A stretch of DNA of 62,131 nucleotides from Aureimonas ureilytica DSM 18598 = NBRC 106430 (GTDB lineage Bacteria; Pseudomonadota; Alphaproteobacteria; Rhizobiales; Rhizobiaceae). Position numbers and translations under genes: made by a program. The stretch is taken from positions 1 to 62,131 of the forward strand of contig NZ_ARQE01000014.1 of the NCBI RefSeq assembly GCF_000382705.1, read 5' to 3'. Under the pieces are notes generated by a model. The model saw nothing but the letters and a program-made list of their open reading frames with translations, had not been told where the DNA came from and did not search any database. Of this stretch, positions 1-62,131 are shown in pieces. Within the stretch, counting starts at the first letter, position 1. Each line of letters begins with the position of its first letter.

Positions 1-227
1 CCGTCGACCAGACTTTGCAGGAACTCGGCCTCCGCCTCGATGCGGCCCGAGCGCCTGTCCCCGCCCATCGGCAGCGGATCGCTCCGCCCCGCCCGATCCT
101 GCGAGCGCCAGCGCACCGCCGTGGCAATCGCGATCCCAAACCGCTCAGCCGCTACATGGGTCGAGGCGCCCTCGCGCATCGCCCGCAAAACCCGATGCCG
201 AAGATCGATCGACAAAGCTCTTGCCAT
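1..227 (-). CDS. IS630-family transposase, N-terminal part (cut by window edge)
   Basis: The reverse strand reads an ATG at 225-227 followed by 75 codons that run off the left edge. The peptide begins MARALSIDLRHRVL and continues with a helix-turn-helix (residues about 17-42, with GASTHVAAERFGIAIATAVRW). This is the usual start of IS630-family transposases, which act with a DDE domain downstream. An AAGG-type ribosome site precedes the ATG. The DDE domain is outside the window, so whether the gene is intact cannot be judged, and no terminal repeat was identified with confidence. Confidence 0.75.
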   Translation of the reverse strand, partial: MARALSIDLRHRVLRAMREGASTHVAAERFGIAIATAVRWRSQDRAGRSDPLPMGGDRRSGRIEAEAEFLQSLVD

Positions 228-310
228 CCTTGCCTCCCTTCCGATCGACAGAGGGAATCATGAATGACGCTAAGACTCTACCCGGAGGGAAAACGCTCTA
301 GCGTCGGCTC

Positions 311-1123
311 ATGCCGAGCTCATCCCAAACAGTCATTCGTCCTCTTCCGAGCGCCGCGTCGGGCATCGAGCCCATGTTTGCTCGAACGACGCGGACGTTC
401 GCCCGGCACTTTCACGACCAGTTCGGGATCGGCGTCGTTCTGTCCGGTGCGCAACGCTCCGCGAGCGGACGCGGACCGGTGGAAGCCGTGCGGGGCGACA
501 TCATCACGGTCAATCCCGGCGAAGTCCACGATGGAGCCCCCATCGGCGGCCAAGTCCGCACCTGGGCGATGCTTTACTTCGATCCAGAGCGCATCGGCGA
601 GATCGCCCTCGATCTGAGCGATGAACGCAGCGCGGGCCTTGAGCTTGCGCACCCCGTTCGAACCGATCCAGCAGCCGCTTCACTGTTTCGCAAGGCGTTT
701 CGATCCCTGGTGCGAGGGCAGGAGCAGGATGCGATGATGGAGACGCTTATCCTCCTCGTGAACCGCCTCGCGGTCCGTGGAGCGGGGTCTCTCCAAGGAA
801 ACAGTACGCCGATCGGCCTTCGGCGTGCCCAGCAGGCTATCGACGACGATCCGACTACACCGCACAGCCTTGCATCTCTGGCATCGATCGCCGACGTCGG
901 GCGATTCCATCTGATATGAGGTTTCGCCGCCCAAACGGGGATGACACCTCATGCCTACATCGTGCAGCGCCGCCTTCAGCTCGTCCGTCGCCTGCTCCGT
1001 CGCGAGATGTCGCTCGCACACGCTTCGGCCGAAGCGGGGTTTGCCGACCAAAGCCACATGACGCGACTGTTCGCGCGAAGCTACGGCATGACACCAGGAG
1101 CCTATGCCCGGGCTCGAAGCTGA
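311..1123 (+). pseudogene. AraC-family regulator with an in-frame TGA
   Basis: One reading frame runs from ATG 311 to 1123 (270 codons) and is interrupted only by TGA at 917-919 (codon 203). The N-terminal 110 residues are a cupin-type AraC sensor (HFHDQFGIGVVLSG, NPGEVHDG). The C-terminal part has both AraC helix-turn-helix motifs (SLASLASIADVGRFHL, then HASAEAGFADQSHMTRLF and YGMTPGAYARA). The stop lies between the two recognition helices, where family members carry Arg in a RGFAAQTG-like motif, so one CGA to TGA change explains it. It probably regulated the two genes that follow, since AraC regulators often sit beside LysE exporters. As written, the product would lack most of the DNA-binding domain. 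A sequencing error is the main alternative. Confidence 0.8.
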
Positions 1124-1219
1124 CACAAACGGCTTTCGGCAGCGGGCGCAATTTCGTTCAAGACCGAACTGGCTGGTCGTTTCACATCTGGTGCACCGAT
1201 CTCATCCGGACCCGCCAGA

Positions 1220-1897
1220 ATGCTCCTACCCTTCACCTATGCTAGAGCCGTCCAAACCGCTTTCCCGTCGCTCGCGTGCGGCGTCGTCCAGATCGCCGGC
1301 ATCTCGTCCGCGCCGGATGCCTCTGTCGTCGCACGTCCTTACATCGATCGCGCCCTCGAGCGCTTGGCGCATCAGAACGAAGGCGACTTTCCCGAGGTCC
1401 AAGCGTGGCGACGCGCTTTCTCCTTCATGGGTCTCAAGCCGACCCAGTACCGCTGCGCATCCGAAGCCCTTCTGCGGCGTCTTCGCAAGGAGGGGACCCT
1501 GCCGTCCCTCCATCCGTTGGTCGATCTCTGCAACGCGATTTCGGTGGCCTTCGCCACTCCGATCGCGGTGTTCGACATCGAGAAGGTCGAGGGCCGGTTG
1601 ACCGTTCGCCCCGCACGAGGTGACGAGCGCTACGACACCTTCTCTGGGACGACCGAGACACCCGAGCCAAGAGAGATCATCTTCGCCGACGATGCGGGGC
1701 GAGCCCATGCGCGACGATGGACCAACCGTCAGAGCGCGATCTCGGCCGTCGGGCCAACCACAACAAACGCCCTCATCGTCGCGGAAGCTCTCCATTCTGA
1801 TGCGCAAGCGGATGTGACACGCCTAGTTTCCGCCCTCTGTGAAGCCGTCCAGTCCGTTTGGCCGACGGCATCGGTCGAGGACCAGGACGCGGCATGA
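1220..1897 (+). CDS. B3/B4 (tRNA-editing-like) domain protein
   Basis: This 225-residue protein matches the stand-alone B3/B4 domain family related to the editing domain of the phenylalanyl-tRNA synthetase beta chain. Recognisable stretches are EVQAWRRAFSFMGLKPTQYR, LPSLHPLVDLCNAISVAFATP and the C-terminal HARRWTNRQS segment. Family members are thought to bind or hydrolyse aminoacyl-tRNA or free amino-acid adducts, but the exact substrate is not known. Its last codons overlap the start of the LysE-type exporter (ATGA), so the two are probably translated together. A role in amino-acid handling together with the exporter is inference. Confidence 0.75.
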   Translation: MLLPFTYARAVQTAFPSLACGVVQIAGISSAPDASVVARPYIDRALERLAHQNEGDFPEVQAWRRAFSFMGLKPTQYRCASEALLRRLRKEGTLPSLHPLVDLCNAISVAFATPIAVFDIEKVEGRLTVRPARGDERYDTFSGTTETPEPREIIFADDAGRAHARRWTNRQSAISAVGPTTTNALIVAEALHSDAQADVTRLVSALCEAVQSVWPTASVEDQDAA

Positions 1898-2505
1898 GCT
1901 GGGAGTTCCTTCTGACGACGTTCATCGTGGTGGCATCTCCCGGCACCGGAGCGATCTATACGCTCGCAGCAGGTCTGTCCGGCGGCGCCAAGGCGAGCCT
2001 CGTCGCGGCCTGCGGCTGCACCCTCGGGATCGTCCCGCACATGGTTGCCGCCATCAGCGGCGTGGCGGCTCTGTTCCATACGAGCGATATGGCTTTCCAG
2101 GCGCTCAAGTTCGCGGGCGTCGCCTACCTCCTCTTCATGGCATGGTCGATGCTGCGAGCCAAAGGAGCGTTGGGTATCGATCAAGATGGGGCCATGCTGG
2201 ATGCAAGGCAGGTGATCGGGAAAGCCATCCTCATCAACCTCCTGAACCCCAAGCTCTCGATCTTCTTCCTCGCCTTCCTGCCCCAGTTCGTCGGAGCCGA
2301 CGAGCCGGCACCGATCGCCCGGATGCTGCTGCTCAGTCTGGTGTTCATGGCGATGACGTTCGCCGTGTTTGCCACATATGGCGTCTTCGCATCGACCCTG
2401 CGCCGATACGTCCTGACGAGTTTGAGGGTGCAACGCTGGATGCAACGCAGCTTCGCCACGGCGTTCGGTCTTCTGGCGCTGCAACTCGCCGCAACCAATC
2501 GGTAG
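1894..2505 (+). CDS. LysE-family amino-acid exporter
   Basis: The product is 203 residues with six hydrophobic segments. The first membrane segment carries FIVVASPGTGAIYTLAAG, a variant of the LysE/RhtB N-terminal motif (usually PGP). A NLLNPKLSIFFLAFLPQFV stretch follows in the middle, as is typical of the family. ATG 1894 was chosen because it overlaps the previous stop as ATGA; a start 12 codons earlier adds only a polar tail. LysE/RhtB proteins export amino acids or derivatives across the inner membrane by proton exchange. The substrate cannot be read from sequence. The broken AraC gene upstream is the likely former regulator. Confidence 0.85.
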   Translation: MSWEFLLTTFIVVASPGTGAIYTLAAGLSGGAKASLVAACGCTLGIVPHMVAAISGVAALFHTSDMAFQALKFAGVAYLLFMAWSMLRAKGALGIDQDGAMLDARQVIGKAILINLLNPKLSIFFLAFLPQFVGADEPAPIARMLLLSLVFMAMTFAVFATYGVFASTLRRYVLTSLRVQRWMQRSFATAFGLLALQLAATNR

Positions 2506-2725
2506 GGGCAAACATCCCTACTTCGATGGGATGGATCTCTTGAGCGGCCCTCAGATCGGGGATGTCTTTGCGGCACAATCCTGCAAGCGGAACCGCCTGC
2601 GCACTTTAAATCACTGAAGAAAAGGTCTCGACGCCTTGGCTACCAATCAGGATTTTTCAACTACTATTCAGCAAAATCAAGCTCATTCTCGCGACGCATA
2701 GCGCGTCTCCCTTACGGATCGACCC

Positions 2726-3232
2726 ATGGTGGCCCTCCAAAGTCTCTCGACAGCCTCCACCCTTCTGAAGGCGATCAATGTTCCGCCAACTGTGGGGTTG
2801 AACTCGACATCATCGACAGACCAGGCAGCACCTTCCGTCGCTCAGATTGCCGCAGGAGCCAACGTCTCCAGCACTTCGGCAGCCAAGTCGGTCAGTTCGG
2901 CCATTTTCAACGCGGTGACGACGATCTCGGAGGAGCAGGACGCGACCGTACGGGCAATCTTGGACTATGTCACGGAAGCCTACGACAAGATTTACGAGAA
3001 GGACGGCTGGCTGCTAGAGAACGCTACGTTTCCAGACTCAGTGCGGGCTGCGTTCGATCAGCATTTGGCCGCAGGGGCATTGATCAGGCAGGATATTCTC
3101 GCCGACCCAGCCGGTATCCATAAGCTCTACCAGCAGATCAAGGCTAGCCGTCCGGACGCCTCCCCGGAGGGTATCATCACTCTGGTGATTGCCGAGCTTG
3201 GCACCCGGCGCTCGAAAGCAGCGGCGGGATGA
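2726..3232 (+). CDS. Hypothetical protein with Ser/Thr/Ala-rich N-terminus
   Basis: The product is 168 residues and no family was recognised. Residues 1-65 are rich in Ser, Thr and Ala and look disordered. Residues 66-160 look like a compact alpha-helical domain (ISEEQDATVRAILDYVTEAY, then ATFPDSVRAAFDQHLAAGAL). There is no signal peptide or membrane segment. The gene stands alone, preceded by about 220 bases that include a GACGC-ATAGC-GCGTC inverted repeat near 2693-2707. A flexible N-terminus followed by a helical domain can occur in secreted or effector proteins, but nothing here proves export. Confidence 0.6.
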   Translation: MVALQSLSTASTLLKAINVPPTVGLNSTSSTDQAAPSVAQIAAGANVSSTSAAKSVSSAIFNAVTTISEEQDATVRAILDYVTEAYDKIYEKDGWLLENATFPDSVRAAFDQHLAAGALIRQDILADPAGIHKLYQQIKASRPDASPEGIITLVIAELGTRRSKAAAG

Positions 3233-3299
3233 TTGGACACCCTGCCGCAAACCTACATTTCATAGCATTACGGGGAGGTCAGAGAAGCATCGGAAGAGA

Positions 3300-4289
3300 T
3301 CAGCGTCTTGGCTTCACCCTTCGACCTCCTGCCGCCTCGAACATGACCAGCGCGGCAACGACCAGAAGCACTCCGCCCCACTGATACGTCTGAAGATGCT
3401 CCCCAAGGACGATCGCGGCCACGACGATCCCTAGAAGGGGCTCGGTGTTGCTGAGCATCGTCGCCCGCACGGGGCCGATCAAATCGAAGGCCGCGAAGAA
3501 AGCCAGCATCCCGACCGCAGTGCCGACGCCCGCCCCGACGAGCCCGACCCAGCCCAGAAGGGTCGACGGGAATGCCCAAGCCCCCGCGATCGTCGTGACG
3601 AGGACAGCCAGCGCTGCGACGGGCACCGTCATTGCGAAGTTCATGGAGACGCTGCCGACGCCCGATCGCATCACCCGGTCGCCCAAGAGGATGATCACGG
3701 TGATGGCGGCGGAGGCGAGCGCCGCGAGCATGACGCCGCGCAGGTCGATCTCGCCCATGCCCTGACCGAGCGTGATGGCGATCCCGACGAGAGCCGCCAA
3801 TGCCAGCACGAGGCGGCGTCGGGTCAGGCGCTCCCGTCCCAGAACATGTGCGGCAACGGCGATCAGCACCGGGTGGGTAAAGAACACGAGGACCGCCACC
3901 GCCACCGGGACATAGGCCACCGAGCCGATGAAGCCGAAGGACATGGCGCCATAAGCGCCTCCGATCAGAAGGCAGAGCAGGAGCGCGCTCCGCTTCATTC
4001 GGAAGTCTGCGGACGTACCGACCATGAACAGCGCGATGATCGCGGCGCCGATCGTGGCGCGCACAGTGACCACGGTTAGCGTGTTGCTCCCGGCGTCGAA
4101 CGCCAGACGCGCGAAGGTCTGCACTGTTGCGATAGCACAGGCGGACAGGAGGACAAGCAGGATACCTTTCAGCGAGCGCGAGACCGTTGATGTCGCGCGT
4201 CCAGTCGCCCTTTCATCTGCGGTCAGAACCTCGGCCTGCGTTTGGGGTTGTGTGAGGGACGACGAGGACTGGCTTGCACGCTGATACAT
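3300..4289 (-). CDS. DMT-superfamily (EamA) permease
   Basis: The 329-residue product has a polar N-terminal tail of about 40 residues followed by ten membrane segments arranged as two EamA repeats. The second repeat ends with the usual FDLIGPVRATMLSNTEPLLG motif and a C-terminal YQWGGVLLVVAALVMFE helix. EamA proteins move small metabolites or drugs across the inner membrane, and the substrate is unknown. It is divergent from a LysR-type regulator with 68 bases between the starts, a layout in which the regulator normally controls the transporter. A 12-base direct repeat covers its start region. Confidence 0.85.
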   Translation of the reverse strand: MYQRASQSSSSLTQPQTQAEVLTADERATGRATSTVSRSLKGILLVLLSACAIATVQTFARLAFDAGSNTLTVVTVRATIGAAIIALFMVGTSADFRMKRSALLLCLLIGGAYGAMSFGFIGSVAYVPVAVAVLVFFTHPVLIAVAAHVLGRERLTRRRLVLALAALVGIAITLGQGMGEIDLRGVMLAALASAAITVIILLGDRVMRSGVGSVSMNFAMTVPVAALAVLVTTIAGAWAFPSTLLGWVGLVGAGVGTAVGMLAFFAAFDLIGPVRATMLSNTEPLLGIVVAAIVLGEHLQTYQWGGVLLVVAALVMFEAAGGRRVKPRR

Positions 4290-4313
4290 GATCGAACGCT
4301 GGCACGCTGATAC
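4276..4313. promoter_or_regulatory. Direct repeat GCACGCTGATAC in the DMT/LysR divergent promoter
   Basis: The 12-mer GCACGCTGATAC occurs at 4276-4287 and again at 4302-4313, 26 bases apart (about 2.5 helical turns). The first copy overlaps the start codon of the permease gene. It is a candidate binding site for the adjacent LysR protein or another regulator. A small tandem duplication is the alternative. Confidence 0.45.
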
Positions 4314-4357
4314 CTATTACGGTAGGTCGATATCGCTCCAGTCAGATATGGCCGATC

Positions 4358-5245
4358 ATGATACCTGCCGCCATCGATCTCGATCTCCTTCGCTCTTACG
4401 TCGCGGTCGTTCGCCAGGGCAGTCTGACGCGAGCAGCCGCAGTCATTTGCCGCAGCCAGCCGACCCTCAGCACGCAGATGCGGCGCCTTGAGGCTCTGCT
4501 GGGTGTCACCTTGCTGAAGCGCACGGGACGGGGCGTCGTCGCCACCCCGGACGGCGAGGTGTTCCTGGGCTACGCAACGCGCATGCTCTCGCTCGGCGAC
4601 GAGGCAATGATCCGCCTCCAGGGAACTTCCGAAGTCCAAGGGGTCGTGCGCATCGGTCTGCCGGAGGAGATCATACCCCAAGCCCTGTCCAGCGTTGTGG
4701 GACACGTTCGACTGAAGCATCCACAGGTGCGGCTGGACGTGGTGGTCGATGACACGACGCGGAACGGGATGCTCTGGCGCGACGGCGCTTTGGACGTGAT
4801 GATCGGGGTTCCGTCCCTTATGCCGACCGACGAGGCCGTGCCTGCCTCGACGTGGACCATCGATCTCGAGTGGGTATGTGGGTTCGGCTACGCTCCAGCC
4901 GAAGGCGAACCGCTCGATCTCCTGGTCTTCCCCGAACCCTGCGCATGGCGACGTCGAATGATTCAGGCGCTCGACACCATCGGCCAACCGTGGCGGATCG
5001 CCTTCACAAGCCGGAGCATCCCGGCCGTGCAAACTGCCGTCGAGAACGGTCTCGGCGCGACCGTGCTGCCTGCGCAGAGTGTCCATCGATCCAAGATGCG
5101 TCCGCTTCCCGAGGCGCTCTCCCCGCTAAAGCCGCTTGCCGTTCCCTACGGGCTCTACGCTCGATCCGACGAACAACCTGCCACGAAGGCCGTCCTGAAC
5201 GCGCTGCTGCGGTGGATGTCGAACGGGATGGCCACCGCCGCGTAG
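4358..5245 (+). CDS. LysR-family transcriptional regulator
   Basis: The 295-residue protein has the LysR winged helix-turn-helix at residues 5-63 (LLRSYVAVVRQGSLTRAAA, then RSQPTLSTQMRRLEALLG) and a PBP2-type effector domain after residue 90. It is divergent from the DMT permease and probably regulates it in response to that permease's substrate. The ATG at 4358 gives the normal LysR N-terminus, although no good ribosome site precedes it. The gene looks full length. Confidence 0.88.
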   Translation: MIPAAIDLDLLRSYVAVVRQGSLTRAAAVICRSQPTLSTQMRRLEALLGVTLLKRTGRGVVATPDGEVFLGYATRMLSLGDEAMIRLQGTSEVQGVVRIGLPEEIIPQALSSVVGHVRLKHPQVRLDVVVDDTTRNGMLWRDGALDVMIGVPSLMPTDEAVPASTWTIDLEWVCGFGYAPAEGEPLDLLVFPEPCAWRRRMIQALDTIGQPWRIAFTSRSIPAVQTAVENGLGATVLPAQSVHRSKMRPLPEALSPLKPLAVPYGLYARSDEQPATKAVLNALLRWMSNGMATAA

Positions 5246-5258
5246 TCCGCGCCCAACG

Positions 5259-5331
5259 GCAGCTATTGCCCCACATCTTGCCTAAAGCTGACCGGAAGCT
5301 TTCCACCCGAAATGCCTATCGGCAGACGTAG
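5259..5331. repeat. Dispersed palindromic repeat, copy A (partial)
   Basis: This stretch contains GGCAGCTATT, AAAGCTGACCGG and AAGCTTTCC. These are diverged pieces of the hairpin repeat that is complete at 52,165-52,240. It directly abuts the point where similarity of the umuC remnant to UmuC proteins ends, so the repeat may mark the site where umuC was truncated. Confidence 0.5.
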
Positions 5332-5484
5332 CATGGGTTTGCGCTTGACGGCGAAGGCCCGATTACAGAAGCCATCGTTGTTGCTGAGCACGATAACGGG
5401 CACGCCGCGCAGGCGAAGGTCAAACACGCGCTCGCACGAGACGTAGAAGTTGTTGCAGTCGATCAGGGCGATCGGGATGGCCAT
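5332..5484 (-). pseudogene. umuC remnant (error-prone polymerase, N-terminal fragment)
   Basis: The first 35 codons encode the Y-family polymerase V start ([20 protein letters not shown], then [11 protein letters not shown]). They include the metal-binding Asp of IDCNNFY. After NNDG the reading frame slips: GTAATCG, expected in frame, is displaced by one base. Similarity is lost near 5,340, and the frame then runs through repeat copy A to a stop at 5263. About 370 of the roughly 420 residues of UmuC are missing. It lies 6 bases after umuD in the usual umuDC order. No polymerase activity is expected. Confidence 0.85.
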
Positions 5485-5490
5485 GGCCGG

Positions 5491-5949
5491 TCAGTCGATT
5501 GGCAGCCGGCGCACGACGCCGGCGAGGATGCCCCAAATTTCAGTGTCTTCCGTCACCCGGATCGGCCGATAGGACGAGTCCGGCGAGGCGGGATCGAGGA
5601 AGTAGAGCCCGTCGCGGCGGGCGAGCTTCTTCAAGGTGATCTGGCCGTCCACGACGGCCAGCATGACCCGGCCGAGGCGCTTCTTGCTGGCGCGGTCGAT
5701 GGCGATCAGGTCGCCATCCAGAATGCCCTCGTTGACCAGCGAATTGCCGGAGACCTTCCACCAGAAGGTCGAACTCTCGCGCCGCACGATCCAGGCGATC
5801 GGGTCGATGCTGTCTTCAAGATCGTCGCCTGCAGGCGAGGGGAAGCCGGCGGGCACGCAGATCGGCGCCACCCGATACTCGCGCGCTGGGATGTCTGCGA
5901 CTTTGACAGGGATGAGGGTCGAAAGGGCAGGCATGAGGGTACGGACCAT
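5491..5949 (-). CDS. umuD: UmuD-like SOS mutagenesis protein (LexA-type self-cleaving)
   Basis: The 152-residue product has the UmuD arrangement: a cleavage site at Ala-Gly in VPAGFPSPAGDD, the nucleophile Ser in KVSGNSLVNEGILDGD and the general base Lys in VDGQITLKKL. UmuD is cleaved on RecA filaments and joins UmuC to form polymerase V for translesion synthesis. ATG 5949 was preferred over a TTG two codons upstream. The partner umuC directly downstream is truncated, so this UmuD either acts with a UmuC encoded elsewhere or is a relic. No convincing GTTC-N7-GTTC SOS box was found upstream. Confidence 0.9.
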   Translation of the reverse strand: MVRTLMPALSTLIPVKVADIPAREYRVAPICVPAGFPSPAGDDLEDSIDPIAWIVRRESSTFWWKVSGNSLVNEGILDGDLIAIDRASKKRLGRVMLAVVDGQITLKKLARRDGLYFLDPASPDSSYRPIRVTEDTEIWGILAGVVRRLPID

Positions 5950-6396
5950 GAACAATACGGGTCCATAAGGAGGACGTAACTCCTAATCGTCAACCCAAGG
6001 AGATCAGAACAAGAACGCTCGGGGCAAGCTATCCCCAGCCGCGGGTTGCCCCTGTGGATAAGGCGTTTGTTCAACAAATTTTGCAGACCTTGCAACCTCG
6101 GGTTCTCGCCTAGCTAAAGGCTGCGACAAGAATGGCGTCCTAACCTGCGAGCTGGCAGGGGGCCGGTTGGAGTTGGGACGACGATGCAGCAATCGCAGAT
6201 AGCAGCGAAGAAGCATATCCGCGACCTGCAGCGAGCGACGGCACAAGTGATGCACCGGGTCGAACTTTTGCAGCCCGTTTACGATCTTCCGCATGCTCTT
6301 GCAGAGCGGCTGAATAGGCTCGACCAGACCCTGGCCGCGAGGCAGGAGTGTGATCGAACCCATCGCTGAACTACGATCGATGATGGGACTGTGAGT
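5950..6396. other. Intergenic region upstream of umuD
   Basis: No gene is supported here. A plus-strand frame at 6184-6369 could encode 61 helical, charged residues (MQQSQIAAKKHIRDL start), but it has no recognisable family and weak initiation signals. The motif TGTGGATAAG at 6053-6062 matches a DnaA box but is single. Two GTTC motifs 2 bases apart lie near 6009-6018 on the minus strand, with spacing wrong for the alphaproteobacterial SOS box. Confidence 0.4.
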
Positions 6397-8460
6397 TCAG
6401 GCGCTCATGCGCTCGAAGCCCTGACCGAGATCGAGATCGACGCCATCCTTATGACGCTCCTGTGGAACTGTCGTTCGTATTGCCGGTCGGACGTGCCCTA
6501 CAGCCTGCACGACGTCACGGTCCTGTGACACTGGATCGAGTCGGCCAGACGTTGCCATCTGCGACCTGCTGGTGCCAGCTGTGACCCGAAAGAAGGCCAC
6601 GCGCTCGCTGAGGTGTCCCGCCTCTTCCGACAGCTGAGCAGCGGTCGCCGACATCTCGTTGGCCGCACTCGCGTTGACCTGCGTCACCTGATCGAGCTGA
6701 ACGATTGCCTGATTGATCTGCTCGATACCCACCGACTGCTCGCGGCAGGCGGCCGAGATCTCAGATACGAGATCAGACGTTCGTTGGATGTCGGGCACCA
6801 GCTGTCGCAGGAGCTCACCAGCCTCCTGCGCAACTCCAAGCGTCTCGCGTGATAGGGTATCGATCTCACTGGCCGCCTGCTGGCTGCGCTCGGCGAGTTT
6901 CCGCACCTCCGACGCCACTACGGCAAAGCCCTTCCCATGCTGCCCGGCCCGTGCTGCCTCGATCGCTGCATTCAGTGCAAGCAAGTCAGTCTGGCGCGCG
7001 ATCTCCCGCACTACGGCGATGCGCTCGGCGATCGTCTCCATCGCGTCCACCGATTTCGCCACGGCGTGACCGGAACGTTCTGCGTTAAGCGACGCGGAGA
7101 CCGCAATGCGCTCGGTCTGGGTGGCGTTATCAGCGTTCTGCCGGACGTTTGCCGTCATTTCCTCAACCGCTGCAGAGGCTTGCTCGCTGGCTGCTGCTTG
7201 CTCCGTGGAACCAGATGACAGTTGATCTGCGGTCGCAGCAGACTGAGTCGATCCCGATGCCACTTGGTCCGCCGACGAACGGACGTCCGACACGATTTCA
7301 CGCAGGCGGCTCGACATGGAACCCAGGGCACGTTGCAGGTCCCCGATCTCGTCACGCGAGCGAGCCTCGATCGTCTGTGTCAGATCGCCTGAGCCGATGC
7401 TCTCCACCAATTTCAACGACCGATCGATCGGGCGTCGAACCAGGCGGTCAGCGAGAAGCCACAATAGGATGAGCGTTCCGACCAGTATTGCCAATCCACT
7501 CAGCACGAGCGAGTTGATCTCCTCTCGGACCGGTGCGGACAACGTCGCCATCGGAACGTCCAGAACGACGACCCAGTGACCATCGGCATAGGGAAGGTCG
7601 AGGGAGACAAATGAGCGTTCAACGAGGCCAAGTTCGGGAACGTCGAGATTAGCGATGCGCTGCGGCTGGGACGTGGCCAAGGCGGCAGCTAAGGCTTCCG
7701 CACCCGCTACGGAGCCGTAGGGCTTCGTCAAAAGGCTTTTGTCAGGGTGGGCAATCCAGTGGCCCTCATCGGATAGAAGCATCACCCGGCCCGTCCCAAG
7801 CGGCTTCATTCGCGCGAGCGCGTTGCTGATCTCACCAAGACCGATGTCGATCCCGCTGACACCGATCTGGCGGGTTCCCGACATGACCGGGAACTGCGTG
7901 CTGGCATAGAGGATGGGATCCGCAATCAGCGTATCGAGTGAGGGTTCGGTGAAGGACGCCTTGCCGTCGGTGTAAGTCTGCTCCCAGATCGGATCTTCGT
8001 AGCTGAGGGGATAAGGTGTCATGACGAGTTGCCCGCTGGCATCCCGGCTCCAGGCAGGCATAAAGTCACCGTTGGCGTTCGCACCAAGAGCTGCATCGTT
8101 CTGATTGGCTCGCCCGTCGAACGCATGACCGGGCAACTCGATGAACCAGGTCCCGACCGCCATCGGGAAGGTCTCCAGTGCTATTCTCGCCTCTTCGATC
8201 ACACTCCTTCGCTCGAGCTCGCCGGCAGCGTGTCGTGCACCCAAGCTCTTTGCAGTAACTTGCGCGCTTGCAGCGATTGGCGTCAGGTCTCCCAGAACCG
8301 TACGCGCAGCAAGCTGCATCTCTGCATCCACGCGCGTCTGCATCGTCGTTTCGACCTCAGAAGCGGTCCGCCAGGCCAGAACCGATGTCGTCACTCCCAC
8401 CGTGAGCGCGATAGCGGCGCTAGAGGCGAGCAGCAGTTTGGCAGTGACGCTGAAGCGCAT
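6397..8460 (-). CDS. Methyl-accepting chemotaxis protein, dCache-HAMP type
   Basis: The 687-residue protein has a membrane segment at about 10-30, a periplasmic double-Cache-like sensor at about 40-300 ([21 protein letters not shown] segments), a second membrane segment at about 314-336, HAMP at 337-390 and the signalling domain at about 410-620. The hairpin tip has the conserved [20 protein letters not shown] and [20 protein letters not shown] segments that bind CheA and CheW. It signals to the flagellar motor through CheA. The ligand is unknown; Cache domains often bind amino or organic acids. No che gene is nearby, so it is an orphan receptor. It ends with FERMSA, almost the same tail as the other chemoreceptor in this window. 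Confidence 0.93.
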
Positions 8461-8483
8461 GGAGATATCCTTCGGTAATCTCC
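8461..8483 (-). promoter_or_regulatory. Hairpin enclosing the ribosome-binding site of the chemoreceptor gene
   Basis: On the minus strand GGAGAT and ATCTCC form a 6-base stem, the second arm directly abutting the ATG. The loop contains AAGGA, which is the likely Shine-Dalgarno sequence 6-7 bases from the start. This placement could modulate translation initiation. It is short enough that chance cannot be excluded. Confidence 0.4.
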
Positions 8484-8534
8484 GATTGTGGTAGTCAAAA
8501 AATGTGCATGAGATCTAAATGGAACTTACGAACA

Positions 8535-8551
8535 GGACCTGACGCAGGTCC
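8535..8551. other. Perfect GGACCTG-ACG-CAGGTCC hairpin
   Basis: A 7-base perfect stem with a 3-base loop lies about 75 bases before the chemoreceptor start and 115 bases after the DUF7007 gene. There is no following T-run on either strand, so it is more likely an operator or transcript-processing structure than a simple terminator. Confidence 0.4.
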
Positions 8552-8664
8552 ACGAAAAGTATTTTGGTAAATATGATGTTAGTAAGCCTGCCAATCTTTA
8601 GGGTGCTATAATCGCCCCGAGTTGTGAACACAAAAAAGAGAGAGCCTAAGGTTCCTCCTTTCCG

Positions 8665-9498
8665 TCACCTCCTCCAGCCAATGAAGGCGCTGGGCGCGTC
8701 GTCTGGCAGTTCCTCGTATCGTGCGGGATCGACTACGAAGCCGAAGCGACCGACCTCATATTCGCCGCGCGGGATCAGAAACCGCCGGCGCTCCTGGTGT
8801 TGATCGCCAACGCTGGCAACGACCTCGGTGAAGCCGGGTCGCTCGTCCAAGATGATGGCGGAACCGACGATCCAGTTCGCCACGTTGGCGGCTTGGAACG
8901 CACGCCGATCCTTGGCATGGGACTCGCCGGGCGTGAGCGTCGTGGTGAAGATGGCTTCGTAGGCGTCCGGCTGCGCGTTGCGGATGGTCTTTCGGGCCGA
9001 CTTGCGTTCCATGGTCGTGAACAGCTCACCGAACGCGAGCGCGATCGCCGCCCATGCGCGGTCCTCCTCGTACCAGCCATCCGTGGCGCGCAGGGCGGGA
9101 TGGATGCGAGCGTTGGCCTTCGGCGCGACATGGAAGCCGCCGTGGCCGGCGGTCGAGTAGGCGACGATGCCGGCACCGTAGGTCTCGGCGTGCTGCGCCG
9201 TGCCCCAGGGCGTTTCATGACGCAAGGACTGGCTTTGGCGGCCAAGGGCGGCCTTCTCGCGCTTGTGGCGAAGCGCCTCTTCGACATGCGCTTTGAACCC
9301 GTCCTCGCCCGCCACGTCGCCGCAATGGGAGAAGAAGTTGTCGCGGTTCCAGTCGGAGAAGTGGCCTTGAAGGTGCCAGCCCATCGCGACGAAGAACCCG
9401 CCGCCGCGCTTGGGCACCATGGCATAGGCATCATCGCCGTAGCGCGCGGCAACGAGGTTGTCGGCCGTGCGGCCGTAGGCGGCGACGAGAGCGCTCAT
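8665..9498 (-). CDS. DUF7007-domain plasmid accessory protein
   Basis: The 277-residue soluble protein resembles the DUF7007 group found next to antirestriction and partition genes on alphaproteobacterial plasmids. Visible features are GGGFFVAMGWHLQGHF and SDWNRDNFFSHCGDVAGEDG near the N-terminus, GHGGFHVAPKANARIHPALR in the middle and a C-terminal FLIPRGEYEVGRFGFVVDP. No catalytic motif is recognised and the function is unknown. It overlaps the preceding gene by ATGA, which suggests translational coupling. Confidence 0.65.
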   Translation of the reverse strand: MSALVAAYGRTADNLVAARYGDDAYAMVPKRGGGFFVAMGWHLQGHFSDWNRDNFFSHCGDVAGEDGFKAHVEEALRHKREKAALGRQSQSLRHETPWGTAQHAETYGAGIVAYSTAGHGGFHVAPKANARIHPALRATDGWYEEDRAWAAIALAFGELFTTMERKSARKTIRNAQPDAYEAIFTTTLTPGESHAKDRRAFQAANVANWIVGSAIILDERPGFTEVVASVGDQHQERRRFLIPRGEYEVGRFGFVVDPARYEELPDDAPSAFIGWRR

Positions 9499-9932
9499 GC
9501 CGCGTCCTCCGCGATGTCGCTCTCCGCTTCGGTGACGATCTCGATCACCGCGTCGCTAATGAGGTTGTCGGCGAGCCACTTCACCGCCCCGGCGTGGTTG
9601 GCGGCCAGGTGAAGGAGTTCGCGCCGGTTGGCGCGAACGACCCGCGCGGAGCCTGGTGTCGGGCGGCGCTTCACCTCGAAACGCAAGGACGTATCCAGAG
9701 GATAGCGGGCGCTGAAAATAACAAGTGCGTTATCCTCCAGGGAGCCTTTGCGAACCATAATGGCGGGACGTTGCCCCGGCGCCATCTCTGTAGCGACCAG
9801 CGTTCCGACATAGTTCTCTCTGTTCCAGTCCGAGAGCTTGCGATTGAAGCGCTCCGGGGGCCGGGGTTTGCCGTTGGAGACGAGAAGCGTAGCGCCAAGC
9901 GGCGAGGATTCGATCAGGGTGTGAAGCGACAT
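9495..9932 (-). CDS. Hypothetical plasmid accessory protein
   Basis: The 145-residue protein has no recognised domain. Its SDWNRENY segment echoes the SDWNRDNFF segment of the DUF7007 protein encoded immediately downstream, which suggests a shared fold or a duplicated N-terminal module. ATG 9932 (MSLHTLIES) was chosen over a start four codons upstream. The stop overlaps the next start by 4 bases. A strong terminator separates it from the ParB chimera, so this pair has its own promoter or depends on read-through. Confidence 0.6.
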   Translation of the reverse strand: MSLHTLIESSPLGATLLVSNGKPRPPERFNRKLSDWNRENYVGTLVATEMAPGQRPAIMVRKGSLEDNALVIFSARYPLDTSLRFEVKRRPTPGSARVVRANRRELLHLAANHAGAVKWLADNLISDAVIEIVTEAESDIAEDAA

Positions 9933-9957
9933 AATGGTCCTCAATGGGCCGGAAACG

Positions 9958-9986
9958 AAAAACGCCGCCGGGGTCAGCCGGCGGCG
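9958..9986 (-). terminator. Rho-independent terminator after the toxin-ParB chimera
   Basis: On the minus strand CGCCGCCGG and CCGGCGGCG form a 9-base perfect stem with a 6-base loop, followed directly by TTTTT. It lies 27 bases after the stop at 10014 and should end transcription of the operon that starts at ardC or the antitoxin. Confidence 0.85.
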
Positions 9987-10013
9987 CGTGGATCGGGATG
10001 AAAGCGGATCGGG

Positions 10014-11963
10014 TTATTCGGCCGCGATCGCGTAGTGGGACTGCATCGGGTCGTATCCGACGCCCACGAAGTCGTGGGTCTCGGGAACCTCGTCCTCGAC
10101 ATCCTGGGAGGCCGTGAGGAAGGCCGGCACCTCGGCATCGCCGCCGGTCAGGAAGGCCGGAAGGGCGGCGCCGGCCTCACCCTCGTCGTGTTCGACTGAC
10201 GCTGCATCGTCCATCAGCGGCGCAGCGGTGACGGTTGCCTCGTGCTTGCCGGCGAAGGCCATGCCGACCGGCAGCCAGGCGGTGGTACGATCGGCCGCGT
10301 CGGCGGCAATGCCAACGCGCTGGCGGCCATCCGGTCCGAAGGCCAGTTCCATCGTCTTCGCGAAGTCGGCCTTCTTGCCCCCGGAATGGTCGTGCGCCCA
10401 CTGCGCATCGATCGTCTCGCAGGCGGTCTCGAGCAGCATGGCCTTCTTGACCCGGCCGAAGTAGTTGGCGGCCGTCGGGCGCCAGTTCTCTTCCACCGCG
10501 ATGTCCATGCGCGCACCTGCGGCCTCGATCGCCGGGATCGCATCGCTGTCGGTGGAAAGCTGCTGCTGAACGCCCTGCGCAGCGGCAAAGGTGAACAGGG
10601 CCTGCTTCTCCGCTGGCGTCAGCGCGCACATGGCATTGAAGCTCTCGGCCTTGGGCAGCGCCATCCATTCCAGCCGGAGGTTGGCCTTCAGCGCCGCAAG
10701 GATCGTCTCGGAGACGGTGCCGGTGCGGTGGGCTTCGGAGCCATATGTCTGCGCCGATGTGATGCTGAGATCGATCGGCTTGCGGCTGTAGCCGATGCTG
10801 AAGGCCGACTGGCACATCGAGAAGAGCGTGAGATCGAACGCCACCTCGAAGTCGCTGGCGAGGTGGGCCTGGAAGACCTGATGGCGGATGGCGCGAAGGT
10901 CCGCGACCAGCGCGCCGGACATCGAGGGACCGGCTTCGGCCTCATCGTCGGTGGACGCCGGCTTGAAGCTGCGCGGGGCCTGGAAGCGCAGCGCGGGAAC
11001 GGTCCTCTCAGGCTCGGCGTCGACGTCGATGTAGGCGGAGGCTGTATCGGGCTCGTCCGACCCGTCCTCAGCGGCGGCCGCCGCGATGGCCGCAAGGCGC
11101 TCGGCCTGGCGCGCTTCCATTGCCGCCGCCTCCTTCGCCTTGCTGAGATCGACCAGAGCCTGCATGTCCTCGCCGCGGACCATGCCGGCCTCGACCTTCA
11201 GCTCACCCTGGTGCCCGATCGAAAGGAACACGCCGGCAAGCGCCATGAGTTCGGGCGCGAACACAGGCGCGGCCATTGCCTCGATCTCGGCGTAGCGGGT
11301 CTCCAAACCCTCCCATTCGGCCTGCTCGAGGTCGCTGAGCTCATCAGCGTGTTCGAAGGCGTTGATCTGGTCGGTGATCGCGTCGAACTCCTCCTGCACC
11401 TCGTCCGGGAGGTCGGCAGCCTCCGGATAGATCCGGCCCATGGCGTTGATCGTCTCGTAGGATACCTCGTGGGCGGGCTCGACCCACTTCCAGAACTCGC
11501 GCATGGGCGCGGCGGCGTCTTCCAGCCGCTGCGTGGCAAGGTCATTGAGGAGGCCAACGTCGTCGAGGAACGTCTCGTCGCTGGACGAGAACAGGTCCTG
11601 GGTGAACGGCGGCGAGAACCGCCCATAGCTCGTTACGACCGGATCGTAGGAAAGAGGTTCGACATAGAGTGAGCCCGGCATGATGTCAGCGTTGGCCTCA
11701 TCCAGCATGACCCAGCACCGCTCAAGGCCGGGAAGACGTAGGCGCCGGCGCTCTGTCTCGGGCACCTCAATGGCAATGCGGTCCGCTCCCGGCGGCTGGG
11801 TCGTAATCGGGAACAGGACGACGGCGCGGGGGGCGACGTTCAAGGGAACGACGAGGCAGGCGGGCCGTGCCTTGCGGCCATCTCGCTCGCCCCTATCATG
11901 CTCTCGCGGCCAAAGAAAGCTGTAGCGGATGACAAGGCCGGTTTCCGGCGGCTCAGTCGTCAT
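10014..11963 (-). CDS. PemK/MazF-like toxin fused in frame to the C-terminal part of a plasmid ParB protein
   Basis: The 649-residue frame joins two unrelated modules. Residues 1-122 look like a PemK-type toxin of the kind paired with Phd antitoxins (GLVIRYSFLWPREHDRGE, RPACLVVPL, a central ITTQPPG segment, WVMLDEAN, then TSYGRFSPPFTQ). From residue 123 (DLFSSSDETFLDDVGLLNDL) to the end it resembles the long C-terminal part of the roughly 700-residue ParB/RepB/Spo0J-like proteins of alphaproteobacterial plasmids, including FWKWVEPAHEVSY and ENWRPTAANYFGRVKKAML. The ParB nuclease-like and HTH domains (about 300 residues) are absent. A deletion that joined the two genes near base 11,597 explains this. 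The toxin start overlaps the antitoxin stop by 11 bases, as in a normal toxin-antitoxin operon. Activity of either half is unproven. Confidence 0.75.
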   Translation of the reverse strand: MTTEPPETGLVIRYSFLWPREHDRGERDGRKARPACLVVPLNVAPRAVVLFPITTQPPGADRIAIEVPETERRRLRLPGLERCWVMLDEANADIMPGSLYVEPLSYDPVVTSYGRFSPPFTQDLFSSSDETFLDDVGLLNDLATQRLEDAAAPMREFWKWVEPAHEVSYETINAMGRIYPEAADLPDEVQEEFDAITDQINAFEHADELSDLEQAEWEGLETRYAEIEAMAAPVFAPELMALAGVFLSIGHQGELKVEAGMVRGEDMQALVDLSKAKEAAAMEARQAERLAAIAAAAAEDGSDEPDTASAYIDVDAEPERTVPALRFQAPRSFKPASTDDEAEAGPSMSGALVADLRAIRHQVFQAHLASDFEVAFDLTLFSMCQSAFSIGYSRKPIDLSITSAQTYGSEAHRTGTVSETILAALKANLRLEWMALPKAESFNAMCALTPAEKQALFTFAAAQGVQQQLSTDSDAIPAIEAAGARMDIAVEENWRPTAANYFGRVKKAMLLETACETIDAQWAHDHSGGKKADFAKTMELAFGPDGRQRVGIAADAADRTTAWLPVGMAFAGKHEATVTAAPLMDDAASVEHDEGEAGAALPAFLTGGDAEVPAFLTASQDVEDEVPETHDFVGVGYDPMQSHYAIAAE

Positions 11964-12207
11964 TGCCGTGCTCGCGTTCGAAGGCGTCAGCAGCGGCAAG
12001 CAAACCCACCTCGATGTCGGAGGGCATTGTATCGAGCGTAAAGGCACGTCGTGGATCGGGCTGCCCGGTGATCTCTTGGTAGTGGTCGATGCTCATGAGG
12101 ACAAACTTCGGCTTGCTGCGCCGGGTGATGAACACGGGCGCCTTGATGGCGGCCTCCGTGACCTCCCCGACCTGCTTGTTCAAATCGGCGGTGGTGAATG
12201 TTCGCAT
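11953..12207 (-). CDS. Phd/YefM-family antitoxin
   Basis: The 84-residue product starts MRTFTTADLNKQVGEVTEAA and continues with PVFITRRSKPKFVLMSIDHY. This is the Phd/YefM DNA-binding fold that represses its own operon and neutralises a toxin through its C-terminal tail. ATG 12207 has GGAGAA 7-12 bases upstream; an earlier start at 12234 would run through the operator-like repeat. The partner is the PemK-like N-terminal part of the downstream chimera, which overlaps by 11 bases. Confidence 0.88.
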   Translation of the reverse strand: MRTFTTADLNKQVGEVTEAAIKAPVFITRRSKPKFVLMSIDHYQEITGQPDPRRAFTLDTMPSDIEVGLLAAADAFEREHGNDD

Positions 12208-12219
12208 CGTCGTTCTCCG

Positions 12220-12254
12220 ATCCATGATATCCATATAGCATGGGTTTCATGGAT
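12220..12254. promoter_or_regulatory. Operator-like inverted repeat of the Phd/PemK operon
   Basis: ATCCATGA at 12220-12227 is repeated inverted as TCATGGAT at 12247-12254, and CATGG/CCATG half-sites lie between them. The site is 13-47 bases before the antitoxin start. Phd-family antitoxins bind such palindromes to autoregulate. Confidence 0.6.
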
Positions 12255-12281
12255 TTGTAGGAGAGGGCTTGTTGGCATCTC

Positions 12282-13067
12282 TCAGGCAACACGCTCGATG
12301 TCATCGATCGAACTACACGCCCAATTGCCGGACAGGCGGACCCGCACAGGTCGAGTGTCGGCCATCTGCGCCAGGCGCTCAATGGTCGCGAGCTCCTCAT
12401 CGCTGGCCTTGCCCAACACCTGGATATCGACCCAATGGCCGCTGCGCCCGACATGGCTGTCGCGAAGGCGATGGTTGGACGAGGTGTAGAAGCTCTCGTT
12501 GGGCTCAACGAGCCGGACCTGCGAGGTCAGGAACAGCAGGCCCGATCCGATGTTGCCGCAGAAGGTGAACTTGTCAGCAGGGAGGGTCTTCGGCCCCCCG
12601 CCGACCTTGGCACGACCAATCTGCCGGAACGCCTCGTCGAAGGTCGACGGGTTCAACGTAACGCGCGGAGTGATCGCGCGGTGAAAGCGCCAGGGCGGGC
12701 GCTCGGGATCAATGCAGCCGACATCGATCTGGTGGAACAGATCGAGGAGGTAGACGGGATCAGCCGGGTACGGACACTCCCGCCAGAGATCGCGCAGGAG
12801 CCGGCGCATATTGTCGCCGTGCTGCCAAAGGCGCCGGCGCGCCTCTCGCCATTTGGCGGCGCGTTCGTCGCGGCGCCGCTGCTGGGCGCGCGGCCAGCTC
12901 TCGTGCCGGCGCGCCATCTCGGTGTCGACGTCGTACTGAGTCTCGCGGATCAGCTCCGCGAACAGCGGCAGCTTCTCGCACTTCTGGCGCTGCGAGCGCA
13001 CGAAGGCCGCTCGCTTGCGCGGGGTCTCGGTATAGCCCTCGACGCGGGGCCAGCGTTTGAAGCGCAC
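12282..13067 (-). CDS. Hypothetical plasmid accessory protein
   Basis: The 261-residue protein has a basic, Arg-rich N-terminal half (residues 1-95, many RRR and WPR motifs, probably coiled) and a mixed C-terminal half containing FTFCGNIGSGLLFLTSQVRL and RDSHVGRSGHWVDIQVLG. No family was recognised. It lies 11 bases after the DUF6884-like gene in the same operon. The basic N-terminus would suit nucleic-acid binding, but that is inference. Confidence 0.6.
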   Translation of the reverse strand: MRFKRWPRVEGYTETPRKRAAFVRSQRQKCEKLPLFAELIRETQYDVDTEMARRHESWPRAQQRRRDERAAKWREARRRLWQHGDNMRRLLRDLWRECPYPADPVYLLDLFHQIDVGCIDPERPPWRFHRAITPRVTLNPSTFDEAFRQIGRAKVGGGPKTLPADKFTFCGNIGSGLLFLTSQVRLVEPNESFYTSSNHRLRDSHVGRSGHWVDIQVLGKASDEELATIERLAQMADTRPVRVRLSGNWACSSIDDIERVA

Positions 13068-13078
13068 GGGTGAGCCTC

Positions 13079-13702
13079 CTATCGCGTTTGGGGACGGGTC
13101 GGATCGGAGTGGAGCCAGCGGCGAAGATCGCGGCGCATGAAGCCGATCGGACCGTTGATCTCGGTGACGGTCGCATCGGCTGCGATGCAGCCCATCTCGC
13201 GGAAGCCAACGAGGAAGGCGCGCATCACCTCGAGATAGAGGGCGCCGCCGACCAAGGCGATGTCGCGCAGCGGCTCGCCGGCGGCATGATAGAGACCGGC
13301 GATCTCGACGCCGGGATGGGCGCCCACGGTGTCGGGCATGGAAGCGAGGCGCGGGCGCGGCCAGCGGGTCGTCATCCCACCGGCGATCATAGCGTCGGCC
13401 AGATCACGAGTCAGCCGCGCATCGTAGTCGGCGATCGGCGTCGACGCAGATCGGAATCCGTAATGCGCGGACAGGAAGGCGACCTGGGCAAGGGTTCCGT
13501 TTGGATCGGCGGTGCGCAGCGTCTGCCAGAGCGGGCCGTCGTAGCGCTCGATCGCCGGCATCCTGGCGCCATCCGGGCGCTTGGTGGCCGAACAGCTAAT
13601 GAGGACCAGGCGCGAGGAGCGCTTGGCTCGCTTGACCGGCTGCCGGGTCAGAACCCTGTCGAGCAGGGGCAGGTCCCATTTAAGCAGGGCGCCGGCGCTC
13701 AT
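13079..13702 (-). CDS. DUF6884/YaaA-like protein
   Basis: The 207-residue product contains LVLISCSATKR at about residue 32 and AFLSAHYGF at about 75, then DIALVGGALYLEVMRAFL. This is the pattern of the DUF6884 group, distant relatives of YaaA and of base-modifying transglycosylase accessory proteins. Related proteins occur in mobile elements, some near DNA-modification genes. The reaction is unknown. Its start overlaps the previous stop by ATGA, so it is coupled to the upstream gene. Confidence 0.6.
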   Translation of the reverse strand: MSAGALLKWDLPLLDRVLTRQPVKRAKRSSRLVLISCSATKRPDGARMPAIERYDGPLWQTLRTADPNGTLAQVAFLSAHYGFRSASTPIADYDARLTRDLADAMIAGGMTTRWPRPRLASMPDTVGAHPGVEIAGLYHAAGEPLRDIALVGGALYLEVMRAFLVGFREMGCIAADATVTEINGPIGFMRRDLRRWLHSDPTRPQTR

Positions 13703-14373
13703 GCGGCGGCCTCCTGGCGGCTCTTGATGAGGGCGGCGATGGCGATCACGGTCTCATGGTCGAGCCCGTTCAGCTCAAGCGAGGACGAGCCGCCGCGGCT
13801 GAGCCGGATGCGCCCGAACACCGCGCCGTCCTGGAGAAGATGGGACCGACCATCGTTGTCGCGTGGGTCGGACACGCAGGGGCCGGCGACTTCGGCCAGT
13901 GCGGCGCTGGCCTTGGCGAGACGATCGGCCGTCTCGGCACGCCGGTTTTGCATGTCGAGCTGGCGCTGGAAGTCAGGCTCCGCCCGCGCAACGACCTGCG
14001 CCAGGATCTCGGCCGCGATGTCGGCAACCGGCTTGGACTGATCGAAGGCGTGCAAGGCAGGCCGCTTGCGGAAGGGCAGCGGCGCGCTGCGGTCGAGAAC
14101 GACATGGCTGCGCGGGCGGGGCGTGTCCATGCTGGCGACGCCCTGGCTGCCATGCTTGGAGATGCGAAGGCGGAAGCCGTCGGACCGGACCAGGCTGTAG
14201 CTGGCATAGTGGCTGGCGGAATGGGCCTCCTCGGGATGGTCCGGTTCCCAGCCCTGACCGGTCAAGGTCGTCAGCGCATGGGCGAGCTGGAAGGCAAAGC
14301 TCGTCCACTGCGAATGAAGGGCGCCGCCTTCGCGCGGGAAGGTCTCGGCGTAGCGCTCGGCAAATCCAACCAT
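13699..14373 (-). CDS. Hypothetical plasmid accessory protein
   Basis: The 224-residue soluble protein has no recognised family. A helical middle section (residues about 115-170, with QRQLDMQNRRAETADRLAKA) could form a short coiled coil. There is a C-terminal NGLDHETVIAIAALIKSRQE helix. It lies within the ArdC operon and overlaps the next gene by 4 bases. A 17-base hairpin lies 46 bases upstream of the start. Confidence 0.6.
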   Translation of the reverse strand: MVGFAERYAETFPREGGALHSQWTSFAFQLAHALTTLTGQGWEPDHPEEAHSASHYASYSLVRSDGFRLRISKHGSQGVASMDTPRPRSHVVLDRSAPLPFRKRPALHAFDQSKPVADIAAEILAQVVARAEPDFQRQLDMQNRRAETADRLAKASAALAEVAGPCVSDPRDNDGRSHLLQDGAVFGRIRLSRGGSSSLELNGLDHETVIAIAALIKSRQEAAA

Positions 14374-14418
14374 CGGGTCGCTCCCGACGAGCCGGGAAAG
14401 CCTCGCTCTCCTCCTATC

Positions 14419-14435
14419 AGCCCGTCGAACGGGCT
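14419..14435. other. AGCCCG hairpin upstream of an accessory gene
   Basis: AGCCCG-TCGAA-CGGGCT forms a 6-base perfect stem between two operon genes. Almost the same hairpin occurs upstream of ardC at 15,738-15,753. The pair may be RNA processing signals or binding sites of one regulator. Confidence 0.45.
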
Positions 14436-14445
14436 CCCCTTCCTC

Positions 14446-14712
14446 TCACTTGGGTTCGAGATCGTCGTTTCTGAACTCGGCGTGGCCATAAGCCAGCAGG
14501 CAGGCATTCAGCCGCAGCTCCATTAGCTCCCGCAGCAACTCGGCGTCCTTCAGCGCGTCCACCGGATCGCGCCGCACGGCGTCCAGTAGAGCCTGCCGGA
14601 GCCAGTCGCTTGTGGCGGGATGCGTGACCATACTGGCGATGCCGGCGTCGATCGCCGGCAGGTTCTCCGCACCGAACAGGGCGTGAATGTCAGGCTTGCG
14701 TCGCTCGCTCAT
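14446..14712 (-). CDS. Small hypothetical accessory protein
   Basis: The 88-residue product begins MSERRKPDIHALFGAENLPA and is mainly helical, with a C-terminal ELLRELMELRLNACLLAYGH segment. Similar short proteins are found beside ardC on alphaproteobacterial plasmids, without known function. ATG 14712 was chosen; the frame extends upstream but would overlap the ardC coding end without reason. Confidence 0.6.
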   Translation of the reverse strand: MSERRKPDIHALFGAENLPAIDAGIASMVTHPATSDWLRQALLDAVRRDPVDALKDAELLRELMELRLNACLLAYGHAEFRNDDLEPK

Positions 14713-14780
14713 TGCGTCCTCACCGCACCCTCCAGATCCAGCGCCGATCGGCGCTGGAGCGTCTCGTCCAACTGACTTCC

Positions 14781-15686
14781 TCACGCTGCCAGCGCCTCGG
14801 GCTTTGCAGCCCGGTCGAGTATCCAGTCGGACGCTTTGGTTGCCAATGAAGCGGCCTGGAAAATCGCCTTGCTGTCGCCACGCAGCACCTCCAGCCAGTT
14901 GCCGATATAGTCGGCATGGCGCACTGTGGGCACGATGTTGTGGGCAGCGCAAAGGTAGGCCGCCGCGATCTCGGCCACGAGCTCCTCGCGCGCGTATTTC
15001 TCGGTGCCGAACCGGTCGAACTCGCGGTTCAAACGGTGCTTAGCGCCCGTCGAATGACCGAGCTCATGGAAAGCTGTCCTGTACCAGTTGATGGGGTCGG
15101 TATAAGCCGCCATCAGCGGGATCGCGATCACGTCGTCGGCGGGACGATAGAACGCCTTGTCTGGGTGATTGATGAAGCGAACGCCGGTGGCGGCGATGGT
15201 GCGATCGGCGGCCTCGACGCGCGGCAGGTCGCGATCGGGGTCGATGTCGGGCGCCTCGATGCCGGTGATAGCCGCGTCCAGCCCATCGCACTGCGCGACG
15301 TTGAAGACCGTGTAGGCCTTCAAGAACGGCACGACGGATGCATCGCGGCCTTCCTCGGCGGCGCGCACCTTCTCACCCTTGGGCGTGTAGGTGCCGGCGC
15401 GCACGATCTGCGTGCCCTTCTCGCCCCGGCGCACATGGCCGCCGGCCTCAACCGCTTGCGGGAAGGTGAGCCAGCGCTGCGTGGGGAAGCCCTGTTCCGA
15501 GCCGTGCAGCCACAGAAGCAGGACGTTGATGCCGGAATAGGTGTTGCCGGTGGTGGCGTTGGCCGGGAAGGAGAACCCTGCCTTACCAACTCCCGACTTC
15601 CAGGGTTTGGTCCAGGGCAGAATGCCGCTTTCGAGGTCGCGAATGATCTTGGCGGTCACGGTGTCGTAGATCGAGGCGCGGTCCAT
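14781..15686 (-). CDS. ardC: ArdC-type antirestriction protein (ssDNA-binding domain plus zincin)
   Basis: The 301-residue protein has the ArdC N-terminal domain at residues 1-125 (YDTVTAKIIRDLESGILPWT, FPANATTGNTYSGINVLLLW) and a C-terminal metallopeptidase-like domain with HELGH at about residue 207 followed by a downstream ELVAEIAAAYLC glutamate motif. ArdC proteins enter recipients with conjugating DNA and protect it from restriction. The zinc ligands appear intact. ATG 15686 (MDRASIYDTV) fits the family start better than an upstream ATG at 15737. It is the first gene of the minus-strand accessory operon. No relaxase or mating-pair gene is present in the window. Confidence 0.9.
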   Translation of the reverse strand: MDRASIYDTVTAKIIRDLESGILPWTKPWKSGVGKAGFSFPANATTGNTYSGINVLLLWLHGSEQGFPTQRWLTFPQAVEAGGHVRRGEKGTQIVRAGTYTPKGEKVRAAEEGRDASVVPFLKAYTVFNVAQCDGLDAAITGIEAPDIDPDRDLPRVEAADRTIAATGVRFINHPDKAFYRPADDVIAIPLMAAYTDPINWYRTAFHELGHSTGAKHRLNREFDRFGTEKYAREELVAEIAAAYLCAAHNIVPTVRHADYIGNWLEVLRGDSKAIFQAASLATKASDWILDRAAKPEALAA

Positions 15687-15737
15687 GTCGAAGATCCTTT
15701 GACGGGCCGGGAGGCGCTGTGCCTCTCTCTCACTCAA

Positions 15738-15753
15738 AGCCCGTCACCGGGCT
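15738..15753. other. AGCCCG hairpin upstream of ardC
   Basis: AGCCCG-TCAC-CGGGCT is a 6-base stem 52 bases before the ardC start. It resembles the hairpin at 14,419-14,435, including a neighbouring CTCTCACT stretch. Confidence 0.45.
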
Positions 15754-16137
15754 TTCCCTGACTTTCCCTCTGTCGCGCAGACAGGCAGGCAGGATTACAA
15801 CCGTCGCAATTCTCAGGCCATCACGGTTAATTCGATGTACAACCCAAGCCAACATCGAGCACTAAAATCTCAGGGGCAAAACCCACGCGCCCATTGGTTT
15901 TGTGTGTGGCTTGATGTAACAAGCCTCAACCGTGGTGTGTGCTAAGGCAACATAATCGTGTGCTCTGGGTCGGGCACCATACTTGATCATGACAGCGTTC
16001 CGAGCGATTGCGTTTTACGCTCATTTGTCTTTAGATTACGCGAGGACCATTCCAGCGAGACGTGCTAAGACCGCGACCAATTGGGATGTTGCCAACTCAC
16101 GGATACGATAAGATTGTCATCGGGGGACTTCGGGATT
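15754..16137. other. Intergenic region between ardC and the XRE gene
   Basis: These 384 bases hold no supported gene. They separate divergent genes and so must contain promoters for both, but no confident -35/-10 pair or operator was identified. A short tandem CAGG repeat lies near 15,779-15,790. Confidence 0.4.
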
Positions 16138-16536
16138 GTGCTGGAATCGTCGGTGAACAAGCCGAAACAAGGTGGGTATGATCCGCTGGACATCCACATC
16201 GGGCAGCGCATTCGCGACACCCGATTGGCTCGCAATATGAAGCTCGAGACGTTGAGCGAGCGGCTCGGGATCATCAGTCAGCAGCAGCTTCAAAAATACG
16301 AGTCCGGAGCGAACCGCGTTTCGGGGTCGATGATGTTCCGGATCGCCTCCATCCTGGAGGTCCATCCCGGCCACTTCTTCTCGGGGCTGGTGGATCCCAG
16401 GACGAAGCAGAAGCTGCCTGAAGTCGGCCTTCAGGGCCATAAAATTCTCAGGCAGCTTGATGGCCTGGACCCGGATTTGGCAGAGATCCTCGAAAAGCTG
16501 GTTTCGAAGGTCAAACGCATTGGCAACAATCCCTAG
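16138..16536 (+). CDS. XRE-family regulator (first of a paralogous pair)
   Basis: The product is about 132 residues if GTG 16138 is used, with a helix-turn-helix at about residues 20-75 (IGQRIRDTRLARNMKLETLS, ISQQQLQKYESGANRV). It ends with a short helical tail. The start was chosen because VLESSVNK then lines up with MESSLKNK of the XRE protein encoded at 18,558-19,016. A TTG at 16081 is an alternative. This regulator type often represses neighbouring mobile-element genes. Its end overlaps the thermonuclease start by 17 bases. Confidence 0.8.
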   Translation: MLESSVNKPKQGGYDPLDIHIGQRIRDTRLARNMKLETLSERLGIISQQQLQKYESGANRVSGSMMFRIASILEVHPGHFFSGLVDPRTKQKLPEVGLQGHKILRQLDGLDPDLAEILEKLVSKVKRIGNNP

Positions 16537-17227
16537 GGTTCTTCTCTCGCTCGCTATCGGCTGGGCTTTGTTCGGATCGATTGGTGCTCAGGCCCAAGGG
16601 AGCAGGATCGAAGGGCGGGCAACAGTGGTCGATGGCGACACGCTCGCCATCGAGGGCTCGAAGGCTCGCATTCGCCTTTATGGCGTGGACGCGCCGGAGA
16701 GCAGCCAGACCTGCGACGATGCCGGTGGCAAGCGCTATCTCTGCGGTGGCCAGGCCGCGCAATATCTGGCCGATCTCATCGGCCGCTCGGGTCGGGTGAC
16801 GTGCTTCGAGGAAGACCGCGACCGCTATGGTCGGATCGTGGCAGAGTGCTCGACGCCGCAGAACGTCGTCTTGAACGCCGCGATGGTGAAGGCGGGCTGG
16901 GCGATCGAGTACCGCCAGTACAGCGACGGCCGCTACGATCGGGAAGAGGCTGAGGCGAAGGCGGCCAAACGCGGGCTATGGGCGGGCCAGTTCATCGAGC
17001 CGTCGAAGTGGCGCAACAGCGGCGATCGGCTCGCGAGCGAGCGTGTCGCGTCTGGTCAGCCGGAGGGATGCGCCATCAAGGGCAACATCTCAGGATCGAA
17101 CCGGATCTATCACTCGCCGGGTCAGCAGAACTACGCCAAAACGCAGATCGACGAGGCTGCCGGCGAGCGTTGGTTCTGCACGGCCGCGGAAGCAGAGGCG
17201 GCCGGATGGCGCCCGGCCAAGCGGTGA
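16520..17227 (+). CDS. Secreted thermonuclease (SNase family)
   Basis: About 235 residues if TTG 16520 is the start, which gives a clean signal peptide (ATIPRVLLSLAIGWALFG, cleavage after GAQA). The SNase domain follows at about residues 28-140: VVDGDTLAI, RIRLYGVDAPE and DRDRYGRIVAEC contain the Arg and Glu positions that bind phosphate and calcium in staphylococcal nuclease. The C-terminal 55 residues carry an IKGNIS, IYHSPGQQNY, ERWFC, AGWRPA pattern common in alphaproteobacterial homologues. It would hydrolyse DNA or RNA in the periplasm or outside the cell. Overlap with the XRE gene suggests shared transcription. Confidence 0.88.
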   Translation: MATIPRVLLSLAIGWALFGSIGAQAQGSRIEGRATVVDGDTLAIEGSKARIRLYGVDAPESSQTCDDAGGKRYLCGGQAAQYLADLIGRSGRVTCFEEDRDRYGRIVAECSTPQNVVLNAAMVKAGWAIEYRQYSDGRYDREEAEAKAAKRGLWAGQFIEPSKWRNSGDRLASERVASGQPEGCAIKGNISGSNRIYHSPGQQNYAKTQIDEAAGERWFCTAAEAEAAGWRPAKR

Positions 17228-17233
17228 GCCGGG

Positions 17234-17695
17234 ATGCAGCGCGCCTTTGAAATTGACGCTGGGAACGGCGAGACGTTCACGATCGAGAGCAGCCTGGATG
17301 GCGTGCGGTCGCTCTTTCCGGCGACGCTCGCACATCACTCTCGCCTTCACGAGAGTGAGGAAGACGCCTGGATGTGGATCCATGCGGTTCGGGCTCGCCA
17401 GGTTGCCGAAGAGGATCGGAGCGAGCGCGAGTTCGAGCTTCGCATCGATACGGTGATGAAACGCACCTTCCGGGTGCGAGCGACGAGCTTCGATGAAGCC
17501 GGGGCCAAATGGGCGGCAGGCGAGGCCGAGCTAGTCTGGCAGAAGCATACCGATCCCAGCGATCTCCAGGTGATCGATCCCAAATCCGGGCAGTGGACCT
17601 TCTTCCGCGTGGACGAAGAGGCAGCACAGGACGGCGACGGCTCAATCGAGGACGGACGAGCCGACGTGACGACAGGGACGATCAAAGCGCCCTGA
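17234..17695 (+). CDS. Hypothetical protein downstream of the thermonuclease
   Basis: The 153-residue acidic protein lies 6 bases after the thermonuclease stop and is probably co-transcribed. No family was recognised. It has an EEDAWMWIHAVRARQVAEED helix and a KRTFRVRATSFDEAGAKWAA segment that looks like a small alpha/beta unit. The C-terminal 25 residues are acidic and probably disordered. No signal peptide is visible. Its 3' end overlaps a minus-strand gene by 14 bases. Confidence 0.6.
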   Translation: MQRAFEIDAGNGETFTIESSLDGVRSLFPATLAHHSRLHESEEDAWMWIHAVRARQVAEEDRSEREFELRIDTVMKRTFRVRATSFDEAGAKWAAGEAELVWQKHTDPSDLQVIDPKSGQWTFFRVDEEAAQDGDGSIEDGRADVTTGTIKAP

Positions 17696-17954
17696 TGTCG
17701 CCGATAATGCCGGCGGCGTTCTCCGCAGGAATATGCCACGCCTTTGCGCCGGTGTTCCATTCCGACCGGCCTTCGATGATCGGCATCATGCGATCATGCA
17801 GACGGCCGTGGAAATGCCACCATAAGCCGATGTTGCCATCGTCAAAATGGTAGACCCTGACGGGTCCGACAGATGTTTCGACCAGCTCGCTGGCATCCGA
17901 AACATGCGCTGGGATGACGAAGTTCGGGAGCTTTTCGTAATCGGCTTGGAGCAC
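17682..17954 (-). CDS. Small hypothetical protein
   Basis: About 90 residues from GTG 17954, preceded by AAGGA. Aromatic and His residues are frequent in the middle (VYHFDDGNIGLWWHFHGRLH), and the end reads AKAWHIPAENAAGIIGDI. No family was recognised. It follows the HNH gene on the same strand with about 20 bases between. Confidence 0.5.
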   Translation of the reverse strand: MLQADYEKLPNFVIPAHVSDASELVETSVGPVRVYHFDDGNIGLWWHFHGRLHDRMMPIIEGRSEWNTGAKAWHIPAENAAGIIGDIRAL

Positions 17955-17973
17955 GGGATATCCTTGGGTTGGA

Positions 17974-18423
17974 TCAGCGGTATTGGCCGGTAAAGAGGTC
18001 GCCGATGGCTTTCGACGCTCGCCAGGTGAGCCATCGCTGGGTGCGATGGCGAGGACGGTCGTGTGCGAGATGGCAGCGCTGACAAAGCGCGCGGAGGTTG
18101 GCGGCATCATTGTTGGCCACGTCATGATCGAGATGAGCGCACGCAATCACAACGTAGACGAAGCGGGCTGGGATCTTTGACGGGAGATGCTTGGGAGCTG
18201 GAAGGTTGGTTCGGGTCCCCCTCCCCTTCTCGTCACGCCAGCGCTGAGCCTCGCCATCGTACCAACGGCCATCGGTCAATTGGCAAACGAGCTGCTTGTG
18301 AGGACGCCTGCATTGTTCACAACGGCCATTGGCGCGGCGAAAGCGGATCGAGGCCGAAAGCTGCGGCCAGTCAATGGGATAGAAGCCTCGCATCTCAGGT
18401 TTAATCGGCACGAGGCTATCCAA
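17974..18423 (-). CDS. HNH-endonuclease-like protein
   Basis: The 149-residue protein has two Cys pairs (CEQC near residue 35 and CQRCH near 113) bracketing AHLDHDVANNDAANLRALC. This is the zinc-bound HNH (His-Me finger) layout with the catalytic His in HLDHD. HNH nucleases occur in phages, restriction systems and homing elements, and the exact role is open. The N-terminus has IDWPQLSASIRFRRANGRCE. The C-terminus is Arg- and Trp-rich, which suits DNA contact. Confidence 0.8.
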   Translation of the reverse strand: MDSLVPIKPEMRGFYPIDWPQLSASIRFRRANGRCEQCRRPHKQLVCQLTDGRWYDGEAQRWRDEKGRGTRTNLPAPKHLPSKIPARFVYVVIACAHLDHDVANNDAANLRALCQRCHLAHDRPRHRTQRWLTWRASKAIGDLFTGQYR

Positions 18424-18557
18424 GGCTGGAACCGAACGGTCGTTCGCTGGGGGTTCGACCGTGAGTCTAGCGGAAGGTGGACTCCTCGGCCAAGCGAGAA
18501 ATCGGGTTTCGTAGAGGACCCGCGCCAGCGATCGTCACCCGAATGGGCCAGGACCGC

Positions 18558-19016
18558 TCAGGGCCTGGGGAGCGATGCTCCTAGAGCGCGCCCGAAGGGG
18601 GCGTCCCTTCCCTTTTTTGCCTTCTGCGGACCTTTGAAGTCTTGATGAAGATCGTTCAAGGCCTCAACCAAGTAAGCGAGCTGCTGAGCCGTCTGCGGAA
18701 CTTGCGCCTGAAGACGCTTGATTTTGTGTTCCATGTCCGTTATTTCAGCCCTCTTTGTCCCATTTATGCCGTCAATTCCAGCCAAAAGACTATATACGTC
18801 GACTTCCAAAAACTGTGTGATCCGAACGAGCGTCGAAACGGAAGCTCTGTTTCGCCCAGTCTCATATTTTTGAACTTGCTGATAGCTGACTCCAAGCATT
18901 TCACCAAGGGATGTCAAGCTTATCCCGCGATGAACTCTGAGATTACGAAGATTTGCACCGAACATGACATCGTACGGGTCCAAGTCTGGTCTTTTGTTTT
19001 TCAAACTACTCTCCAT
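18558..19016 (-). CDS. XRE-family regulator (second of a paralogous pair)
   Basis: The 152-residue protein has an HTH at about residues 17-70 (GANLRNLRVHRGISLTSLGE, SYQQVQKYETGRNRAS) and a helical tail (residues 88-125, KIKRLQAQVPQTAQQLAYLV) that could dimerise. ATG 19016 was chosen over GTG 19019. It is a clear paralogue of the XRE protein at 16,138. The two face inwards and flank the thermonuclease, HNH and unknown genes. Confidence 0.85.
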   Translation of the reverse strand: MESSLKNKRPDLDPYDVMFGANLRNLRVHRGISLTSLGEMLGVSYQQVQKYETGRNRASVSTLVRITQFLEVDVYSLLAGIDGINGTKRAEITDMEHKIKRLQAQVPQTAQQLAYLVEALNDLHQDFKGPQKAKKGRDAPFGRALGASLPRP

Positions 19017-19479
19017 CACATTTCCGCCTGCACACGACTCAGCTTCTATATCTATTCAAACCCTAAGTGGCCTGGAACGCTGTATACCTAATCCGGATCT
19101 TCATTTAAGCTCGAATTCTTTCCTGTAGCCCATCCGCCGTGGCACCGGAAGTTGCAAAACGAACCGTCAATGCACTGGCATTCCAGGGGTTCGAACGCGT
19201 CACATCAATTTAACGTTCTCAATTTGATACCTGAACCTTACAACTTTGCATCTGCACATTTGTTGAACAGCGTTCGGATTAATTTAGAAGCGCTCCACGG
19301 GTGAGAATGTCTCTGAAACGACCGTTTTTGCGACAAATATCCGCTGTCAACGAGTGGGGCCGTCCTGCAGCGCCATCACGGCAGCAAAGCGCCCAGTCCT
19401 GTCGACCAGACGAAACTCTCGACGTCCCGAAAGCGGACGTCACGCCAGCGCAGCGAACGTTCAGGATCGGTCCGTTCTA
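19017..19479. other. Intergenic region left of the IS5 element
   Basis: No gene is supported. The first 250 bases are AT-richer than the surroundings and probably contain the promoter of the minus-strand XRE gene. Near 19,425 there is CCCGAAAGCGGACGT, a short piece related to the dispersed repeat family. GGTTCGAAC at 19,188-19,196 resembles a T-loop but has no surrounding tRNA structure. Confidence 0.4.
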
Positions 19480-20315
19480 GGCAGTGTCCCCATAACAGGG
19501 TTCACGGTTTTGGGTTGATCTGATTCAATCTCCTGAGAAGGAGGTTGGCATGCGTCGCCATGAATTGACGGATCAGGAGTGGTCGGTGATCGAACCGCTA
19601 TTGACCAAGAACAGCCGCGGCGTGCATCGCGTGGACGACCGGCGGGTAATCAACGGCATCCTGTGGCGGTTTCGGACCGGGTCGTCCTGGCGGGACGTGC
19701 CTGAGCGCTACGGCCCTCGCACCACGTTCTACAACCGCTTCACGCGCTGGCGCGCCGCCGGCGTCTGGGATTGGCTGCTGGAGGCTGTGAGCCGAGCCTA
19801 CGACGGCGACATCGTGATGATCGACAGTTCCTGCGTCCGCGTCCATCAGCACGGCGCCGTGGGCAAAAAACGGGGCCTGCCGATCCTTGCATGGGACGTT
19901 CACGCGGCGGCCTAACGACCAAGATCCATGCCCTGGTGGATGCCAAGGGCCGGCCCGTGCGTCTCGAACTCACCGCCGGGCAAGCTGGCGATGCGCCCAT
20001 GGCGGCGAGGTTGCTCGACACCGTCGCGCCCGGTGCGACAGTCATCGCAGACAAGGCCTACGACACGGACGGTATCCGGTCCTTCAAGGCTGCGCGAGGT
20101 GCCTGGGCGAACATCCCGCCCCGCTCGATGCGCAAGGCCACCTTCGCCTTCAGCCGCTGGGTCTATCGCCAGCGCAACCTCGTCGAGCGCTTCTTCAACC
20201 GCCTCAAGCAGTAGCTGTCTGGCTACCCGCTACGACCGACGGCCCGACAACTTCCTCGCCGCCATCAAGCTCGCAGCCGTCCGCATCTGGATCAATGCGT
20301 AATGAGCCCGCTCCC
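19480..20315 (+). mobile_element. IS5-family element (IS427-like group), degenerate
   Basis: The 836-base element starts GGCAGTGTCCCCAT and ends ATGAGCCCGCTCCC. The inverted ends agree at 9 of 14 positions. TA flanks both sides (19478-19479 and 20316-20317, within CTAG on both sides), as expected for a TA target duplication. Its size and two-frame transposase fit the IS427-like group. Damage near the 3' end of the transposase suggests it cannot move by itself. Confidence 0.75.
19550..20302 (+). pseudogene. IS5-family transposase with programmed frameshift and broken C-terminus
   Basis: The first frame (19550-19915) gives HELTDQEWSVIEPLL, FRTGSSWRDVPERYGP and the first catalytic Asp in IVMIDSSCVRVHQHG. 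A slippery AAA AAA C at 19865-19871 allows a -1 shift into the frame that continues GRSRGGLTTKIHALVD, with the second Asp in VIADKAYDTDGI and the Glu in RNLVERFFNRLKQ. A TAG then follows at 20212-20214, and the rest (ATRYDRRPDNFLAAIKLAAV) is in a third frame. The first shift is the normal expression mechanism of this group; the last is damage. Confidence 0.85.
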
Positions 20316-20437
20316 TAGGTGATCTCTTTGCCGTTTGCCCATCAAACGTGGCCTCCGCATATGTGGAGATAACAACTCGCTCGGTCTCGGAGAGGCACCC
20401 TCAAAACGGACCATTATGATATCGTCCATCTCCCCGC

Positions 20438-20638
20438 TTAGGTTATATACAGCAAAGGAGGCCGACGGCATCGAATGCCATTGATGAACATGCTGTGAAG
20501 GATGCTTTGCGGAAGTATTCGCCAGGCGCCACTATTTCGACTCATGTAGCGGATCGCGTTGGCGATATCTCGCGTGTCAACGAGCGGCCTGCGATCGGCT
20601 TTCTCAACCGCAGCCAGCAAGGTGTTCGTTCTATTCAT
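20438..20638 (-). pseudogene. Possible transposase remnant (low confidence)
   Basis: A 66-residue frame contains DTRDIANAIRYMSRNSGAWR followed by ILPQ. The spacing of NAI, Y, SG, WR and LP resembles the N-terminal segment of IS5-type transposases. Nothing further is conserved, so it would be a fragment. The rest of the gap between the IS5 element and the methyltransferase gene (20,316-20,688) holds no other recognisable gene. Confidence 0.3.
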
Positions 20639-20688
20639 GAACTCTCGTATTGAGCACTACGACGGTTAAAATTTTCCTGACCGCCTCA

Positions 20689-23094
20689 CTAAGCTGGCAG
20701 GAAACCTAGGCTGTAGACCTGAGGCTGTAGCTTTAGAGTTAGAGCGAGATAGGCCTGGTTGAAGGAGGCGAAGTCCGTCACCTCGTTTACCTCGTTGGCA
20801 ATCAACGACCGCCTGACCTGATACCAGCCGGCATCCGGCCGCCCAAGCTTGAATTCGTCAATGATCTTTTTACCAAACTTCTGCCCATGGAAGAGGCGGA
20901 ACAGCTTCAGTCCCTCGTCCATCACCAGCTTTGCCTCTGGCGTCAGCTTCAGTTTGCTCATGTACTTCGACATGAAATCAGACTCGAATCGTCCGGTCTT
21001 CAGTCCGACCTGCTTCTCGGTGAAGGGGATGAAATGGTTGATCAGGGACCAGTCTTTCCCACCGTACTTGAGCTTGTCGGCGCCGGCGGAGAGGTTACTG
21101 CTGTTGAATAAGGTCCATACAAGGCAGTCGGCCTTCCAAGAATCGCTCAGCAGATGATTCGACTGTAGGAACTGATCACGGTCGTTGAGCCAAGTCGGAC
21201 GGATCAAACGGCGGACGGCGAACATGACTGCGACCTGCCACATGTTGGCTTCGGTGATGAAGAAGCCACGTCCGCTTCCGAATCCCGAGGACATGATCAT
21301 AGTCAACTTCCCGGCCTGCTGGAGATCGTTGCCGGCGCAATTGAACCAGCCGAGCGCTCCGTCGGCCCAGGCACGACCCCGGATATCCCCCGTCGATGTG
21401 GCAGGCTCTACCGCACCCTTGAGCGGGATTGCCGGCGTTTTGTTGGAACGTGGACGAACCGGCCATGTCGAAAGGAGGAGATGGTTCTCGATATTCGTGA
21501 AAATCTTATCGCCGATGTAGACAGCATCCTTGTCTAGAACATCGACCTCCACCTCGTCTATTCTCTCCGGCTTCGAGGTGTCCCAGATCAAAAACCCAAT
21601 CGGGAAGTCACCCTTTAGGCCGTCAAAGGCGCGACTATGAACGACAAAGCCGCCAAGATACTTCGCTAGCCAAACCGTTCGAAAATCTTCAAAAGCTTGG
21701 GAGTTTATGTACTTGAGTGTTCCGAATGTGGCGACGGTGGCGACAGGAATTTCCTTATGAACGCGAGCAAGGAATTGCGTGAACAACTCGTTGCTTGCCT
21801 TGCCATAACCTTCCATTCCGGCCACCGCGAACCTCGACCTAGCGACGTGCTTTTTGCTACGGTCTATGCCTCGGCTAACGGCGTTCTCAGAGCTGGTCGC
21901 CTCGGCATATGGTGGATTAATCAGTACCAAGACTTTCTTGGCGCCCTTCTTCTTCATCCGTGCATCGGCAATCGCGGTCCGCAGTGTGATCGGCAACTTT
22001 CCCGAAAGGGAATAGTCGATGTTGCCGAACTCGTTCACGTCGTCATTTAGGTAATCGTATTGAAATATCGTCGCGCCGACGCATGTCTGAGAAGCCCGCA
22101 TGAGGTCAATATCGGCCTGATCGATCGTCGACATGAAGACGTTGCGATAATTTGAGTGCTTAACTTCGAGATTGCCGACGCCGCAACACATGTCCCATAC
22201 GATATAACGCTTCTGCCAATTCTTGCCGAGGACGTCGGTTAGCTCGGCATACGCCTTATCTACGACATGCAGTGGTGTATAATAGGCGCCCTTGAATTCC
22301 CGCTCTATGATAGGAAGTAGGCTGTCCCTGCGCTCGAGTAGATAGTGTCTGTACTCCTCTTCGGGAGGTCTGTGATAGATCGCCCAGAAGTTCCGATAGC
22401 CGCGCAGGCTGTTGAGCTCGTAAGTGGTCCCGTTCAGGACGAAGACTGGCTTGTCGCCATCATGGAGCAGCTTGGCTGGAAGGTCTTTCATGGCTGATTT
22501 GGTGCCATCGTGCATGATGTCGGCGAAGAAAAGCAGCGCGTAGTCCACCCGCGAGACGCCATCCAGCTCCTCGCCAATCATCGAGATCCACTTGTCGAAA
22601 ACCTGTCGCAGGTTGTCCGGTGTGATGGGTGTTCGGATGATTTTTCCGGCGCTGATAGCTTGCCGGATAGCAGCGATAAAGTCCTTCTCGTAATGATCGA
22701 GCTGGTATACGACGAAGTGGGTCTCAATGTATGGTGCGATCTGCACCGCCAGAGACTTGTCAATCTTCGATCCCGACTTTGGCCATTTGATAAGCTTGTC
22801 GTCGAGGATTGGCAGTGCCTTCGCCGTTTCCATGACTGCCGCCTTCTCTGTATCAATGACACAGAGAAAGGGAGGTATCTGCTCGCCCAGCTTGCGAGCG
22901 CTGCGGACGTAGAACAACAGCTGGGCGAACATTGTCACTGGCGCTGTTGGGGAGCCCTTCGCCTCAAACCAAACCTCGTCGGTACGGATGTCGACAAGGG
23001 TTTTATTGTAGCTCTTTAGTCCTATTGCTTTGACGTAGGCGTCCTTGACGTCCTCCTCTGTCTTTGCCTTCGAGAGGTCCTGCTTCAGTGTCAT
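20689..23094 (-). CDS. N6-adenine DNA methyltransferase with possible N-terminal nuclease motif (type IIG/L-like)
   Basis: The 801-residue protein has methyltransferase motif I (WDMCCGVGNLE, about residue 302) for S-adenosylmethionine and motif IV NPPY (VLINPPYAEA, about residue 393), the signature of N6-adenine methylation. The roughly 270 residues before it start with a short module containing TDEVWFEAKG (Asp39, Glu44, Lys46), which fits a D-ExK nuclease site. The roughly 350 residues after NPPY would hold target recognition. This layout resembles single-chain type IIG/IIL restriction-modification enzymes. It is the third gene after the OLD nuclease and UvrD helicase genes, with a 52-base gap, and probably shares their transcript. 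ATG 23094 was preferred to a TTG four codons upstream. Confidence 0.82.
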   Translation of the reverse strand: MTLKQDLSKAKTEEDVKDAYVKAIGLKSYNKTLVDIRTDEVWFEAKGSPTAPVTMFAQLLFYVRSARKLGEQIPPFLCVIDTEKAAVMETAKALPILDDKLIKWPKSGSKIDKSLAVQIAPYIETHFVVYQLDHYEKDFIAAIRQAISAGKIIRTPITPDNLRQVFDKWISMIGEELDGVSRVDYALLFFADIMHDGTKSAMKDLPAKLLHDGDKPVFVLNGTTYELNSLRGYRNFWAIYHRPPEEEYRHYLLERRDSLLPIIEREFKGAYYTPLHVVDKAYAELTDVLGKNWQKRYIVWDMCCGVGNLEVKHSNYRNVFMSTIDQADIDLMRASQTCVGATIFQYDYLNDDVNEFGNIDYSLSGKLPITLRTAIADARMKKKGAKKVLVLINPPYAEATSSENAVSRGIDRSKKHVARSRFAVAGMEGYGKASNELFTQFLARVHKEIPVATVATFGTLKYINSQAFEDFRTVWLAKYLGGFVVHSRAFDGLKGDFPIGFLIWDTSKPERIDEVEVDVLDKDAVYIGDKIFTNIENHLLLSTWPVRPRSNKTPAIPLKGAVEPATSTGDIRGRAWADGALGWFNCAGNDLQQAGKLTMIMSSGFGSGRGFFITEANMWQVAVMFAVRRLIRPTWLNDRDQFLQSNHLLSDSWKADCLVWTLFNSSNLSAGADKLKYGGKDWSLINHFIPFTEKQVGLKTGRFESDFMSKYMSKLKLTPEAKLVMDEGLKLFRLFHGQKFGKKIIDEFKLGRPDAGWYQVRRSLIANEVNEVTDFASFNQAYLALTLKLQPQVYSLGFLPA

Positions 23095-23146
23095 AAGTCT
23101 AGGCAATCCTGCTGAGTTAGGTTCTTGTCCGGAGCGTCGGCTTAAG

Positions 23147-25090
23147 TTATCCGAGCGCGGCCTCCGTTAGGATTGCCTCGTCGGGAAATATATGCAGCGC
23201 GCGCACGCACTCCTCGGCAGTCGAAGGATTGTCACTGAAATAGACGACGACTAGGTCCTTAAGTGCCCTCGTGCAACAAACATAGAAAAGGCGTCTCGTT
23301 CTATCGATTGAGGTCGGCTTACCCTCAGCCATGTTCTCCAGATCGCGCTTGGACGGGGGCTTTACTCCGAAATACTTGTCATAGGAGAACTGCGCATGGG
23401 TTCCTTCATCATCGTCGAGGACAACAAGCACGCGCTCGAACTCAGCACCTTTAATCCCTTGCTGCGTCGAGAAGGGCGACGATTGCCTGATGTATGTCCT
23501 GTACCCGCGGAACTGGCGAGCTGGGCATGCTAGGTAGCGGTCCATGGCATCTATCTCTAGCGAAGCCGACTCCTCGTCCTCGCCTTCTTCTCTCTGCTCC
23601 TCGTCCTCTGAGGCGTCGTCATTCTTAGGAAGCGCTTCCCCAATAAACGCTGAGATACGTGGATCGAGAGTTGTGAGGTCTTTCTGCGCCAGATGGACGA
23701 GGACGTCTCGAACTGTAGCCCTGCCGTCAGCCATCATAGCTACGAGTTCGGCAACCGCAGTTCGCAACGAGGCGAGTAGGTCCGCGACTTTAGACTTGGA
23801 CAGCGCCTCACGCTGGAGCCTAGGGCACGACCTGCGCAGGAGCGATATCGCCTCAAATTCGTTACCGACCTCCATCGCCTCAACGACGGGCAGGACGAAA
23901 TTGACGAAGGGCTTAAGTGGCCATGACGTTGAATCGAGGAAGCCGTCGCCGAACGCGCTCGGCGCCTTATCGTTCATAGCGGCATAGAGTTGGCCAAAAC
24001 CCAAACGGTTGGCCGCCATTCGATGCACGATGACCAACAATTTGAAGTCAGCATCGGGGCCGTCGGCCCAGCAGGGATCGGCCTCCTCGTTCGAAACCAG
24101 ACGTCGGACAGCGGCAATTCTCTCATCCCGATTGCCATCAGCTGGCAGCACGAAGATGCGCGCCGAGCCTTTGACAGGAAGGGGCGCTCCGCCGGCAGGG
24201 TTCTGCACCACGCGGCCTCCAGTCTGCACGAGGTCGTCACCGTCGCGCCGAATGGCGTTCGCCACGGCTAGCACTTGCGTTGGGCACCGGAAGTTCTCTT
24301 CCTTGGCAATCGTTTCCCAGCCATCCTCAAGCGGGATGTCACCGATGCCAGTAGCATATATGCGTTGCATGGGGTCGCCGAAGAAGCCGAGGCAGAAATC
24401 GGCACCAGCTTGCGCTGCCACCGCTTTGAGAGCCCCCACGACGATCGGCTGGGTATCCTGGCTCTCGTCTACGAAGACAATCGGGAACTGCTGTGAAACC
24501 AGGGTCCGGAACAGTGGGCGCTCCACCATAAAATAGGCGGCCATGCGGATTATGTCGTCATGACCTAGTACGCCACGAGAATAATCGCTACCAGTCCCGT
24601 AGTTGAACGCCCCCACCTTCTCGACCATAGGGATCGAGGCGGTATACCGATCGAGGTCGTTGCGGTTCTTAACGCGCGTGCGCGGCTGGACACGCGGTCC
24701 GAAATTGGCGGCCGTCGCCTCGAGCTCCGCGATGCGTTCATTGATCCGACGGATCACCCAGGCTTTGATGTCCGTCTGGAAGGACCGCGTGATCGACCAC
24801 AGAAAGCTATGGATGGTCGAGACGTGCAGCAGCGGATTGTTGCCTACATCTGCCCAAATTTCGGCGGCTGCTACCTCCGTATAGGTGATGCAGGCGATCC
24901 GCCTGCGGCTGCGTTTGAGCTCCTCCCCTCGCATATGGATGGCAGTGGCCAGCGCCTTGACCAATGACGTGGTCTTGCCTGAGCCGGCTCCCGCCACCAT
25001 GACGAAACCACGCTTCTCCTTGCCACCAAGGGAGGCCTTGACGCGCTTGTCGGCCTCGGTGTCCGGCTTGTCGATCCGCCCACCGCTCAT
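23147..25090 (-). CDS. UvrD/Rep-type helicase, Gabija GajB-like
   Basis: The 647-residue superfamily-1 helicase has all core motifs: VAGAGSGKTTSLVK (Walker A, residues 32-45), ITYTEVAAAEI (Ia), IVFVDESQDTQ (Walker B, about 206), FFGDPMQRIY (III), STQQGIKGAEFERVLVVLDD (V) and RRLFYVCCTRALKDL (VI). An acidic insertion (EDEEQREEGEDEE) lies near residue 490. The start overlaps the OLD gene stop by ATGA. Tandem OLD-UvrD pairs define class 2 OLD systems, including Gabija, in which the helicase senses DNA ends and works with the nuclease. It is longer than typical GajB (about 500 residues). Confidence 0.9.
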   Translation of the reverse strand: MSGGRIDKPDTEADKRVKASLGGKEKRGFVMVAGAGSGKTTSLVKALATAIHMRGEELKRSRRRIACITYTEVAAAEIWADVGNNPLLHVSTIHSFLWSITRSFQTDIKAWVIRRINERIAELEATAANFGPRVQPRTRVKNRNDLDRYTASIPMVEKVGAFNYGTGSDYSRGVLGHDDIIRMAAYFMVERPLFRTLVSQQFPIVFVDESQDTQPIVVGALKAVAAQAGADFCLGFFGDPMQRIYATGIGDIPLEDGWETIAKEENFRCPTQVLAVANAIRRDGDDLVQTGGRVVQNPAGGAPLPVKGSARIFVLPADGNRDERIAAVRRLVSNEEADPCWADGPDADFKLLVIVHRMAANRLGFGQLYAAMNDKAPSAFGDGFLDSTSWPLKPFVNFVLPVVEAMEVGNEFEAISLLRRSCPRLQREALSKSKVADLLASLRTAVAELVAMMADGRATVRDVLVHLAQKDLTTLDPRISAFIGEALPKNDDASEDEEQREEGEDEESASLEIDAMDRYLACPARQFRGYRTYIRQSSPFSTQQGIKGAEFERVLVVLDDDEGTHAQFSYDKYFGVKPPSKRDLENMAEGKPTSIDRTRRLFYVCCTRALKDLVVVYFSDNPSTAEECVRALHIFPDEAILTEAALG

Positions 25091-27351
25091 TCAGCTTCGC
25101 CCTCGACGGCCTCTACCGCACCGACGACGGCCTCGGCCTCCTGTACCACCTCGAGATCAACCTGTTCGGCCAACCAGCTGAGACCATCCCTGATGTACTT
25201 CGGAGTCGTCCAGCCCTCCGTGCCGGAGGCCATGATTTCCAGCGCGAATTTTGTCTTGTCGAAGTGCTTGCCACCAACCCGCTTGTGTAGGCCTTCCGCA
25301 AGTGCCGCGACGTCTTCAGGAGCCTTCTTGAGCTTAAGGCCCACGTCCTTGCGCTCGATGGCTTGGCACCATTCAGCGTTCTCGAGACCAAAGGCCTCTT
25401 CGAGCGTGCGACCGCACACTGAGACCGTCGCGCCACCCCAGGCGACGTCGGTGGCAACCTGATACGCCACCAGAACCTTCGCCGGTTCGGAGCCGGTGAT
25501 ATGAGCTGTTTTCTCGGCTGCGTCCGCTTTCAGCAGATCGCCTATGAGCCGCTTCTTGGGTAGCCACTTGATCAAAGTCTGGTTTGAAGTTTCAGCATTT
25601 TCGACCGAGGGAAGGCAGGCCTTGCCGTATCGCTTCATTGCTGGCTTTCCCTCCTCAGCGTCAGGAACCTCGAACTCGACCTCCTCGTCCTCCTCCGCAT
25701 CCTCGTCGATTGAATCTGGGATCGGCTTGGCGGTCACGCTGTCGATGTCCGTCACAATAAGTGTTGTGATGCCAAGAAACTCAATCAGCTCTTTGAATCG
25801 ATGACCAAAAGCGCCGCTGACTTCGAGGATGCAAAGCGAAGCGGACCGAAGCGTCGGCGCTTCTCGCTCGATCATGATGGGCATGAGGAGCCGTTCTACG
25901 TTGCCTTCCACCAAGATGGCGGCATCTGCAAAGAACAGGTCGCAATGAGTCAGCTTCAGATAGCGCTGGAGGAAATGCCGGTCCCTAGGCGCCTCTCCAG
26001 CCTGAAATGCTGAGAGATTGAGGACAAGCGTAGTCTGCTCCCCATCAGCATGCCTCCGGAAATATCGGATCGGAGCGAAGCCTCGCTCGTAGAGGATGTG
26101 CGGCGAATGGGTCGTCATCACAACTTGGCTGTTGTAGGCGCTCTCTTCGTCCTCTTTGACAAGGCTTAGCACGTTCCGGATGAAGACCTGCTGCAATTGG
26201 GCATGCAGGTGCGCCTCAGGCTCCTCAATGAAGATCAGGTGTAGCGGTGCGCGATTCTCCTCCTCGGCCTTCCACTTCCCGTGAATATCGAGTATCTCCA
26301 CCACCATGTAGATCAAGTTCTTAAAACCCAAGCCATTGTAGCTATCGGGCAACCGAGCGGCGTCGTCTCCATCGCCGAGCACGTAATGGATCTTGGCGTC
26401 CTGGCTCATTACCGTTGCAGGGTTGAGCGCTGACTTGATCTCTAGCCGTGGATTGTTAAGGCCGGGATAGCCGAGAGTGGCAATACGGTCGAGCGTGTCC
26501 TTGAAGACGTCTTTGAGGTGGTCGTTGAGCCCCGCTTCGGATTTGAAAAGCGCCCTGAGGGCCGTGTGGTCTTCCTCCCGTTGGCTGAGGTTGCGTTCGT
26601 AGAACCGGCTTAGCCGGCGGGACAGGTCCTCGGACCGGCCCGAACCGCCTTCGGTTTTCGACGCCGGATCGGCGAGGTGGCGTTGGGCGTTAAGACAATC
26701 GACTCTAACAAGCGACCTGAGTACAGCAGCCCCGCTTACCTCGCCAGCGAGGGGAGCTGGGCTGTAGCCGATTTCCTCCACCAAAGCGGAATCGAACCGC
26801 GCGCGATCCAATACGCTGTAGCGGAGCTCGAACTCGAGGTGAAGTTCCTTCTCGAGGTAATCGGTGAGCGATTTCGGCCAGGGCTTGTAGTCGCCAGCCT
26901 CGTTCGGCAGCGCAGCAGCCTTTTCCGTCACCGCGGCCTTGCGCTCCCTGAAACGCTTCAGCAGTTCTGATGACGAGCAAGCAGCCAGTTCCACTCGCAT
27001 GCCGACCATGCTGCCTTCCCATGCCGTGCTCGGCAGTATCGGCATCACAAGGTACAGATCCTCTGCGTTCACCTTGAACCATAAATCCAGCACGATGGAT
27101 GGGATTTCGGCAGTGGCGTCGCCGATAGGATCAGCCACCTCAAGAGCGTTAAGCTGCTTCCATGTGTGTGAACTGAAGTCAAACAGCGTGAACCGGTCCT
27201 TCGAGCCAGACAGGAACATCATTATGGCTTGAGTAGCCGATGTTTTGCCGCTGTTGTTGGAGCCGACAAAGATCGAAATGTCCGATCCCAGCTCAATATG
27301 CGCGTCGCGAAGCCGACGAAAATTCTTCAAACGATACGAATGCAGATACAT
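25087..27351 (-). CDS. OLD-family ATPase with TOPRIM nuclease domain, Gabija GajA-like
   Basis: The 754-residue protein has an ABC-type ATPase (Walker A GSNNSGKT at 30-37, Walker B LIFIEEPEAHLHAQ at about 374, and MTTHSPHILYERG) followed by a TOPRIM domain (AILVEGNVERLL at about 480 and LIVTDIDS at about 533 provide the metal-binding Glu and DxD). An acidic linker (DEDAEEDEEVEFEVPDAEE) separates this from a C-terminal region. OLD proteins cut DNA, and GajA nicks phage DNA when nucleotide levels fall. Coupling to a UvrD-like helicase gene makes this a class 2 OLD/Gabija-like operon. It is some 170 residues longer than classical GajA, so it may be a separate branch. Confidence 0.9.
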   Translation of the reverse strand: MYLHSYRLKNFRRLRDAHIELGSDISIFVGSNNSGKTSATQAIMMFLSGSKDRFTLFDFSSHTWKQLNALEVADPIGDATAEIPSIVLDLWFKVNAEDLYLVMPILPSTAWEGSMVGMRVELAACSSSELLKRFRERKAAVTEKAAALPNEAGDYKPWPKSLTDYLEKELHLEFELRYSVLDRARFDSALVEEIGYSPAPLAGEVSGAAVLRSLVRVDCLNAQRHLADPASKTEGGSGRSEDLSRRLSRFYERNLSQREEDHTALRALFKSEAGLNDHLKDVFKDTLDRIATLGYPGLNNPRLEIKSALNPATVMSQDAKIHYVLGDGDDAARLPDSYNGLGFKNLIYMVVEILDIHGKWKAEEENRAPLHLIFIEEPEAHLHAQLQQVFIRNVLSLVKEDEESAYNSQVVMTTHSPHILYERGFAPIRYFRRHADGEQTTLVLNLSAFQAGEAPRDRHFLQRYLKLTHCDLFFADAAILVEGNVERLLMPIMIEREAPTLRSASLCILEVSGAFGHRFKELIEFLGITTLIVTDIDSVTAKPIPDSIDEDAEEDEEVEFEVPDAEEGKPAMKRYGKACLPSVENAETSNQTLIKWLPKKRLIGDLLKADAAEKTAHITGSEPAKVLVAYQVATDVAWGGATVSVCGRTLEEAFGLENAEWCQAIERKDVGLKLKKAPEDVAALAEGLHKRVGGKHFDKTKFALEIMASGTEGWTTPKYIRDGLSWLAEQVDLEVVQEAEAVVGAVEAVEGEAE

Positions 27352-27611
27352 AGTCGAGGACTCAAATGTAATGCGTGCGTGGCGATACCGTTACAATGCA
27401 TTAAAGCAGACCCATCCTCTTCTCCAATCACAACTAACGAATGTGCGGCATATGGTCGCTACAAGCTGTGTCAGCGGATTGCTGCTTCCCTAATGGCTGG
27501 GGTTCGAGAAGTGTCGAAGGCGCCAAGTCGGTATCGTGCCCCTCCTCCAGTTGAGTTTTAGATCGTGTGGGCTGTAGCACGCTTGCTGAAGTCGCGTTAA
27601 CGTTGTGCGTT

Positions 27612-28865
27612 ATGCGCACGCCTCTCACTTTCGTTCACGCCGCTGACATCCATCTCGACAGTCCACTGCATGGTCTTTCGCGCAAGGATGAGGCTTTCTC
27701 GCAGCTCGTACGCGGGGCGACGCGAACTGCGTTTGCTAGGGTCGTTGACCTCGCGATCGATGAAGGCGCTGCCTTCGTGGTGATCGCAGGCGATCTCTAT
27801 GACGGCGCCTGGAAGGATCAGTCTACCGGCCAGTTTGCGGTCGCGCAGCTCGCTCGGCTGACGCGTGCCGGTATCCGTGCGGTCATCTCCTTTGGCAACC
27901 ATGACGCCGAAAGCCGCGTCACCCGACATCTGACGCCGCCCGAAGGTGTCTACATGTTGGCGAATGCAAGGTGCGAGACTGTGCTTTTCGATGATCTCGG
28001 CGTTGCGATCCACGGTCGCTCCTACAAGCAGGCTGCCACCACGGAGAATATCGCGGCCACCTACTGCCCACCAGTGAAGGGGATGCTCAACGTCGCCATG
28101 CTCCATACTGCGCTCGATGGGCACGAGGGCCACGCGAATTACGCGCCCTGCTCACTCGCTGAGCTTCAGGCGGCGGGACACGACTACTGGGCGCTTGGCC
28201 ACGTCCACGACCATGCCGTGCGCTCGACGCATCCACATGTGGTCTTCGCGGGCAACACGCAAGGACGGCACGTTCGCGAAACCGGTCCGAAAGGCGTGGT
28301 CGTCGTGCGCGCCGAAGATGGAGCGATCAGCACCGTCGAGCACCGGGCGACCGACGAAATCCGTTGGGCAAATCTGCGCGTCGATGCAAGCTGTGCACGT
28401 GATACCCTCGAAGCCCTCACCGCGATACAAGCCGAACTTCGCCCGGTCGTAGCGGCAGCTGAGGGGCGCCCAGTCGCGGCGCGTGTTGCCGTTGTGGCCG
28501 ATGCAGCACTGGCAATGCGACTTAATGCTGATCCGTCCTTCTTCGAAACGGAAGTGCGGGGTCACGCCGCAGGCATCTCCGACACGCTCTGGATCGAACG
28601 GGTGAAGGTCGCGGCGCGTGCAGAAGCGGGCACCTACGGTCTGCCGCCGGAACTTCGCGATCTCCTCGACCAGGCGATGACCGACCCGGACTGTCGCCGC
28701 GCGATCGAGGCCGCCATCGCGCCGCTCGTCGGAAAGCTTCCGACGGAAATTGGGGACGCTGAGACCGCACCGCTCATCGCCTTTGCAAGGGCCGGCAACG
28801 GCGAAGCTATTGTCGAGGCAGCGCGCAGCCTCATTGAAGCGCGGCTCGCGGGAGACAAGGATTGA
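27612..28865 (+). CDS. SbcD/YhaO-like metallophosphoesterase (DNA exonuclease subunit)
   Basis: The 417-residue protein carries the calcineurin-like phosphoesterase motifs of the Mre11/SbcD family: FVHAADIHLDSPL, VVIAGDLYDG, SFGNHDAES, AMLHT and ALGHVHDH. These bind two metal ions for exonuclease and endonuclease action on DNA ends. ATG 27612 starts MRTPLTFVHAADIH; a longer frame from 27567 adds an unlikely 15 residues. Its TGA overlaps the next ATG by one base, so the two are coupled. It is divergent from the OLD gene, with 260 bases between. Confidence 0.9.
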   Translation: MRTPLTFVHAADIHLDSPLHGLSRKDEAFSQLVRGATRTAFARVVDLAIDEGAAFVVIAGDLYDGAWKDQSTGQFAVAQLARLTRAGIRAVISFGNHDAESRVTRHLTPPEGVYMLANARCETVLFDDLGVAIHGRSYKQAATTENIAATYCPPVKGMLNVAMLHTALDGHEGHANYAPCSLAELQAAGHDYWALGHVHDHAVRSTHPHVVFAGNTQGRHVRETGPKGVVVVRAEDGAISTVEHRATDEIRWANLRVDASCARDTLEALTAIQAELRPVVAAAEGRPVAARVAVVADAALAMRLNADPSFFETEVRGHAAGISDTLWIERVKVAARAEAGTYGLPPELRDLLDQAMTDPDCRRAIEAAIAPLVGKLPTEIGDAETAPLIAFARAGNGEAIVEAARSLIEARLAGDKD

Positions 28866-31800
28866 TGCGCTTCCGGAGGCTCGAACTCATCCGCTACGGG
28901 GGCTTTGCCGATCGCGTCTTCGACTTCGGTGAGGGCGGGCCGTATCTGCATTTGGTGGTGGGACCAAACGAGGCCGGCAAATCCACTGCGCTTGCAGCGA
29001 TCGGCGATCTTCTGTTCGGAATCCCCGGTCAAAGCAGCCAGAACTGGCACTACGACTATTCCCAGCTTAGGCTGCGCGCGCTAATCGAGCACGACGGGGA
29101 AACGATCGACGTAACGCGGCGCAAGGGCAACCGGGATACGCTGTTGCAAGCTGACGGAACGCCCTTCAAGGCAGACCCACTAGCCAAGCTTCTCGGCGGT
29201 TTGGACCGGACGGCGTTCGAGCGGATGTTCGGTCTCGACCACACGAAACTTCGCCGCGGCGGCGAGGGGATCCTCAGCGGCCGCGATGACGCTGCGCGGA
29301 TCACGCTCGAAGCAGGTACCGGCCTTTCGCATATCGGAACCGAGTTGAAGAAGCTCGAAGAGGCCGCTGTCGCGCTGTTCAAGCCGGCGGGTCAGAACCC
29401 GCCCGTCAACCGCCTGCTGCGCGAGCGCACCGAGGCGTTGGGTCGGGTCCGCCAATCTTCCATTGGCGATGCCGACTGGATGAAGGTACGCCAACGCCGG
29501 ACTGATGCCGAAACGCGGCGCCGGGCGCTGATCGAGGAAGCGGAAGCCATGAGTCGCGAGCAGGCGCGGCTTGATCGCATTGCGAGGGCGCGCGCCCCCT
29601 TCGCCCGGCTGAAGGAAGCGCGACGCGAACTGGACGAGCTGCGCGATGTTCCGGACATGGCCCCGGACGCCGGCGAACGCTTCGCCTTGGCGAAGGCCGA
29701 GCGCGGCACGCTCGCTGCGCTGGCGACGCGGGTCGAGGCAGATATCGCGCGTGTCGCGGCTGTGATCGATGCCATTGCAGTGCCGGGTCCTATCCTTGCC
29801 GAGCGCGCAGCGATCGAAGCGTTAGATGAGCGCCGCCCGGTGATCGCCACGGCAGCCATGGACCTAGAGCGCCGACGCGCCGAACTGGAGCGTATAGACG
29901 CGCGGATTACTAGCGCACGCGCCGAGGCGCACCTTAGGGACGGAGTTGCGCTCCCGACGGTCGGCTGGCGCCGACGTGCCGTCACGCATTTGGAAGCGCG
30001 CCGCGATCTGCGCCAGCGCGAAGCAGTTGCAGGCAAGGAGCGAGCGAGAATTGCGGTCGCTCGCGCGGAGGGCGCGGCCGAACTCGCTCGACTAGGCGAT
30101 TTCGTCGATCCGGGAGCAGTGAACGAGGCCTTGGCCACTTTGCCGATGGACGTTGAGACAAGGCTCGGACAGGCGGAGAAGGATGCCGCGCGGAGGCACA
30201 CACGCGCAAACAGCCAGCTGGAAGGCCTTCGTCCATGGGCGGGCACCGCGGCGGTGCTGGCGAGGCTGGAGCTGCCGAGCGCCGCGGAAGCTGGTGAAGC
30301 GCAGAGAACGATCGATACGGCTCGAAACGAGGCTTTCGCTGCGCGCAAGGAAGCAGAGGCTGCAGAAACGACCGCGATCCGAGAGAAGAGCAAGCTGGCG
30401 ACGATCACAGCAGGCGATACGCTGCCGACGCCAGATGCCATTGCGGCACAGCGTGCCTCCCGCGACCGGGTGGTCGATGCTGTGCGTGAACGTCTCGCGT
30501 CCGAGCGCCGCGCCGACGACGAGGCTACCGGATACGCGCTGAGGGAGGCGGTCGCCGAGGCCGACCGCCTCGCAGATCGACGGGACGGTGAAGCCACGCG
30601 TATCGCCGAACACGGGCTCGCCGTCGTGGGCCTCGCCGAAGCCGAGGAATTGCGCGCTGCAGCGGAGAAGCGACGGAGCGTGTGGGCCGCCGAGTTGGAG
30701 CGGGCGGAGGCTGAGTGGGCCGCTCGCCTCGGCGCGCTGGGGTTCGAGAGACCGATCATTGCCGCCGATTTTGCAAACTGGCTGATGCAGCGGACGGCGG
30801 CACTCGAAGCCGGGCGCGAAGCGACGGAAGCGCTCGAGACACTGCAAGAGTTGCGAGCCTCGATCGAGCGCTCTCGAAGCCGGATCCGGCAAGCGCTGGC
30901 AGATGCCGGTGGCGGCGGAGTTGCGCAGGATGATCCTGGGCTCATTGAACGAGCTCGCCGTTTTGTCGCTGTTTCGAGCGAGAGCGCCACCGCGCGCGAA
31001 CGCATCGCTCGGGAGATGGTGGTGATCGATCGCGCTGCGGCGGAACTTGAACTGGAAGAGAAAGGCATCGACGAGGAGCGTCTGGCTCTCGATGCAGAAA
31101 TCGGGGCCCTCGCGGAGGAGGCGGGTCTTGCGGAGACGAGCGGCGAAGTCGCGCTGGTGGATGTTCTGGCTGCGCTCGAAGGGATCGCCGAGGAGACCGC
31201 GACACGTGAAGGCGTGGCTCGCCAGATCGTCGGCATCGAGCGCGACAGGATCGCGTTCGAGGCGGATCTCGACACCGTGCTCGGCGCGCTTAGGCAAGTC
31301 CGGAAAGGCAGGGCGGTCGACCAGGTGCAGACGCTTGCCGCTGGGCTCGATGATGCTATTCGCGACACCGAAGAGCGGGACACGCAAAGCGGTGAACGCA
31401 CGCGGCTCACAGAGGAGTTCGCGCAGACGAAGGCCCAACTCGACGCCGCCGAAATTGTGATCGGCGTGCTGATGCAAGCAGCGGGGGTCGCCGACGAAAT
31501 GGCACTTGATCAAACGATCGCAAAGGCCGATCGCCGGGCCCTCCTGCGAACGGTCGAGCGCGAAGCGCTCATGGACCTTGCCGGTGCTGACAACAACGCA
31601 GGACTCGACGCGCTGGCTGTCGAGATCGCCGAACTGTCCGCCGAGGAAGAAGCGGCGGCCCGCAGCCGCATCCAGGATCGCCGACTGGATCTTGCCAGCG
31701 AGCGCGAAGAGGTTGGTCGTGCCCTCAACGCTGTAGAAGAAGAAATGGAGCGTGCCGCTAGCGACAGCGCCGCCGCCAACGCGCAGCAAGAGGCGACGGA

Positions 31801-32338
31801 AGTGGCCCATCAGCTTGCCGAAGTGGCGGAGGAACATGTGCGGACGGCTTCGGCTGCCGCCCTCTTGCGGTGGATGCTCGATCGCCATCGGGCCACCAAT
31901 CAGGCCCCGCTCATTGCGCGGGCTGGTGCCCTTTTTGCCAAAATCACCGGCGGAGCCTTCGCAGGTCTCGGTGTTGGCTACGGCGCGGACGACAAACCAG
32001 TCATCCTCGCCCGACGCGCAGATGGTGCTGAAGTCGGCGTCGAGGCCCTGAGCGAAGGCACGCGCGATCAGCTGTACCTGGCGCTGCGGCTTGGTTCGAT
32101 CGAAGGCCGGTCCGGCGTAGGCACGCTGCCAGTGATCTGCGACGATCTCCTAATCACTGCCGACGACGCACGAGCCGCCTGCCTGTTCGAAGTCCTTGCC
32201 GCCGCTGCGGCGCATACTCAGGTCATTGTGTTCAGCCATCACGAGCATCTGATTGAGGTTGCCCGAAAAGCGCTCGGTGCGGGAGGCTTCCAGCTGCAAC
32301 GCATCGTATCCAACCTCGATACGACTGCGGCCGCGTAG
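28865..32338 (+). CDS. SbcC/YhaN-like SMC-type ATPase
   Basis: The 1157-residue protein has a Walker A near residue 37 (VVGPNEAGKSTALAAIG), about 850 residues rich in Ala, Glu and Arg that form long coiled coils, and a C-terminal half-ATPase with ALSEGTRDQLYLALRL (ABC signature), VICDDLLI (Walker B) and VIVFSHHEHLIEVA. This is the Rad50/SbcC/YhaN pattern. It should partner the YhaO-like nuclease to process DNA ends, blocked ends or hairpins. The N-terminal MRFRRLELIRYGGFADRVFD matches YhaN-type rather than classical SbcC starts. Such pairs occur both as housekeeping and as accessory systems. Confidence 0.9.
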   Translation: MRFRRLELIRYGGFADRVFDFGEGGPYLHLVVGPNEAGKSTALAAIGDLLFGIPGQSSQNWHYDYSQLRLRALIEHDGETIDVTRRKGNRDTLLQADGTPFKADPLAKLLGGLDRTAFERMFGLDHTKLRRGGEGILSGRDDAARITLEAGTGLSHIGTELKKLEEAAVALFKPAGQNPPVNRLLRERTEALGRVRQSSIGDADWMKVRQRRTDAETRRRALIEEAEAMSREQARLDRIARARAPFARLKEARRELDELRDVPDMAPDAGERFALAKAERGTLAALATRVEADIARVAAVIDAIAVPGPILAERAAIEALDERRPVIATAAMDLERRRAELERIDARITSARAEAHLRDGVALPTVGWRRRAVTHLEARRDLRQREAVAGKERARIAVARAEGAAELARLGDFVDPGAVNEALATLPMDVETRLGQAEKDAARRHTRANSQLEGLRPWAGTAAVLARLELPSAAEAGEAQRTIDTARNEAFAARKEAEAAETTAIREKSKLATITAGDTLPTPDAIAAQRASRDRVVDAVRERLASERRADDEATGYALREAVAEADRLADRRDGEATRIAEHGLAVVGLAEAEELRAAAEKRRSVWAAELERAEAEWAARLGALGFERPIIAADFANWLMQRTAALEAGREATEALETLQELRASIERSRSRIRQALADAGGGGVAQDDPGLIERARRFVAVSSESATARERIAREMVVIDRAAAELELEEKGIDEERLALDAEIGALAEEAGLAETSGEVALVDVLAALEGIAEETATREGVARQIVGIERDRIAFEADLDTVLGALRQVRKGRAVDQVQTLAAGLDDAIRDTEERDTQSGERTRLTEEFAQTKAQLDAAEIVIGVLMQAAGVADEMALDQTIAKADRRALLRTVEREALMDLAGADNNAGLDALAVEIAELSAEEEAAARSRIQDRRLDLASEREEVGRALNAVEEEMERAASDSAAANAQQEATEVAHQLAEVAEEHVRTASAAALLRWMLDRHRATNQAPLIARAGALFAKITGGAFAGLGVGYGADDKPVILARRADGAEVGVEALSEGTRDQLYLALRLGSIEGRSGVGTLPVICDDLLITADDARAACLFEVLAAAAAHTQVIVFSHHEHLIEVARKALGAGGFQLQRIVSNLDTTAAA

Positions 32339-32504
32339 GACCCTGCTGATACCAGCTCAGAGTTTTCCGCAAAGACGGTCGTTTCTGCGACAGATGCACA
32401 TCGGCCAACTGTTGCTTCACCTAAAATGGTTTGGCTCCATCCGGTCCTCTAAAGGCATACTCAACGCGGACCGTTGGGCAGCCTTACGATGCGCCGGCGT
32501 TCGG

Positions 32505-32660
32505 TCTGTGGGCGAAATGGCAGCTATCATTCTTGCCGGTCCGAGAGCTGCCTGTCCGCTTTCGGCCCATTCATCTGGGTCAGCAGGTGGCGTAGAAGGG
32601 TGGAAAAGCGCCCTTCCGCTCGATGGCCGCCGAAGCAGAAAGCCGACGTTCCGCTTCTTG
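32505..32660. repeat. Dispersed palindromic repeat, copy B
   Basis: On the minus strand this contains CCCAGATGAATGGGCC then GAAAGCGGACAGGCAGCT, nearly the same as copy F (CCCAGATAAATGGGCC then GAAAGCGGACCGGCAGCT). GCAGCT and AGCTGC arms form a stem-loop. A second part (32,600-32,660) repeats AAAGCC, CGTTCCGCTTC-type elements. It fills the gap between yhaN and hxlR; no gene is supported in 32,339-32,721. Confidence 0.7.
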
Positions 32661-32721
32661 CTGCTGTCAATGTGACAGCGCGACGAGGCCGAAGGCTCAT
32701 AGGGTCCGCGCACCCCCGACG

Positions 32722-33165
32722 TCACCGTTCCTTCCCATCGGCGCTCATCCGCATCGCCCGGCTTCCCAGCGTGGCTCCCGTGACGGCGTCGATGCCGATC
32801 GGCTGGATCTCGTGCCCCGCCTCAACATCGACGTAGCGCGCGAGGTTCGCTCCGCAGTTTCGCTGTGCCCAAGCCCCGATCATGAGGAGGACGGGCAGGA
32901 AGTCCTGGCCCTTGGCTGTCAGGACGTACTCTTCTCGCGGCGGTCGCTCGGAGTAGAGCCGCTTTTCCAGAAGGCCGTGTTCCGTCAAAGCACCTAGGCG
33001 CTTCGTCAACATAGTCGGCGCGATCCCGAGGTTCTTGCGAAACTGATCGAAGCGGCTGAGCCCTGCATGCGCGTCGCGAAGGATGAGAATGCTCCAGGCG
33101 TCACCGACCGACTCAAGGCCGCGAGCGACAGGGCATCCGGCAAAGGGCGAAATTTGCTTGTCCAT
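32722..33165 (-). CDS. HxlR-family transcriptional regulator
   Basis: The 147-residue protein has the HxlR winged helix: CPVARGLESVGDAWSILILR with the conserved Cys near residue 11, FDQFRKNLGIAPTMLTKRL and REEYVLTAKGQDFLPVLL. Such proteins, often redox or electrophile sensors through that Cys, repress an adjacent gene. It is divergent from a short-chain dehydrogenase gene, the usual arrangement for HxlR-controlled oxidoreductases. About 30 extra residues follow the core domain. Confidence 0.9.
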   Translation of the reverse strand: MDKQISPFAGCPVARGLESVGDAWSILILRDAHAGLSRFDQFRKNLGIAPTMLTKRLGALTEHGLLEKRLYSERPPREEYVLTAKGQDFLPVLLMIGAWAQRNCGANLARYVDVEAGHEIQPIGIDAVTGATLGSRAMRMSADGKER

Positions 33166-33172
33166 ATCTTTT

Positions 33173-33205
33173 CGGTAGTGACTAGATATCGATTTGATAG
33201 TACCG
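33173..33205. promoter_or_regulatory. Candidate HxlR operator between hxlR and the SDR gene
   Basis: CGGTAGTGACTA at 33173-33184 is mirrored by GATAGTACCG at 33196-33205, giving CGGTA/TACCG outer arms around an AT-rich centre that includes GATATC. The site is 8 bases before the hxlR start and 43 bases before the SDR start, well placed to repress both. Confidence 0.5.
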
Positions 33206-33247
33206 CTTCACACAACGGCAATCCACCCCGACCCGAAAGACGGATTC

Positions 33248-34060
33248 ATGAGCACGGCAAACAAAGGTATCGCTCTCGTCACGGGCGCCTCCTCCGGCAT
33301 CGGCCTCGTCACGGCGCAGGCACTTTCGAAGGCGGGATACCGAGTGTTCGGGACCAGCCGCAAGGCGCTCGGCAACATGCCCGGCATCACGATGCTCTTC
33401 TGCGACGTGACGGACGAGGCATCGGTGGAGGCGCTCATCGCCGAGATTGTCCGCCAAGCGGGACGCATCGACCTCGTCGTCAACAATGCCGGGATTGGCC
33501 TGCTGGGCGCTGCCGAGGAGTCGTCGATCGCCCAGGCCCAGCGCCTCTTTGACGTCAACGTCTTCGGAGTCGCCCGCGTGGTCAACGCGGTGCTGCCCAT
33601 GATGCGAGCTCAAAAGTCCGGCCGAATCGTCAACATGAGCTCGATCCTCGGCCTGATTCCGTCACCCTTCAATGCCTTCTACGCTGCCACCAAGCATGCG
33701 GTGGAAGGCTATACGGAGTCCCTCGATCATGAGATCCGCAGGTTCGGCATCCGTGCCGTGCTGGTCGAACCGGGCGTGACGCGCACCTCCTTCGAGGAGA
33801 ACCTGACGCGCGGCGACCAGCCTATGACGGTCTACGCGGCCGAACGATCGGCCAGCGAGACGCTCATGCGCAAATGGGTCGAGGAGGGGGACGCCCCCGA
33901 GATTGTCGCCAAGATGGTCGTGAAGGCAGCAACCAACAAACGTCCGAGACTCCGCTACTCGGCAGGCAAGCAGTCGGGCCTGGTCCGGTCCATGCGTCGC
34001 TTCCTGCCAGAACGGGTCGTTGATCGCATCCTGCACAAGGTCAACGATCTAACCTCGTGA
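33248..34060 (+). CDS. Short-chain dehydrogenase/reductase
   Basis: The 270-residue classical SDR has the cofactor motif TGASSGIGLVTAQALSKAGY, DVTD after strand 3, NNAGIG, the catalytic Ser in IVNMSSILGLI and the YAATKHAVEGYTESL motif with Tyr and Lys. The Arg in FGTSRKA after strand 2 suits NADPH. The substrate is unknown. ATG 33248 (MSTANKGIALVTG) was preferred to the upstream ATG 33194, which lies in the operator region. It is divergent from hxlR and probably under its control. Confidence 0.92.
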   Translation: MSTANKGIALVTGASSGIGLVTAQALSKAGYRVFGTSRKALGNMPGITMLFCDVTDEASVEALIAEIVRQAGRIDLVVNNAGIGLLGAAEESSIAQAQRLFDVNVFGVARVVNAVLPMMRAQKSGRIVNMSSILGLIPSPFNAFYAATKHAVEGYTESLDHEIRRFGIRAVLVEPGVTRTSFEENLTRGDQPMTVYAAERSASETLMRKWVEEGDAPEIVAKMVVKAATNKRPRLRYSAGKQSGLVRSMRRFLPERVVDRILHKVNDLTS

Positions 34061-34360
34061 ATTCCTTCTGCCGCTTACCGCAGGCAAACTGGACGGACGC
34101 TTCTGCCCGTCGCTGGCGGCTCGGCACGAAAGGGGCGATGGCGATCAACGGCGGCGGAGTAGGTTGGGCCACAGCGCATCCAAGCAATGTCTTACGCCTT
34201 CGAGGGGTGACTGCGAGCTTAAGGGCGCGACAGCGCTGGAGGCCGTCCTGCACGCCATGCAGGCAACCCGTCCGTCCGCAGACTTCATCAACGCAGCCAT
34301 CTAGGACGCGGAGGAATGACTGCTTACATGCGTTTGTTTGAGGTTCGTTGATGGCATGGT
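34061..34360. other. Intergenic region after the SDR gene
   Basis: No gene is supported. Weak fragments of the dispersed repeat (GGACGGACGCTTCTGCC, CCGTCCGTCCGCAGAC) are visible near 34,090 and 34,265, but they are too diverged to delimit. Confidence 0.35.
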
Positions 34361-34436
34361 TGGGTCGACAGCGGAGCGGCAGCTTTCCGCTGGATCGCCC
34401 GGAAAGCGGACAGGCCGCTTTCGGCCCCCTTCCGCA
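34361..34436. repeat. Dispersed palindromic repeat, copy C
   Basis: GAAAGCGG at 34402-34409 and CCGCTTTC at 34415-34422 form a perfect 8-base stem with loop ACAGG. A flanking GCGGCAGCTTTCCGC carries the other half of the family consensus. It lies 9 bases after the stop of the TRAP permease gene and could act as a 3' end structure. Confidence 0.7.
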
Positions 34437-34444
34437 GATGTCGC

Positions 34445-35731
34445 TTAACCGTAGAGACCGAGCCAGCGGATCGGTCCGACCGTCAGGATTGGGAAAAGAA
34501 CGAGGAGGAGGATCGCGACCGTCAGGACCGTCATGGGGGCGAGCGAGCCGCGAATGACGTCCTCCACTCGCATGTTCGCCACCTGCGCCGCCGCGAAGAG
34601 GCAGACACCGACAGGCGGCGTGACGAGGCCGAGCGTCAGCGTCATCACCGTCACGATCAGGAAGTGCATTGGGTCGATACCGAGCGAGAGGGCCGAAGGC
34701 ATCAGCACCGGGATGAGGATGAACATCGCCGGGATCGCCTCCATGAAAATGCCGATCAGGAGCAGGAAGACGAAGATGATGAGCAGCCCGGACACCGGGC
34801 CGAAGCTGATCGCGTCAAGCAGCACGGCGACCTTCGACGGCAGGTCCTCGTAGGTGAAGATCCAGGCCGCGACCTGCGAGGTGGCAGCGATGAAGAGGAT
34901 TGTCCCGGAGATACGGGCGGTCGAGATCAGGATTCCCGGAACGGCGGAGAGCGGGATTGTGCGGTAGACGACGAGCCCGAGGGCGAGCACGTAGACCACA
35001 GCAACCGCCGCCGCTTCAGTCGGCGTGAAGATGCCGCTGGCGATGCCGGCCATTAGGATCACCGGCGTCATCATCGGCAGGATGGCCCTGAGGCCGGTCA
35101 CAAAGACATTGCGCAGGACGAACGGGCTCGGCGGGTTGTAGCCGTAGTGCACGGAATAGAAGTGATTGAACACCATGAATGCGAAGGCGATGAAGAGCCC
35201 CGGCACCAGCCCGGCGACGAGGAGGGCGCCGATCGAGACGTTCGCGATGGAGCCGGCTATAACCACGAGGATCGAGGGCGGAATGATGGATGAGAGCGTC
35301 GCGGTGCAGAGCGTCATCCCGACGGCGTAGCCCTTGGGAAAGCCGTGTCGCTCCATCGCTTTGATTTCGATCGCGCCGACGGAGGCGATGTCGGCGACCG
35401 ACGAGCCCGACACGCCGGAGAAGATCACGGACGAGGCGACGTTCACATGGCCAAGGCCGCCCGGCAGCCAGCCGACGAGCGCTTCGGCGAAGTCGAAGAT
35501 GCGCTCCGCCACGCGCCCTTGCTCCATCACGGCGCCGACCAGGATGAAGAGCGGCACGGCGACCAGCAGGAACGAGTTCATCGAGGAGAACATCGTCTGC
35601 GACAGGAGGTCGAGCGGCATGTGGGTGAAGAGGACGAGCGTCAGAACGCTGGCCAGCCCAAGCGCCACCGCGAGCGGCACGCCGACCACGGACATGACGA
35701 GAAAGGCGACGAGAAGGAAAAGGCTCATCAT
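34445..35731 (-). CDS. TRAP transporter large permease subunit (DctM family)
   Basis: The product is 428 residues with about 12 membrane segments and the DctM landmarks FILVGAVMEQG, GVSGSSVADIASVGAIEIKA, LGLVTPPVGVCLFAAA. It forms the transport channel with the small Q subunit and takes substrate from the periplasmic P protein, driven by a sodium gradient. Its ATG overlaps the Q-subunit stop (ATGA). It is the last gene of the operon. Its partners and the catabolic genes upstream suggest uptake of a sugar acid or hydroxy acid. Confidence 0.93.
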   Translation of the reverse strand: MMSLFLLVAFLVMSVVGVPLAVALGLASVLTLVLFTHMPLDLLSQTMFSSMNSFLLVAVPLFILVGAVMEQGRVAERIFDFAEALVGWLPGGLGHVNVASSVIFSGVSGSSVADIASVGAIEIKAMERHGFPKGYAVGMTLCTATLSSIIPPSILVVIAGSIANVSIGALLVAGLVPGLFIAFAFMVFNHFYSVHYGYNPPSPFVLRNVFVTGLRAILPMMTPVILMAGIASGIFTPTEAAAVAVVYVLALGLVVYRTIPLSAVPGILISTARISGTILFIAATSQVAAWIFTYEDLPSKVAVLLDAISFGPVSGLLIIFVFLLLIGIFMEAIPAMFILIPVLMPSALSLGIDPMHFLIVTVMTLTLGLVTPPVGVCLFAAAQVANMRVEDVIRGSLAPMTVLTVAILLLVLFPILTVGPIRWLGLYG

Positions 35732-36285
35732 GGCTGGACCCTCATGCTGAGGTCGGGGTGGACGGACATGGCTTCGCTGGCCTGGGGCAGGCCGGGCTCG
35801 GGCAGCGCGATCAGGTCGTGGCGGTGGCGAACCGAGTCGATGATGGCGAGGATCGCGACGACGGCCGAGACCGGCATGATCAGCCCGATCACCCACATCG
35901 GAATGGGAACCGTGGCGGCGGTCTCGCGCATCATGATCTGCTGGCGCACGAGCGTCGTGCCCGTCCAGCCCATCAGGACGAAGAACAGAACCGAGGAGCC
36001 GACATAGATCGGCACCGCCAGATGCTGGAATACGCGGCGGCCATAGGCCAGGAACACCACGACGCGGGCGCTTTCGACGGTGCGGAAGCCGGCGGCGAGC
36101 CCCAGGAACACCATCCAGACGAAGAGGAAGCGCACGGCCTCCTCCGTCCAGGGCAGGGGATGGCCGAGGAGGCGTCCGGCGACCTGCATCAAGACGACGA
36201 CGAGGATGCCGAAGCAGGCGAGGCCCGCCGAGACGTCGGCGACGATCCTGACGAGCGCGCCAAGGCTGGGAAGTCGGGAAGACAT
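35728..36285 (-). CDS. TRAP transporter small permease subunit (DctQ family)
   Basis: The 185-residue protein has four membrane segments and the family motifs VAGRLLGHPLPWTEEAVRFL and FVWMVFLGLAAGFR. DctQ subunits hold the M subunit in place for the solute-binding protein. ATG 36285 (MSSRLPSLG) follows GGAGCTTCCC and was preferred to an ATG six codons upstream. It is coupled by overlap to the large permease gene. Confidence 0.92.
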   Translation of the reverse strand: MSSRLPSLGALVRIVADVSAGLACFGILVVVLMQVAGRLLGHPLPWTEEAVRFLFVWMVFLGLAAGFRTVESARVVVFLAYGRRVFQHLAVPIYVGSSVLFFVLMGWTGTTLVRQQIMMRETAATVPIPMWVIGLIMPVSAVVAILAIIDSVRHRHDLIALPEPGLPQASEAMSVHPDLSMRVQP

Positions 36286-36360
36286 GGGAAGCTCCGTTCG
36301 CAAGACCGGGTGGCCGGAACTCCTGCCGGGCGCGGCCCGGCAGGATGCGCGGGGGCGCGG

Positions 36361-37359
36361 TTACTTCTTGCCGACGAAGGCGAGCGTCGCGTCGAAGAAG
36401 GCTTGATCCTTCACGAGCCCGGCGAACTCGCCATAGAGCCCCTTGGCCACGGTGACGAAAGCCTCGCGCTCGGCTGGCTGAAGCTCGGTGATCTCCATCC
36501 CGTTGGTCTTGAGGGTTTCCAGCGACTTGGCGATGTCGGCCGCGTCGTTCTCGGCCTTCCAGGTTTCCGTTTCGACCGCAGCTTCGCGGATGGCGGCCTT
36601 GTGCGGCTCGCTCAAGGCCTCGAAGCGCGCGGGATTGAAGCCGACCACCCAGGCGTCGGCGATGTGGTTGCTCATGGTCAGGTGTTTCTGCACCTCGTAG
36701 AGCCGCGCGCTGACGGGCACGTTGACCGGGTTCTCCTGCCCGTCGACGACGCCGAGCTGGAGGGCATTGTAGACCTCGGCGAAGGCCATGGGGGTCGGCG
36801 CCGCGCCCATGGCACCGAAGAACTTCACCCAGAGCGGGTTGTTCGGAACCCGCAGCTTCAGCCCTTTCACGTCCTCCGGCGTGTGGATCGGGCGCTTCGA
36901 GTTCGTGATCTGGCGGAACGGCCGCGACCAGAGATCGATCGCCTCGATGCCGATGTCGGACAGGCCCGTGCGCAGCGTGTCGCCTTGCGTGCCACCGAGA
37001 TAGGAGCGGAGTTGATCGACATCGTTGAAGAGATAGGGAACGGCGATCGCCGAGAACTTCGGCTCGAACGTCGCATAAAGCGAGGTCGAGAGGATGAGGC
37101 CGTCGAGCGAGCCGCCGGCGAGCTGCTTGACCCCGGCCGAGGGGTCGCCGCCATAGAGCGTGCCGTTCGGGAAGACCTTCAGCGTGAGTTCGCCCTTGGT
37201 CTTGTCCGAGACGAGCTTGGCGAAGTGGTTGGCCGCCACCGTGATCTCGGACACGTCGGAATCCGGCGTCGACAGGGTGAGCGTCTCGGCACGGGCGAGC
37301 GCCGTGCCGCAGAGAAGCATCGCGGCGGCGGCAAGGGTGCCAAGGGTTTTGTGCAGCAT
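36361..37359 (-). CDS. TRAP solute-binding protein (DctP family)
   Basis: The 332-residue protein has a signal peptide (LHKTLGTLAAAAMLLCGTAL, cleavage after ARA) and the DctP domain: NHFAKLVSDKTKGELTLKVF, FPNGTLYGG, then LKLRVPNNPLWVKFFGAMGA where the Arg typically pairs with the substrate carboxylate, and FAEVYNALQLGVVDGQENPV. It binds a carboxylate-containing solute in the periplasm for the Q-M permease. The exact ligand is unknown; neighbouring oxidoreductases favour a sugar acid. Confidence 0.93.
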   Translation of the reverse strand: MLHKTLGTLAAAAMLLCGTALARAETLTLSTPDSDVSEITVAANHFAKLVSDKTKGELTLKVFPNGTLYGGDPSAGVKQLAGGSLDGLILSTSLYATFEPKFSAIAVPYLFNDVDQLRSYLGGTQGDTLRTGLSDIGIEAIDLWSRPFRQITNSKRPIHTPEDVKGLKLRVPNNPLWVKFFGAMGAAPTPMAFAEVYNALQLGVVDGQENPVNVPVSARLYEVQKHLTMSNHIADAWVVGFNPARFEALSEPHKAAIREAAVETETWKAENDAADIAKSLETLKTNGMEITELQPAEREAFVTVAKGLYGEFAGLVKDQAFFDATLAFVGKK

Positions 37360-37397
37360 ATCGGTTCCTCCCGTTTGCATGTCTGTTGCCGCGCGAA

Positions 37398-38294
37398 TCA
37401 GCCCCTCCTCGGGCCGTTCACGCGCTTGATTTCGAGGATCAGGGCACTGTGGTCCAGGTCCGCGCCGCCATTGGCCACCATGCCTTCGAACAGGGCGTGC
37501 GTCGCGCTGGCGAGCGGCAGGTCGAGTGAGGCCGCGCGGGCCACGTCGAGGGCGGCGCCCGTGTCCTTGATCTGATACTTCGCGGGGCCGCCCGGCTTGA
37601 AGTCGCCGGTGACCATGCGCAAACCGTGCTGACGCAGGACGGTGGAATCGGCAAAGCCGCCCAGCAAGGCTTCGCGCACGCGCGCCGGGTCCGCCCCGCC
37701 GCTTTCGGCCAGGACGAGAGCCTCCGAGACCGCGCCGATCGTGGTGGCGACGATCAGCTGGTTGCACAGCTTCGTCAGCGAACCGGCGCCCGCCGGCCCG
37801 ACATGGGTCGGGCGTCCGAGCGGCGCGAAGACCGGCGCGAGGCGATCGACGACCGCCGCCTCGCCCCCCGCCATGATGGCGAGCGTTCCGGCCTGCGCAC
37901 CCTTCTCGCCACCGGAGACGGGGGCGTCGACATAGGAGAGCCCCATCTCGCGCGCCTTGTCGGCCTGTGCCCGTGCCGTCTGCGGCGGGATCGAGCTCAT
38001 GACGAGGATCGTCGCGCCCGGCGCGAGGGCGGAGGCCGCTCCCTCGGGCCCGAAGAGAACCTCGTCGCAGACCGGGCCGGAACTCAGCATCGCGACAAGG
38101 ACGTCGGCTCCCGCAGCCGCCCCTCTCGGCGTCGGGGCGACCGACACGCCGTCGGCCGCCAGACCGCCGGCCTTTTCCGCGCTCCGGTTCCAGGCGGTGA
38201 CGGGAAACCCCGCCGCCGCCAGGCGCCGCGCCATCGGCGCGCCCATGATGCCGGTGCCGAGAAAGCCGATCCGCAGGCCGCCCGCCTCAGCCAT
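37398..38294 (-). CDS. Beta-hydroxyacid dehydrogenase (3-hydroxyisobutyrate/tartronate-semialdehyde family)
   Basis: The 298-residue protein has the cofactor motif GFLGTGIMGAPMARRL, the substrate loop DAPVSGGEKGAQAGTLAIM and the catalytic Lys in GSLTKLCNQL. Family members oxidise or reduce 3-hydroxy acids such as L-threonate, glycerate or hydroxyisobutyrate with NAD(P). In this operon it probably handles an intermediate of the solute imported by the TRAP system. Its start overlaps the ABM gene end by 8 bases. Confidence 0.9.
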   Translation of the reverse strand: MAEAGGLRIGFLGTGIMGAPMARRLAAAGFPVTAWNRSAEKAGGLAADGVSVAPTPRGAAAGADVLVAMLSSGPVCDEVLFGPEGAASALAPGATILVMSSIPPQTARAQADKAREMGLSYVDAPVSGGEKGAQAGTLAIMAGGEAAVVDRLAPVFAPLGRPTHVGPAGAGSLTKLCNQLIVATTIGAVSEALVLAESGGADPARVREALLGGFADSTVLRQHGLRMVTGDFKPGGPAKYQIKDTGAALDVARAASLDLPLASATHALFEGMVANGGADLDHSALILEIKRVNGPRRG

Positions 38295-38616
38295 GGGGAT
38301 GGTGCCGGCTTGCGAAGCGCACCGGCCGCTCCTCCAGGACCAGGGCCGGGAACGCGGCCTGGAAGCGCTTGAGATGCGGCGTCGTCAGATGGTGGTCGAA
38401 CGCCTCGCGGCTGTCGTAGACCTCGTAGAAGACGACCGCATCCTCCCCGCCCTCGGGACGCACCACGTCGAACTGCCGGCAGCCCGGCTCGTCCGCCACG
38501 GAGTGGCGCGCGTCGTCCGCCGCCGCCGCCAGAAAGGCCTCCATGGCGTCCGGCTTCACCCGGAACTCGGCGATGACGACGAAGGCATCGCCCGCGGACG
38601 CGCCGGCGACGGTCAT
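38287..38616 (-). CDS. ABM-domain (putative quinol monooxygenase-like) protein
   Basis: The 109-residue protein carries one antibiotic-biosynthesis-monooxygenase domain: FVVIAEFRVKPDAMEAFLAA, ARHSVADEPGCRQFDVVRPE and VVFYEVYDSREAFDHHLTTP with the conserved His pair. Such small dimers act as monooxygenases, isomerases or lactone-handling proteins in sugar catabolic operons. The ATGA overlap with the DRL-like gene and the 8-base overlap with the next gene show tight coupling. Confidence 0.85.
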   Translation of the reverse strand: MTVAGASAGDAFVVIAEFRVKPDAMEAFLAAAADDARHSVADEPGCRQFDVVRPEGGEDAVVFYEVYDSREAFDHHLTTPHLKRFQAAFPALVLEERPVRFASRHHPHG

Positions 38617-39989
38617 TCGGCGGCCGCCGCGACGGATGTCGTCCCGAGCGCGGGGCGGGCCGCGTCCTCCATCTGCCGGCGCAGCGCGACGACGTCGAGA
38701 TCGTCCACCAGTTCCACATCGTCGAAGCTGACGATCTGGTCGCGCTCGATCGGGCGCTTCAGCTTCACGTGATGCGCGAGGCCGATCGGCAGCGCCTTCA
38801 GGGACAGGCTGCGTGTGGCGGGGATGGCGTTGGCCCAGACCGCGTAGCCGCCCTCGCCGTCGAGCAGTTCGCCCGGCTTCATGGCCTTCTTGGCCGTCGC
38901 CACCGCGTCGCCCCGGAACTCCTTGGACGAGCCGGTGGCCTCACCGCGCAGCACCGCCGACAGGACGCTGATCGAGGTCTCCAGGCCGATGATGTGGAAC
39001 GGGCGCCACATGGAGCCGTACCAGCCGGACGGATCGGTCAGGAGGCCATACTGCTTGAAGCAGGCCTTCGCATACTCGTTGTGCGCCTTGATCGTCACGA
39101 ACACGCCGTAGCGGATGTTGTTGAAGACCTCGCGCCCGTCCGGTTCCTGGCTGGCGGCGATGTCCACGAGGCCCGAGCGCTCCATGCGGCCGCCGTCGGC
39201 CATCGGGCGGAAGACGCGGGCGAGGTCGTGAAGGCCCGACGGCGGGAAGGCGAGGCCGTTCTCGGGGCAGTCGAGGCCGGTGCCGTTGGCGACGGCCGCC
39301 ATCTCGATCGCCGCCTTGGTGCCGTCGGTGAAGGAGTTGTACATCTTCGGGTTGAAGTCGCCGGCCGCGACCTCCTCCTCGGTCCAGCCGAAGAAGCCCC
39401 AGACCGTGTCGGGCGTCGAGTAGCGGTAGCGCGGCTCGAAGTTCATGCCCTTGCCGGCGGCCGTCACCTCGAAGCCGGTGGCGCGGGCCCAGTCCACGAG
39501 CTCGCAGATCAGCGCCGGCTGGTCGCCGTAGGCCATCGAGTAGACGACGCCCTTCTGACGCGCCTTCTCGGCGAGGATCGGGCCGCACATGACGTCGGCC
39601 TCGACATTGACCATGACGACATGCTTGCCGGCTTCGATGGCGGCGAGCGCGTGCCGCGTGCCGGCGATCGGATGGCCGGTCGCCTCGATCACGCACTCGA
39701 TCTCGTCGCAGGCCAGCATGGCCGCCACATCGTCGGTGACGAACGTCGTTCCCTCGCGCACGGCCTCGCCCGCGCTGGTGGCGGCGTAGCGCTCGGCGGG
39801 CCAGCCGACGCGGGCGAACGACTCGCGCGCCTTGCCGACGTTGAGGTCGGCGACCGCCACCATGTGGTAGCCGGCAATGCGCTGGGCCTGGGCGAGCACC
39901 ATCGAGCCGAACTTGCCGGCGCCGATGAGACCGACGCGCACGGGGCGGCCTTCGGCGGCACGCGCGGCGAGGAGAGAGTAAAGATTCAT
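38613..39989 (-). CDS. NAD(P)-dependent DRL-like oxidoreductase with C-terminal SAF domain
   Basis: The 458-residue protein has an N-terminal Rossmann fold (VGLIGAGKFGSMVLAQAQRI, residues 19-38), a homoserine-dehydrogenase-like middle with KHVVMVNVEADVMCGPILAE and FEVTAAGKGMNFEPRY, and a C-terminal SAF-type region (DQIVSFDDVELVDDLDVVAL). The closest family I recognise is the DRL group, named for the Brucella DXP-reductoisomerase-like enzyme. Many paralogues in sugar-acid operons have other substrates. Here it is the first structural gene after the LysR gene. The reaction is inferred to be oxidation or isomerisation of a sugar acid. Confidence 0.8.
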   Translation of the reverse strand: MNLYSLLAARAAEGRPVRVGLIGAGKFGSMVLAQAQRIAGYHMVAVADLNVGKARESFARVGWPAERYAATSAGEAVREGTTFVTDDVAAMLACDEIECVIEATGHPIAGTRHALAAIEAGKHVVMVNVEADVMCGPILAEKARQKGVVYSMAYGDQPALICELVDWARATGFEVTAAGKGMNFEPRYRYSTPDTVWGFFGWTEEEVAAGDFNPKMYNSFTDGTKAAIEMAAVANGTGLDCPENGLAFPPSGLHDLARVFRPMADGGRMERSGLVDIAASQEPDGREVFNNIRYGVFVTIKAHNEYAKACFKQYGLLTDPSGWYGSMWRPFHIIGLETSISVLSAVLRGEATGSSKEFRGDAVATAKKAMKPGELLDGEGGYAVWANAIPATRSLSLKALPIGLAHHVKLKRPIERDQIVSFDDVELVDDLDVVALRRQMEDAARPALGTTSVAAAAE

Positions 39990-40226
39990 GCTGGTCCTCG
40001 ATCGATGTCGATGATGGTGGCGAGCGGGCGCGCGGCCTCGATCCCGGCCGCGCGAGGCCGGCCGGGGAAAGCAGCGATCCGCGCAAAGGCGGCCTGTTCG
40101 GAACGGCGCGGCGGGAACCGGCGCGGTCCTGACGAAGGGTTGGGTCTTCTTTGTTCCTCCGCCGGCTGTTGCGCCGGTCTGGTCCGCTCCTCGGTGGAAG
40201 CGTTCGAGCCAAGCTAGATCAGAGAG

Positions 40227-40276
40227 AACGCTTAGCGCAATTTAGTAAGTGGAGCGGAAGCGTTAGAATATCTAAC
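40227..40276. promoter_or_regulatory. Inverted repeats upstream of the TRAP/catabolic operon
   Basis: AACGCTT at 40227-40233 is mirrored by AAGCGTT at 40258-40264, and GTTAGA-ATA-TCTAAC forms a 15-base palindrome at 40262-40276 over the LysR stop codon. They lie about 240-290 bases before the DRL-like gene. They may be LysR binding sites or a 3' structure of the lysR transcript. Confidence 0.4.
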
Positions 40277-41183
40277 AGATCGGGTGTGCGCCAAGGTCGG
40301 CCTGCCACAGGTCGCGCTCATGGCGGATCCATTCCAGAAAACACTGGACGCGCGAGAGATGCAGCTTGTCGCTTGGACAGACGATCCACTGCGTGACGAT
40401 CGGCTGAGGCTGCGGCGCGTCGAAAACGGGGCAGACGATCCGGCCGGCGCGCCAGTCGCGCCAGAACATGAGATCGCTTTCCAGGGCGACGCCCATGCCG
40501 TCGGCGGCGGCGTCGATCGCCATATGCGTGCGGTCGAAGAGGACGCGTCGCCAGCGCAGGTCCGGATCGAGGCCCGCCGCCGCGAACCATTGCGGCCACT
40601 GCACCTGCGAGCGGACGGAATGGATCAGGCGATGGCTGACGAGGCTCGCGGCGGGAATGCTCGAGGCGGCAAGAAGGCCAGGCGCTGCGATCGGCCAATG
40701 CCGCTCCTCCGCCAGCGCCTCGATATAGAGACCGCGCCATTGCCCGCGCCCATGGCGCAGTTCCACGTCGACGTCCTCGCGCGAAAAGTCGGTCGGCTCG
40801 TTCGTGCCGTCGATGCGCAGTTCGAGTTGCGGAAAGGCGTCCACGAAGGAGGACAGGCGCGGCAGCAGCCATTTCGTGGAAAGGCTGGGTGTCGCCCGCA
40901 CGGTGAGGGTGGTCACGGTGCGATGGCCGCGCAGCCGATCCGTCGCCTGCAGGACCTGTGCAACTTCGCCTGCGATTGAGCCGAAATACGTCTCGCCCGC
41001 TTCCGTCAGCTTGACGCCGCGCCCGACCTTCAGAAGCAGGGCGGTACCGACATAGGTCTCCAGAAGCGCCAGTTGCTGGCTGACGGCAGAGGGCGTCACG
41101 CCTAATTGCCGAGCGGCGGCGCTCACGCTGCCGGCACTGACCGTCGCGTGGAACGTCGTGATCGCACGAAACGGGATCGCCAT
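40272..41183 (-). CDS. LysR-family regulator (GcvA-like) of the catabolic operon
   Basis: The 303-residue protein has a winged HTH at residues 5-64 (FHATVSAGSVSAAARQLGVT, SAVSQQLALLETYVG) and a PBP2 domain (TPSLSTKWLLPRLSSFVDAF is typical of the GcvA subgroup). ATG 41183 (MAIPFRAITTF) was preferred to a GTG two codons upstream. It lies upstream of and in the same direction as the DRL-ABM-dehydrogenase-TRAP genes, with a 280-base gap. It probably activates them in response to the imported solute. Confidence 0.9.
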   Translation of the reverse strand: MAIPFRAITTFHATVSAGSVSAAARQLGVTPSAVSQQLALLETYVGTALLLKVGRGVKLTEAGETYFGSIAGEVAQVLQATDRLRGHRTVTTLTVRATPSLSTKWLLPRLSSFVDAFPQLELRIDGTNEPTDFSREDVDVELRHGRGQWRGLYIEALAEERHWPIAAPGLLAASSIPAASLVSHRLIHSVRSQVQWPQWFAAAGLDPDLRWRRVLFDRTHMAIDAAADGMGVALESDLMFWRDWRAGRIVCPVFDAPQPQPIVTQWIVCPSDKLHLSRVQCFLEWIRHERDLWQADLGAHPIC

Positions 41184-41320
41184 GGGCACCTTCCCCTCTC
41201 TGGAGGCCGGCTGACCTCATACGCCAGATGGACGAGATGCGAAATCGACATGGTTTAAGAAAAGGCGCTGCGAAGGCGCTGCGAGTGCGGCACCCAATTT
41301 ATCTGCCACGGCTGAACGCG

Positions 41321-41375
41321 TATGTCCGCTATCCCACGCATCCGCGGAAAAGCTGCCAGTCAGCTATCGGCCCAA
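41321..41375. repeat. Dispersed palindromic repeat, copy D (diverged)
   Basis: On the minus strand GGGCCGATAGCTGACTGGCA matches the family consensus with several changes, and TCCGCGG and TAGCGGACAT follow. It lies between the LysR start and the GGDEF-EAL gene; the gap 41,184-41,559 contains no gene. Confidence 0.6.
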
Positions 41376-41476
41376 CCCCACAGTAGGGTTTACAAATAAT
41401 TTGGGTTGGAAAGCCGACCCTTAGCGCACGAACGTAGCATCTCAAAATAGGACATTCCGATCCCAACAAATCAACC

Positions 41477-41491
41477 CAACGGTAACCGTTG
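41477..41491. promoter_or_regulatory. Perfect palindrome CAACGGT-A-ACCGTTG upstream of the BLUF operon
   Basis: Seven-base arms around one central base make a perfect 15-base palindrome 69 bases before the GGDEF-EAL start. This is the expected place for a dimeric regulator to act on the light/c-di-GMP operon. No cognate regulator gene is adjacent other than the LysR gene to the left, whose own operon runs away from here. Confidence 0.6.
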
Positions 41492-41559
41492 TAAGAGGTA
41501 TAGCTCACAACGTAGTCCGCTTGGCTCGCGCGATGCTGTTTTGCTAACGTTTGTAGGCA

Positions 41560-43233
41560 ATGTTCTTCCTATTCCATCATGTCGAGAAAGCCACCTTGAC
41601 CGTTCCTACCATACTCACGTCAGCGGTCGTCGAAAACACCCTCGTCATGCCGAGCTTCGAGCGCATCCTCCAGAACCTGTCCCATCCGGTGCTCGCGCTG
41701 AGTGCCGAGGGAGACGTGACTTTTGCGAACGCAGCGGCCGAAGCGTCGTTCGGCGGTTGGATCATAGGCCTCAACATACGCGATCTCTTCTGCGGGTTCG
41801 CGCTCTCTAGCGTGAGCGCAACGCAGGGGTCTTCCATGATCCTGACGACGAAGCAGGACTCGACTTACGACGCCTTGCTGACCCCGTTGGGCGACGGTCA
41901 GTTCGTCGTTGATCTCAGGTTGACGCTCGAGCAGGATGGACCCGCCATCGCTGCAGATCTCGACGACCTGACCGGGCTTGCCAAGCGCAACATGTTCATG
42001 TCGCACGTGACCAGAGCTTTGACGAAGAGCGTGGGTTCGAGCGTCGCGGTCCACTGTCTCGATCTCGACCGTTTCAAGATGATCAACGATACGCTGGGCC
42101 ACGCTATTGGCGACCTTCTTTTGAAGAAGGTCGCGGATCGCCTCTCCAGCGTTTGCCGGAAGGGCGATGTCGTCGGGCGGTTGGGAGGCGACGAATTTGT
42201 CGTTCTTCAGATCGGCGTTCATGAACCCGCGGATGCCGAGAAGCTCGCGTCTCGCATGGTTGATCTAATCGGACGGACCTATGTTATCAGTGGCCACACA
42301 ATCAATATCGGTGTGAGCGTCGGCGTCGCCCTGCGGAGCAATATTGCGCAGGCCCGAGACATGCTCCGCAACGCGGATCTTGCCCTCTACGAGGCCAAGC
42401 GTGCCGGTCGCGGCCGGTATCGATTGTTCGAGACCGGAATGGACGACCTTCTGCACAAGCGCCGCGAGATGGAGATCGATCTACGCCGTGCACTTGCGCT
42501 GAAGCAGTTCGAGCTGAATTACCAACCCTTCCTGGATCTCGCGAGCAATACCTGCATCGGATTCGAGGCGCTCCTCCGTTGGAAGCACCCAGTGAAGGGC
42601 TATATCCCACCGCTGGACTTCATCTCGCTCGCAGAAGAGAACGGCCTGATTGTCAAGATCGGCGAATGGGTGCTCCGGACCGCTTGTCTGGAGGCGGCAT
42701 CCTGGCCAGGCGAGATGATCGTAGCGGTCAACGTTTCGCCGCTACAATTCAAATCCGACACGCTGCTCGAGACGATAGCGTCGGCACTGGAGAAGGCCAG
42801 GTTGCCCGCCCATCGTCTCGAGATCGAAATCACCGAAGGTGCCTTGCTCGACGACACCGACAACGTCTTGAAGACGCTTATTGCCCTTCGCGACATTGGC
42901 GTGAAAATTTCGATGGACGACTTTGGGACCGGCTACTCGTCCCTCAGCTACCTCCAGAAGTTTCCGTTCAACAAGATCAAGATCGATCGCTCCTTCGTCG
43001 CCAACGCGAACCCCGACAGCGAGGCTATCCTGCGAGCGGTCGCAGGTCTGGGCGCAAGCCTCGGCATGGCGATCACAGCCGAAGGCGTGGAGACCGCCGA
43101 GCAGCTCACTCGGATCCGCGACGAGCGCTGCACGCATGTCCAGGGCTACCTGACTGGGCGCCCCATGGCAGCGAACCTTGTCGCAGACTTTTTGAAAAAT
43201 TCGAACCCAGATTGGAAGAGAGAGTCCCCATGA
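41560..43233 (+). CDS. GGDEF-EAL protein (c-di-GMP synthesis/degradation)
   Basis: The 557-residue soluble protein has a PAS-like N-terminal domain (residues about 30-120, SHPVLALSAEGDVTFANAAA), a GGDEF domain with intact GRLGGDEFVVLQ at about 207-218, and an EAL domain with EALLRW at about 336, NVSPLQF, EITEGALL, DDFGTGYSSLSYL and AEGVET. All metal and substrate residues of an active EAL phosphodiesterase appear present. The GGDEF may make c-di-GMP or act as a GTP-sensing domain. The gene is coupled by ATGA to a BLUF photoreceptor gene, which suggests light control of c-di-GMP turnover. Confidence 0.93.
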   Translation: MFFLFHHVEKATLTVPTILTSAVVENTLVMPSFERILQNLSHPVLALSAEGDVTFANAAAEASFGGWIIGLNIRDLFCGFALSSVSATQGSSMILTTKQDSTYDALLTPLGDGQFVVDLRLTLEQDGPAIAADLDDLTGLAKRNMFMSHVTRALTKSVGSSVAVHCLDLDRFKMINDTLGHAIGDLLLKKVADRLSSVCRKGDVVGRLGGDEFVVLQIGVHEPADAEKLASRMVDLIGRTYVISGHTINIGVSVGVALRSNIAQARDMLRNADLALYEAKRAGRGRYRLFETGMDDLLHKRREMEIDLRRALALKQFELNYQPFLDLASNTCIGFEALLRWKHPVKGYIPPLDFISLAEENGLIVKIGEWVLRTACLEAASWPGEMIVAVNVSPLQFKSDTLLETIASALEKARLPAHRLEIEITEGALLDDTDNVLKTLIALRDIGVKISMDDFGTGYSSLSYLQKFPFNKIKIDRSFVANANPDSEAILRAVAGLGASLGMAITAEGVETAEQLTRIRDERCTHVQGYLTGRPMAANLVADFLKNSNPDWKRESP

Positions 43234-43670
43234 CCCAGAGCCTGTACAGGCTTGTGTATTACAGCCGCAACCACATCTCCAGCGACGATGGCATGTTCGC
43301 TGCAAACGTTGATGACATCCTAGCCAAGAGTCGATCCAACAACGTTCGCGATCAAATCACCGGAGCGCTTCTATTCAACGCTGGCTGCTTCGCGCAGGTT
43401 TTGGAAGGTCCGCTTGAGAATGTCGAGGCCGCCTTCGAACGTATTCAGCAGGACGACCGGCATGGCGACGTCTCGCTGCTGGCGCTCGATCCCATCAGCC
43501 ATCGCAGCTTCCCGAACTGGGCGATGGGCTTCGTCGGTACATCAGACGTCGATGCAGAGCGTTTCACCGGCGTCGCCACGGCTAGCGGGTTTGACCCCTC
43601 ACACCTAAGCGGCGACCAGATCCATACGCTCCTCCGCGACCTTACGATCGAGGAGGAAGCGGCTGCGTAG
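43230..43670 (+). CDS. BLUF-domain blue-light receptor
   Basis: The 146-residue protein is a single BLUF domain plus a 45-residue tail. The flavin-switch residues are present: Tyr10 in LVYYSR, Asn38 in NNVRDQITGALLF and Gln56 in FAQVLEGP; the Trp in FPNWAMGF corresponds to the redox-active Trp seen in AppA. It binds FAD and changes its hydrogen bonding in blue light. Short BLUF proteins act by binding a partner. Here the partner is very likely the GGDEF-EAL protein, whose stop overlaps this start. The two together resemble BlrP1-type BLUF-EAL enzymes split into two chains. Confidence 0.93.
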   Translation: MTQSLYRLVYYSRNHISSDDGMFAANVDDILAKSRSNNVRDQITGALLFNAGCFAQVLEGPLENVEAAFERIQQDDRHGDVSLLALDPISHRSFPNWAMGFVGTSDVDAERFTGVATASGFDPSHLSGDQIHTLLRDLTIEEEAAA

Positions 43671-43749
43671 CAGACGCTCTGCGACCGGAAGATGAACTCG
43701 TGTGCGTTAGGTTGGCTGACACGACCGTTCCGCGTATTCGAAGAAACAG

Positions 43750-43810
43750 GTGCGGAAGGTCCGCTGTCCGCGTTCCGCTTCCTCGAAGCAGACTTTCCGC
43801 TTTCGGCCCT
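43750..43810. repeat. Dispersed palindromic repeat, copy E (partial)
   Basis: GTCCGCTGTCCGCGTTCCGC followed by GACTTTCCGCTTTCGGCCC matches one arm and the terminal GGGCCGAAAGCGGA (minus strand) of the family. It lies just beyond the resolvase stop codon, in the gap after the BLUF gene. Confidence 0.6.
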
Positions 43811-43812
43811 TA

Positions 43813-44397
43813 TTATACATCAGCTTGGGTCTCATCGCCTGTCGGCTGCATGTTCGCCAACGCACGATAGACGCTAGTCCGTCCAATCCCTAGGGCCCTT
43901 GCGATTTGCGTAGGCCCCTCCCCAGCAGCATGTCGGCGCCGGATCTCGTCGTCCGGCACAGACTTCAAACGTCCGACGCCAGCGTAGATGCCCCTCGCCT
44001 TTGCTGCCTCGATCCCGGCGCGCTGGCGTTCCAAGATGAACTTGCGCTCCATCTCAGCCACCATGCCGAGCACCGTGACCACGATGCGTCCGACATCACC
44101 CCCGGTGGTGAGCTCTGGATCAAGGATACGTAAGGAAGCACCCTTCTGGTCGAGCTCGTGTACGAGGTTCAAGACGTCTCGTGTTGAACGGCCTAGACGA
44201 TCGAGACGCACCACGACGAGCTCGTCCCCTTGCCGCAAAAACTGCATGACGGTCGCAAGCTCGGGCCGATCCTCGGCGGACTTGCCCGACATCTTTTCGG
44301 AGCGAACCACCTGACAGCCGGCAGCTTTCAGCTTCTTAAGTTGGATGGTGAGGTCCTGATCGGTCGAGGAGACGCGGGCATAGCCAAAACGGGGCAT
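43813..44397 (-). CDS. Serine recombinase of the resolvase/invertase family
   Basis: The 194-residue protein starts MPRFGYARVSSTDQDLTIQL with the nucleophile Ser of ARVSS. It continues with VVRLDRLGRSTRDVLNLVHE (catalytic Arg pair), MVAEMERKFILERQRAGIEA (the long E helix) and a C-terminal HTH (GPTQIARALGIGRTSVYRAL). This is a complete Tn3-type resolvase/invertase that cuts and rejoins DNA at a nearby res or inversion site. No Tn3 transposase is present here, so it may serve plasmid or island multimer resolution. Six GGTAC-type motifs lie just upstream. Confidence 0.93.
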   Translation of the reverse strand: MPRFGYARVSSTDQDLTIQLKKLKAAGCQVVRSEKMSGKSAEDRPELATVMQFLRQGDELVVVRLDRLGRSTRDVLNLVHELDQKGASLRILDPELTTGGDVGRIVVTVLGMVAEMERKFILERQRAGIEAAKARGIYAGVGRLKSVPDDEIRRRHAAGEGPTQIARALGIGRTSVYRALANMQPTGDETQADV

Positions 44398-44412
44398 AAG
44401 TAGCGTGCTTTC

Positions 44413-44584
44413 GTACCAAAAGGGTGGCTGGAATGCACCCTCTGTACCAGAACCCAAAGTAGACCGCTATGGTACGACGCCAGGCGTTCCAGCTGATTGC
44501 TCCTTAGCGGTATACCTTTTTGGCGCACAGAAGCTTGTGCTCATTAAACCAGCTGGTACCTTAGGCGGCTTCCGGTATGATACC
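44413..44584. promoter_or_regulatory. Cluster of GGTAC-type motifs between the resolvase and antitoxin genes
   Basis: GTACC occurs at 44413 and 44444, GGTAC at 44471, and palindromes GGTATACC at 44509-44516, GGTACC at 44555-44560 and GGTATGATACC at 44574-44584. Spacings are about 30-45 bases. The cluster sits between the divergent resolvase and AbrB/VapC genes and could be a res-like recombination site, the antitoxin operator, or both. Confidence 0.5.
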
Positions 44585-44614
44585 CGAAATGTTCCGTTTA
44601 TATCGAGATGGGTC

Positions 44615-44863
44615 ATGACGTCGAAAGCGGTGAAGATAGTCGATGGTGGGAAGCTAGTCATACCGGCGCAGTTCCGTCGCGAACTGGGCATCAACGTCGG
44701 TGATACGGTCGTGCTAGAAGTGGCCGATGGCGAGCTACGGGTACGCTCACGCTCCTTCGCCCTCGCCAATGCTCGGCGGTTAATGCGGCAGCTCGTCCCG
44801 AAAGATGTAAATTTGTCGGACGAGCTCATTGCGGACCGGCGGGCCGAAGCGGACACAGAATAG
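44615..44863 (+). CDS. AbrB/VapB-type antitoxin
   Basis: The 82-residue product is a SpoVT/AbrB swapped-hairpin protein: SKAVKIVDGGKLVIPAQFRR followed by ELGINVGDTVVLEV. The C-terminal 35 residues (LMRQLVPKDVNLSDELIADR) would bind the toxin. ATG 44615 was chosen because it gives the normal AbrB start. It is followed after 4 bases by the PIN toxin gene and probably autoregulates through the upstream GGTAT-type palindromes. Confidence 0.9.
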   Translation: MTSKAVKIVDGGKLVIPAQFRRELGINVGDTVVLEVADGELRVRSRSFALANARRLMRQLVPKDVNLSDELIADRRAEADTE

Positions 44864-44867
44864 CAGA

Positions 44868-45254
44868 ATGGTACAGCATTACGTATTAGACGCGTCGGCG
44901 CTTCTTTGTCTCCTGAATGAGGAAGATGGTGCTGAACGCGTCGAAGCTTCACTCGACGGATCGGTCATCTCAGCGGTAAACTACTCGGAGGTCGTGGCCA
45001 AGATCGTGGAGCGTGGCGGGACCAGGGAGTTGGCGGCAGCCATGCTCGATCCCCTCCACATACAGATCGTCGATTTCGATCGATCGCAGGCAGTGCGCGC
45101 GGGTGAACTCCGTCAGGTCACGCGAACCTCAGGTCTGTCGTTCGGAGACCGCGCCTGTCTCGCGCTCGCAGCAGCTCGCGATCTACCGGCGTTGACGACC
45201 GATCGGGCCTGGGCTGCGTTGGAACTCGACCTACAGGTCGAGTTGCTGCGATGA
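44868..45254 (+). CDS. vapC: VapC-type PIN-domain ribonuclease toxin
   Basis: The 128-residue product has the four acidic PIN residues: Asp in YVLDASALLCLL, Glu in AVNYSEVVAKI, Asp in LSFGDRACLALA and Asp in ALTTDRAWAAL. VapC toxins cut specific tRNAs or rRNA when the antitoxin is lost. The start at 44868 is four bases after the antitoxin stop. The gene looks intact, so the pair is probably an active addiction module that stabilises this mobile region. Confidence 0.92.
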   Translation: MVQHYVLDASALLCLLNEEDGAERVEASLDGSVISAVNYSEVVAKIVERGGTRELAAAMLDPLHIQIVDFDRSQAVRAGELRQVTRTSGLSFGDRACLALAAARDLPALTTDRAWAALELDLQVELLR

Positions 45255-45441
45255 TCGGATTTGCCAGTCAAGGTTTAGCATAACAAGGAGCGGTGCGCTC
45301 GATACCCATCTGCTTTAGACGGCTGCTGATGGCGATCGTGGGTGGTCTTCGGACTGTCTGCTTATTGGTCCTGACCCGTGAAACTGGTCCGGACGGAATG
45401 AGAATTTTCGGGCACGATTTCTCGACGAGAGGAGAGAGTTT

Positions 45442-45894
45442 ATGCCTAAGAAGCGGTTCACGAACGAGCAGATCGCCTTTGCCCTGCGGCAGGCGGAGAA
45501 CGGCACGCTGGTTGGCGAAATCTGCCGTTAGATGGGTGTTGCCGAGGCGACGTTCTATCGATGGAAGAAGGTCTACGCCGGGATGGGCGTGTCGGAGATC
45601 CGGCGCCTGAAGCAACGCGAGGAGGAGAACGCCAAGCTGAAGCGTCTGGTCGTCGACCTCAGCCTGGACAAGAAGATGTTGCAGGATGCCCTTAGAAAAA
45701 GCGGTGAAGCCCGTCCGACGCCGCGAAATGGTCCGGTACTTTCAGGCGGCGTTCGCCGTGTCGGAGCGTCGGGGCCGCCAGGCCAGCGGCTTCGGGCGGG
45801 CCTCCCATCGGTACAAGTCCCGCCGCGATCCGGCGCCGGCGCTGCGCATGCGGTCGAAGGACTTGGCCGCGAGCCGGGTGCGCTACGGGTATAG
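45442..45894 (+). pseudogene. IS3 OrfA with an in-frame TAG
   Basis: From ATG 45442 the frame gives KKRFTNEQIAFALRQAENGT and GEICR, then TAG at 45529-45531 where the family has a Lys (CRKMGV). It continues in the same frame with MGVAEATFYRWKKVYAGM and KLKRLVVDLSLDKKMLQDAL. This is the HTH and leucine-zipper half of an IS407-type transposase. A single AAG to TAG change accounts for the break. The frame stays open to 45894, past the normal OrfA end near the OrfB start. Confidence 0.85.
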
Positions 45895-46365
45895 ACGACT
45901 GCATGTCCTGCTCCAGCGAGAAGGCTGGATCGTCAACCACAAGCGCGTCTATCGGCTCTACAGCGAGGAAGGGCTGTCGATCCGCACGCGAAGCCCGAAG
46001 CGGCGCCGGTCATCGCGGTACCAGGTGGGTCGGGCCACGGCAGAGCATGCCAACGAGGTCTGGTCGATGGACTTCGTGTCGGACCGGCTTTTCGACGATC
46101 GGCCGTTCCGGATCCTGACGATCCTAGACTGCCATACGAGAGAGGCTCTCGCGACCTGTGCGAGAACGAACTTCCGCGCGTATCAGGTAGCCGAAGAGCT
46201 CGACCGGCTGGTCGCCCTTCGCGGCAAACCGACGAGCATTCGAGTGGACAACGGCCCGCAGTTCGCCGGTCGGATGCTCGATCAGTGGGCCTACCTGAAC
46301 AAGGTCGAGCTGGACTTCTCGAGGCCCGGAAAGCCGACGGACACGGATGTTGTTGGAAAGCCCCT

Positions 46366-47598
46366 TTATGATGGTGCCGGCGCTTTCTCCTTCCCGGCTT
46401 TCCTCGCGCCCGGTCTGGTCCGCCATTTGGATGTGAGGTTGGTGTACGCCATCTCGGCCGCTTCGACGGGTGCTCGCTCGGCTGCTCGCTTCTCCGGGAC
46501 ATTGTAGTCGTAGGCCGCTCCGCGCTTGGCGTGCTCGGCTGGCAGTCCAGCCTTCAGTTCGATGTTGCGGAACTTGCGGGCCAGAAGGGCCGGTCGCACC
46601 CAAATGTAGTCTTCGTTCTTCGTCAGCATGTGCCAGATGATCATCGCCAGCTTGCGGGCGGTCGCGACGGCCGCGATCGGCTTGCCCCGTTTGGCTGCGA
46701 TACGCTGGAAGAAGGCGCGCAAGGGGCCGGGCGAGCGCGCCGCCGCCCATGCCGCCTCGACCAGCATGTCTCGCGCCTGGCCACGACCCTGCTTGGTGAT
46801 CCGTCCGTGGTAAGCCGGCCCTTCGCCGGATTGCCGGGTGCTCGGGTTCAGGCCGAGGTAGCCGACAAGCTTCGTGGGATCGGCAAAGCGCCGGATGTCG
46901 CCGATAGCAGCGGCGACGCCGGACGCCACCGTCATGTCGATGCCCGGCAGGGTCATCAGTCGCCGGATGACGGGGTCGGGCATCGTGGCCCTTGCGATGT
47001 CGGCTTCGACCTCCTTGAGCGATCCCTCGATGAGATCGATCTGTGCGAGATGGCGATGGATGGCGGCGCGCTCGTCGCCGGGTAGTCTCTGGGCCGCAAT
47101 CCATTTGCGCCCGCTGATCCCGGTCAGGTTCCCATGCGGGCATGGCGGAACGAGATGCGCGTGCAGGATCGAGTGGATGAGGTTCTTCAGCCGGACACGC
47201 TGGCGCACGAACTGGGTCCGGCGAGCGACCTGCCGTCTCAGGGCAAGGGTCGGCTCGTCCGGAACCCACACCTCCGGCAGAAAGCCGGTGGCGTAGAGCT
47301 TGGCCAGCACGGCCGCATCGATCGCGTCGGTCTTGATCTTGGCATGCGCGATCAGCCTGACCTGCTTGGGATTGGCGATGACGACGCGGCCGACATGAGG
47401 CGCCAGCACCTCGACGACGGCAGCGGCGTTGCCTGTCGCCTCGACGACCACGTGATCGTCCTTGGCAAGGGCTGTTCGCGCGAATGCTTCCAGACTGTCG
47501 CGCAGCATAGGAAGGCGGCCGAGCTTCATCAACTTTCCGTCGAGCAGCGCCACGGCCCCGGCCGCCACCCGGTGGATGTCCATACCAATGATACGCAT
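46366..47598 (-). CDS. IS110-family DEDD transposase/recombinase
   Basis: The 410-residue protein starts MRIIGMDIH with GAGGAGGAGGAC just upstream. The RuvC-like DEDD residues are in IGMDIH, VVVEATGNA and KIKTDAIDAAVLAKLY. The C-terminal Tnp20 domain has MTLPGIDMTVASGVAAAIGD and GYLGLNPSTRQSGEGPAYHG with the conserved Ser. It appears complete. These enzymes recombine element ends with a target chosen by a bridge RNA. The C-terminal Arg-rich tail runs into the right end of the element. Confidence 0.93.
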   Translation of the reverse strand: MRIIGMDIHRVAAGAVALLDGKLMKLGRLPMLRDSLEAFARTALAKDDHVVVEATGNAAAVVEVLAPHVGRVVIANPKQVRLIAHAKIKTDAIDAAVLAKLYATGFLPEVWVPDEPTLALRRQVARRTQFVRQRVRLKNLIHSILHAHLVPPCPHGNLTGISGRKWIAAQRLPGDERAAIHRHLAQIDLIEGSLKEVEADIARATMPDPVIRRLMTLPGIDMTVASGVAAAIGDIRRFADPTKLVGYLGLNPSTRQSGEGPAYHGRITKQGRGQARDMLVEAAWAAARSPGPLRAFFQRIAAKRGKPIAAVATARKLAMIIWHMLTKNEDYIWVRPALLARKFRNIELKAGLPAEHAKRGAAYDYNVPEKRAAERAPVEAAEMAYTNLTSKWRTRPGARKAGKEKAPAPS

Positions 47599-47844
47599 GT
47601 CCTCCTCCTCCTGGTCTGTGACATCAGGGGAGCCGGCGGGCGACACGACAATTACGGATCCGCGCTCGCAGCGCATCCGGGCTAGTCGCAGGGGCGGCCA
47701 GATAACGACTTCGAGCTCGCAGCTCATGTCAGTGCGACGGCCTGCCCGCACTCTTCGTGCTCCCGGTACCCCGTGGCCCGGATCAGAGGAAGCTATCCGC
47801 TCCAACCGATCTCAGGAACAGGGTACCGGCCCCATCATGCCGGA
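47599..47844 (-). ncRNA. Candidate bridge RNA region of the IS110 element
   Basis: The 246 bases between the element's left end and the transposase ATG contain no gene. IS110-group elements with a long leader encode the bridge RNA there. Several self-complementary runs are visible (GGGGCCGGTACC near 47,825 and GGGGTACCGG near 47,765; GCTGCGAGCTCG; GCGCTGCGAGCGC). ACGGAT at 47654-47659 also occurs at the IS3 insertion point, a possible but short guide match. No structure was computed. Confidence 0.5.
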
Positions 47845-48075
47845 TAATGCCTTCATCGAGGCGTACAACGCCCGCATGCGCAGCGAATGCCTGAACGCCT
47901 CCTGGTTCCTGTCCATGGTCAACGCCCGGTCACGGATCGACGCCTGGCGGGAGGTTTACAACCACCACCGCCCGCACACGAGCTTCGGCAACTTGAACCC
48001 GGCCGAGTTCGTGGATCAACTCAGAACAGCCCGAGAACGCTCATGACACCTGGGCCAAAGTCCGGGTCAGGACCA

Positions 48076-48405
48076 CTTGCCCGTTTGCAACGGAGCCCTT
48101 CCAAGGGCGAAAGTTCCCTCATTGCTTTGCTGTCTCTGGAACCAGTCCTTGAGCTTGGCTTCGATCTTTGGCTTGTCCTCGGTGCCGATTTCGTTGACCG
48201 CCGCGATCAATGCGAAATCCAAGTCCGCCTGCGCCTTGACGTAGCTGTTGCGAAGGCGGGCCGTATCAAAGGCAACTCCGACGGCGATAAGCATAGGCAA
48301 GAGGGAGACCGCAACGACCAATGCAACGTTGCCATCCTCGTCTCTGGCAAATCGAGTCAGCGATTCAGGCCCTAACCACGCCCAAACCCTTGGCCACAAC
48401 ATCAA
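48076..48405 (-). pseudogene. tadG-like pilus-assembly gene, 3' end removed by IS3
   Basis: About 110 codons encode an N-terminal TadE/TadG-type membrane anchor (FARDEDGNVALVVAVSLLPM, then LIAVGVAFDTARLRNSYVKA and QADLDFALIAAVNE). TadG proteins are pilus-assembly proteins of 400-600 residues that usually carry a von Willebrand-like domain. The frame is cut at the IS3 right end. The missing part was not recognised on the other side of the IS, so a deletion is likely. Confidence 0.75.
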
Positions 48406-48855
48406 AGTGACCCGCTGTAACGACCACGTTCTTATGGTCAGCTGAATTTTTCAGTGTTTATGATTTTTTTTGCTTAAAGGCCGTAAGCATTTTGAAAAAG
48501 GCTCAAAATATGGAGCCCTTTTTGCTATATTGGTTTCTGAAATTTTAAATATTGCCAGTCGTACTTTCAAATTTTTCAGAACTCTCTTTCTCCAAATAGC
48601 GGCTGAAAAAGTGAGTTCCCATACACCCGAGACAACCTCCTGTCTAATTACATACGCCAGGCATCGGTCTGGCCAATGAGTTCTGATCTCAAAAATGGCT
48701 AGGGATTTGGTAAGTATATAATCATATAATCGAGGAATTATCTACTTCTACCGCTTATTATTTGATTGGTTGTTGGTAGACTTTGGGCCAGAAGCACAAC
48801 GCGGCGTTTTCAATAATCCTGTATTCCAAGGTCGCCTTATAAACATCGAGGTAAG
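48406..48855. other. AT-rich intergenic region with an orphan terminator
   Basis: These 450 bases are clearly richer in A and T than the neighbours and hold no supported protein gene. They lie between the truncated tadG-like gene and a divergent chemoreceptor gene. A strong terminator-like hairpin at 48,495-48,523 has no gene ending just before it, so a small RNA transcribed from about 48,400 is possible. Confidence 0.45.
48495..48523. terminator. Bidirectional Rho-independent terminator
   Basis: AAAAAGGCTC and GAGCC-CTTTTT flank an 8-base loop (stem arms 48500-48504 and 48513-48517). The A-run on one side and the T-run on the other make it work on both strands. Confidence 0.7.
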
Positions 48856-50523
48856 ATGAGAATTTCCCATTCTCTCGGTTTGTTCGGAGGCTTGGTGGCG
48901 ATCGGTTTCGCGATGGCCATGGGCATCCAGGGCGCAGCGTTTCAAAAGTTGCGCGTCAACGGCTCGGCCTACGAAGCCATCGTGGCCGGCAAGGATGCGA
49001 TCGCCGACACCGCACCCCCGCCTCTCTATCTCGTCGAGAGCTATGCCTTGGCGCTCGAGACGCAGTTCGATTCCGAGCGGCTGGCCGTCAACAAGGATAA
49101 GCTGACCGCGCTGAAGCTTGCCTATGAGGGGCAGCTTGCCCATTGGCTCGCCTCGGCCTTGCCGGAAGAGCTGAAGGCGGACCTCAAGGGGCCGGTCCGT
49201 CTTTCGGCCGACCGGTTCTGGGCGCGACTGGAGGGCGATTTCCTGCGCCGGCTGGACGCGAGGGACGTCGAGGGCGCGAGAGGCGCGCTCGAGGAGATGG
49301 AGGATCTGTTCACCCAGCACGACGCGGCGGTGCGCAGCTTCGTCGCGAAATCCAGCGCCTTCCTGCACACGCGCGAGGACGAGGCCGGGCAGGAAACGCG
49401 CTTCTATGCCATCCTGAGCGGCTTTGCCGTCCTGTTCTCGCTCCTGCTCCTGGGGGCAGGCCTCATCTGGTTCCAGCGCCGCGCCGTGCGCCCGCTCGGC
49501 CATACCGTGCATCAGATGGAAACCCTGGCCGAGGGCGATTTCCGCAGCCGGACGAAAGGCCTGACGCGGCGCGACGAGATCGGCGATCTGTCCCGCTCGA
49601 TGGAGAAGATGCGCAACACCATGTCGCGCGCGCTCGGCGTCATCGCCTCGTCCGCCGCCCAGGTTTCCGGCGGCTCGTCGCAGTCGGCCATCACCGCCGA
49701 ACGCCTGTCGTCGGGCGCGACGGAACAGGCGGCGGCCTCCGAACAGGCGGCCGCCGCGATGGAGGAGATGGCGGCCAATATCCGCCAGAATGCCGAGAAC
49801 GCCGTTGTGACGGAGCGGCTCTCGGCGCTGGCGGCCGCCAACGCCTCGCAGAGCGGCCGGGCGGTGGAAGATGCCGCGCAGGCCATGCGCATCATCTGCG
49901 AGCGCATCGCCGTGGTGCAGGAGATCGCCCGGCAGACCGATCTTCTCGCCCTCAACGCCGCGATCGAGGCCGCGCGCGCCGGCCAGCACGGCAAGGGTTT
50001 CGCGGTGGTGGCCTCCGAGGTGCGCAAGCTGGCCGATCGCAGCCGGCAGATGGCCGACGAGATCGGCGCTTTGTCGGCCTCGACGCTCACCAGCTCGGAG
50101 AACGCAGGGCGCATGTTGAACGGCCTGGTGCCCGACATCGAGAAGACGGCCGAGCTTGTTGCCGAGATCACGGCCGCTTGCCGCGAGCAGTCGATCGGCG
50201 TCGATCAGATCAACCAGGCGATCACCCAGCTCGACCAGGTGATCCAGGCCAATGCCGGTGCGGCGACGGAAATGTCGGCGACCTCGATCCAACTCTCGAG
50301 CGAATCCGAACGCCTGCGCGACCAGACCGATGCGTTCCGGCTGGGCGGCGAGGGCGATGTCGAGGCCCCCGCCCCCGCAGGTGGCGTCCGGCTGGCGGTG
50401 GTCGCCAGTCAACCGAAGCGCTCCCTCGCCGCGCTAGCCCAGCGGCCGCGCCAGGAGACCGCGTCGGGAGAGAAGACTGCGGAGATCCATCCCGGCGGTG
50501 GCTTCGATCGCATGAGCGCCTGA
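48856..50523 (+). CDS. Methyl-accepting chemotaxis protein with helical periplasmic sensor
   Basis: The 555-residue protein has membrane segments at about 8-25 and 193-215, a helical four-helix-bundle-like sensor between them, HAMP at about 216-270 and the signalling domain to about 490. The tip has [20 protein letters not shown] and [20 protein letters not shown], identical in most positions to the other chemoreceptor here. It ends GFDRMSA. The ligand is unknown; the compact sensor differs from the Cache sensor of the first receptor. GAGGTAAG precedes the ATG. No che gene is adjacent. Confidence 0.92.
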
Positions 50524-50596
50524 CGCCTTCGGTCAACGAGCGCCGATCAGAACCCGTGCGCCCGCTGCCGCCGTCCCGGGTAGGGCTCGACAGGAG

Positions 50597-50735
50597 CTAG
50601 GGAAAACCGTCTGATCTGTTGCAGATGATGGCGTATGCCAGTTTGATGAAAGCGATGTGTATGTCGGCGCAGCGTTCGTAGCGCACATCGAGACGGCGGA
50701 ACTGGGCGAGCCAAGCGAAGGCGCGCTCGACCACC
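50597..50735 (-). pseudogene. IS5-family transposase C-terminal remnant
   Basis: One minus-strand frame reads VVERAFAWLAQFRRLDVRYE, then RCADIHIAFIKLAYAIICN and a stop at 50597-50599. This is the C-terminal catalytic-Glu segment of an IS5-type transposase. The rest of that gene is missing because the IS1182 element starts at the upstream edge, and its other half is not recognised on the far side. Confidence 0.75.
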
Positions 50736-52137
50736 GAGGCTGTGTGGAAACAGGTCTGAGCGGAGGCTGACGGCGGCGCGGTAAAGCCAATCCGCTTTCA
50801 CCTCCGCATAGCAGTTATGAGCCAGGGCGTTCCGAGCAAGGCGATGGCCCGCTTCATGTTGTAGGCGAGGATGTGGATGCTCATCTCCTTGCCGACATTC
50901 GGCAGCCTTCGCGTTGTGAAGTGGCTGCGCCCCATCCAATCCTTGATCGTGCCGAACACGTGCTCGACTGTTTGCCGACGAATGCGCATGGCATCGGGTA
51001 TGCGGTCGAGCCGGTGCTGCATGGCATCCAGAACGCGCTCGTTCTCCCAGCGCCGGGTGCGCCGGACAGCCTCCGGCGTGCGTCGCGACCGTATTGTACA
51101 ATCTTGGCGCGCCTTAAAGTTCCGGTAAAAGAAGATGTCTGTCTCGCGGTCTGGCCGTGCCTTGGCTTGTGTCAGTTCATGGCCGGCGGGGCAGAGGTAG
51201 AGATCGCGATCGGCTTCGTAGCGGAAGTCCTCCTTCACGAAGTACCCGAGCTTGCGTCCGCTTGACGTGAACGGCTTGGGGCAGATTGGAACGACGTCCT
51301 GTGCCTCGCAGGCGAGGACCTCTTCGCCCGAGAAGTAGCCGCGATCGGCCAGGACGGTAATGCTAGATGCTCCAGCCGCCTCCTTCGCGTGGCGGCCTAT
51401 GTTAGCAAGCTGGGTGCGGTCGTGCCCGAGATTGGTGACCTTATGCGCCACGACGATGTGGCTTGTCCGTATCGACGGCGGCCTGAACGTTGTAGCCGAC
51501 AAGGCCTGAGCCCTTGCCGTGCGTGGCCATGGCACGCGCGTCCGGATCCGTCAGCGAGACCTGACGGTCGGGCACCATCTCGACCTGTTTTGCCATCATT
51601 CTAAGGGAACGCATCTGCTGCCGGAGCGCCGCGATCCGCTCGTTCAGACGTGTCGTGCGCATCTCGGCGACATCGTCTTCCTGCCGATCTGCCGTGTCGA
51701 GCTTGGAGAGGTAGCGCTCGATCCCGGCCTCGACCTGTTCGATGCGCCGTTGAATCGCACCGGGCGTGTAGTTAAGATCGCGCGTGTTCACTGCCCGTCA
51801 GCCACAGGACCTCGACATTGCGGCTCACTTCGCGCTCCAAGCGCCGGCTCGACTGCACCTGGTTCAGGTATCCGTAGAGGTAGAGCTTCAGGAGCGTCGC
51901 CGGATGGTAGCCAAGACGGCCCGTCGCGGCCGCACCTTCAAAGCCGATCGAGGCGAGGTCCATTTCATCGAAGAACACGTCGATTACCCGGACGAGGTTC
52001 TCTGCGCCGATACAGTCATCCACGAAACCTGCCAGAAGAAGGGTCTGATGCCTCTCGCAGCCTTCGATGAAACGGCCCATCCCACCCCTCCAGCGCTACC
52101 AGAAAGGTAGCAAGGAACGGCGTTTCCACACAGCCTC
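50736..52137 (-). mobile_element. IS1182-family element, degenerate
   Basis: Perfect 16-base terminal inverted repeats GAGGCTGTGTGGAAAC (50736-50751) and its complement (52122-52137) are flanked by CACC on both sides (50732-50735 and 52138-52141), a 4-base target duplication. The element is 1.4 kb, shorter than usual for the family, in line with an internal deletion in its transposase gene. Confidence 0.88.
50798..52080 (-). pseudogene. IS1182-family transposase with deletion and frameshift
   Basis: The N-terminal frame (52080 to about 51,784) gives VDVFFDEMDLASIGFEGAAA, YHPATLLKLYLYGYLNQVQS and NVEVLWLTG. About 60 expected residues of the following catalytic region are missing and the frame changes to NTRDLNYTPGAIQRRIEQVE. 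Near 51,460 a second one-base shift leads to SHIVVAHKVTNLGHDRTQLA, which runs through VLADRGYFSGEEVLACE to EHVFGTIKDWMG and a stop at 50798. The protein cannot be made intact. Confidence 0.88.
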
Positions 52138-52164
52138 CACCTCTCTTCGCTATCTTCCGACCCA

Positions 52165-52240
52165 GATAAATGGGCCGAAAGCGGACCGGCAGCTTACGGT
52201 GCAAACGCATGGAAAGCTGCCGCTCCGCTTTCGACCCTTT
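52165..52240. repeat. Dispersed palindromic repeat, copy F (most complete)
   Basis: GAAAGCGGA (52177-52185) and GGCAGCTT (52188-52195) are mirrored by AAGCTGCC (52214-52221) and TCCGCTTTC (52224-52232). The result is a 19-base stem with one 2-base internal mismatch and an 18-base loop, closed by GGG and CCC. It is the best representative of the family. A short further piece (CCGGAAGCGGACGTCGCC) lies at 52,270-52,290. It sits between the IS1182 element and the EamA gene. Confidence 0.8.
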
Positions 52241-52344
52241 AACGCCCATCCGGTAGCCACACGAGATTGCCGGAAGCGGACGTCGCCCTTCCCTCCGGTC
52301 TCATGATCGCGTACCGGCCGTCCCGTCGTGTCATGGGAACTAGT

Positions 52345-53232
52345 ATGGCTGCGTTGTCATCAGTGAGCTTTGGGCGGGCCGTGATCGTGCTCGCGGTCCT
52401 CATGCAGGCGCTAGGCAAGGTCGCCTACGGCACGTGGCTCGGCGCCGTTCCCTCCAACCTCTTCGTGTTCCTCAGTTTCGCGCTGACGGCGGCCTTCTTT
52501 CTGGCCGTGTCGCGGCGCGGCGTCGGCGAGCAGGCCTGGGGTGCGCTTCTTCTCCTGAACGCCGCGACGGCGCTGACCTTCATCAGCTTCTTCTACGCCC
52601 TGAAGCTGATCGAGCCCGCGATCGTCGGGGCGGTCGAGATTGGCATCGGTCCGGTGATCGTGGTCCTGATCGCGATGGCGACTACCGGCGAGCGACCGTC
52701 GCCCCTCCGCGTCCTCGTGTGCCTCGGCATCCTGGGGGGCTGCGCCGTGCTGGGGATGGCGGCGCTGAGGGGAAGCGGCTTCGCCTCGTTCGGCCCGCAG
52801 GCCTGGATCGGATTGGGCGCGAGCGTGGCTGCCGGCGTCGGTGCGGTCCTCATCACCCTGTCGTCGCGAGCGCTCCTCAACCGAGGCTGGCGGTTCGGCG
52901 CGGTGCTGGCGCACCGCTTCTACCTGATCCTCCCGGCCTCGCTCGTCCTCGCAATCGGCAGCGGTGGCGCGCCGGTCGCGTGGACGGGCGGGCTCGTCGC
53001 CATGTTTCTCGTCGTGTCCGTCATCGGCGTCCTGGCGCCGCTCTACCTGCTCCAGATCGGGATCGGGCGCTGCGATCCCTATACCGTCATGGTGACCATG
53101 GCTGCGCTACCGGTCCTTACCTTCGCGATCGAGGGCTTCTCGCCCGCCTATGCATGGTCATGGCTGACGGCGCTGGGGGTTGCGATCGTGTCGGGGTTCC
53201 TCCTGCTGGACGTGGCTGCCAAGCGAGATTGA
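52345..53232 (+). CDS. EamA-family (DMT) permease
   Basis: About 295 residues with ten membrane segments in two EamA units; ALKLIEPAIVGAVEIGIGPV and LLQIGIGRCDPYTVMVTMAA are the paired motifs at the end of the third segment of each half. The substrate is unknown. The start is uncertain: ATG 52345 has GGGA 9 bases upstream, while ATGs at 52333 and 52303 lack a ribosome site. No regulator is adjacent. It stands between repeat copies F and G. Confidence 0.85.
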   Translation: MAALSSVSFGRAVIVLAVLMQALGKVAYGTWLGAVPSNLFVFLSFALTAAFFLAVSRRGVGEQAWGALLLLNAATALTFISFFYALKLIEPAIVGAVEIGIGPVIVVLIAMATTGERPSPLRVLVCLGILGGCAVLGMAALRGSGFASFGPQAWIGLGASVAAGVGAVLITLSSRALLNRGWRFGAVLAHRFYLILPASLVLAIGSGGAPVAWTGGLVAMFLVVSVIGVLAPLYLLQIGIGRCDPYTVMVTMAALPVLTFAIEGFSPAYAWSWLTALGVAIVSGFLLLDVAAKRD

Positions 53233-53235
53233 CCA

Positions 53236-53355
53236 ATGTCCGTTATCGGACGCCTTCGCTCCGAAGCGGACAGGCAGGAAACCACCCCGTCCGGTTTCAG
53301 GCGGCGTAGGAAGCTGACGTCCGGAAGCTGTCCATCTGCTTTCGACCCTTCCACG
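53236..53355. repeat. Dispersed palindromic repeat, copy G
   Basis: This contains GTCCGTTATCGGACG (a small palindrome), GAAGCGGACAGGCAGGAAAC, CCACCCCGTCCGGT-TCAGGCGGC and GGAAGCTGTCC. The CCACCCCGTCCGGT-TC-AGGCGGC block recurs in copy H with 29 of 35 bases identical over the wider segment. The rest of the gap to 53,533 holds no supported gene. Confidence 0.65.
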
Positions 53356-53533
53356 TCATTCGTGCTGACGTTCAGATCTTCCAAGAGCGGACGTTGTGTG
53401 GCACCACTATCTGGACTTGGAGGCTGATAAGACGACAGTTTCTAACGCCGTCGACCTATCATGCATTCGCAGGTCATTCGCATGTAGGACCGATCACGAC
53501 ATATCCTTTGTTTCCGGCACGGTTATCCGACGT

Positions 53534-54841
53534 TCAGTTCCTTGCGGCAGGACCCTGCAGGCCTGGCGGCGCCGCCGATCCAGTATCGGGGTCCCGTCCC
53601 TGCTGCTGATCGAGAAGGCGCATCACAGGCGTGACCGTCAGCCCGTGGAGGAGGATCGAGAACAGGATCACCAGTCCAACCAATCCCCACAGGCGCTCCG
53701 CTTGCGGTACTGCCATATGGTTGATGCCGTAGGCGAGATAATAGATCGACCCCACCCCCCGAATGCCAAAGAAAGCGAGCGTCAGCTTCTCGCTCCTGTC
53801 GATCGGCAGGCCAACCAGACCCAGCCAGCCCGTCAGAGGGCGCACAAGAAGCAGGATTGCGCCGGCAACGGCAACATCGATCCACGTGACCCCAGCCAGC
53901 AGACCGCTTACCAAGGCGCCACCGAACAGGATCAAGATCAGCATCATGACGAGCCGCTCCACCTGCTCGGTGATCTCATGCATCTCGGTTTGGAACTCAT
54001 GCTCGCGATGGGTATGGCGGAAGGTCAAGGCCGTGACGAAGACCGACAAGAAGCCGTAGACGTGGATGATCTCGGTCAGGCCGTAGGAAACAAGCGTTGC
54101 CGAGAGGGCGATCAGGCCGTCGCCGGTCTTGGCCAGACGGTTCTCGGACGGCACGTGGAACGTCAGCCAGCCGAAGGCGCGACCGATCAACCAGCCCGCC
54201 AGGACACCACCCGCGATCTCCCAGGCCACGCGGTAGGTTAGCCACTCGCCAAGCCAAGGCTCACCTGTGGCGGAAGCCGCGGCCAGCAGGATCGCGAGAT
54301 GAACGAAGGGGAAGGCCGCGCTGTCATTGAGACCGGCCTCCGACGTCAGGCCAAAGCGGACCTCGTCCTCCTCGCCGGTCTTGGGCGCACCAACCTGAAC
54401 GTCGGAGGCGAGCACCGGATCGGTGGGTGCAAGGCTTGCAGCCAGAAGCAAGGCAACCGGCCATGACAACGCAAGCACCCAGGCTGAGAGCAGCGTGATC
54501 AGGAGGATGCCAAGCGGCATGGTGATGGCGAGAAGTCGCCACGTCACGCTCCAGCGTCGCCAGCCGAACACACGGTCGATCTTCAGCCCCGCACCCATCA
54601 AGGCGATGATGACCACCAGCTCGCTGAAGCGTTCGGTGATGTCGGGATACCGGAGCGGCAGCGGTTGAAGCACGATCTGTGGGAGTAGGAACAGGCCTGC
54701 ACCGATGCCCATGCACAAGATCGGAAGTGAAAGCGGCAGACGCTTCAGAACCAGCGGCAACCAAGCCACGAGCGCAATCAGGAGGCCGGTCCCGGTCAAG
54801 AGGAGGATGTAGGGATCGGGCAGCCAGTCGGTTGAGGTCAT
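53534..54841 (-). CDS. CPA1-family cation/proton antiporter (NhaP-like)
   Basis: The 435-residue protein has about 12 membrane segments. The CPA1 signature residues are visible in AASLAPTDPVLASDV and LTSEAGLNDSAAFPFVHLAI. A large cytosolic loop and a short polar C-terminus follow. It would exchange Na+ or K+ for protons to control pH and salt. ATG 54841 (MTSTDWLPDP) fits the family better than an ATG 19 codons upstream. It is divergent from the RHH gene, with about 218 bases between. Confidence 0.9.
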   Translation of the reverse strand: MTSTDWLPDPYILLLTGTGLLIALVAWLPLVLKRLPLSLPILCMGIGAGLFLLPQIVLQPLPLRYPDITERFSELVVIIALMGAGLKIDRVFGWRRWSVTWRLLAITMPLGILLITLLSAWVLALSWPVALLLAASLAPTDPVLASDVQVGAPKTGEEDEVRFGLTSEAGLNDSAAFPFVHLAILLAAASATGEPWLGEWLTYRVAWEIAGGVLAGWLIGRAFGWLTFHVPSENRLAKTGDGLIALSATLVSYGLTEIIHVYGFLSVFVTALTFRHTHREHEFQTEMHEITEQVERLVMMLILILFGGALVSGLLAGVTWIDVAVAGAILLLVRPLTGWLGLVGLPIDRSEKLTLAFFGIRGVGSIYYLAYGINHMAVPQAERLWGLVGLVILFSILLHGLTVTPVMRLLDQQQGRDPDTGSAAPPGLQGPAARN

Positions 54842-55032
54842 GGACAGGAACCCGAAGAGTGGGCGGTTGGGTCCATCAGGAAGGCTACGTCGCGACAATG
54901 GGGAGACCAGACCTCGGACAGCCGATCCATCTGTTTTGAGGATAGCGATGGCATGGACGGTCGGAGGCTAACGTCCCGTTTGGTTGGCCTCGCCATATAC
55001 CCTTGAATGTCCAACGCCGACCCACCACTTAC

Positions 55033-55046
55033 CATCCACTTGGATG
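55033..55046. promoter_or_regulatory. CATCC-ACTT-GGATG inverted repeat before the RHH gene
   Basis: A 5-base inverted repeat lies 14 bases before the start of the ribbon-helix-helix gene. RHH proteins usually bind short inverted repeats in their own promoter, so this is a candidate autoregulatory site. Confidence 0.4.
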
Positions 55047-55059
55047 TTGAGATGAGTTG

Positions 55060-55479
55060 ATGATGCCAAAGAAGGCGGAAGGGCAAGATCGCGGACCGGA
55101 TACCGAGAAGGTCACCATCAATCTCGGCTTCATCGATCTCGGCCGCATCGACCTTCTCGTGCGAGAAGGCTTCTACGCCAACCGCAGCGACGTCATCCGC
55201 ACCGCGATCCGCAAGCATCTCGACGCTCACGACGCTGCGATCCAGCGTTCCGCCGAGCAGTTGACGCTGGAGCTAGGCCTTCGGCGATTCACGCGAGCCG
55301 ATCTCGAACGGGCGCGCGACGAGAAACGGCTGCTTCACGTGCGCGTCCTGGGACTCGCCAGCTTCGACGACGACGTATCGCCGGAGTTGGTACAGGAGAC
55401 GATCGGATCGATCACCGTTCTCGGCGCCCTCCAAGCGAGCGCAGCGGTGAAGGCGGTTCTGGCGGACCGTATCCGCTAA
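55060..55479 (+). CDS. CopG-type ribbon-helix-helix regulator
   Basis: The 139-residue protein has an RHH fold at about residues 15-55: KVTINLGFIDLGRIDLLVRE, then GFYANRSDVIRTAIRKHLD. The beta strand KVTINLG contacts DNA. A further 80 residues (with RADLERARDEKRLLHVRVLG) could bind a ligand or partner. It is 56 bases upstream of, and co-oriented with, the PHB-depolymerase-type gene, so it may control that gene. Adjacent ATGs at 55060 and 55063 are both possible starts. Confidence 0.8.
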   Translation: MMPKKAEGQDRGPDTEKVTINLGFIDLGRIDLLVREGFYANRSDVIRTAIRKHLDAHDAAIQRSAEQLTLELGLRRFTRADLERARDEKRLLHVRVLGLASFDDDVSPELVQETIGSITVLGALQASAAVKAVLADRIR

Positions 55480-55535
55480 CCACACGACCCTCGCGTTCCA
55501 CGTCGTCCACCGTTCTGTCCGCAAGGAGCCGTCCA

Positions 55536-56663
55536 ATGCCCCGATCCATCCCCTCCTTCATGGATGAGGCCCGTAGCCTTGTCGCCGCCAACCGTCTTCT
55601 GGACGCTACAGCGCTGATCCAGGCACGGCTCGGCGGTTCGCCCATCGACACGGCCACGGCATCCCCACAACCGTTCCAAGGCCCGACGATCGAGCTGCGT
55701 GCCGAGCGGGTTGGGCGAGGTCAGCAAGAAGCGCCGACCGACGCTCCACCGCCCAGCCGGCCCCGCTTTCCTCGACCGGGCGCGGCAACGCCCCGCCCCG
55801 GCTTCCACAGGCCGACCCTCGTTGTACCTGCGGGCGCCGAGTTCCTACGGCTCAGGCACGAGGGACACGCTGGGGCACGAAGCTATCGTCTTTACGTGCC
55901 GTCTACGCTGGCTAGCGGGCCGCGACCGCTGATCGTGATGCTGCACGGCTGCACGCAGGATCCTGAGGACTTTGCCCTCGGCACGCGCATGAACCAGTTG
56001 GCCGAAGAGCGGAACGTTCTTGCCGCCTATCCGGAACAGGGGCGAGCTGCCAATGCCTCGCTCTGCTGGAACTGGTTCGAGCCCGCTCATCAGCGAAGAG
56101 ATGCGGGGGAGCCGGCGATCCTGGCCGGCATCGTCGAAGACATCGCGAGGAGCCATTCGGTCGACCGGACCCGCATCTTCGTGGCCGGCCTGTCGGCGGG
56201 TGGGGCCATGGCGGCGGTCCTCGGCGCAACCTACCCGGACGTCTTCGCTGGCATCGGCATCCATTCCGGTTTGCCCTACGGCTCGGCGACCAACGTTGCC
56301 TCGGCGCTCTCGGTCATGCGTAGCGGTAGACAGAGCGGAGGCGGGAGCAGGCGACGGGTTCGCACCATCGTCTTCCACGGCGCACGGGACACGACGGTCC
56401 ACCCGGCCAACGGCGAATGTCTGGCGGGGCTGGAGCAGGCCGGAAGGAACCGCACCACCACACAAAGCGGTTCGGTCAACGGCCGCGACTACATCCGCAG
56501 CGTGGTGGCCGCCACGCACGAGGAACCGGGTGTCGAACACTGGCGCGTCGAAGGGCTCGGCCATGCCTGGTCCGGTGGCGACGCCAACGGATCTTATGCG
56601 GACCCGGCCGGTCCTGATGCTTCACGCGAGATGCTGCGCTTCTTTATGAACGAACTACAATAG
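55536..56663 (+). CDS. PHB-depolymerase-family esterase
   Basis: The 375-residue alpha/beta hydrolase has the family motifs RPLIVMLHGCTQDPEDFALG (oxyanion hole), FVAGLSAGGAMAAVLGATYP with the nucleophile Ser, FHGARDTTV with the catalytic Asp and GLGHAWSGG with the His. The first 100 residues are Pro-rich and lack a signal peptide, so it is probably intracellular. Members hydrolyse poly(3-hydroxybutyrate) oligomers, feruloyl or other esters. Its gene follows an RHH regulator. Confidence 0.88.
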   Translation: MPRSIPSFMDEARSLVAANRLLDATALIQARLGGSPIDTATASPQPFQGPTIELRAERVGRGQQEAPTDAPPPSRPRFPRPGAATPRPGFHRPTLVVPAGAEFLRLRHEGHAGARSYRLYVPSTLASGPRPLIVMLHGCTQDPEDFALGTRMNQLAEERNVLAAYPEQGRAANASLCWNWFEPAHQRRDAGEPAILAGIVEDIARSHSVDRTRIFVAGLSAGGAMAAVLGATYPDVFAGIGIHSGLPYGSATNVASALSVMRSGRQSGGGSRRRVRTIVFHGARDTTVHPANGECLAGLEQAGRNRTTTQSGSVNGRDYIRSVVAATHEEPGVEHWRVEGLGHAWSGGDANGSYADPAGPDASREMLRFFMNELQ

Positions 56664-56690
56664 GCTGCTGGGCCGTAGCCGGGGCTCAAC

Positions 56691-57782
56691 TCAGAAAGCG
56701 ACGAGCTTACGCTTCGTGGGGTCCCAGAGAGCCAACCCGACGCACTGGAGGCTTTCAAGGATCGTGAGACGCGATAGGGACGCCAACGCCGGTTCGGCGT
56801 CGAGGCAGGCCTGCAGCCGGTAGTTTGGGATCCGCGGGTTTAAGTGGTGAATGTGGTGGAGGCCGATGTTGCCGGTGAACCATTGCAGGAGCTTTGGCAT
56901 CACGTAGTACGAGCTGCCACTGAGGGCTGCGCGCTGCTGGCTCCACTCCGTCGACTCCTCCCAGTGCGTGTCCTCAAACTGGTGCTGTACGAAGAACAAC
57001 CAACCGCCGATCCAGGACGCGACAAACGCCGTCGGCAGCACCGCAAGTGCGACTGCGATCGGGCCCAACACCAGCACGAGGCTGCCGTAGAGAAGCGCCA
57101 AAGCCAGGTTCAATGCCATGATGCTGCGCCAGGCATCACGCACGGGAAGTGCTTGGCCGAACGGGGAGCGCTGCAGCAGGATGAAGTAGACCGGCGGTCC
57201 GACGACATGGAGCAGGAGCGGATGGCGATAAATTCGGTAACGCATCTGCGCGCTGCGGCTCAGCCCATCGTACTCGTCGACCGTCAGGGTGTCGACGTCG
57301 CCGATCCCGCGCCGTCCGAGATCTCCCGCCGTCGTATGATGGACGGCATGGGAGCGGCTCCAGTAGCCAAAGGGCGTCAGCGTCAAGACGCTGAGGAGCC
57401 GACCGACGGCGCGGTTGGTCCGCTTCGATGTGAAGAAGGAGTTGTGGCCACAGTCATGCTGGACGCCGAACAAGCGCACGAGAAGCCCGCCGGCGGGAAG
57501 GGCTAACGCCAAAAGGACGTAGACCCCCGTTGTTGCGCCAAACAGAAGCAGCCCTGCCGTCAGAAGAAAGAGTGCGAAGGTCGTACCGAACTGGAACCAG
57601 GCGGCGCGGTCGTCAGCATCGCGGTACCGAAGGCAATGGCGTGACAGGCGGCGGATCTCTGCGTCGTCCAGATCAGGGACGAAGCGTTCAAAGTCGCGCT
57701 TTGGCGCGACGGAGATGAATGACAACCGATGGATCCGATAGCTGGACCCTGCAGGCGGTCGGGTCGATCCGCTTCGTGGCAT
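56691..57782 (-). CDS. Membrane fatty-acid desaturase
   Basis: The 363-residue protein has four or more membrane segments and the three histidine boxes that hold the di-iron centre: HDCGH (109-113), HAVHH (145-149) and HHIHH (about 314-318). This is the DesA-like acyl-lipid or acyl-CoA desaturase fold. It would introduce a double bond into membrane fatty acids, a cold or stress adaptation. The start is uncertain: about 20 extra residues precede the conserved part, and a TTG at codon 20 is possible. It is convergent with the esterase gene. Confidence 0.9.
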   Translation of the reverse strand: MPRSGSTRPPAGSSYRIHRLSFISVAPKRDFERFVPDLDDAEIRRLSRHCLRYRDADDRAAWFQFGTTFALFLLTAGLLLFGATTGVYVLLALALPAGGLLVRLFGVQHDCGHNSFFTSKRTNRAVGRLLSVLTLTPFGYWSRSHAVHHTTAGDLGRRGIGDVDTLTVDEYDGLSRSAQMRYRIYRHPLLLHVVGPPVYFILLQRSPFGQALPVRDAWRSIMALNLALALLYGSLVLVLGPIAVALAVLPTAFVASWIGGWLFFVQHQFEDTHWEESTEWSQQRAALSGSSYYVMPKLLQWFTGNIGLHHIHHLNPRIPNYRLQACLDAEPALASLSRLTILESLQCVGLALWDPTKRKLVAF

Positions 57783-58161
57783 GGTGTCAGGACGGACGCA
57801 ATCGATAATTCGGCTCCTGTGTACAATAGGATGTTGGCCGCCAAGCCTGTAAAAAACTCATCTTTCCACCGCTTGCACAAACTTCCATCCTTTCGGAACG
57901 TAAAATCGAGTGTCACAAAAAGTATGGAGTGTTTGCGTCTGAAAAGACGGAGAAAAACCATTCGTCTCCCAACGATAATCATCATCTTAATTTTGGTTCC
58001 ACCATCGGAAAAACAAATATACGACGAATACAATTCGATATTGCCTAGGTATCTGAGGAATATACACCATATTGGCTTTCAGGGTGTCGAAGAATACGGG
58101 CTGCCGGGACGTTCGGCGGGGCCCATGCCTCTGGCGCTTCCACCCTGCGGAGCCCTGTTCC
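57783..58161. other. AT-rich intergenic region
   Basis: No gene is supported. A small CGTCT-GAAA-AGACG hairpin lies at 57,936-57,949. The region separates the desaturase gene from the small-gene cluster and probably carries both promoters; no confident -35/-10 pair was picked. Confidence 0.4.
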
Positions 58162-58380
58162 ATGTTTGGCTATCAAGGTGGCGAAAGCGACGAGACCGTT
58201 GCTCGCAAGCGCGGCTATATGGCGGAGGCCCGTGAGCGCTGGCCGTTCCTGACCCGGTTCGACGTGACCACGATCCATAACGAGCAGCAGCTCGCCACGA
58301 TGGTGCGCGACCGGCTGGGGCTGCCAAAGGACCAAGCGGACGCCGAGGTCCATCGCTGGACGCAAGGCAAGCACTTCTGA
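58162..58380 (+). CDS. YjbJ/CsbD-like small stress protein
   Basis: The 72-residue product contains ARERWPFLTRFDVTTI, then NEQQLATMVRDRLGLPKDQA and DAEVHRW. The order W, LT, D, I, L, V, R-G, KDQA, EV, W matches E. coli YjbJ (CsbD-like). These abundant proteins rise in stationary phase or osmotic stress, and their molecular role is unknown. It is the first gene of the co-oriented small-gene run. Confidence 0.7.
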   Translation: MFGYQGGESDETVARKRGYMAEARERWPFLTRFDVTTIHNEQQLATMVRDRLGLPKDQADAEVHRWTQGKHF

Positions 58381-58433
58381 GCGGACCAGCCCAGATCGCC
58401 AGCAGGCCCCGTCACCTGATGCAAGGCTCATTC

Positions 58434-58646
58434 ATGTCCAGCTTCGACTTCCGGGCGACCCGCTTTGCCCATCTGCGCATCGTTCTCGACCACATGCCGG
58501 GGCTTCGCAGTGTCGAGATGCGGGACATCATCACGACAGCGGCCGAGAAACGTCTGCGGAGGATCCGCATGGACCTCGAGGATGAGGTGAATGCGATCCG
58601 CGTGCCGAGCCTTGCTTCGTCCCTTTCACCCATCAAGCTACCGTAG
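58434..58646 (+). CDS. Small basic hypothetical protein
   Basis: About 70 residues, rich in Arg, mostly helical (RATRFAHLRIVLDHMPGLRS, EMRDIITTAAEKRLRRIRMD). No family was recognised. ATG 58434 has AAGG 11 bases upstream; ATG 58419 is an alternative. Confidence 0.5.
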   Translation: MSSFDFRATRFAHLRIVLDHMPGLRSVEMRDIITTAAEKRLRRIRMDLEDEVNAIRVPSLASSLSPIKLP

Positions 58647-58655
58647 GAACACGAC

Positions 58656-58844
58656 ATGCCCCTCCTCACCGATCCGAAGACCGCTGGCATCGAAGCCTTC
58701 CGTGCCGGTCAGCCGACGTCCACCAGCGGCTATGCCGATGGCTCAAGCCAGAAGCTGTCGTGGCTCGACGGGTGGACGCAGGAGCAGATCGCTCAGCGTG
58801 CCGACGTCGGTCAGGCTACATCCGACCAAGTCATGTCCGGCTGA
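58656..58844 (+). CDS. Rmf/CrpP-like small protein
   Basis: The 62-residue product has GIEAFRAGQP and SWLDGWTQEQ. The pattern of A-G spacing followed by a WL-GW motif recalls ribosome modulation factor and the CrpP group of small phage or plasmid proteins. The match is short, and the central NPY-type motif is replaced by SSQKL. If correct it could bind ribosomes in stress. Confidence 0.45.
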   Translation: MPLLTDPKTAGIEAFRAGQPTSTSGYADGSSQKLSWLDGWTQEQIAQRADVGQATSDQVMSG

Positions 58845-58937
58845 ACATCGCAGGACGTTCTATCGACCCAAGTTTCCCGCTGGGTCAGCAGGCTCATTCC
58901 CTGCGCCCAATTCTCCTATCGAAAGCCGATCCTTATG

Positions 58938-59192
58938 ATGTCAGCCCCAACCATCGACTACGCAGGAGCGGCCGACGTGTTCTGGTGCAGCTCCGCCAAG
59001 CGGCAGATGCCCAAGGGGTCGATGCGGTTCCAGACCTTCCCGACCTTGGCTGAGGCCGTGCGCTTCTTGGTCACCGATACGACAGAGACGCGCTTCCAGT
59101 ACGCGATCGACACGGATCAGGGTCGATACGAGAAGGACGAGATCGCAGCGCTCTACGAACGGCCCGACTTTCCCGACCGTCCCGGCGTCTGA
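58938..59192 (+). CDS. Small hypothetical protein
   Basis: About 84 residues with a central FQTFPTLAEAVRFLVTDTTE segment and TRFQYAIDTDQGRYEKDEIA. The alternation suggests a small alpha/beta domain. No family was recognised. Two adjacent ATGs (58935, 58938) are possible starts. It is part of the small-gene run. Confidence 0.55.
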   Translation: MSAPTIDYAGAADVFWCSSAKRQMPKGSMRFQTFPTLAEAVRFLVTDTTETRFQYAIDTDQGRYEKDEIAALYERPDFPDRPGV

Positions 59193-59273
59193 CGCGCCAC
59201 GCAACATAGAACGCCTCGATCGCGACGAACTAGCAGGGCCGTGCTCGGCCTTGTATCCCACCAGGAGATCGGC

Positions 59274-59477
59274 ATGTGGCTGGAACTTACAAGCCGGCAG
59301 GGCGACGCCTTGCTGGTGAACATGGACCGGGTCGTGATGATCTCGCAGCATCAGGACGGAAGCCGCTTACATGTCGAGCTGCCGGCATCGTCCGCGCACA
59401 ATGGCGTCGACATCATCGTCGGCGAAGTACAGCAGGTGATCCGTGACCGGATCGCTGGTCGTAAGCAAGGCGACTGA
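59274..59477 (+). CDS. Small hypothetical protein, beta-rich
   Basis: The 67-residue product reads MWLELTSRQGDALLVNMDRV then VMISQHQDGSRLHVELP. This is a strand-rich layout loosely like FlbD-type proteins, although no flagellar genes are near. AGGAGATC precedes ATG 59274. Function unknown. Confidence 0.55.
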   Translation: MWLELTSRQGDALLVNMDRVVMISQHQDGSRLHVELPASSAHNGVDIIVGEVQQVIRDRIAGRKQGD

Positions 59478-59521
59478 CAGCCGATTGCGCACCCCATGCA
59501 AACCCCAAACGAGGTCACGTT

Positions 59522-59821
59522 ATGCCGTTCACCACCCAGGAACAAAGCAACGCTGCCAGCGTCGCCCTCGATAGCGCCCTTACAACGACCGCAGCACCTA
59601 CGAGCGATTTGCAGGCTGAAGGCGGTCAAAGCTCGCGTGCGATAAAGCCTTCGGAGGACCTGGACCAGGCGAGCCAATCTGCGATCGAAGGGCGAGAAAA
59701 CGGGAGGCCGAGCAGCAACCGCCGGGCGATCGGGATCATGTTTGGTATCGACCCGAGGAACCTCTACGAGGCGCCCGACGACGAGCAGAACCGCAACCAG
59801 GCCGCGCGGGATCTGGACTGA
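59522..59821 (+). CDS. Small hypothetical protein, probably disordered
   Basis: The 99-residue product is rich in Ser, Ala, Asn and Gln over the first 65 residues and ends with GIMFGIDPRNLYEAPDDEQN. GAGGTCACGTT precedes the ATG. No family was recognised. Confidence 0.55.
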   Translation: MPFTTQEQSNAASVALDSALTTTAAPTSDLQAEGGQSSRAIKPSEDLDQASQSAIEGRENGRPSSNRRAIGIMFGIDPRNLYEAPDDEQNRNQAARDLD

Positions 59822-59895
59822 CAGGCAACATCTGCCCCTTGCCAAGACGTGGTCCCACCTGTCCGGCGCAACTCGTTCCAACTCAAGGCCCGACC

Positions 59896-60102
59896 ATGAT
59901 CGCATCCGCGTTGCTGCGCCTTCTTCGCCCAGCTCGACGCTCGCTTCGCGCCCTGCGCCGGGGCTGGCGCTGGGAGAGCATCCCGTTCGACAAACCGCGG
60001 CCTTTGACCAATGGTCGGATGAGCCGGGACGACGGTGGTCAGGTGTGGCGTCGGTGGAACGGCCGCGAGTACGACTTGGTCCAGTTGGCGATGATGCCGT
60101 AG
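59896..60102 (+). CDS. Small basic hypothetical protein
   Basis: The 68-residue product has a strongly basic N-terminus (LRLLRPARRSLRALRRGWRW) and a GGQVWRRWNGREYDLVQLAM end. The C-terminal pattern (R, D, G-VWRRW-G) occurs in small proteins of unknown function. AAGG precedes ATG 59896. Confidence 0.5.
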   Translation: MIASALLRLLRPARRSLRALRRGWRWESIPFDKPRPLTNGRMSRDDGGQVWRRWNGREYDLVQLAMMP

Positions 60103-60200
60103 CCCCTTTCGGGGTTACCAACCGTTCCCGACGAACGTCACCGCGGAGACAGTCGCCCGTCAGGCCGTTTGCTCCCCAAAACAAAGACAGGACGTTCCCC

Positions 60201-60419
60201 ATGCATTGCCTGCTATGCAGCCGGCCGGCAAAGCCGATCCCCGCCATCAACCAGACCGCTTCGGCCACGGCCTGTGAACACTGCGGGGAGTGGGAAGCGT
60301 CCGCTCCAGCGATCTCCACGCTGGCAACGATGGCGGGGCATCAGCGCATGCAGGCGTTGCGGCATGCGCAGGTCAACTCGTTCATGGGACGCCGACCATT
60401 CCTTCATGGGCTCGGCTAG
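60201..60419 (+). CDS. Small protein with a putative zinc ribbon
   Basis: The 72-residue product starts MHCLLCSRPAKPIP and has CEHCGEWE at about 25-32. The two CxxC pairs could bind one zinc ion. The rest is helical. AGGA precedes the ATG. The next gene starts 3 bases after its stop. Confidence 0.5.
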   Translation: MHCLLCSRPAKPIPAINQTASATACEHCGEWEASAPAISTLATMAGHQRMQALRHAQVNSFMGRRPFLHGLG

Positions 60420-60422
60420 GCG

Positions 60423-60668
60423 ATGCCGGCCAAGACGTTTTTCATCGTTCAGCAGTTCGAGCGCAGCGGGAAGCGTCTGATCGCCGGCCGGGTGCTGGAC
60501 TTCCGAAAGGCCGAGGAGGCGGTGGCCCGCGCAGAACGCGCATCAAGCACGGCGATCGGGGTCGTGGCCCTGCAGCATACGGTCGACACCGAGACCGGAG
60601 AGGTGCTGGAGGATCCGATCGTGCTGTCGCGGTTCGGCGATGTGCCGGCGGAATTCACAGACGACTAG
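60423..60668 (+). CDS. Small hypothetical protein
   Basis: The 81-residue product reads KTFFIVQQFERSGKRLIAGR, DFRKAEEAVARAERAS and a C-terminal SRFGDVPAEFTDD. It looks like a small alpha/beta protein. No family was recognised. It ends the run of nine co-oriented small genes. Confidence 0.55.
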   Translation: MPAKTFFIVQQFERSGKRLIAGRVLDFRKAEEAVARAERASSTAIGVVALQHTVDTETGEVLEDPIVLSRFGDVPAEFTDD

Positions 60669-60704
60669 AGACCACGCTGCGGCCGGTTCAAACCGCAAGT
60701 CCGC

Positions 60705-60790
60705 TATTGTGCCTCATTCAACCAATAGCAGACTGACCGGTTTCCACCCCGTCCGGTCTCAGGCGGCAGAGGAAGTGGCCATTCCCGAAA
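60705..60790. repeat. Dispersed palindromic repeat, copy H
   Basis: This contains GTCCGCTATTG, CCACCCCGTCCGGT-CTCAGGCGGC and AGGAAGTGGCCATTCCCGAAA, closely matching copy G over about 35 bases. It separates the small-gene run from the convergent ABC transporter genes. Confidence 0.65.
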
Positions 60791-60830
60791 CACCCTCCTT
60801 TCCAAGATAGGCCGAGCGAGCGTTTTGCGG

Positions 60831-61559
60831 CTAGCCAGCAGCAAGAAGGCGGGAATAGGAGTCTTCAAGCGCGCCCGATCGCAACGCGTCCGGATCGCTT
60901 TCCTCGACGATCCGTCCAGCGCGCATGATCGCAAGTCGGTCGCACATGTGCGCGACTACGGCCATGTCGTGGCTGACCAGAAGGTAGGTTAGCGAGCGCT
61001 CGCGTTGCAGCCGCTTGAGTAGGTTTAGGATCTCGGCTTGAACCGACACGTCGAGTGCTGAGGTCGGCTCGTCCAACAGCAGGATCGGCGGCTTGAGGAT
61101 CAGCGCCCGGGCGATCGCCACGCGCTGGCGCTGACCGCCCGACAGCTGGTGGGGATATCGGTAGCGGAAGCGGCGGGGAAGGCCGACTTGATCCAGCGCC
61201 TCGTCGATCCTCTGGTCGCGGTCGCTGAGGCCATGGATTGCCAGCGGCTCGGACAGCGTCTGCCCGATTGTGTGACGCGGATGAAGCGAGCCGTAGGGAT
61301 CCTGGAACACCATCTGGACAAGGCGGAGATCCTCGCGCGATCGCGCCGATGCCGCGACCGGGCGGCTTTGGATGCGGATACCGCCCTGCCATTCGCGCAC
61401 CCGGCCCGCGACCGCGCCAAGCACGGTGGACTTGCCGCAGCCACTCTCGCCGACCAGCCCGAAGGTCGTGCCCGGCTCGACGCGGAACGAAACGCCGTCT
61501 ACCGCGCGGAACGCGTCGTACTCGACCACGAGGTCGGCGATCTCGAGCGCGGCGGTCAT
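60831..61559 (-). CDS. ABC transporter ATP-binding protein (DppF/OppF-like, short form)
   Basis: The 242-residue ATPase has Walker A (GLVGESGCGKSTVL), Q-loop (MVFQDPYGSLHPRHTIGQTL), signature LSGGQRQRVAIARAL, Walker B PPILLLDEPTSALDVS and the H-loop LLVSHDMAVV. It belongs to the peptide/nickel transporter group but lacks the C-terminal oligopeptide extension of full DppF (about 320 residues). It powers uptake of a peptide, opine or metal chelate. Its start overlaps the stop of the other ATPase by ATGA. Confidence 0.92.
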   Translation of the reverse strand: MTAALEIADLVVEYDAFRAVDGVSFRVEPGTTFGLVGESGCGKSTVLGAVAGRVREWQGGIRIQSRPVAASARSREDLRLVQMVFQDPYGSLHPRHTIGQTLSEPLAIHGLSDRDQRIDEALDQVGLPRRFRYRYPHQLSGGQRQRVAIARALILKPPILLLDEPTSALDVSVQAEILNLLKRLQRERSLTYLLVSHDMAVVAHMCDRLAIMRAGRIVEESDPDALRSGALEDSYSRLLAAG

Positions 61560-62131
61560 CGGACGGGCTCCCGCCAGGACGGCTCTCGCTGGAGGACGGC
61601 CAGCATGTCGGTGGGCCGGTCGAGCCGTGGCAATGCCTCCATCAGCCCCCTCGTGTAGGGATGGCGCGCCTGTTCCAGTTCGGAGGCCGGCAGGCGCTCT
61701 ACAATCTGCCCGGCATACATGATGAGAACGCGGTCGCAGAAGGCGCGCACAAGGTTCAGGTCGTGGCTGATAAGCATGAGGCCGATCCCTTGGGCGTCGA
61801 TCATATCGCCGAGAAGGTCGAGGATCTGGTGGCGCACGGATACGTCGAGCGCGGAGGTCGGCTCGTCGGCGATAACGAGCGAGGGCGAAGCGATCAGCAT
61901 CATCGAGATCATAATGCGCTGGCCCATGCCGCCCGAGACCTCGTGGGGATAAAGGGCGAAGACGCGGGCGGGGTCGCGGATCTGCACCTGCGCCAGCATG
62001 TCGAGCGTGCGTTCGCGCGCCTCGCGGGCCGACAGTCTGAGGTGCAGGCGCGCCATCTCAACGATCTGCTTGCCGACCGTCATCACAGGGTTCAGCGAGT
62101 ATTTGGGGTCCTGAAGGATCATCGCGACGCG
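61556..62131 (-). CDS. ABC transporter ATP-binding protein (DppD/OppD-like), cut by window edge
   Basis: The visible 191 residues start at the Q-loop (AMILQDPKYSLNPVMTVGKQ) and include the signature VSGGMGQRIMISMMLI, Walker B SLVIADEPTSALDVSV and ISHDLNLVRAF, then HPYTRGLMEALPRL of the oligopeptide-type C-terminus. The Walker A part lies beyond the right edge. Its stop overlaps the start of the second ATPase, so the two are coupled. The permease and binding-protein genes should lie to the right. Confidence 0.92.
   Translation of the reverse strand, partial: RVAMILQDPKYSLNPVMTVGKQIVEMARLHLRLSAREARERTLDMLAQVQIRDPARVFALYPHEVSGGMGQRIMISMMLIASPSLVIADEPTSALDVSVRHQILDLLGDMIDAQGIGLMLISHDLNLVRAFCDRVLIMYAGQIVERLPASELEQARHPYTRGLMEALPRLDRPTDMLAVLQREPSWREPVR

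Follow-up and report, generated by a model that had tools for sequence, protein, structure and literature searches.

The stretch of DNA analysed here, called the window, covers 62,131 nucleotides of contig NZ_ARQE01000014.1 of Aureimonas ureilytica DSM 18598 = NBRC 106430. Its minus strand carries three closely packed genes. The first, gajA (25087..27351), starts with ATG and encodes a 754 aa OLD-family ABC ATPase with a TOPRIM nuclease domain, assigned by Pfam, PADLOC and alignment; the second, gajB (23147..25090), also starts with ATG and encodes a 647 aa UvrD-like SF1 helicase, assigned by Pfam and PADLOC. The third (20689..23094) encodes an 801 aa candidate type IIG-like single-chain restriction-modification enzyme, assigned from weak profiles, motifs and predicted models. 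The gajA and gajB frames overlap by 4 bp (ATGA), and 52 bp (23095..23146) separate the gajB stop codon from the start of the methylase gene. The open frame of the latter has its mechanical start at a TTG (23106), giving 805 aa, and measures 801 aa from the ATG. ORF and domain analysis agrees with the initial annotation of the region on gene coordinates, identities, ATGA overlap and 52-base spacing. In a consensus scan, the 52-bp gap showed no terminator-like site; the region as a whole gave six terminator-like sites (mean of 6.7 in shuffled sequence) and no promoter-like site (shuffled mean 3.6), and with counts near or below the shuffled means the scan says little on co-transcription. Given their common strand and the short gap, gajA, gajB and the enzyme gene may share a transcript, so that some cooperation of the three is conceivable.

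Several other features surround this run. Divergent from gajA, on the plus strand (27567..32338), lies a pair of genes for an SbcD-like phosphoesterase (Metallophos) and an SbcC/YhaN-like ATPase (AAA_27). Just downstream of the enzyme gene, transposase open frames occupy two frames of the plus strand at 19550-20318, with DDE_Tnp_1 in 19771-20214. An ArdC-type antirestriction protein (ArdcN + MPTase-PolyVal) is encoded at 14781-15737 on the minus strand, with HTH regulators in its vicinity at 16081-16536 and 18558-19019.

The first two proteins have the features of a Gabija pair: an OLD-type ATPase with TOPRIM domain, a complete TOPRIM site and an adjoining gene for a UvrD-like helicase. GajA matches AAA_15 (E 3e-47) and OLD-like_TOPRIM (E 3e-16) in Pfam, and GajB matches UvrD-helicase (E 8e-18). 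Matches to the PADLOC Gabija profiles run from end to end, both for GajA (PDLC00095, E 8e-269, residues 1-738 on profile positions 1-740 of 752) and for GajB (PDLC00143, E 2.5e-232, residues 5-643 on positions 4-630 of 632), in line with the earlier identification of OLD plus UvrD as the Gabija (class 2 OLD) pair. Among 13 aligned sequences, the GajA Walker A motif N33-S-G-K-T and residues E482, G513, D535 and D537 are invariant. The TOPRIM active site of B. cereus GajA is constituted of Glu, Gly and DxD, as described in PMC10781630; on our reading of the motif, the four window residues would be their counterparts. A length-variable acidic insert follows the DxD at residues about 543-575 (window about 25625-25725) and is found by alignment in several long-form GajA proteins.

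Both proteins had been described as 150-170 residues longer than usual. This holds relative to the PDB chains of B. cereus (GajA 578 and GajB 499 residues), which the window proteins, like the sampled relatives, exceed by ~150-175 residues each, but not relative to the best-matching PADLOC profiles (752 and 632 positions long) or the related loci. GajA frames, measured from stop to stop in 46 related loci, range from 658 to 841 aa (the shortest is truncated where its contig stops), and 80 viral loci comprise both short forms (near 566-590) and long forms (near 700-800). Unusual length as the sign of a new type was therefore rejected; the extra length of GajA and GajB is normal for the long-form Gabija branch (PDLC00095/PDLC00143). 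With this branch the pair shares its two-gene order, 4-bp overlap, domains, catalytic motifs and length, and it differs by the restriction-modification gene placed after gajB. Judged by its genes, gajA-gajB is thus a complete and ordinary long-form Gabija.

The third protein is scarcely recognised by sequence libraries. Its weak profile matches are PADLOC MTase_II (E 4e-4) and TIGR02987 (E 0.0035, below the cut-off of that profile), and among 55 members of its family Pfam gives weak matches to MTS in nine and to N6_Mtase in two. An AdoMet motif, D301-x-x-x-G305-x-G307-N308, precedes N393-P-P-Y, in the gamma order of an N6-adenine methylase. The chain is made of a nuclease domain at about residues 1-150, a methylase core from about 270 and a C-terminal region (about 540-800) that probably serves in target recognition. 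In an alignment of 94 rows (93 relatives and the window), NPPY is kept in all 94, D35 in 92, E44 in 89 and K46 in 90. With these three residues kept across the family, the N-terminal D35/E44-x-K46 site is real. The full-length model (pLDDT 82) finds DrdV, BpuSI and MmeI as structural matches, and also M.TaqI, with low whole-model Foldseek TM-scores of 0.20-0.31 on the model. For the model of the N-terminal domain (pLDDT 93), BpuSI and DrdV rank first, with no Foldseek match at E<=0.001 for this domain alone.

The features of type IIG membership are present, namely nuclease and methylase in one chain, an N-terminal PD-(D/E)XK domain and N6-adenine methylase motifs in gamma order. The same architecture is seen in BpuSI, DrdV and MmeI, where an N-terminal PD-(D/E)XK-like nuclease, an N6-adenine methylase core with NPPY and a C-terminal region follow one another in a single chain. 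The window enzyme, of 801 aa, is shorter than the BpuSI (870) and DrdV (about 1014) chains and, unlike these type IIG/IIL enzymes, it has neither a sequence match in the PDB nor a Pfam family at E<=0.1. That it could instead be an orphan methyltransferase, regulatory or protective, with a dead N-terminal nuclease agrees with the libraries, which give it only a methyltransferase name, and weakly; this is very unlikely and was rejected, the nuclease residues being kept in 92, 89 and 90 of the 94 rows and the N-terminal domain resembling the nuclease domains of BpuSI and DrdV. On motifs and predicted fold, the third protein is a putative type IIG-like single-chain restriction-modification enzyme. 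The earlier proposal of a type IIG/L-like N6-adenine methylase with a possible D-ExK site is thereby strengthened, with the site conserved and the fold like that of BpuSI and DrdV. By analogy with its family, the enzyme would bind a specific site and N6-methylate adenine in host DNA, and its PD-(D/E)XK domain would cut unmodified incoming DNA.

The initial annotation saw in the three genes a possible new Gabija-related system and proposed looking for the same gene order in unrelated genomes. Starting from Gabija, 46 other GajA loci were gathered, some on plasmids and others in genome samples taken at genus, order, class and phylum level; for plasmids, 40 of the 387 GajA-matching records were listed, and ten of the 12 records with GajA above 50% identity were fetched. 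An alignment scan of viral contigs with GajA gave 84 relatives, many of them distant, of which 80 were kept, and a single-protein scan of the same kind of contigs with GajA gave no relative. GajA also matches six phage records among 50,697. GajB adjoins GajA in 45 of the 46 loci, the exception (L136) stopping at a contig end, and in 74 of the 80 viral-contig loci. By profile search, the enzyme family is absent from all 46 loci and from all 80 viral-contig loci, i.e. 0/126. In 38 of 47 Gabija loci, the window included and the viral loci excluded, at least 2.5 kb of sequence follows gajB. Within this sample, OLD-UvrD homologues never adjoin the methylase, the outcome that the annotation itself had named as refuting its proposal.

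The search from the enzyme side leads to the same picture. Its relatives comprise 14 plasmid records (eight fetched), the best 80 of 326 genome loci and eight viral contigs. By their record titles, the 80 genome loci, where the relative stands as a single gene, come from Pseudomonadota, Bacteroidetes, Sulfurovum, Leptospiraceae and others. The 50,697 phage records hold no match to the enzyme, and one of 198 other genomes of the window's family has a relative. The analysis adds a widespread type IIG-like family, scarcely recognised by Pfam and PADLOC profiles. Around about 97 enzyme loci, tblastn with the window GajA and GajB found none beyond the window and its own-genome copy (L001), and profile search found no true GajA or GajB. 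Upstream sequence reaches 2.5 kb or more at 78 of the 97 loci analysed, a total that includes two contigs twice; many stop at contig ends and the best 80 of 326 were kept, so a rare linkage could escape. Within three genes on each side, no neighbour family occurs in more than five of the 97 loci. On two complete Fluviibacter plasmids (9,965 and 16,356 bp), enzyme relatives stand as single genes, with no gajAB by annotation or tblastn. Collectively, the absence of the trio from 126 GajA loci and from the surroundings of the enzyme relatives argues against a new three-gene Gabija-related system.

Four candidates for Gabija near enzyme relatives were set aside. L009 (weak match, E 1e-7) is annotated as PcrA, and L052 (weak match, E 1e-5) has a short frame. 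The frame in L084, of 476 residues (7664-9094) and upstream of an enzyme relative, is also short and has a weak GajA-profile match (E 5e-8). In L007, an Acinetobacter plasmid, a protein with a toprim-containing annotation precedes the enzyme by 175 bp; this protein shows sub-threshold Toprim matches and no PADLOC or GajA-profile match. Enzyme relatives in L005, L006, L007 and L012 are carried by ~10-16 kb plasmids of Fluviibacter, Acinetobacter and Lactobacillus.

How the run arose is suggested by a locus in a same-genus genome (L145). There, gajB-gajA-sbcD-sbcC is colinear with the window; 9249 bp align to window positions 23147-32384 with 91.4% DNA identity, and the enzyme gene is absent. 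The match breaks off exactly where the gajB stop codon ends (23147); beyond it, the two sequences are unrelated (score of 16 against a shuffled mean of 17.4). A Rhizobium plasmid with the second-closest pair found (L117, GajA 82.5%) also lacks the enzyme. The three-gene run is thus probably a local event in the lineage of the window, in which the enzyme gene was acquired beside the gajB stop. Such a gain is likelier than a loss in the relative, given that none of the 126 other loci examined carries the enzyme. The SbcD/SbcC-like pair was also considered as a second Gabija association and dropped, being found beside gajAB in only two of 46 related loci, L145 and L134. In L134, where the gajAB sequence is divergent, this pair follows 58 bp on.

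A dedicated system had been envisaged, in which marks set by the methylase would protect self DNA and leave only unmodified DNA open to the GajAB complex. The common strand, the 52-bp gap and the intact methylase residues would suit it, as would the fact that the basis of self/non-self discrimination by Gabija is called unknown in PMC12407980. The same paper ties Gabija in Pseudomonas to linear DNA ends without RecBCD activity and proposes this activity as the self signal; in its main text, the string 'methyl' occurs zero times, and methylation is not invoked. The proposal of RecBCD activity as self signal speaks against marking by the methylase, as do the absence of the enzyme from 126 other GajA-family loci, the absence of GajAB near enzyme relatives and the closest gajAB relatives (L145 and L117), which lack the enzyme. 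Moreover, the enzyme has a nuclease domain of its own and so would need no partner to restrict. For want of recurrence in the sample the self-marking system was rejected, and it now appears extremely improbable. Of the roles that the initial annotation offered for the methylase, the one that survives is its fallback of a separate restriction enzyme, in keeping with this nuclease domain and with relatives that stand without GajAB.

The preferred reading, to which a probability of about 0.86 is given, is therefore an ordinary Gabija followed directly by a type IIG-like gene that is independent of it, without a conserved three-gene system. It relies on the observed gene identities, catalytic residues, predicted fold, breakpoint and lack of recurrence of the linkage in the sample. 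With an independent enzyme and a standard Gabija, the locus looks like a common type of defence cluster rather than a new immune system, and a candidate new system drops out, since both its parts, the Gabija and the restriction enzyme, are of known kinds. Each part would function on its own: the enzyme as outlined above, and GajA nuclease with GajB helicase as a Gabija complex acting on invading DNA, by analogy with the family. In the host genome, AddA scores above its cut-off and no RecB above its cut-off was found, so that AddAB would stand in for RecBCD in this host.

Two independent systems could also cooperate. The enzyme could cut phage DNA, and Gabija could handle the ends if a phage blocks AddAB/RecBCD-type repair, or back up the enzyme against an anti-restriction protein. 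Favourable to this is that gajAB lies in or beside unrelated restriction-modification systems elsewhere. A type III Mod-(RhuM-like)-Res operon is followed by gajAB after about 52 bp in L127; type I HsdR-HsdS-HsdM precedes gajA in L154, with HsdM ending 2 bp before it, and a type I operon in L136 has HsdR 134 bp before gajA (left out of the count of tight junctions). The L161 methyltransferase, of 1385 aa and closest to the PADLOC profiles DrmMI and then IIG, overlaps gajA by 4 bp. Type I systems are divergent from gajAB in L128, L129 and L167, and in the viral contig L225 gajA has an HsdM-like gene ahead of it on its own strand. For OLD modules next to BREX and related systems, a role as a layer of backup effectors has been described (PMC12839542), and these modules resemble the window in that an OLD-TOPRIM nuclease adjoins a methyltransferase-based restriction system; in the window, by contrast, it is a single type IIG-like gene that follows Gabija, and the pairing does not recur in the sample. 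The reported action of Gabija on DNA ends lacking RecBCD activity (PMC12407980) would also fit cooperation.

The counts speak against it. A methyltransferase lies within eight genes in nine of 46 Gabija loci against one of 20 Shedu control loci (Fisher p=0.26), and tight same-strand junctions number 3/46 and 1/20 (p=1.0); this comparison is rough, as the Shedu loci are an order sample (20 of 23 matches fetched, some stopping at contig ends) and the Gabija loci come from plasmids and from genus, order, class and phylum. Lone methyltransferases on the opposite strand, without a restriction operon, account for two of the nine (L134 and L168). Neighbour candidates were called by motif and a small library; eight of the nine on the Gabija side are confirmed by profiles, and the ninth (L129) is counted through its HsdR, its HsdM being matched by the library only. 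Further methyltransferase-like genes in viral loci, of phage or host, were left out. Adjacency of Gabija and methyltransferases is thus not above control, and the general clustering of defence genes, which accounts for it equally well, fits. Given its other restriction-modification neighbours, the neighbourhood of Gabija may be not wholly accidental, but cooperation in the window is considered unlikely. Equally doubtful is the broader idea that Gabija is repeatedly recruited beside type I, III and IIG operons to work in sequence, with the enzyme making or sensing ends and Gabija finishing shielded molecules or taking over upon anti-restriction, the window being one instance. The several independent junctions recorded here between Gabija and unrelated restriction-modification systems would open such cooperation to testing, given the recent evidence that Gabija responds to DNA-end processing. 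On the Shedu side, L188 was counted, as its neighbour is of the MmeI family, and L175, with no Pfam match, was left out. This L188 neighbour (10812-13565) is a type IIG enzyme of 917 aa, and its gene has a 4-bp overlap with the beginning of the Shedu gene, which lies on the same strand.
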